A stretch of 26,069 nt of DNA from IMG/VR virus record IMGVR_UViG_3300020442_002765, positions 1-26,069 of that record; one strand, given 5' to 3'. Shown piece after piece: positions 1-26,069 of this stretch (position 1 is its first letter; each line of letters opens with the position of its first letter). The DNA comes from a virus. A program made the translations under genes and the position numbers. The notes under the pieces are model-generated. The model was not told where the DNA came from and ran no database searches. It saw only the letters and a list, made by a program, of their open reading frames with translations.

Positions 1-1
1 A

Positions 2-3000
2 ACAATAATAAAAGATAATTTAGGAAATGTTAATTTCTATGCAGATTATAATGATTATATTAATAAATTAAAGATTTTATCTACCAATACTGATAATCAT
101 AGTGATGTAAATTCTCAAGAATACTATTCATGGAATCCTAATATTGATTGGGATAAGTTTGTCAACTTTAGAGAATATTACTGGTTACCAACAGGACCAA
201 TAACTATAAGTGTTTTTGGACAAACAAAAGAAGTACAAAGCACATATTCGATTGAAATAAAAGATAATGCAGGAGATCCTACATATTTGTTTTCACCAGA
301 TGGATTGACAAATAATCCTACACTTACATTATATAAAGGACAAACTTATAGGTTTTCTGTCAACACACCAAATTATCCTATTTCATTTGTAACTAGTATT
401 AGTTTTACACCGGGTAGATTACCTGATCAAGAAACAACAAATACATCATTAATTTACAGTAATGGAATAACAAAATATAATTTAGATGGCACTATATCAA
501 ACGACATATGGATTGACGAAGGAACTATAGAATTTACTGTACCAGATAATGCACCGGAATTTATATATTATATTTCCAAAGATGATCCGAATTTGTCAGG
601 ATTGATTAGAATAAACGATATCACTGAAAATACTGAAATAAATGTAGATAGCGAAATTATTGGCAAACAGACTTACACAACAAGTACAGGAGTTGATCTT
701 TCAAACGGAATGAAGTGCAGATTTCTTGGTAATGTTACACCAGAAAAATATGCTAGTGGTGAGTGGTATGTAGAAGGTGTAGGCGATAAAATACAATTAA
801 TTAAGCAAGAAGATTTAGAAGTAAGTGGTTTGTTTACTGACGATATTACAGTTGAATTTGATAATCAAGAATTTGACTATTATCCTTTTAGTGAAGCATT
901 AGGTTTTCCGTCATCTAAAGATTATATAGTAATTAACAGAGCAAGTAAAGACGGAAATTTATGGAGTAGATATAATAGATGGTTTCACAGAAGTGTAATC
1001 GAAAAGTCGGCCGAAGTTAATGGCCAGATAGCTAACATAGATCAAGCAAGTAGAGCAAGTAGGCCTATAATAGAATTTGAAAAAGGATTAAAATTAAATA
1101 ATTTTGGAACATTTAGTAAACCTAATGTAAATTTAATAGATACCTTTACTGTTGATGCATTTTCCTATGTAGAAGGAGCTGAAGGATATAATATTGATGG
1201 TATAAATTTGACAGAAGGAATGAGAGTTCTTTTTACAAATGACCCTGATCCTTTAGTTAAAGGAAGGATCTTTAAAGTTAATTTTGTAAAAATTAACAAC
1301 AAGACACAAATTAGTTTGATAGAAGAATCAGATACAGTTCCGCAATTAAATGAAACAGTCTTGATTACACAAGGTGATTTAAACAGAGGAAAATATTTTT
1401 ATTATGATGGAGCTGTTTGGAAAGAAGGGCAAAGTAAAACAAGTGTAAATCAGCAACCAAAGTTTGATTTGTTTGACGATAACGATTTTAGTTTTAGTGA
1501 CAAATCTAAATATGAATCATCATTGTTTGCTGGTAGTAACATTTTTTCATATACTATAGGATCGGGTACAAATGATCCAGAATTAGGATTTCCTCTTACT
1601 TACAGAAGTATAGAAAATTCAGGCGACATTGTTTTTAATTTTAATTTATTAAACGAATCATTTACATATACTTTAAATAATGCTTTAAAAAGTAAAAACA
1701 CTGATACGGGTTTTTTAAGAAAGTATTCTGACAGAACAAATTATACATTACAAAATGGTTGGTCAAAAGCAAGTAAGGATAGCACACAGAATGTTATAAG
1801 ACAGTATACTGCAAACGCAAATCAATCAAAATTTGCACTTGATATGTATTCAGATACATCTTTTATAGACAGCTTATGGATAAGAGTTTTTGTTAATAAT
1901 AAACTTAAAATAAAAGATCTTGATTTTTCTATAACACAAGATCCAAACAATGAAAGTAGTGTTGAATTTGTACAAGCATTATCAAAAGATGATGTTGTGA
2001 TAATAAAAACTAGAAGCAATGTACCTAAGAATAGAAACGGTTTTTATGAACTTGCAGATAATCTAGAAAAAAATCCACTGAATAAAAATATAAATCAATT
2101 TACACTAGGCGAAGTAAACGATCATTTAAGAACCATTGTTGAAGAATCAGATGTATTCACAGGTAATTTTCCTGGTGCAAGCAATTTAAGAGATATTGGC
2201 AATTTATCTACTCTCGGCAAAAAGTTTTTAAAACATTCATCGCCTATAAATTTGAGTTTGTATCATATTTTAGATGAAACATCTAACGTTGCAAAAGCAC
2301 TTTCTAGTGCAAGATACGATTATGGAAAATTTAAAAGATTATTTTTAGAAACAGCTAATACATTAGGTTTCGATGGACCAGTTAGATTACACGTAGATAG
2401 AATTTTAGAAGAATTAGTAAAAGATAAAACTAACTCTATGCCTTATTATTTCAGTGATATGATTCCTTTAGGAGGAAATAAAATTAACTCTATTGAAATA
2501 GAAGATGCAGATCAACAATTTTTTGCTTTGTCTTCTACATTTCAATTAGATTCTCCTAGCACAAAAGCAGTGCAGATTTATCATAACGGATTACAATTGG
2601 TAGAAGGAAAAGACTATACTTTTAATTCTGAAGGTTTTGCAGTTGTAACTGCCACAAAACAAGTTGGCGACACAATAGAGATAATTGAATATGAAAACAC
2701 AAACGGTAGTTATGTGCCACCTACTCCAACAAAGTTAGGATTATATCCAAAATTTCAACCGGAAATTTATACAGACGATACTGTTCAAAATACAGCACCA
2801 GATAATCCATCTGGAGCGTATAAGTTTTATGGTGTAGCAGGACCTAACCAAAACGGAGCAGGAAAATTAGGTTGGTTTTATCCTTTATATGCAACGTTGA
2901 GTGAAGCACAGGCACGCGATACCGAGTTAGGCGGAACAGGCCAAGCACACTTACATACATTTGTTGGATTGCAAAGACAGTTTTACATGCCTAACACAGG

Positions 3001-6000
3001 GTCAGGACACGGACTACAAGATACCCAGGATTATGACGAATGGGTAGAAGGCAGTCCAGTTATTCAAGGTCATGACGGCAGTAAAGTCACAGCATATAAA
3101 GATTATAGAGATAACTTGTTACTTGATCTAGAAAGAAGAATTTATAATAATTTAAAAGTACAATATGATCCAACGGTTTTTGATATTCATGAAATATCAA
3201 AAGGTTTATATAGGAACAATGGTATAAAGAAAACTGATTTAGATAATTCTATGATTTCTGAATTTTTATCTTGGTTGCGTTTGGTTGATCTAGAATATAC
3301 AAAACATAATTATTTTGATAGACAAAATCAGTTTACTTTCAACTATAGAAATACAAGATATGCAAACACAACTGAAGATTGTCCTGGTTGGTGGAGACAA
3401 GTATACATAAATGCATATGATACAGATCGGCCACACACTCATCCTTGGGAAATGCTGGGCTTTACAATTAAACCAACCTGGTGGGAAACACAGTATGGAT
3501 CTGCACCTTACACGAGTAACAATTTACCATTATGGGAAGATTTAGAAGCAGGTATAATTAGACAACCAACATTTAAGATTGACAAAAAATATTTAAGGCC
3601 CGGACTTATAAACAATATTCCAGTTGACGCTGAAGGAAAGTTGTTGAGTCCTAATGACAGTAGATTATCTCTTAACCTAAATATACTAGATGCAGATAAC
3701 TCTTTCAGTTTTGGAGATGGAGGACCTGTAGAAACAGCTTGGCGTAGAAGTAGTGAATATCCTTTTGCTTTGATAAGAAGTTTTGTAATTAATAGACCTT
3801 CAAAAACATTTGCAACAGGCTTCGACAGAATTAGACAAAAAAGAAATCTAGCAGATCAAATTGTATACGGAGATACAGGCAAGCAAATTATTTTAGAAAA
3901 TATTGTATATCCTACTTCTATCGACGATGACAATCAAGTCTTTACTAGTGGTTTAATAAATTACATTTTTGATTATCAGACAGCGTTAGCAAGAGATAAC
4001 TTGTCCAAATATAAAGAAAATTTATCTAATATTAGAAATCAAATAGGTTTTAAAATAGGTGGATTTACAGACAAAAATAAATTCAAACTTATTTTAGATA
4101 GTAGAACACCTTTAAATCAAGGTAATGTATTTGTACCTGATGAAAACTATAGTATATTTTTAAATAGTAGTTTTCCTACAAAAGAAGTTACATATAGCGG
4201 AATAATTGTTGAAAAACAAGTTGAAGGATATTATATAAAAGGATATGACAATACTAATCCTGTGTTAAATTATTTTCCACCAATACCAAAGACAAATGAT
4301 CCGTTAATTAATGTAGGAGGTGTAAGTGAACCTTTTGTTACATGGGCAGAAAACAAAACATATGTATCAGGATCGGTAGTTAAATCCGGTAGTAGTTTTT
4401 ATCGCACAAAAGAGACCCACACAAGCACTACTTCATTTGATGCCAGCTTTTTTGTACAAATTCCGTCTTTGCCAACAGTTGGAGGTAGAGATGCTTTTTT
4501 AAGAAAGGATTTTGCCCAAGAGTTACAAAGAATAAATTACGGACATTTGTATGAAAACATACAAGATGTTGTTGACTTTTTATTAGGCTATGGTAGATAT
4601 TTAGAAAGTTTAGGATTTACTTTTAGTCAATTTAGAGAAGAGTCATATGATGTTTTAGATTGGCAAACTTCTGTAAGAGAATTTTTATATTGGACTACGC
4701 AAAATTGGGGTGCGGGCACAGTGCTTTCTTTAAGTCCAGGAGCTGATAAAATAAACTTTACAAGTAATTACGAAACACCTTCGAATGTTTTAGAAACATT
4801 TTTTGGTTACAGTATCTTAAAAGCAGATGGAAAAGTTTTACCGTCTACTAGTCTTAAGTTTGCAAAAGATAATGATAATAATTTTTCTGTACGTACAATT
4901 GATACAGAAGACGGAATATACCATATAAAAATTCCTTTAGTATCAAAAGAACATGTTTGTTTAATAGACAACTACACAGTCTTTGGAGATGTTATATATG
5001 ATGTTGAACCTGGATACAGACAAGAAAGAATAAAGGTATTAGGATATAGAACTAGTGACTGGAATGGCAGTTTAAACATTCCAGGTTTTATATATGATGA
5101 TGCAAAGATTACAGAATGGGAAGCATGGAAAGATTATTCTATAGGTGACTTAGTAAAATATAAAGAATTTTATTATTCGGCGAAATACAAAACTCCAGGC
5201 ACTGCAACATTCAATGATGACGATTGGGCAAGATTAGAATCTGCACCTAAAGCAGGTCTTTATGCTAATTTTGATTACAAGACTAATCAATTTGCAGACT
5301 TCTACGATTTAGATTCAGATAATTTTGATTCTGAACAACAACGACTAGCACAGCACTTGATAGGATATCAAAAAAGGAAATATTTAGAAAATATAATTAA
5401 TGATGATGTATCGCAGTATAAATTTTATCAAGGATTTATTAGTGATAAAGGAACAAAAAATGCGTTAACTAAACTGTTTGATGCACTAGCTAGTGCAGAT
5501 AAAGATAGTTTGGAGTTTTATGAAGAATGGGCAGTTAAAGATGGTCAGTATGGAGCAAGTGAAAGTTTTGACGAAGTAGAATATAAATTAGAAGAAAAAG
5601 AATTTAATCTTAAACCTCAACCTATCCTATTAACAGATTCAATTACTGGTCAGGAAACAGATTTAATTTATAGAATCCCGTCATATAAGACATATTTAAA
5701 ATCTAAAAATTACAATCATAAACCATTTCCAACAAAACTTATTACTAAAGGATATACTAAAGATAGTGGATATGTCAATCCAGAAGATGTAGATTTTATT
5801 GTAGGACAATATAGTAATTTGCTTAGTTTAGATATTGATAAAATACTAAATGGACAATACGTTTGGGTAGGAAATGTAGATTTTAATTGGGACGTTTATC
5901 AATATGTAGATACAAACTACCGAATAGATTCAATTATTACAGGTACAGACAGTTTTACTTTAAAATTAAATGAAACACCTAATGATGTTAAAGTAGGAGA

Positions 6001-9000
6001 TATTTTAGGTATTGTGCAAATAACAAGCACTTCTTTTGATCCTTTAGATAGTAGTCAAGAGGTTACTTTTTCAACGTCAACTGCAAAAGGTTTTTATAAA
6101 GTTAAAAGCGTTATGTTGGATAAGATAGAATTTGAGTCTGACGATCCACCTGCTGACTTTGAAAACGCTGACGGAATTGTTACAAAATTTGAAAGTGTTC
6201 GTGCTACAGATATTGCTAATGCAAATCAAATTGCTGAGAGGGCAATGGAATTAGGTTTTAAAATTTGGATAGATGATGAAGGCAATCAAAAATGGACTGT
6301 AATAGAAAATACTGGTAAGTTTGATTTACTAGATACTATAGGAAGTAAGCAAACTACACCTACAAATTTTGGTGTTGCAAAAAGTGTAGACGAGAGAAAC
6401 GTTATACTTGCAATTGGTGCACCTGAAGAAGAAAACGGAAAAGTTTACATATATCGTAGAGCAAGTGAATCAACAAACTGGGCCTTGTTCCAGGTCCTTT
6501 TACCTAGTCCTGACATTTGTGCATCTGGACAAAAATTTGGAAGCAGTATAGAACTTTCTAAAGATGGAAAATATATTATAATAGGATCTCCTAATGCTTC
6601 AAATGTAAAAACTCCTTTTAAAGGAACTTACAGCGGACCTACAGATTACTCTGCAGGTGACATTGTATTATATAATCAAGCGTATTGGTCTGCAGATAAC
6701 GCAATTGAAGGCAGTGAAGCAAATATACAATTTAATAGCTTTGCAAATTACAATCAAATAATTTATGAATTAAATTTAGACGAAGAAAACAGTGAAGATA
6801 TAGACTCTTTGTTAGCAGGAAATTTTCCGTTTACTAATGTTACAGCAGACCACTTTCTTGTTAGAATACCTACAGCAATGTACCAAGGTATAGGTTTAGA
6901 GGATGAAATATTTTTACATTGGAATAAATTAACAAACGCTAACCAAACACAAATAGACCTTGTTGAACGTCAACCCTTTGATGGTACAATTCCATATATA
7001 AGCAAAGAATATCTAGAAACAAATCATACTGTAGCTGAAAAAATTGACACAGTTCTCTACGTAGATCAAATTACGAATCCTCCGCAAATTGGAGATACGG
7101 TTACTACACAAGGCGCTACCGCCACAGTTGTATACACTTTTAGTGTAGGCGGTTCTATGACAATTTACGTTAATAATACAAACGGTGTATTTCCTTTAAG
7201 TAATAGTTTGTTTATCGCAGGTAATGACTTTATAGGTGAATACGAATCAGTGGCACCTAGTGATACAACTTTTGATGCAAGCACACAATTGGGCGGCTAT
7301 GTCTTTATTAGATCAAGTAATCCTTATACTGTTGGCACGACTAACAAAGACAGTGGCAGAGGTTTAGTAGTAAAAAATGTTGTAACAGACAGCAGTGCAA
7401 GTAACAATTACTATTACAATTCATTAGATACAGCAACCGCTACAGTAGATAGCTTAAATACTGATCATAGTTTAGTGCAAGTTCTAAGTTTTCAAGGAGC
7501 TCCGGGACCAGGAGGTTCTAACGATGCGTTTACTCCACCTTATTGGGTAGCAAGAGCACCTAAGGCTTTAACAGATACATTGTCTGCTGGAGATACTTTA
7601 GAATTCTATTGGAATAAACTTAAAAAAACAGTTACTACTTTAACAGTAACAAATCCTGTAACAGTGGTAGCAGGAGAAATTTTATCGCAAGATAACACAG
7701 CGGCAACATGTATTGTATTTGAAAGTACAACAGCTTCAAATACGATCAAAGTAGAAAACGTGACTGGTTCATTTAGCACAGTAGATTTTCTATCAGGTTC
7801 GCAAAGCGGTCCTTTATTAGTAAGACCAAACAGTGCTCCAATTGTAGGAACTCTAATACAACCTAGCAATATAAATTTAGATTATTCTCTAACAAATAAA
7901 GAGCAAACAGTTTTTGATGTTTGGGACGGCTATATAGACTTTCGTGTAACTAAAACACTTGACGGAGAACCATTTGAGCCTATACCAAGATATCAATATA
8001 TAGGATCTAATTGGGTAGATACAGGTGCAGGGCAAATAGTAAGAGATGTAACTACAGGTGCGGAAGCAGAAGTGATGTTTTATAAGAGAAACTTTAGAGA
8101 CATCACTATCTATGTAAAAAATATTACAGGTAGCTGGAGTAAAGGAGACTTGTTTGGAGATAATGCGGAAATAGAATTTTTGGCGTTACCTGGTAGTCAA
8201 GGATTTAGTGGACCAAACCCGGATGTATTTGGAAGGCCTGATATATATACTATTGACCGTGTAATGGGTCAAATACAACAGACCAGTTTAGGTTATACTC
8301 CTGCAGGCATAGGCAAACTTATTGTGTTTGATGCAGCCACTACTATAAATGTTCCTACTACATTTGAAATTAAAGATGTTGAATATTGGATGTATAAAAG
8401 TTCAACAGTGTTAGGCATTCCAAGATTAGCTAATGTACCAGGAAGGAATAATTTAGATTGGACTGAAGTATATAAAGTAAGTGCTACCACTAACGGAAAT
8501 GCTAGTTCCTATACAAACGAAGGAATGGTAAGCATTTTTGAAAGATTTGGACAGCAATACAGTGTAATACATAATATTGTTTCACCACAAAGGAAAACTA
8601 ATCATTATTTTGGATCTAAAGTTGCTTTAAAGTTAAAAGATAATTTGTACAGAGCATTTATAGGTGCTTTAGATTTAGTATCAACATCTAATCCTGGAAA
8701 AATATATTTTATCAAAAACGGAACAGAAAATAACAACATTTATAATTGGGATTATGCAAAAAATAAAAAATTCCAAGGACAATTTGACCCTGCAAGAAAT
8801 TACTATATTGGAGACATAGTATATAATGATGGCAGTCTGTTTAATGCTACAACAAATCTTACACCAGGGCCTTTTGATGCTACTTTTTGGGACTCTACAG
8901 ATGACATGATAGACTATGTTGGTTTTATTCCAAACGATACAGGATTGAAAGTAATTAATGATAGTTCTTTAGATAGCACAATAGAACTTACAAATATGAA

Positions 9001-12000
9001 TGATTTTGGAACTGATTTTGACATCAGTAATGATGGTGAAGTATTAATTACAAATGTCACATATACTGATAAGCCAAATGTAGTTGCAGTTTACAGGAAT
9101 AATAACGGACAGTTTGGATGGAGTGCTGATATCAATGCACCTTCTACAGGAGCACAATTTGGAAAAAGTATTGCAATTGACACAGTTGGTGCAAGCATAG
9201 CAATAAGCGATCCGTTTGATGATAGTGTCAAGAATGATCAAGGAAGAGTATTTTTATATAGGTACAACTCAAAGCAAAATAATTGGTATTTGGATCAAAC
9301 CATTAGTAGTCCTAACAATGAATTAGGAGAATTGTTTGGTAACAAAATAGATTATGATGGAGAGCATTTAGTTGTTAACGGAAAAACTTCTGACAATGTA
9401 AAAAGCACTACTTTCGATAATAATTTATTAACTTTAGATAATGACTTTACACGCTTAGAGTTAAAAACGATTGACAGTGGTATTGTTTATGTATATGAAA
9501 ATATAGGCAATAAATTAGTGTACGGGCATAATTTGAATTATGAAAAAATTATTAATGATGTAGAATACCCTGTAGTTGATTTTGGAGAAAATTTAAAAGT
9601 AGATAAAAGCCATATATACATAGGTTTACCTGCATTGGCTTCTAGTCCAACAGAATACGGAAATGTTGTAAATTATAGAATTCCAAGTAATAAAATTTAT
9701 ACAAAAATTAGAGAGACCAAAGAAACTGTTGACTTAGATAAAATTAAAAGAATAATTCTGTATAATACAAAAACAAAATCTTTAATAAAATATTTAGATT
9801 ATATTGATCCTATACAAGGAAAAGTTGCAGGTGTAGCAGAAGAAAATTTAAGTTTTAAACTGTATTATGATCCAGCTAGTTATAACACAGCCTCAGACAC
9901 AAGTGTTATTTTAGACAGTTCAAATTCTTGGCATAAAAATCATGTAGGTGAACTATGGTGGGACCTTACAAATGCAAAATTCTATAATGCTTATCAAGGT
10001 GATGTATCTTTCAGTGCAAATAACTGGAGTACTTTATTTGATTCAAATACTATAGATATTTACGAATGGGTAGAATCTAAATATCTACCTAGCGAATGGA
10101 ATAATTTAGCAGATACTGATGAAGGATTAGCAGAAGGTATTTCAGGCACAGCAAGATATTCAGATACCGCTTACACTTTAAAAAGACAATACGATGAAAT
10201 ATCTCAAACATTTTCAAATTTATATTACTTTTGGGTCAAAGATAAAAAAACTATTCCAGATGTAGAAGGAAGGACTTTAAATGCAAATGATGTTGCCAAT
10301 TTAATTGCAAATCCTGCATCTAATAACTATGAATTTGTAGGACTATTTACAAATGATAGTTTTGCTGCATATAATATAGAAAAATATTTAGAAAATAATG
10401 ATGTTGCAATTGGTATTCAATGGTGGAATATTGACAAGAAAGATATTAACATACATAACCAATACCAAATTATTACAGACGGATTGCCTTCAAGCAAACC
10501 TAACAGAGATATAGAAGCAAAGTGGATAGATAGTTTAGTAGGTTATGATCTTTATGGTAGGCTTGTTCCAGATCCTTCTTTAGGTGAAAAACAAAAATAT
10601 GGTACTTTAAATTCTCCTAGACAAAGTTGGTTTGTAAATAGGTTAGAAGCATTAAAACAATTTATTGAACGCACAAATAGTGTCTTAGAAAAAGAATTAA
10701 TTGTTGACAGTAAAAGTTTGCTTACATTGAGTACACAAGATCCTGCACCTAGTTCAGTTACAAATATATTTGACACTTCTGTAGATACAAAAGCTGATTT
10801 AAATTTATTAGGAGTTGCTAAAGCAAAACAAGCAACTATGTCAGTTACAGTCAAAGATGGAAAAATTGTAGAGGCATTAATTTTAGATCCTGGAAGGGGA
10901 TATTTAACTGTACCAACTTATACAATTTCTGGTATAGGATCTGGAGCTGAATTTGAATTTACTTTAAATAGCGTAGGATCAATTTCAAATGTAGAAATTA
11001 TAAACCCAGGTGTAAATTATGACGAAAATACATCTGTTACAATTAGAAAGTTTACAGTCCTTGTAAATGCGGACGAAGAGATACAAGGCAAATGGGCTTT
11101 ATACGAGAGAAATTTTGCAACAAGTGATTGGAATAGGTTTAAAAGCCAGTCTTATAATACAACTTTATATTGGGATTACAAAGATTGGTATTTAACAGGC
11201 TACGGACCATATACTGAACCTAAATTTACAGTTGATTTGTCTTATGAATTATCTGGATTAGATGATAAAATAAATGATATTGTAAAAATTAATAATATAG
11301 GATCAGGAGGTTGGCTGTTATTACGAAAAATAGATAATCAATCAGATGTTGATTATACAGTAAATTATCAGACAGTTGGTAGGCAAAACGGAACAATATA
11401 TTTTAAACAAAGTTTATATAATACAAATATTTCATTTGACGGATTTGATGAAATTAGTTTTGATACTAAATTTTATGATAGTTTGCCAACGACAGAAACA
11501 AGAATTATTGCTGGTGCAATTAAGAACGATTTATTCATCGAAGAATTAGAAGTTGAATATAACAAGTTATTTTTTGCAAGTTTGCGTTATATTTTATCTG
11601 AACAACTTTATGTTGATTGGATGTTCAAAACAAGTTTCATAAAAGCAAAACATAATGTAGGTAGTCTTAGAAAAGACTTAACTTTTAATAATGACAACTT
11701 ACCTAGTTATCAAGATTATATAGATGAAGTTAAACCATTTAAGACAAAATTAAGAGAATATGTAAGTGGCTATGAAAAATTAGAACAAAGTAGTAATTTA
11801 AGCACTGACTTTGATCTTCCACCTAAGTATGACGAAATTTCTGAAAAAATAACAACCTCAAATTTAAAAGTTGTTAATGGACAAGTACAAGGTAGTGATT
11901 ATAATACGACTGTATATCCCGGAAAAAACTGGAAAGATAATTTAGGATTTATTGTTAAAGAAATCAAAATTGCAGATGGAGGGTCTGGATATACATCTCC

Positions 12001-15000
12001 GCCAGTGTTACAAATTACAGGAGGCGGCGGCTCCGGCGCTACAGCTATTACTAAATTAGGTTCTGGAGGAAAAATTACAAGTATAGAAGTGACAAATCCA
12101 GGCTCAGGCTATATTATTGCTCCTACTTTGACAATACAAGGTTCGTTGTCTGACAACGGAACTCCTGCAAAATTAAGTTTAATAATAGGACAATCGTTAG
12201 CAAGATCTATACATACAATTATGAAACTGGATAGAGTGAGCGGAAAATATTTTATTACAACTTTAGATGAGACTGAAAATTTTGTAGGTAGCGGATCTAA
12301 ATATATATTTGATTTACAATGGCCTTTAGACATGGCATCAGCTAATATTAATGTATCTGTAGCTGGTGAAGAATTATTAACAAGTGAATACAAATATGAA
12401 AATGTTTTAGACAGAACAAAAGGATATGACAGATATAAAGGTAGAATAACACTTACAATGCCGGCGGCTGTTAGTTCTGCTATAGTAGTAACTTATAAAA
12501 AAGATGTAAATTTACTGCAAGCACAAGATAGAATTAATTTAATCTATGATCCACAAACAGGACAGTATGATAAAGATTTAAGCCAGCTTATGGATGGTAT
12601 TGATTATGGTGGTGTAGAAGTTAAAAGTTTTGACTTTGGCGGACCGAGTGGTTGGGACACTGCTCCTTGGTATACAGGATCTTATGATACATACGACACA
12701 ACTTATGAAGATGAAAAGTTTCTTAAAAAGTATGTAGAGTTAACCTTTAGTCAAAATGTAACAGTAAGTAAGTCAAGCACTTTGGTTCAAGATAATACAG
12801 GCGCAACTGGTATTGTTATTGCAGATGTTACAAATTCAGACAAGGTGGTTTTACAAACTACATTTGACATGGCATTCAACACTTCAGATGAAATTAGAAG
12901 TGATGATAGTACGCTTATATTAGCAAGTAATGAACAATCTAAACCTTCTTCTGTAAGCAATTATGTTGAATTAACAAATAATTTAGAAAACAGTGTATTG
13001 TATAATTTTTATAAAAATGATATAAGATTAGATGATCCTGATTGGACAGATGACTCAACACAGTTTGCAAATCCTAATGCTGTAATGAGAAGTATTGAAG
13101 GAGATGGAACAACTAAAAGAGTAATTCTTCCTAATATATCTTACGCATCAACTGACAATGTTGTTGTGCGAAAATCTACAAGTGACGGCAGTTTTTTACC
13201 AACAAATATAGACTATGATACAGTTATAAAAGGCGGAGATTTAAATTATTCTAACGCAAGAGGACTAAATCCTGAAGATATAAATGTAGATGGTGATGGA
13301 TTTACAACCCCAACTAACAGTAAAGGACCAGATGAGTTAGTGCCAGGATGGGTTCAAGATACAGTAGATATAAAAGTTTTTGAAAGACCTACTAATGGGG
13401 CAAGTCACATTATAAGCAGAAACTATACAGGTGATGGAACAACAACTGAGTTCGATATTGGTACTGCACCAATTACTGAATCTTCTACTTTTGTTAAAGT
13501 AGACAACAATATTAAAAAGATTACTACTGATTACATAATAGACTTTACAAATAATAAAATAAAATTTACGTCAGCTCCAGCAAATAATTCAAGAATTAAT
13601 TTTGTTACTCTAGAATACAGTGGATCTAATATATTAGATATAGACGAATTTACAGGTGATGGATCAACAGTAGACTTTTTAACAAATATTAGATGGACAG
13701 ATAATTTGTCTAGTCTTATTACAATAGACGGAAAACAGATAGAACATGTTTTAATTAAAAGTGACAATAGTTTTATCGCACCAGGTAATGTAGTAATCAG
13801 TTTTGCTGAACCCCCTGCAATAGACAAAGTAATTAGATACGCAATTTTTGAAGGAACAGTACAAAATTATAGTAGCGTTGTACTTGACACTTTTGTCCAT
13901 GACGGAAGCACAGCAACATTTACACTGACTCAAAGTCCGTTTACGCAAGAACCTCATGAATGGTTTACAATAGTAAAATTAAGAAATAAAATATTAAAAG
14001 CTGGATACAGTGAAAGATTTAAGGTTACTGATACAAGAGAATATAGATTAAGGCTTTACCAAGTTCCGTTGGGTAGTGTTAGTAATAATCAGCTTCGTGT
14101 ATTTTTGAATAATACAGAACTTACTTTTATTGATGACTGGACATTTAGTGCGGCGGATGCTTTTGATCCATTGTTGCCTTTAGATCAACAAACGGGCAGC
14201 ACTATAGTTTTAAATGATAATGTAGGTTCTACAGGAGATGTTCTAAAAGTATACATCACTGGTTATGATGATAGCACACAAGACTCCGGCGGAGAATATA
14301 AATTTGGATATTTTGATACAAATGGAGATTTTGTAAAAACTCCAGGAGTTCTACATCTTGGCCCAGACTATGCCGAAGGTGACGTTGTAGAAGTTTATCA
14401 ATTTAGTAATCATGATAGCCAAGGTATAGATAGACAAAGTTTTGATGTAGTTGAAAAGACAGATTTGTCACCAGGAGCTTTAGTAGGCGCCCAACAATAT
14501 CAAGTTGATGGTAGCACTGCTGAAATTAATTTAGTAACTGCACTTGAACCAGAAAGGCAATATGCTATCTTTCAAAATAACACAAGAATAGACGATCCTA
14601 ATTTTGATGGCAGTACTGTAGTAGCCAACGTAAATGCTAAATGTAAAACTGTTGAAGTTGAATCCACAACAAACGTTTTAAATATATCTGATTTAGGTAT
14701 AATAACAAATGCAGGTGATGTAATTAAAATTGTAGAAGTAGGAGCAGATGTTGTTCCAGACGAAAGTACAGATGATTGGTATGAATCAAGATTACTTCGA
14801 AATGGAGTTGTTCCGTTGAATAGTCCTGCTGTAGATGATCAATATGTTTGGGTTGTTAGAAATGGCTTTTTATTAGATCCGTCCGTGGATTATTATCTGT
14901 CAGAAGATAAATTATCTGTCAAAATTTTAGGCGGTTTAGACGAAAATGATACTGTAGAAACTATACATTTTAGTAATACTCTTTTGAGAAACAAATATGG

Positions 15001-15775
15001 TTGGAGACAATTTAAAGATATATTAAATAGAACACACTATAAAATAATTAATGGTAAAGAAGATATTAGACTTACACATGATTTACACTGGTATAGCAAA
15101 GAAATTATTCTAGAAAACACAGAATCTTTACCAAAACCTAACTCTCAAGATGGAAAACCAGGTGTCATATTTGTAGAAGGTGAACGCATAGAATATTTCA
15201 AAAAAGATAAACTAAAACTTACACAACTTCGTAGAGGCACATTGGGAACTGGTGTAAAAAATACATATACTAATGGGACAGAAATATATAATCAATCTGC
15301 TACTTTTACAATGCCATATAAGGATGAAACATTGACAACTGTGTTTACAGCTACTGGAGATAGCAGTGGGTTTACTTTAGATTTTGACCCAACAACATTG
15401 GCAGAGCAATATTCTGCTACTACTGGTAGAACCATAGATGCAACAGCATTTTTTGAAGTTTTTGTCGCTGGCAAGAGATTAAGAAAGACAACTTTAGAAT
15501 CTTATGAATTAAATACTTCAGCTAGGACAAATTATGCAACTACTGACGAAAAAATTTCGCAGGATTCTCCGGAAGGAGATGTAACTTTACCAGCAGAATT
15601 TACAATTAGAGACAGAAATGAACTTGTATTGTTACAGGAACCGGCAGAAAACGTTAAAGTAATTGTAGTAAGACGGGTAGGACAAACTTGGAATGATGCA
15701 GGGAAAACGTTAAGTAATAGTGATACGAATGTAGCAAGATTCTTGCGATCTACGCAGGTAGACTTGCCAAGATAA
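2..15775 (+). CDS. Giant modular virion structural protein (tail/fibre-associated), 5' partial
   Basis: The frame is open from base 2 to TAA at 15773-15775, giving at least 5,257 residues. No in-frame ATG lies in the first 286 bases. A TTG at 287 is not credible as a start, because the upstream codons read as good protein of the same style (SWNPNIDWDKF, EYYWLPTGP). In order it shows a cupredoxin-like domain, conserved segments including RPHTHPWEMLGF and FLYWTTQNWG, CBM5/12-like modules, a split FG-GAP-like propeller, several internal repeat families and a C-terminal tail (VEGERIEYF, QLRRGTLGTG, RFLRSTQVDLPR). From memory, these segments recur in giant structural proteins of T4-like marine phages; this was not searched. 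Likely role: an extended tail or baseplate-attached adhesin or scaffold on the virion surface. No catalytic motif is obvious. Its place ahead of fibre genes supports a structural role. The exact function is unknown. Confidence 0.85.
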   Translation, partial: TIIKDNLGNVNFYADYNDYINKLKILSTNTDNHSDVNSQEYYSWNPNIDWDKFVNFREYYWLPTGPITISVFGQTKEVQSTYSIEIKDNAGDPTYLFSPDGLTNNPTLTLYKGQTYRFSVNTPNYPISFVTSISFTPGRLPDQETTNTSLIYSNGITKYNLDGTISNDIWIDEGTIEFTVPDNAPEFIYYISKDDPNLSGLIRINDITENTEINVDSEIIGKQTYTTSTGVDLSNGMKCRFLGNVTPEKYASGEWYVEGVGDKIQLIKQEDLEVSGLFTDDITVEFDNQEFDYYPFSEALGFPSSKDYIVINRASKDGNLWSRYNRWFHRSVIEKSAEVNGQIANIDQASRASRPIIEFEKGLKLNNFGTFSKPNVNLIDTFTVDAFSYVEGAEGYNIDGINLTEGMRVLFTNDPDPLVKGRIFKVNFVKINNKTQISLIEESDTVPQLNETVLITQGDLNRGKYFYYDGAVWKEGQSKTSVNQQPKFDLFDDNDFSFSDKSKYESSLFAGSNIFSYTIGSGTNDPELGFPLTYRSIENSGDIVFNFNLLNESFTYTLNNALKSKNTDTGFLRKYSDRTNYTLQNGWSKASKDSTQNVIRQYTANANQSKFALDMYSDTSFIDSLWIRVFVNNKLKIKDLDFSITQDPNNESSVEFVQALSKDDVVIIKTRSNVPKNRNGFYELADNLEKNPLNKNINQFTLGEVNDHLRTIVEESDVFTGNFPGASNLRDIGNLSTLGKKFLKHSSPINLSLYHILDETSNVAKALSSARYDYGKFKRLFLETANTLGFDGPVRLHVDRILEELVKDKTNSMPYYFSDMIPLGGNKINSIEIEDADQQFFALSSTFQLDSPSTKAVQIYHNGLQLVEGKDYTFNSEGFAVVTATKQVGDTIEIIEYENTNGSYVPPTPTKLGLYPKFQPEIYTDDTVQNTAPDNPSGAYKFYGVAGPNQNGAGKLGWFYPLYATLSEAQARDTELGGTGQAHLHTFVGLQRQFYMPNTGSGHGLQDTQDYDEWVEGSPVIQGHDGSKVTAYKDYRDNLLLDLERRIYNNLKVQYDPTVFDIHEISKGLYRNNGIKKTDLDNSMISEFLSWLRLVDLEYTKHNYFDRQNQFTFNYRNTRYANTTEDCPGWWRQVYINAYDTDRPHTHPWEMLGFTIKPTWWETQYGSAPYTSNNLPLWEDLEAGIIRQPTFKIDKKYLRPGLINNIPVDAEGKLLSPNDSRLSLNLNILDADNSFSFGDGGPVETAWRRSSEYPFALIRSFVINRPSKTFATGFDRIRQKRNLADQIVYGDTGKQIILENIVYPTSIDDDNQVFTSGLINYIFDYQTALARDNLSKYKENLSNIRNQIGFKIGGFTDKNKFKLILDSRTPLNQGNVFVPDENYSIFLNSSFPTKEVTYSGIIVEKQVEGYYIKGYDNTNPVLNYFPPIPKTNDPLINVGGVSEPFVTWAENKTYVSGSVVKSGSSFYRTKETHTSTTSFDASFFVQIPSLPTVGGRDAFLRKDFAQELQRINYGHLYENIQDVVDFLLGYGRYLESLGFTFSQFREESYDVLDWQTSVREFLYWTTQNWGAGTVLSLSPGADKINFTSNYETPSNVLETFFGYSILKADGKVLPSTSLKFAKDNDNNFSVRTIDTEDGIYHIKIPLVSKEHVCLIDNYTVFGDVIYDVEPGYRQERIKVLGYRTSDWNGSLNIPGFIYDDAKITEWEAWKDYSIGDLVKYKEFYYSAKYKTPGTATFNDDDWARLESAPKAGLYANFDYKTNQFADFYDLDSDNFDSEQQRLAQHLIGYQKRKYLENIINDDVSQYKFYQGFISDKGTKNALTKLFDALASADKDSLEFYEEWAVKDGQYGASESFDEVEYKLEEKEFNLKPQPILLTDSITGQETDLIYRIPSYKTYLKSKNYNHKPFPTKLITKGYTKDSGYVNPEDVDFIVGQYSNLLSLDIDKILNGQYVWVGNVDFNWDVYQYVDTNYRIDSIITGTDSFTLKLNETPNDVKVGDILGIVQITSTSFDPLDSSQEVTFSTSTAKGFYKVKSVMLDKIEFESDDPPADFENADGIVTKFESVRATDIANANQIAERAMELGFKIWIDDEGNQKWTVIENTGKFDLLDTIGSKQTTPTNFGVAKSVDERNVILAIGAPEEENGKVYIYRRASESTNWALFQVLLPSPDICASGQKFGSSIELSKDGKYIIIGSPNASNVKTPFKGTYSGPTDYSAGDIVLYNQAYWSADNAIEGSEANIQFNSFANYNQIIYELNLDEENSEDIDSLLAGNFPFTNVTADHFLVRIPTAMYQGIGLEDEIFLHWNKLTNANQTQIDLVERQPFDGTIPYISKEYLETNHTVAEKIDTVLYVDQITNPPQIGDTVTTQGATATVVYTFSVGGSMTIYVNNTNGVFPLSNSLFIAGNDFIGEYESVAPSDTTFDASTQLGGYVFIRSSNPYTVGTTNKDSGRGLVVKNVVTDSSASNNYYYNSLDTATATVDSLNTDHSLVQVLSFQGAPGPGGSNDAFTPPYWVARAPKALTDTLSAGDTLEFYWNKLKKTVTTLTVTNPVTVVAGEILSQDNTAATCIVFESTTASNTIKVENVTGSFSTVDFLSGSQSGPLLVRPNSAPIVGTLIQPSNINLDYSLTNKEQTVFDVWDGYIDFRVTKTLDGEPFEPIPRYQYIGSNWVDTGAGQIVRDVTTGAEAEVMFYKRNFRDITIYVKNITGSWSKGDLFGDNAEIEFLALPGSQGFSGPNPDVFGRPDIYTIDRVMGQIQQTSLGYTPAGIGKLIVFDAATTINVPTTFEIKDVEYWMYKSSTVLGIPRLANVPGRNNLDWTEVYKVSATTNGNASSYTNEGMVSIFERFGQQYSVIHNIVSPQRKTNHYFGSKVALKLKDNLYRAFIGALDLVSTSNPGKIYFIKNGTENNNIYNWDYAKNKKFQGQFDPARNYYIGDIVYNDGSLFNATTNLTPGPFDATFWDSTDDMIDYVGFIPNDTGLKVINDSSLDSTIELTNMNDFGTDFDISNDGEVLITNVTYTDKPNVVAVYRNNNGQFGWSADINAPSTGAQFGKSIAIDTVGASIAISDPFDDSVKNDQGRVFLYRYNSKQNNWYLDQTISSPNNELGELFGNKIDYDGEHLVVNGKTSDNVKSTTFDNNLLTLDNDFTRLELKTIDSGIVYVYENIGNKLVYGHNLNYEKIINDVEYPVVDFGENLKVDKSHIYIGLPALASSPTEYGNVVNYRIPSNKIYTKIRETKETVDLDKIKRIILYNTKTKSLIKYLDYIDPIQGKVAGVAEENLSFKLYYDPASYNTASDTSVILDSSNSWHKNHVGELWWDLTNAKFYNAYQGDVSFSANNWSTLFDSNTIDIYEWVESKYLPSEWNNLADTDEGLAEGISGTARYSDTAYTLKRQYDEISQTFSNLYYFWVKDKKTIPDVEGRTLNANDVANLIANPASNNYEFVGLFTNDSFAAYNIEKYLENNDVAIGIQWWNIDKKDINIHNQYQIITDGLPSSKPNRDIEAKWIDSLVGYDLYGRLVPDPSLGEKQKYGTLNSPRQSWFVNRLEALKQFIERTNSVLEKELIVDSKSLLTLSTQDPAPSSVTNIFDTSVDTKADLNLLGVAKAKQATMSVTVKDGKIVEALILDPGRGYLTVPTYTISGIGSGAEFEFTLNSVGSISNVEIINPGVNYDENTSVTIRKFTVLVNADEEIQGKWALYERNFATSDWNRFKSQSYNTTLYWDYKDWYLTGYGPYTEPKFTVDLSYELSGLDDKINDIVKINNIGSGGWLLLRKIDNQSDVDYTVNYQTVGRQNGTIYFKQSLYNTNISFDGFDEISFDTKFYDSLPTTETRIIAGAIKNDLFIEELEVEYNKLFFASLRYILSEQLYVDWMFKTSFIKAKHNVGSLRKDLTFNNDNLPSYQDYIDEVKPFKTKLREYVSGYEKLEQSSNLSTDFDLPPKYDEISEKITTSNLKVVNGQVQGSDYNTTVYPGKNWKDNLGFIVKEIKIADGGSGYTSPPVLQITGGGGSGATAITKLGSGGKITSIEVTNPGSGYIIAPTLTIQGSLSDNGTPAKLSLIIGQSLARSIHTIMKLDRVSGKYFITTLDETENFVGSGSKYIFDLQWPLDMASANINVSVAGEELLTSEYKYENVLDRTKGYDRYKGRITLTMPAAVSSAIVVTYKKDVNLLQAQDRINLIYDPQTGQYDKDLSQLMDGIDYGGVEVKSFDFGGPSGWDTAPWYTGSYDTYDTTYEDEKFLKKYVELTFSQNVTVSKSSTLVQDNTGATGIVIADVTNSDKVVLQTTFDMAFNTSDEIRSDDSTLILASNEQSKPSSVSNYVELTNNLENSVLYNFYKNDIRLDDPDWTDDSTQFANPNAVMRSIEGDGTTKRVILPNISYASTDNVVVRKSTSDGSFLPTNIDYDTVIKGGDLNYSNARGLNPEDINVDGDGFTTPTNSKGPDELVPGWVQDTVDIKVFERPTNGASHIISRNYTGDGTTTEFDIGTAPITESSTFVKVDNNIKKITTDYIIDFTNNKIKFTSAPANNSRINFVTLEYSGSNILDIDEFTGDGSTVDFLTNIRWTDNLSSLITIDGKQIEHVLIKSDNSFIAPGNVVISFAEPPAIDKVIRYAIFEGTVQNYSSVVLDTFVHDGSTATFTLTQSPFTQEPHEWFTIVKLRNKILKAGYSERFKVTDTREYRLRLYQVPLGSVSNNQLRVFLNNTELTFIDDWTFSAADAFDPLLPLDQQTGSTIVLNDNVGSTGDVLKVYITGYDDSTQDSGGEYKFGYFDTNGDFVKTPGVLHLGPDYAEGDVVEVYQFSNHDSQGIDRQSFDVVEKTDLSPGALVGAQQYQVDGSTAEINLVTALEPERQYAIFQNNTRIDDPNFDGSTVVANVNAKCKTVEVESTTNVLNISDLGIITNAGDVIKIVEVGADVVPDESTDDWYESRLLRNGVVPLNSPAVDDQYVWVVRNGFLLDPSVDYYLSEDKLSVKILGGLDENDTVETIHFSNTLLRNKYGWRQFKDILNRTHYKIINGKEDIRLTHDLHWYSKEIILENTESLPKPNSQDGKPGVIFVEGERIEYFKKDKLKLTQLRRGTLGTGVKNTYTNGTEIYNQSATFTMPYKDETLTTVFTATGDSSGFTLDFDPTTLAEQYSATTGRTIDATAFFEVFVAGKRLRKTTLESYELNTSARTNYATTDEKISQDSPEGDVTLPAEFTIRDRNELVLLQEPAENVKVIVVRRVGQTWNDAGKTLSNSDTNVARFLRSTQVDLPR
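239..625 (+). other. Cupredoxin-like domain in the giant protein, copper ligands apparently missing
   Basis: The segment has the layout of the cupredoxin-like domains common in marine phage surface proteins: a strand containing LTLYKGQTYRFSVN, then a NYPISF stretch, then a final hairpin EFTVPDNAPEFIYYIS ending in SGLIRI. In copper-binding relatives the central stretch usually carries His (GHPF type) and the last hairpin Cys plus His (YYxCxxH type). Here these places read NYP, and YYIS followed by DDPN. That suggests a structural rather than metal-binding version. The fold call is by pattern only. Confidence 0.55.
2783..3058 (+). other. Probable inserted domain with AHLHTF/FYMPN motif in the giant protein
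   Basis: This roughly 92-residue segment contains GWFYPLYATLSEAQARD, GGTGQAHLHTF and QRQFYMPN. The pattern (PLY, A..A..D, HxHTF, YMP) occurs in many marine phage fibre and structural proteins as a small stand-alone module. It sits between LGLYPKFQPEIYTDDT and VIQGHDGSKVTAYKD. I believe those two are close neighbours in related giant proteins, so it reads as an insertion. The HxH pair could bind metal, but this is unproven. Confidence 0.45.
4334..4470 (+). repeat. CBM5/12-like module, copy 1
   Basis: The segment TWAENKTYVSGSVVKSG...FYRTKETHTS follows the CBM5/12 (chitin-binding type 3) layout: W, a short gap, Y..G..V, then an aromatic pair and a closing aromatic/acidic segment. Such modules often bind polysaccharide in phage fibres. 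This copy has S in place of the usual D after G, and FFVQI in place of the final Trp. Confidence 0.45.
5108..5250 (+). repeat. CBM5/12-like module, copy 2
   Basis: This is the best of the four copies: WEAWKDYSIGDLVKYKEFYYSAKYKTPG ending in DDDWARL, split here as WEAWKDYSIGDLV and KYKEFYYSA. It has the W..Y..GD.V.Y...YY.A and closing DW.RL pattern of CBM5/12-type modules, a known carbohydrate-binding fold. Binding is inferred from aromatic placement only. Confidence 0.6.
6623..6717 (+). repeat. CBM5/12-like module, copy 3, at the start of the propeller insertion
   Basis: The sequence GTYSGPTDYSAGDIVLYNQAYWSA carries the Y..GD.V.Y...YW.A core of CBM5/12-like modules; the first part reads GTYSGPTDYSAGD. 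It lies directly after the second FG-type propeller motif and begins the long insertion separating motifs 2 and 3. The closing DW segment is not clear, so it may be incomplete. Confidence 0.45.
6844..7627 (+). repeat. Internal duplication: two about 31-residue units inside the propeller insertion
   Basis: Residues at 6844-6936 (ADHFLVRIPTAMYQGIGL then EDEIFLHWNKL) and at 7535-7627 (PPYWVARAPKALTDTLSAGD then TLEFYWNKL) align with no gap over about 31 positions. They share a V-R/A-R-x-P-x-A core, a D-x-(I/L)-x-F/L pattern and an identical WNKL end. The pairing marks a duplicated domain; its function is unknown. Confidence 0.6.
8774..8902 (+). repeat. CBM5/12-like module, copy 4, between propeller motifs 3 and 4
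   Basis: The sequence FDPARNYYIGDIVYNDGS followed by LFNATTNLTPGPFD and TFWDST shows the Y..GDIV.....F.A...........FW pattern. It is placed in a loop between FG motifs 3 and 4, so it could display an extra carbohydrate-contacting surface from the propeller. Confidence 0.5.
10859..12144 (+). repeat. Paired GSGYT-type glycine-rich repeats
   Basis: Two pairs of half-repeats are seen. The first, at about 10859-11048, has ILDPGRGYLTVPTYTISG and IINPGVNYDENTSVTI. The second, at about 11953-12144, has IADGGSGYTSPPVLQITG and VTNPGSGYIIAPTLTIQG. The common unit is (I/V)xxPGSGYxxxPxxxIxG, followed by a GSGA linker. This type of repeat is common in phage and bacterial surface proteins and suggests a repetitive beta-structure. 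The Gly-rich linker gives a short GC-rich island near 12022-12045. Confidence 0.65.
13081..14600 (+). repeat. Run of GDGST-type fibre modules
   Basis: Repeated starts of the form (Y/F)xGDG(T/S)TxxF are seen: EGDGTTKRVIL (about 13098), YTGDGTTTEFDIG (13424), FTGDGSTVDFLTN (13650), FVHDGSTATFTLT (13891) and YQVDGSTAEINLV (14500). Each is followed by a V/I-x-V-(N/D)-N strand and a dY.id or similar hairpin (for example VKVDNNIKKI). This is a widespread phage fibre and tail beta-module. The tandem placement suggests an elongated shaft near the C-terminus of the giant protein. Confidence 0.6.
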
Positions 15776-15780
15776 ATAAC
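15771..15780 (+). promoter_or_regulatory. T4-late-like promoter motif (GATAAATAAC)
   Basis: ATAAATA at 15772-15778 matches the core of the T4-type late promoter (TATAAATA), recognised by RNA polymerase carrying the phage gp55-like sigma and stimulated by the sliding clamp. It overlaps the stop codon of the giant gene and lies 17 bases before the next ATG. The same GATAAATAA string recurs at 20377. The leader would be very short, with a TAGGAT ribosome-binding site at 15785-15790. Confidence 0.55.
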
Positions 15781-15795
15781 AATGTAGGATAAAAA

Positions 15796-16410
15796 ATGAC
15801 AGATGTATTAAAAGATAAAAGTGGTATACTTATAGAAGGGCATATAAAAATATATGACCCTAAAAGTAACGAAATTTTTGTGGATAAACGAAATGCTATA
15901 CATTATGAGAATATGAGTGTAGCACTAGCAAGAAGTATTGCAAACCAAGGACAAGGTTGGATCTACGAAATGAGTTTCGGAAACGGCGGTACAAATGTTG
16001 ATCCTACAGGAATTATTACATATTTAACACCTAATTCTACAGGTACAAATGCAAGTCTTTATAATCAAACTTATTCAAAAGTTGTAGATGACAGGAGTAT
16101 CAACAATGTTGATCCGGTGAGAAATAAAATTGATATAAGACATGTAAGCGGAACAAATTACACTGATGTGTTAGTAACGTGCTTGTTAGATTATGGTGAA
16201 CCGTCAGGCCAAGATGCATTTGATACAGCGTCAAGTGCCGCTAGTTTATATGTATTTGATGAATTAGGTTTACGTGGCTGGAATCCCGAAGGTACAGGTG
16301 ATTTACTAACACATGTTATTTTCCATCCTGTACAAAAAAGTTTGAATAGATTAGTACAAATAGATTATACTGTAAGAATTCAAAGTCTTTCAGGCTTAGT
16401 TGAGGAATAA
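15796..16410 (+). CDS. Virion structural protein, tail/baseplate type (204 aa)
   Basis: ATG at 15796 follows a TAGGAT Shine-Dalgarno sequence with good spacing. The protein has no signal peptide or membrane segment and looks beta-rich. Recognisable stretches are EGHIKIYDPKSNEIFVDKRN, WIYEMSFGNGGT, DPTGIITYLTPN and the C-terminal HVIFHPVQKSLNRLVQIDYT. I associate these with a conserved, functionally uncharacterised structural protein that follows the giant protein in T4-like marine phages; this is memory, not a search. Position between the giant gene and the fibre genes suggests a baseplate or fibre-attachment component. Four bases separate it from the first fibre gene, so they are probably co-transcribed from the late-type motif at 15771. 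Confidence 0.7.
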   Translation: MTDVLKDKSGILIEGHIKIYDPKSNEIFVDKRNAIHYENMSVALARSIANQGQGWIYEMSFGNGGTNVDPTGIITYLTPNSTGTNASLYNQTYSKVVDDRSINNVDPVRNKIDIRHVSGTNYTDVLVTCLLDYGEPSGQDAFDTASSAASLYVFDELGLRGWNPEGTGDLLTHVIFHPVQKSLNRLVQIDYTVRIQSLSGLVEE

Positions 16411-16413
16411 TAG

Positions 16414-18429
16414 ATGGCATACACCATACCATATACAGATCAAGCTAATAAAGGCACAATTACGATTGAAGATAATACTATCAATCAAGAAACTTCCTTA
16501 AAACTGCCAGGAAGGAATACAACTGCATATGGAAGTAGTATTGCAGAAAATTTTTTGCATTTACTTGAAAATTTTGCAAGTGCTACAGAACCCGGAACAC
16601 CTGTTGAAGGCCAATTATGGTATGATTCTACACCCGGTGTAGAACAATTAAAAGTTTATGATGGTACAAATTGGGTTCCGTCAGGAAATCTTAAAAAAGC
16701 AACATCTGAACCTCAAGCTGCACAAAGTTTGACAGGCGATTTATGGGTAGATACAGATAATTTACAACTATATCTCTACACAGGATCAGGATGGGTATTA
16801 GTAGGTCCAGAATTCAGTGATGGATTAATTACAGGCGCATCACCAAAAGTAATTACTGGAACAGATGATTCGAGCTATAATGTTCTACAGATAGATATAT
16901 CAGCACAACCAGTAGCAATAATTGCTAGCCAACAATTTACACCTAAAGTAAAAATTCCTGGATTTACAACTATTGTTCCAGGTTTAAATTTAAGTGTGAA
17001 TAATATCACAGGCGATGGCGCACCAAAATATATTGGAACAGCAGAGAAAGCAGAAAGTTTAATAGTAGCAGGAAACACTGTTGCCGCAGGAAATTTTTTA
17101 AGAAGTGATACAACAAGCACAACATCATTTCCTATAAATGTGCAAAATAATAATGGTATTAATTACGGTATAAACGCTGAAATGAATATAGGTGTTGTTG
17201 GAAATGCAGGAGTTTTCCAGCATAACATTGCCGGTTCTAGCATGGACTTTAAAGTAAAGAATGACGGTATTTTAAAAACTGCTCTTAGAGTAGATAGTAA
17301 TTTGAGAATAGGAATAAACAACATTGCTCCTGACGAAGCATTAGATGTGACGGGAAATATACTTGCAAGCGGTACTATAAGAAACACTGACACAACAAAT
17401 AGCACTAGTTTTAGTACAGGTGCTATAAGAACTGCTGGCGGAATTGGTATTGCACAAAATTTAAATGTAGGCGGAAATGTTGATGTTACAGGTACAGTTA
17501 CTACTAGGAATATAGAACCGGAACAAAACAATTTAAGAAATGTAGGATCTACAACTTTAAAATATGCAAACATGTATGCAACAACATTTGTAGGTAATTT
17601 AACAGGTAATGTTAGTGGTACTGTAAGCGGAAGAGCAGGATCATCAGATAAATTAACATCGGCTACTACATTTAGATTAACAGGCGATGTATCAGCAGAA
17701 GATATTATTTTTGATGGACAAACTGGCGGATCACTAAAGACTTTTACTACGGCAATAAGCAACCAAATTGTTGCAGGTAAAACCCAAGTTGCTACAAGTT
17801 TTGGAGATGACGAACTTCTACTTAATAGAACTTCAGGAGATACAGGACTAAAGAAAATTTCAGTGCAGAGTTTACTGAATGCAGTACCAATTACGCCAGT
17901 GGGGTTGATTTCACCATTTGCAGGAGCAGCGGCACCTTCGGGGTGGTTACTATGTGACGGGCAAGAAGTATCTAGAGCAGCTTATACACAATTATACAAT
18001 GTGATTGGAACAACTTTTAAGGCTAATCCTGCAGAAGGATATTTTGCAGTGCCAGATTTAAGAGGCAGATTCTTGTTGGGTGCAGACAATATGGGAGGAT
18101 CAGCCGCAAACGTAGTCACAGACATAGCCGCTGATGTTATAGGTGCAAAAAGCGGATCAGAAACGGTCACTATACAAATTGAAAACTTACCCGAACACAA
18201 ACATGATTTGAGAGGTGATAGTGGTGATCAGTATTATGTAATTAGAGACGTCTCTGGGACACCAAATGATAATGAAGCTATTATATATGATGCACCAGCG
18301 GCTACAGGAGCAGGACAAGCATTACCAGATAGTGGCGGAATTTTAACAACAGAAACATTAGGTACTGCAATGAATGTAATGAATCCATTTATGACCCTAA
18401 CTTATATAATTTACGCAGGAACAAGTTAA
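16414..18429 (+). CDS. Tail fibre protein 1 with phage tail-collar domain (gp12-like end), 671 aa
   Basis: ATG follows a GAGGA site at 16402-16406. Residues 1 to about 230 are the N-terminal part shared with the next two fibre genes (LLENFASA, GQLWYDS, GDLWVDT, WVLVGPE, ending near YIGTAEKAESL). The middle has fibre-type repeats (FSTGAIRTAGGIGIAQNLNV, LDVTGNI, NMYATTFVGNLTGNV). Residues about 490-560 form a Phage Tail Collar domain (PF07484 type): PVGLISPFAG, PSGWLLCDGQ, DLRGRFLLGAD. Then come NLPEHKHD (about 591) and a typical NPFMTLTYIIYAG end. Collar plus HxH matches the T4 short tail fibre gp12, whose HxH histidines hold zinc in the trimer. Likely a receptor-binding fibre; trimerisation and metal binding are inferred. 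Confidence 0.85.
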   Translation: MAYTIPYTDQANKGTITIEDNTINQETSLKLPGRNTTAYGSSIAENFLHLLENFASATEPGTPVEGQLWYDSTPGVEQLKVYDGTNWVPSGNLKKATSEPQAAQSLTGDLWVDTDNLQLYLYTGSGWVLVGPEFSDGLITGASPKVITGTDDSSYNVLQIDISAQPVAIIASQQFTPKVKIPGFTTIVPGLNLSVNNITGDGAPKYIGTAEKAESLIVAGNTVAAGNFLRSDTTSTTSFPINVQNNNGINYGINAEMNIGVVGNAGVFQHNIAGSSMDFKVKNDGILKTALRVDSNLRIGINNIAPDEALDVTGNILASGTIRNTDTTNSTSFSTGAIRTAGGIGIAQNLNVGGNVDVTGTVTTRNIEPEQNNLRNVGSTTLKYANMYATTFVGNLTGNVSGTVSGRAGSSDKLTSATTFRLTGDVSAEDIIFDGQTGGSLKTFTTAISNQIVAGKTQVATSFGDDELLLNRTSGDTGLKKISVQSLLNAVPITPVGLISPFAGAAAPSGWLLCDGQEVSRAAYTQLYNVIGTTFKANPAEGYFAVPDLRGRFLLGADNMGGSAANVVTDIAADVIGAKSGSETVTIQIENLPEHKHDLRGDSGDQYYVIRDVSGTPNDNEAIIYDAPAATGAGQALPDSGGILTTETLGTAMNVMNPFMTLTYIIYAGTS

Positions 18430-20369
18430 TGAGCTATAGAATTAACAGAACAGACGGTGAACTTTTAATAGACCTTACTGATGGTATTATTGATACTACC
18501 ACTACAGATATAACCTTGATTGGAAAAAATTATAAAGGGTTTGGTGAATATTTTAATGAAAACTTTGTAAAGCTATTAGAAAATTTTGCAAGCACTGCAC
18601 AACCTGCAAATCCAATGGTAGGACAACTTTGGTTTGATAAGCAAGATTTAAGATTGAAGGTTTATGATGGTGTTTCTTTTAGGGCAGCATCTGGTTCAAT
18701 TGTTGGTAGTACTCAGCCTGGTAATTTAACTACAGGCGATCTTTGGATAGACAATTTAAACAATAAATTATACTTATTTGACGGTACAGATTTAGTGTTA
18801 GTAGGACCTAATTACGATGCCGGCCAAGGAAAAACAGGTTTTGAAACAGCAAGTCAATTAGATACAACTGATGTACAAAGAACAATACTAAAATTATTTC
18901 TAGGTGGTACACTTGTAGGTATTTACTCACCTGAAACTTTTATTATACCTACTGACTATTCTATACCAGGGCTTAGTGAAGACCCAGATGATACATTTAC
19001 GCCTAAAAGGCAAAAATTATACAAAGGTTTCAATATAGCGGATTCAAGCCAAGAAACAGCTACAACAGGATTTTGGTGGAGAGGCACAGCAACAAATGCT
19101 AAAAAACTTGTTGATGATGCAGGAAATGAAAGATCTGCAGAAAACTTTCTGCCTACAGATGGTAACGGCTCAACTACTGGTAGTATAAGGATAAAAAATG
19201 CTGCAGGATTAAGTGTAGGTGTAGGTGATACAGAATTTGGAATTTTAAAAGTATCAGGCACTACCACTATTTTAGAAACACAACAAAGCAATTCAGATTT
19301 AGCTATTAGAGTAAGAACAGGATCTAGTTTCTTAAATGCATTTTATGCAGATGCTTCAGAACAAAAAGTTGGTATTTTTACTACAAACCCGTCTAGTACT
19401 TTAGATGTAAATGGTGATGTAAAAGTCCAAGGTAGCTTAACTGTAGCGGGTGATTCAACTTTTATAAATGCTTCAACTTTACGTGTAGAAGATAAAAATA
19501 TTGAATTAGGTTTGTTAGATGATAGTACAGAAGGTGATGACACAGCAATAGATGATGGCGGCATCATACTTAGAAGTATTAATGGATCCAAGGATTTAAC
19601 TTGGAAGCAAGCAACAGCATCTTGGACAAGTAATCAAGATATTGATTTAGAACAAGGTGTAAACAATGCCAATCCTGGTTACAGAATAAATGGCAATAAA
19701 ATTTTAACAGAAACTGAAATTGCGTCTTCGGTTACTACTGCTACTGGATTGGTGAATATTGGTACACTTGCAGATATTACTATTGACCAGATTAAATTAG
19801 ATGGTCAAACTATCAGTAGAGTAGGAGGTTCTGGATTAACAGTTGATGCAAATGGTGATACAAGTTTCAATAACAATAAAATTGTTGATGTAGCAACACC
19901 GGTAGGCGGAAATGATGCGGCTAATAAATCTTATGTTGACACACAAATAAGTGCAAGTTCATTAATTGTTCCAATTGATGTAACAGGATTAACAGATCCT
20001 AATGATATTTTGACAGGTGATGGACCTGTAAACAGTATTAGAAATATTTTACAATTATTAAGAAATGCATCAGATACAGAAAACGGCACAGTAGCGAAAG
20101 TTCTTGCAACATCCTATAGTAATAGTACAGTTTCAGGAATAACTGTATCTGTATCTACAGGTAGTGGAGCAACATTACAAAAATCAGTAGTGTCTGTTAG
20201 AGATGCGGCTGATACGGGGTCTGAAAGTGTTATACAGGACATTGCCGCAAGCAATACTGCTAGTGGTAGTGTTAGTTTAACAGCTACAAGATATATTTAC
20301 GAGTTTACAAACGTAGCAGGAACGTGGACATACGGTTCTGGTACAAGGACATTGGTGACAGTTACTTAG
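18429..20369 (+). CDS. Tail fibre protein 2 (646 aa), paralogue with a different C-terminus
   Basis: The start overlaps the previous stop by one base (TAATG), with AGGAA at 18417-18421 as ribosome-binding site, so it is translationally coupled to fibre 1. Residues 1 to about 230 match the shared N-terminal part (NENFVKLLENFAST, GQLWFDK, GDLWIDN, LVLVGPN, WWRGTATNAKKL). The middle holds a fibre module seen in many marine phages: VQGSLTVAGDSTFIN, LRVEDKNIELGLLDD, DGGIILRS (about 19393-19650). Near the C-terminus NNKIVDVATPVGGNDAANKS and YVDTQI form the classic tail-fibre 'ANKxYVD' segment, often followed by the trimerising tip. It has no collar domain. Probably binds a different receptor, or forms a different fibre segment, from fibre 1. 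Confidence 0.8.
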   Translation: MSYRINRTDGELLIDLTDGIIDTTTTDITLIGKNYKGFGEYFNENFVKLLENFASTAQPANPMVGQLWFDKQDLRLKVYDGVSFRAASGSIVGSTQPGNLTTGDLWIDNLNNKLYLFDGTDLVLVGPNYDAGQGKTGFETASQLDTTDVQRTILKLFLGGTLVGIYSPETFIIPTDYSIPGLSEDPDDTFTPKRQKLYKGFNIADSSQETATTGFWWRGTATNAKKLVDDAGNERSAENFLPTDGNGSTTGSIRIKNAAGLSVGVGDTEFGILKVSGTTTILETQQSNSDLAIRVRTGSSFLNAFYADASEQKVGIFTTNPSSTLDVNGDVKVQGSLTVAGDSTFINASTLRVEDKNIELGLLDDSTEGDDTAIDDGGIILRSINGSKDLTWKQATASWTSNQDIDLEQGVNNANPGYRINGNKILTETEIASSVTTATGLVNIGTLADITIDQIKLDGQTISRVGGSGLTVDANGDTSFNNNKIVDVATPVGGNDAANKSYVDTQISASSLIVPIDVTGLTDPNDILTGDGPVNSIRNILQLLRNASDTENGTVAKVLATSYSNSTVSGITVSVSTGSGATLQKSVVSVRDAADTGSESVIQDIAASNTASGSVSLTATRYIYEFTNVAGTWTYGSGTRTLVTVT

Positions 20370-20376
20370 GATTTGC

Positions 20377-20387
20377 GATAAATAAAC
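20377..20387 (+). promoter_or_regulatory. T4-late-like promoter motif (GATAAATAAAC)
   Basis: ATAAATA at 20378-20384 sits in the 35-base gap between fibre genes 2 and 3 and repeats the GATAAATAA string found at 15771. A strong AGGGG ribosome-binding site follows at 20394-20398, six bases before the ATG. It suggests that fibre 3 can be transcribed apart from fibres 1 and 2. Confidence 0.55.
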
Positions 20388-20404
20388 TTATATAGGGGTA
20401 ATAA

Positions 20405-21913
20405 ATGGCGTATACTATTAATAGATTTGATACAAGTCAGTTAACTGTAGTTGAAGATGGCACTATTGATCAAACTACAGATTTAAAACTTGTTGGAAAA
20501 AATTATGCTGGCTATGGTGAAATACAAAATGAAAATTTTGTGTTTTTATTAGAAAATTTTGCTGGAAATAACCAGCCACCTAAACCAGTAAGTGGACAGT
20601 TGTGGTTTGATAGTTCAAGTAGTAAATTAAAATTTTATGACGGAACAAAATGGAGAACCACTGGTGGAGCTGAAATAAGTGCTACAAGTCCTGCAGGATT
20701 AGCAGAAGGTGATTTTTGGTGGGACACAAATAACGAACAACTATATGCATATAATGGTACAAGTTTTATCCTCGTCGGACCCCAAGGCGCAGGTGATGCT
20801 GTAACACAATTTCAAAGTAGAACAATAAGAGATAATGGCGGCACAAACAGGGCAGTAATTGTTTCTATTATCAATGATGAAGTTATTCATATTATAAGCA
20901 GTATTGAATTTACTATTGGTTCTGAGGACGCTACAAATTATCCAGGATTTGATGTTGTTAGACAAGGCTTAACATTAAAAAATACAATTAACTCTACAGG
21001 AGGCGTAACAAGCACACCACATAGATTTTTTGGAACAGCATCTAACGCAGATAAATTAGGTGGTGTTAGTGCTTCAAACTATATTCAAACAGGTTTAGCG
21101 AATTTTAACACCTTGGTTGAATTCAGCGATTTTGGACTTGCTGTAGGTGATTCTAACGATTTAGTGATTAAAATTGTAGATGATGACAAAGGATTAATTG
21201 CAAATGAACAAGGACAACAAATTTTTGTTCAAGTACAAGATAGTACGGCATCACAAAAAATGCCACTTAGAGTCGAATCAGGGGCTTTACTACCAGGTTA
21301 TAGTAATTTATCAGCATATACTGGCACAAATGTTACAAATATTGGAAGTACAACACATGGATTTGGTACAGTGTATGCAACTACATTCAGTGGATCTGCA
21401 ACAAGTTCTCAAACACTAGATGTAGGTGGTACTGGAAGAGCTGCAAGTACAAGCTCAACAGCAAATACTATTGCCGCTAGAAATAGTTCCGGTGATTTAT
21501 ATGCACAAGTATTTCATGGTATTGCAACACAGGCCCAATATGCTGACTTGGCAGAAAAATATAAGGCTGATAAAGATTATGAACCAGGAACTGTATTGAT
21601 TTTTGGTGGAGAAGAAGAAGTTACAGAATGTAAAGCATTTTGTGATATTAGACTAGCAGGAGTTGTGTCAACAGAACCGGCACATTTAATGAATGACAGT
21701 ATTGACGGTGTAGCTATTGCACTTAAAGGAAGAGTGCCTTGTAAGGTTGAAGGACCTGTTAAAAAAGGTGACATAATTGTAACCGGACCAACACCAGGAG
21801 TTGCAACCGGATTAACAAAAGATAGTTCTATGCCTAATAGTTTATGTGTCGTTGGTAAAAGTTTAGAAGATTCAGATGACTCCGGAATACGTTTAATTGA
21901 AGTAGCTGTTTAA
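20405..21913 (+). CDS. Tail fibre protein 3 (502 aa) with Peptidase_G2-like C-terminal domain
   Basis: ATG follows AGGGG at 20394-20398. The N-terminal part of about 230 residues is shared with fibres 1 and 2 (NENFVFLLENFAGN, GQLWFDS, GDFWWDT, FILVGPQ, RFFGTASNADKLGG). A segment NIGSTTHGFGTVYATTF also matches fibre 1. The C-terminal 130 residues start at QYADLAEKYKADKDYEPGT and include RLAGVVSTEPAHLMN, GRVPCKVEGPVKKGD and a GIRLIEV end. They resemble the intramolecular-chaperone/auto-processing domain Peptidase_G2 (PF11962), found at the end of some phage appendages, where it trims itself off after trimer folding. That similarity is from memory and the cleavage site is not identified. Likely a third receptor-binding fibre on the same baseplate socket. 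Confidence 0.8.
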   Translation: MAYTINRFDTSQLTVVEDGTIDQTTDLKLVGKNYAGYGEIQNENFVFLLENFAGNNQPPKPVSGQLWFDSSSSKLKFYDGTKWRTTGGAEISATSPAGLAEGDFWWDTNNEQLYAYNGTSFILVGPQGAGDAVTQFQSRTIRDNGGTNRAVIVSIINDEVIHIISSIEFTIGSEDATNYPGFDVVRQGLTLKNTINSTGGVTSTPHRFFGTASNADKLGGVSASNYIQTGLANFNTLVEFSDFGLAVGDSNDLVIKIVDDDKGLIANEQGQQIFVQVQDSTASQKMPLRVESGALLPGYSNLSAYTGTNVTNIGSTTHGFGTVYATTFSGSATSSQTLDVGGTGRAASTSSTANTIAARNSSGDLYAQVFHGIATQAQYADLAEKYKADKDYEPGTVLIFGGEEEVTECKAFCDIRLAGVVSTEPAHLMNDSIDGVAIALKGRVPCKVEGPVKKGDIIVTGPTPGVATGLTKDSSMPNSLCVVGKSLEDSDDSGIRLIEVAV

Positions 21914-21920
21914 ATAAATA
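21914..21920 (+). promoter_or_regulatory. T4-late-like promoter motif (ATAAATA)
   Basis: ATAAATA directly follows the fibre 3 stop codon, in the context TAAATAAATAAC, and shares the ATAAATAAC string with the motif at 15771. It lies 24 bases before the next ATG, which has an AAGGA ribosome-binding site at 21933-21937. The call rests on the match to the T4 late core and on its position. Confidence 0.5.
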
Positions 21921-21943
21921 ACTACGTATAAAAAGGACAGAAT

Positions 21944-22897
21944 ATGGCGACAGTAAATACCGGAGATACAATTACAGCGGCAAACTATAATGATTTGCAA
22001 AGTAGAGTTGCAACAATTATGGGTACAGGTTCAGCCGATTCTGGATATGGACAAACACTAACTAGTGCTCAAGTATCTACAGGAAATACAGTGACAGCTA
22101 CGCACATGGATAATTTGCGTACTGATATCAACAAAGCAAACCTTCATCAAACAGGATCTTCTGCAAGTATTGGTAATATTGCAGTGGGACAAATTATTGG
22201 TGCAAATGCAAGTGGAACAGCAGTAGGATCGCTTACACAAACTGATGAAGGATATAACGATTATGACACCGCAGTTACTCTTATCACTACAAATAAAAAA
22301 CTTTTAGATAACGGGCAAGGTACACTAGAAGATGTAATTACCTCGCAAAGGACAACAAATTGGCAGACTGAAATACAACATGTATTTACATGCGATTTTA
22401 CCACGGCAGACAATGCACGATTTTTCTTTAACACAGGAAGCACAATTAATGTAAGTTTATCATTGACTGGCGGAAGCGGAAGTAAAACAACATCATGGGC
22501 AAACTTGTTTTCATCAATGGGTTCAGTAGTATTTACTGATGATAACACACTTCTTGCTGGTCCTGCTACAATAGTAAACATAGGTTGGTATGATTTAACA
22601 ACATCATATCAGGAAATAGCAACGACTGCTGTTGGCGGCGGCGGAGTTTATGATGAAAACAATGTAGTTGTAAATGCAAAAAGAAACACAGCAGCATCAA
22701 CACTTACAATACAAGTTAGATTGATTGATGCAGATGCAGGAGACCAAAGACCTGGATTTTTGCCTGGACCGGGTGTAGACGAACCTGTCACAGGCACTAC
22801 TACAAGCACAGTGCAAAGATTTAGAGCTACAGGAGTAAATGTTGAAGCACCAACATTTTCCACATCAAGTAGCACAGATTTATCTGCCGGATCTTAA
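21944..22897 (+). CDS. Virion structural protein (317 aa)
   Basis: ATG follows AAGGA at 21933-21937. The N-terminus reads VNTGDTITAANYNDLQSRVA and then GSADSGYGQTLTSAQVSTGN, a pattern I associate with small structural proteins of T4-like marine phages (TITAxxYNxLQ..., GYGQ, HQTG). The remainder is Thr/Ser/Gly-rich and beta-like, with WANLFSSMGSVVFTDDN and VGGGGVYDENN, and no recognised catalytic motif, signal peptide or membrane segment. It closes the late structural block: its stop is followed within 10 bases by a sigma70-type promoter. Precise role in the particle is unknown; a tail- or fibre-associated decoration is possible. Confidence 0.65.
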   Translation: MATVNTGDTITAANYNDLQSRVATIMGTGSADSGYGQTLTSAQVSTGNTVTATHMDNLRTDINKANLHQTGSSASIGNIAVGQIIGANASGTAVGSLTQTDEGYNDYDTAVTLITTNKKLLDNGQGTLEDVITSQRTTNWQTEIQHVFTCDFTTADNARFFFNTGSTINVSLSLTGGSGSKTTSWANLFSSMGSVVFTDDNTLLAGPATIVNIGWYDLTTSYQEIATTAVGGGGVYDENNVVVNAKRNTAASTLTIQVRLIDADAGDQRPGFLPGPGVDEPVTGTTTSTVQRFRATGVNVEAPTFSTSSSTDLSAGS

Positions 22898-22904
22898 AAA
22901 TTTC

Positions 22905-22933
22905 TTGACAAATTAATGTAATTACTGTATACT
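22905..22933 (+). promoter_or_regulatory. Near-consensus sigma70-type promoter
   Basis: TTGACA at 22905-22910 is a perfect -35 box, and TATACT at 22928-22933 matches the -10 box at five of six positions, with a 17-base spacer. Transcription would begin near 22940, just ahead of the AGGAG ribosome-binding site at 22942-22946 and the ATG at 22952. It differs in kind from the ATAAATA motifs before the structural genes. That implies host-polymerase (early-type) transcription of the following cassette. There is no extended -10 element and no obvious terminator in front of it. Confidence 0.8.
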
Positions 22934-22951
22934 TCAATAGTAGGAGAAGTT

Positions 22952-23287
22952 ATGGATACACAATTACAACAAGCACTTGATTTTTCTCAATATATGACAA
23001 CTTTAAATAATCAAAAAAGATTACTATGGGAAAAATATCAAGAAAATTTAATATACTATTACAACGGAGGAAAATTTACTATCACTCCTGAACTAATAGC
23101 CTATTGTCATTCAGCTATTTTAGAACATGTTGTGTTAATAGATGATAATCAACTACCTGTAAGAGTAGAATTACAAAAGTTTTTATTTGACATCCGTGTT
23201 CAGTTTGATAAAGCATCTTTATCTTATTATGAAGAATATTCAAAATTAAAATCTAAAAGAAGTGTTGAGAAAATTCTTAATGACTAA
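22952..23287 (+). CDS. Small uncharacterised helical phage protein (111 aa)
   Basis: First gene after the sigma70-type promoter, with an AGGAGAAG ribosome-binding site. The protein looks largely helical: LDFSQYMTTLNNQKRLLWEK at the start, a YYYNGGKFTITPELIAY turn-and-helix, LIDDNQLPV in the middle, and a charged C-terminal helix (EEYSKLKSKRSVEKILND). I have a memory of short unknown proteins in T4-like marine phages with the same NGGxFxxTPELI and LIDxNxxP signature, but no function is known to me. No membrane segment or nucleic-acid-binding motif is seen. Its last eight bases overlap the following gene, so the two are probably translationally coupled. Confidence 0.7.
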   Translation: MDTQLQQALDFSQYMTTLNNQKRLLWEKYQENLIYYYNGGKFTITPELIAYCHSAILEHVVLIDDNQLPVRVELQKFLFDIRVQFDKASLSYYEEYSKLKSKRSVEKILND

Positions 23288-24113
23288 TGGCGTATTATTG
23301 TTTGCACATAATAATCAAAAGATGGATTATGTTAAACAAGCAATTTATTGTGCAAGAAAAATAAAAAAGTATTTAAATTTACCTGTTGCATTAGTAACAG
23401 ATTCTAAAGGATATTTACAAAAAAGATATCAACAACATGCTTGTTTGTTTGAATATATTATTGAAAATAAAACTTCAAGTAATCAAACAAGAAAGTTTCG
23501 TAATGGGTATTCAACAGCAGTATTACCCTGGAATAATTTTTCAAGATGTGAATCTTATGATATTACGCCTTTTAAAAATACGCTTGTAATAGATACTGAT
23601 TTTTTATTAGGAAATAATAATCTTATTAAATGTTTTGAATCTAACACATTCAAAATCAGTAAAAATATTATTGATTTAAATCCACAAAGAAATGATACAA
23701 GTATACAAAGAGTTAGTGATACAACAATAGACATGTATTGGGCTACCGTGTTTTATTTTTCAAAAAATAAATTTAGTGAAATGTTTTTTAATTTAGTAAA
23801 ACACATTAGAGATAATTGGAATTTTTATAGACTTCAGTATCAGATCGTAGGAAATAATTTTAGAAATGACTATGCATTTTCAATAGCACTTAACTTGCTA
23901 GGATACCCACAAGAAGATTTGCCATGTAAAATGTTTTTTACTACTGACGCAGATAATTTATTAGAAATAGATAAAGAAAAATATAAATTTCTTATTTCAA
24001 CAACCAGTTTTACAAAAAGCAATACTGTGTGCAGTATAGAAAATGTAAACATACATGTCATGAATAAATTTAATCTAGGCGAACAAATTGATAAGGTTTT
24101 AAACAATGAGTAA
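23280..24113 (+). CDS. Glycosyltransferase-like protein A (277 aa), DxD motif
   Basis: The ATG at 23280 is preferred (MTNGVLLFAHNN). It overlaps the previous stop by eight bases (ATGACTAA) and aligns with the start of its downstream paralogue. A TTG start at 23262 would add six unrelated residues. The layout suggests a GT-A, GT8-like fold: VLLFAHNN then DYVKQAI at the N-terminus; LPVALVTDS; NTLVIDTDFLLG with D-T-D at 105-107 as candidate metal/nucleotide-sugar ligand; MYWATVFYFSK; a late RNDYAFSIALNLLG; and NIHVMNKF near the end. It shares this order with the next gene. The donor and acceptor sugars cannot be read from sequence. Soluble, with no signal peptide. Likely job: sugar transfer onto a virion or host-surface molecule. 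Confidence 0.65.
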   Translation: MTNGVLLFAHNNQKMDYVKQAIYCARKIKKYLNLPVALVTDSKGYLQKRYQQHACLFEYIIENKTSSNQTRKFRNGYSTAVLPWNNFSRCESYDITPFKNTLVIDTDFLLGNNNLIKCFESNTFKISKNIIDLNPQRNDTSIQRVSDTTIDMYWATVFYFSKNKFSEMFFNLVKHIRDNWNFYRLQYQIVGNNFRNDYAFSIALNLLGYPQEDLPCKMFFTTDADNLLEIDKEKYKFLISTTSFTKSNTVCSIENVNIHVMNKFNLGEQIDKVLNNE

Positions 24114-24936
24114 AGGTTTTTGTTTTGTAGCACAAAATAACAGTTCAACTGATTATATAAAGCAGGCATGTATTTTAGCACTAAGTATACATAAATTTAA
24201 TAAAAATCAAAAGATTAGCATTATTACAAATGATAAAGTGCCAGAAAAATATAAAATATTGTTTGATAAAATAATACCTATTGATGTAGACGATTCAAAG
24301 AATGAAGAAATAAAATTTCAAAACAGATATAAAGTTTTTCAATTAACTCCTTACAAAAAAACTATAGTAATGGATGTTGATATGTTAGTAATGCGTGATA
24401 TAACAAATTGGTGGAGCTACTTAAATAATTATGATTTATTTTTTACTAGTAATGTTTACACTTATAGGAACGAAAAAGTAACATCAACTTGGCACAGAAA
24501 AACGTTTGTGGAAAATAATTTGCCTAATTTATATAATGGTTTTTGGTACTTTAAAAAAACTGCATTTACAAAAAAATACTTTACATTATTAGAAATTATT
24601 ACAAAAAATTGGTATACTTTTTATAAAAAATATACGCCTGTTGCTACACAAAAGTTTTACAGTGTTGATGTTAGTTCTGCTATTGCTTGTAAGATATTAG
24701 GAATAGAAAAAGAAGTGACAGATAAAAATAGCTTTGTAAATTTTGTCCATATGAAGCCCAAATTACAAAATTGGAATGATGTTCCTAGCAAATGGACTGA
24801 TAAAGTAAGTTCGTCTGTCAACAAAAATGGAAACCTTTTTATTGATAATATAATGCAAGATAAAATATTTCATTATGTGGAAAATGAATTTTTGACAGAC
24901 AATATAATTGAAAGCATAGAACAATGTCATATATAG
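24106..24936 (+). CDS. Glycosyltransferase-like protein B (276 aa), paralogue of A
   Basis: The start overlaps the stop of gene A by eight bases (ATGAGTAA) and has no strong Shine-Dalgarno sequence, pointing to coupling. Paralogue of A by motif order: FVAQNN then DYIKQACILALS; KISIITND; KTIVMDVDMLVM with D-V-D at 90-92; YNGFWYFKK; SVDVSSAIACKILG; and NFVHMKPKLQNW with His near 215, a place where GT8-type enzymes often have a metal-binding histidine. I recall the YNGxxYF and FVHMKP pair from glycosyltransferase-like proteins of T4-like cyanophages. Divergence from A is high, so the pair probably differs in acceptor or donor. Enzymatic activity is inferred. Confidence 0.7.
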   Translation: MSKGFCFVAQNNSSTDYIKQACILALSIHKFNKNQKISIITNDKVPEKYKILFDKIIPIDVDDSKNEEIKFQNRYKVFQLTPYKKTIVMDVDMLVMRDITNWWSYLNNYDLFFTSNVYTYRNEKVTSTWHRKTFVENNLPNLYNGFWYFKKTAFTKKYFTLLEIITKNWYTFYKKYTPVATQKFYSVDVSSAIACKILGIEKEVTDKNSFVNFVHMKPKLQNWNDVPSKWTDKVSSSVNKNGNLFIDNIMQDKIFHYVENEFLTDNIIESIEQCHI

Positions 24937-25478
24937 TTTTTGAAGAAGATTCGGGAAAAATTTTAAGTGTAGGAAATCAAATTTCTACCGATAAGTTATA
25001 CATTGAAGTTGAAATGAAAATTGCTGAAAAATTTATTTTAGGATTGGAACAATTTGCTAATTGGAGAGTGTTACCTGATCATAAAGATGCAAAAAAGTTT
25101 AAGTTAGAAAAAATACAAAAAACTACAAGTGAAAATTTTGTAAATAAAAGTATTTTTCCGCTTAAAAAGTTTTCTAGTATACAACAAACACCTAATACAT
25201 TCCAAATAATTCAAAATAAAAATACTTGGCAAGGTTATGCAATTCTTGATAAAGATACTAAAGAATTTTATATGAGTAGAGACGGATATTTTGGCAGTGA
25301 AAAAGTTATATATGTTACTGATAAAAATGATAAAAGAAAATTTTTAGGAAAATTTAATGTTGGTTTTGAAGATTTTTTTCACGATACTAAATTTAACATA
25401 GAATATGATTATGCAGGTGAATGTGACTTATACGTTGCAACAGGCAATGATAATTTTATACATGTGAGACAACAATGA
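24924..25478 (+). CDS. Uncharacterised protein within the glycosyltransferase cassette (184 aa)
   Basis: ATG at 24924 lies 13 bases inside the end of gene B. I do not recognise a family. The N-terminal 60 residues (MSYIVFEEDSGKILSVGNQI) look like a small beta-hairpin plus a lysine-rich helix. A polar linker leads to a C-terminal beta-rich part (TWQGYAILDKDTKEFYMSRD, VIYVTDKNDKRKFLGKFNVG, DYAGECDLYVATGND). No catalytic motif, membrane segment or signal peptide is seen. Its place between two glycosyltransferase-type genes, with overlaps on both sides, suggests a partner or substrate in the same process, but that is inference. Confidence 0.6.
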   Translation: MSYIVFEEDSGKILSVGNQISTDKLYIEVEMKIAEKFILGLEQFANWRVLPDHKDAKKFKLEKIQKTTSENFVNKSIFPLKKFSSIQQTPNTFQIIQNKNTWQGYAILDKDTKEFYMSRDGYFGSEKVIYVTDKNDKRKFLGKFNVGFEDFFHDTKFNIEYDYAGECDLYVATGNDNFIHVRQQ

Positions 25479-26069
25479 AAGTAAATGTACCTGAATGTGA
25501 TGTCATATACCTAAGCTATGATGAACCTAATGCAGAAAAAAATTATGCAGATTTGCTTACAAAAGTTCCGTGGGCAAAGCGGGTTCACGGTATAGAAGGT
25601 TCAGATGCTGCTCACAAGGCATGTGCTGAAATATCTGAAACACAAAGATTTATTACAGTAGATGGTGACAATATAGTTAAGCCAGAATTTATAAACCAAA
25701 GTGTAGAATTTGTGACTGGTACAGATTTGACACGCAAAGTAATTAGTTGGGCAGGCTATAATAGTATTAATGGATTAATTTATGGAAATGGCGGCATAAA
25801 GTGTTGGGATAGACAAGCAGTGCTTGATATGAAAACACACGAAAATGCAGATTCAAATAATTTAAAAGCACAAGTAGATTTTTGTTGGGATTTGGATTAT
25901 GTTCAACTTAATGAGTGTATGAGTCTTGTAGAAAATAATTATACACCGCACCAAGCCTGGAGAGCAGGTTTTAGAGAAGGAGTAAAAATGTGCCTTTTAG
26001 AAGGAGAAAAACCTTCTAAAAAAGATATGAGAGAAATACATTGGAAAAACCTAAATCGTTTATATGTTT
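25475..26069 (+). CDS. Glycosyltransferase-like protein C, 3' partial
   Basis: ATG at 25475 overlaps the preceding stop by four bases (ATGA). The frame is open to the window end (198 complete codons). The sequence starts DVIYLSYDEPNAEKNYADLL, then VPWAKRVHGIEGSDAAHKAC, QRFITVDGDNIVKPEF with D-G-D at 63-65, SWAGYNSINGLIYGNGGIKC and HQAWRAGFREGVKM. SYDEPNA, AKRVHGVEG and NGLxYGxGGIK are a set I remember from glycosyltransferase-like proteins of T4-like cyanophages. The DxD and the N-terminal layout suggest a GT-A (GT2-like) enzyme of a different family from A and B. Whether it has a further domain cannot be seen, since the end lies outside the window. Confidence 0.7.
   Translation, partial: MKVNVPECDVIYLSYDEPNAEKNYADLLTKVPWAKRVHGIEGSDAAHKACAEISETQRFITVDGDNIVKPEFINQSVEFVTGTDLTRKVISWAGYNSINGLIYGNGGIKCWDRQAVLDMKTHENADSNNLKAQVDFCWDLDYVQLNECMSLVENNYTPHQAWRAGFREGVKMCLLEGEKPSKKDMREIHWKNLNRLYV

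Follow-up and report, generated by a model that had tools for sequence, protein, structure and literature searches.

Three neighbouring fibre-like genes in the viral contig analysed here (26,069 nt, hereafter the window) probably descend from an ancient in-place triplication in aquatic Rak2-like jumbo myophages. Their products would form three permanent, different trimers at the baseplate periphery, arranged by a logic like that of T4 gp9, gp10, gp11 and gp12; we put the probability of this reading at roughly two in three. The genes share an N-terminal domain, keep a constant order and constant distal types, lie beside virion or baseplate genes and have separate transcription signals. Because more than 100 related fragments hold them in one order, they look like permanent tail parts and not like interchangeable heads. 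We refer to them as slots 1, 2 and 3 (Table 1).

Table 1. Features of the three-gene locus and its surroundings (positions in the window).
Feature	Position	Strand	Remarks
Giant virion structural protein	287..15775	+	at least 5162 aa; phrog_10938, E 1e-180
ATAAATA ahead of 204-aa gene, slot 1 and slot 2	15772..15778	+	T4-late-promoter-like core; at gene junction
204-aa virion protein, constant upstream partner of the triad	15796..16410	+	phrog_11259, E 1e-68
Slot 1 (P0001)	16414..18429	+	N-domain, fibre, T4 gp12-like receptor-binding end
Slot 1 shared N-terminal domain	16414..17064	+	residues 1-217
Slot 1 Collar domain	17902..18075	+	residues 497-554; PF07484, E 1.6e-20
Slot 1 H-x-H (H595, H597)	18196..18204	+	invariant among orthologues
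Slot 2 (P0002)	18429..20369	+	N-domain, variable fibre with ANKSYVD motif
Slot 2 shared N-terminal domain	18429..19112	+	residues 1-228
Slot 2 distal part	19629..20366	+	residues 401-646; fastest-changing portion of the triad
ATAAATA ahead of slot 3 alone	20378..20384	+	late-promoter-like core; at gene junction
Slot 3 (P0003)	20405..21913	+	N-domain, short stalk, C-terminal intramolecular chaperone
Slot 3 shared N-terminal domain	20405..21058	+	residues 1-218
Slot 3 ADLAE motif	21542..21556	+	residues 380-384; predicted self-cleavage A380/D381
Slot 3 Peptidase_G2-like C-terminal chaperone	21545..21910	+	residues 381-502; PF11962 in orthologues and phi29 gp12 fold
ATAAATA of the next gene, closing off the slot 3 unit	21914..21920	+	late-promoter-like core; at gene junction

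The shared N-terminal domain

The three open reading frames are neighbours on the same strand and encode proteins of 671 (P0001), 646 (P0002) and 502 (P0003) amino acids. They are closely packed: 3 nt separate the upstream gene for a 204-aa protein from slot 1, slots 1 and 2 overlap by 1 nt, and slots 2 and 3 are 35 nt apart. The original prediction, that about 230 N-terminal residues are homologous in all three, is borne out by blastp (E values of 6.5e-32 for P0001/P0002, 5e-39 for P0001/P0003 and 2.7e-42 for P0002/P0003) and by shuffling, with Z scores of 34-55 for the N-terminal parts versus 2-7 for the remainder of the proteins. The pairwise alignment proposed along with it confirms the homology, with 34-41% identity among the slots over the first ~220-230 residues. 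A second short motif is common to slots 1 and 3 (P0001 373-435 and P0003 309-372, 38% identity, E 6e-5).

The N-terminal domain is the most conserved portion of all three proteins. Conservation is strongest and widest in residues 1-90, and the part common to distant relatives consists of the first ~80-90 residues only. In many phages it is followed by distal ends that are unrelated; across 15 large contigs, the triad cluster is the only place where the full domain occurs. A Pfam search of the three proteins placed it in no family, and a PDB sequence search with it returned no match at E 10. Structure prediction of the N-termini was also proposed originally. In the models, residues ~90-140 of slot 1 resemble the trimerisation domains of collagen XV/XVIII (VIA Z 5.2-5.7; slot 3, 3.6-3.9), a weak lead, and residues 1-60 are poorly modelled (pLDDT 40-55 for slot 3), their low confidence in the models being compatible with a segment that would fold only in a trimer or complex.

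Three different distal ends

Beyond the common part the proteins end differently, as had been described: in a Collar domain and an H-x-H region (P0001), in an end with an ANKSYVD motif (P0002) and in a Peptidase_G2-like fold (P0003). In slot 1 the C-terminal Collar domain is followed by the H-x-H region, an arrangement like that of the T4 short tail fibre gp12; PF07484 is found in all 63 slot 1 orthologues, across which H595 and H597 are likewise invariant. The tail matches the receptor-binding region of gp12 in a PDB profile search (1ocy, E 6.5e-7), by hhalign (95.6%), by Foldseek (probability 1.00) and in a VIA superposition on 1ocy (Z 9.1, rmsd 1.7 across 75 residues). Slot 1 is thus predicted to be a gp12-like irreversible receptor binder. 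The distal part of slot 2 has a mean pairwise identity of 0.30-0.46 and, apart from its motif, is without assignment; it would be the most variable tip and the likeliest host-range element.

The distal end of slot 3 has the features of an intramolecular chaperone, namely PF11962 in orthologues, the phi29 gp12 fold and conserved cleavage-site residues. PF11962 (Peptidase_G2) matches 35 of 61 slot 3 orthologues (best E 3.1e-10), and P0003 itself falls below the Pfam threshold for this family. The model superposes on pre-mature phi29 gp12 (3suc) with Z 13.3 and on the C-terminal fragment (3gqh) with Z 12.9; in the latter alignment, model residue 381 pairs with phi29 residue 692, the start of the aligned fragment according to the PDB entry. 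The ADLAE motif, including D381 and E384, is invariant in 61 of 61 orthologues and aligns with S691-D692-F-A-E695 of phi29 gp12, the residue preceding the cut being Ala and not Ser. These phi29 residues are, we assume, the catalytic ones in phi29 self-cleavage. From the 381/692 pairing and the conserved A-D-L-A-E against S-D-F-A-E, we predict that slot 3 probably cleaves itself between A380 and D381. The protein would then fold with the aid of a phi29 gp12-type chaperone that removes itself, leaving a short trimer of ~380 residues per chain. The original prediction had counted the Peptidase_G2-like end as a distal fibre end; judging by fold and motif, this part is probably a cut-off folding chaperone and not the distal tip of the mature fibre.

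Genomic neighbourhood and relatives among isolates

The source of the window is a marine virus of bacteria, and a Rak2-like jumbo myophage judging by the gene for the 204-aa protein and the adjoining giant gene, which match those of RaK2, 121Q, Atu_ph07 and PA5oct. The giant gene is truncated at its 5' end, as its frame is open to the contig start, and its product is the probable scaffold beside the triad. Homologues of the 204-aa protein occur in 60 isolate records, nearly all of them from jumbo phages that are Rak2-like or akin to these. In five isolates (Phosso, Atu_ph07, PA5oct, Vibrio 2.275.O and SCTP-2) the giant gene, the 204-aa gene and one or more N-domain genes stand next to each other or almost so, and gp6/gp25-like wedge genes, if annotated, come after the giant gene. 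In RaK2, 121Q and CBB the 204-aa and N-domain genes adjoin and the giant gene lies some 6 kb off. The window thus has the parts of a Rak2-like structural module (phrog_10938, phrog_11259 and N-domain genes) close together; gp6/gp25 are seen only in the relatives, beyond the 26-kb contig.

The number of N-domain copies varies: there is one each in RaK2, 121Q, CBB, Vibrio 2.275.O, SCTP-2, Atu_ph07 and Phosso, two in PA5oct and six in XacN1 and in CM1, the 204-aa gene being located elsewhere in the last two. Three copies are no general requirement, then, as several jumbo phages have only one. PA5oct gp357, gp358 and gp359 are all annotated ESI-MS/MS in the record, and the PA5oct homologues of the giant and 204-aa proteins are MS/MS-annotated; gp358 ends in Gp10_C (E 1e-23) and gp359 has a slot-3-type end. 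CBB_230, the counterpart of the 204-aa protein, was detected in virions by mass spectrometry, as were CBB_231 and CBB_236 (PMC5259590). The main texts of PMC10253068 and PMC3622015 do not name the RaK2 homologue ORF065, no text link between this phage and the freshwater 'moraphage' lineage was found, and no clade members were identified among cultured phages.

Two predicted late transcription units

ATAAATA, which we take to be the core of a T4-like late promoter, occurs 3 times in the window versus ~21 expected, always on the coding strand and always at a gene junction. In a survey of 156 loci it lies ahead of the 204-aa gene in 131 of 132 and at most 80 nt upstream of slot 3 in 120 of 141, and it is found before slot 1 in none of 140 and before slot 2 in none of 146; as some contigs are near-duplicates, these counts are not independent. 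The pattern therefore points to two late units, one running from the 204-aa gene through slots 1 and 2, the other consisting of slot 3. One late transcript would yield the 204-aa protein and the products of slots 1 and 2, and a separate one that of slot 3.

Anchoring and arrangement in the virion

The first ~90 residues would anchor each trimer on the baseplate, as conservation and synteny suggest, with the giant protein and/or the 204-aa protein as the likeliest partners. That the common base is a docking domain, as first proposed, gains from its top conservation, its fusion to unrelated ends and the virion or baseplate genes beside it in the jumbo isolates; set against this is the low confidence of the models at residues 1-60. 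Mixed fibres in one virion, the companion proposal, find a parallel in the mass spectrometry of relatives (PA5oct gp358 and gp359; CBB_231, PMC5259590), with the qualification that PA5oct has two domain-bearing proteins, not three. Docking and mixed incorporation of all three proteins are plausible, and one virion would hold them as separate components, not as alternatives. We add tentatively, as a rather unlikely possibility, that one anchor fold fills distinct but equivalent baseplate sites with three trimers, one of them self-cleaving and with its own late promoter, occupancy being set by transcription and cleavage.

Stacking is a serious rival, because T4 gp9 and gp10 have N-terminal homology to each other and gp12 is mounted coaxially on the gp10 N-terminal domain (PMC3004832). 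By analogy, only one of the three proteins would dock on the baseplate, and the other two would attach to that one through their N-domains, in a branched or stacked complex. The branched fibres of CBA120 and RaK2 do assemble via N-terminal domains (PMC10253068), and slots 1 and 2 share a unit with the 204-aa gene while slot 3 is in another. We nevertheless consider this arrangement unlikely: the single copies of RaK2, 121Q, CBB, Atu_ph07 and Phosso show that no paralogue is needed for the domain to work, and Pfam finds no T4gp10-like platform domain in any of the three. It is less probable again that the shared part is a general trimerisation module and not an anchor. The collagen-like stretch fits such a role, but the strongest conservation lies outside it, in residues 1-90, and in the jumbo isolates examined the domain is found again and again beside one set of virion genes.

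Constant order and distal ends across related contigs

Related loci were collected in two sets, one fetched by slot 3 and a second chosen only by the upstream 204-aa gene, since loci fetched by slot 3 are possibly biased. In both sets the order slot 1, slot 2, slot 3 (N1C1-N2C2-N3C3) is constant, in ~125 related viral contigs altogether. Of 81 slot 3-fetched loci, 72 hold the triad in this order, the others being interrupted by contig ends or broken reading frames. The tails belong to one family in 118 of 118 slot 1 proteins, 111 of 111 slot 3 proteins and 115 of 119 slot 2 proteins; those of slot 2 diverge faster than the tails of slots 1 and 3, and tail identity tracks N-domain identity. Three short slot 2 proteins (L098, L056, L135) and a short slot 1 protein (L099), which may reflect frame breaks or assembly errors, were not counted as swaps. 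In a tree of 67 N-domain sequences each slot is monophyletic (support 94/87, 100/100 and 98/91). The two PA5oct copies pair together on long branches; for gp358 and gp359 as orthologues of slots 1 and 3, AU p is 0.145 and 0.064.

At the DNA level, the best-conserved stretch of the repeats has 65-70% identity between slots, and exact tracts common to two slots are no longer than 11-16 nt in the window and 20 nt across 125 loci. The repeats thus appear too diverged for ready homologous recombination. Constant order and tails, an N-domain tree separated by slot and exact tracts of at most 20 nt together indicate that no shuffling of the ends takes place. The original prediction had envisaged that specificity might be exchanged when the repeats recombine; this finds no support on any of the three counts and is rejected within the clade. 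Comparison of related genomes for gain, loss or swapping of ends, suggested at the same time, did reveal gain by duplication, in the form of four-gene arrays, and no tail swap among the 118 slot 1 and 111 slot 3 proteins.

The fourth gene is found in five contigs (L100/L101, L109, L133 and L173; two are near-identical), where it has an N-domain sister to that of slot 3 and a new distal end; new fibre copies do arise by duplication. Three small open reading frames, one of them 2OG-Fe(II) oxygenase-like, come after this gene in L101 and L133. That the three genes are an interchangeable specificity cassette, with three N-domains that are equivalent at a single docking site and distal ends recombined between the repeats to change host range, could draw on these arrays, on the many distal ends fused to the N-domain across phages, on the six copies of XacN1 and CM1 with their partly unlike tails and on the variable slot 2 tails, but with unexchanged slot 1 and slot 3 tails, no slot jumping in the tree and only short exact tracts between diverged repeats it is largely refuted within this clade and very improbable.

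Implications

If a single anchor fold indeed carries three trimers, these phages would have a fixed three-component tail tip derived from one duplicated adaptor, without a T4-type gp9/gp10 anchor. The lineage may also represent a separate case, alongside T4, of a baseplate periphery that arose through gene duplication. The reading gives testable roles to three unannotated genes that recur in uncultivated aquatic jumbo phages. We note that fibre genes in tandem, even when built on one base, are not necessarily a host-range switch: two of the ends each keep to a single family across the clade as sampled, and variation is confined to the middle one. Host-range prediction should concentrate on slot 2 and, where there is one, on the fourth gene.

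Comparison with known systems

Paralogous fibre or baseplate genes that lie in tandem and share an N-terminal part are already known (T4 gp9-12, the CBA120 tailspikes, the RaK2 fibres); for a fixed set of three slots, one of them probably self-cleaving, we found no description in the searchable literature. The T4 proteins gp9, gp10, gp11 and gp12 are likewise encoded by tandem late genes right after large wedge genes (genes 9-12) and differ in their C-terminal functions, and the collar and receptor-binding end of gp12 recurs in slot 1. In contrast to T4, there are three long fibre-like proteins instead of gp9, gp10 and gp11, and slot 3 has a phi29-type, probably self-cleaving end. No sequence similarity to our profiles was found for the N-terminal parts of gp9 and gp10, with single sequences as T4 templates; hhalign against these gave 1.7% for gp10 and 0.2% for gp9, with matches outside the N-domain. 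The likeness to T4 therefore consists in the logic and the slot 1 tail.

Ackermannviridae carry several receptor-binding proteins per virion, the tailspikes TSP1-4, which assemble via conserved N-terminal parts and form stable subtypes (PMC8432352). The likeness to these tailspikes (CBA120 type) lies in the conserved N-terminal parts, whereas T4gp10-like XD domains and enzymatic beta-helices were not found in the three proteins: the XD domains have no Pfam match, and CBA120 TSP4 resembles the models weakly (Z 2.6, Foldseek probability 0.05). Receptor modules are sometimes exchanged in Ackermannviridae, but not here.

The phi29 gp12 preneck appendage is alike in the fold of its C-terminal chaperone and in the D-x-x-E cleavage motif, although its chaperone is carried by a podovirus beta-helical tailspike and the one described here by the short stalk of a myophage protein. 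Atu_ph07 gp176 and Phosso XYS97449.1 occupy the equal position and combine the N-domain with a slot-3-type C-terminus, but as single copies. PA5oct (Arenbergviridae, Wroclawvirus) shares the synteny over gp357-gp359, the giant protein, the 204-aa protein and two N-domain proteins, one with a gp10_C end and one with the slot 3 chaperone end; it differs in having two copies and not three, with no slot 2, and in a common part of only ~90 aa.

Junction motif

The motif ATAAATA, the core of the T4-like late promoter, is strongly avoided in the window (3 copies versus approximately 21 expected), and each copy lies at a gene junction. It is a conserved T4-late-like promoter signal, recurring over 156 related loci.

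Features of the window
Feature	Position	Strand	Description
Giant ORF	1-15775		>5160 aa
ATAAATA	15772-15778	coding	gene junction
ATAAATA	20378-20384	coding	gene junction
ATAAATA	21914-21920	coding	gene junction
Two adjoining ORFs	23262-24936		283 and 276 aa, near-equal length

Fibre genes in related loci

The clearest instance within the clade of a distal end being lost or replaced is the second fibre gene of loci L143 and L151, which encodes only 368-373 aa and differs in its distal end. Five loci (L100, L101, L109, L133 and L173) harbor an additional gene with the shared N-terminal domain and a new distal end, placed between the second and third fibre genes; in L101 and L133 it is followed by three small ORFs, one of them 2OG-Fe(II) oxygenase-like. 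Xanthomonas phage XacN1 (L093, 19049-28105) carries six such N-domain genes in tandem; according to the XacN1 paper, a homologue of tail fibres was not detected in this phage. CM1 (L092, 16068-24745) has the same layout, with distal ends that differ in part.

Flanking reading frames

The ORF pair downstream of the fibre genes has no Pfam family and only weak phrog matches (phrog_33568, phrog_1903); by eye, both appear putatively glycosyltransferase-like. The giant ORF contains FG-GAP repeats and weakly matches the T7-fibre N-domain. Its frame is open to the contig start and the gene is therefore truncated; it exceeds its homologues in isolates in length (3300-4500 aa).
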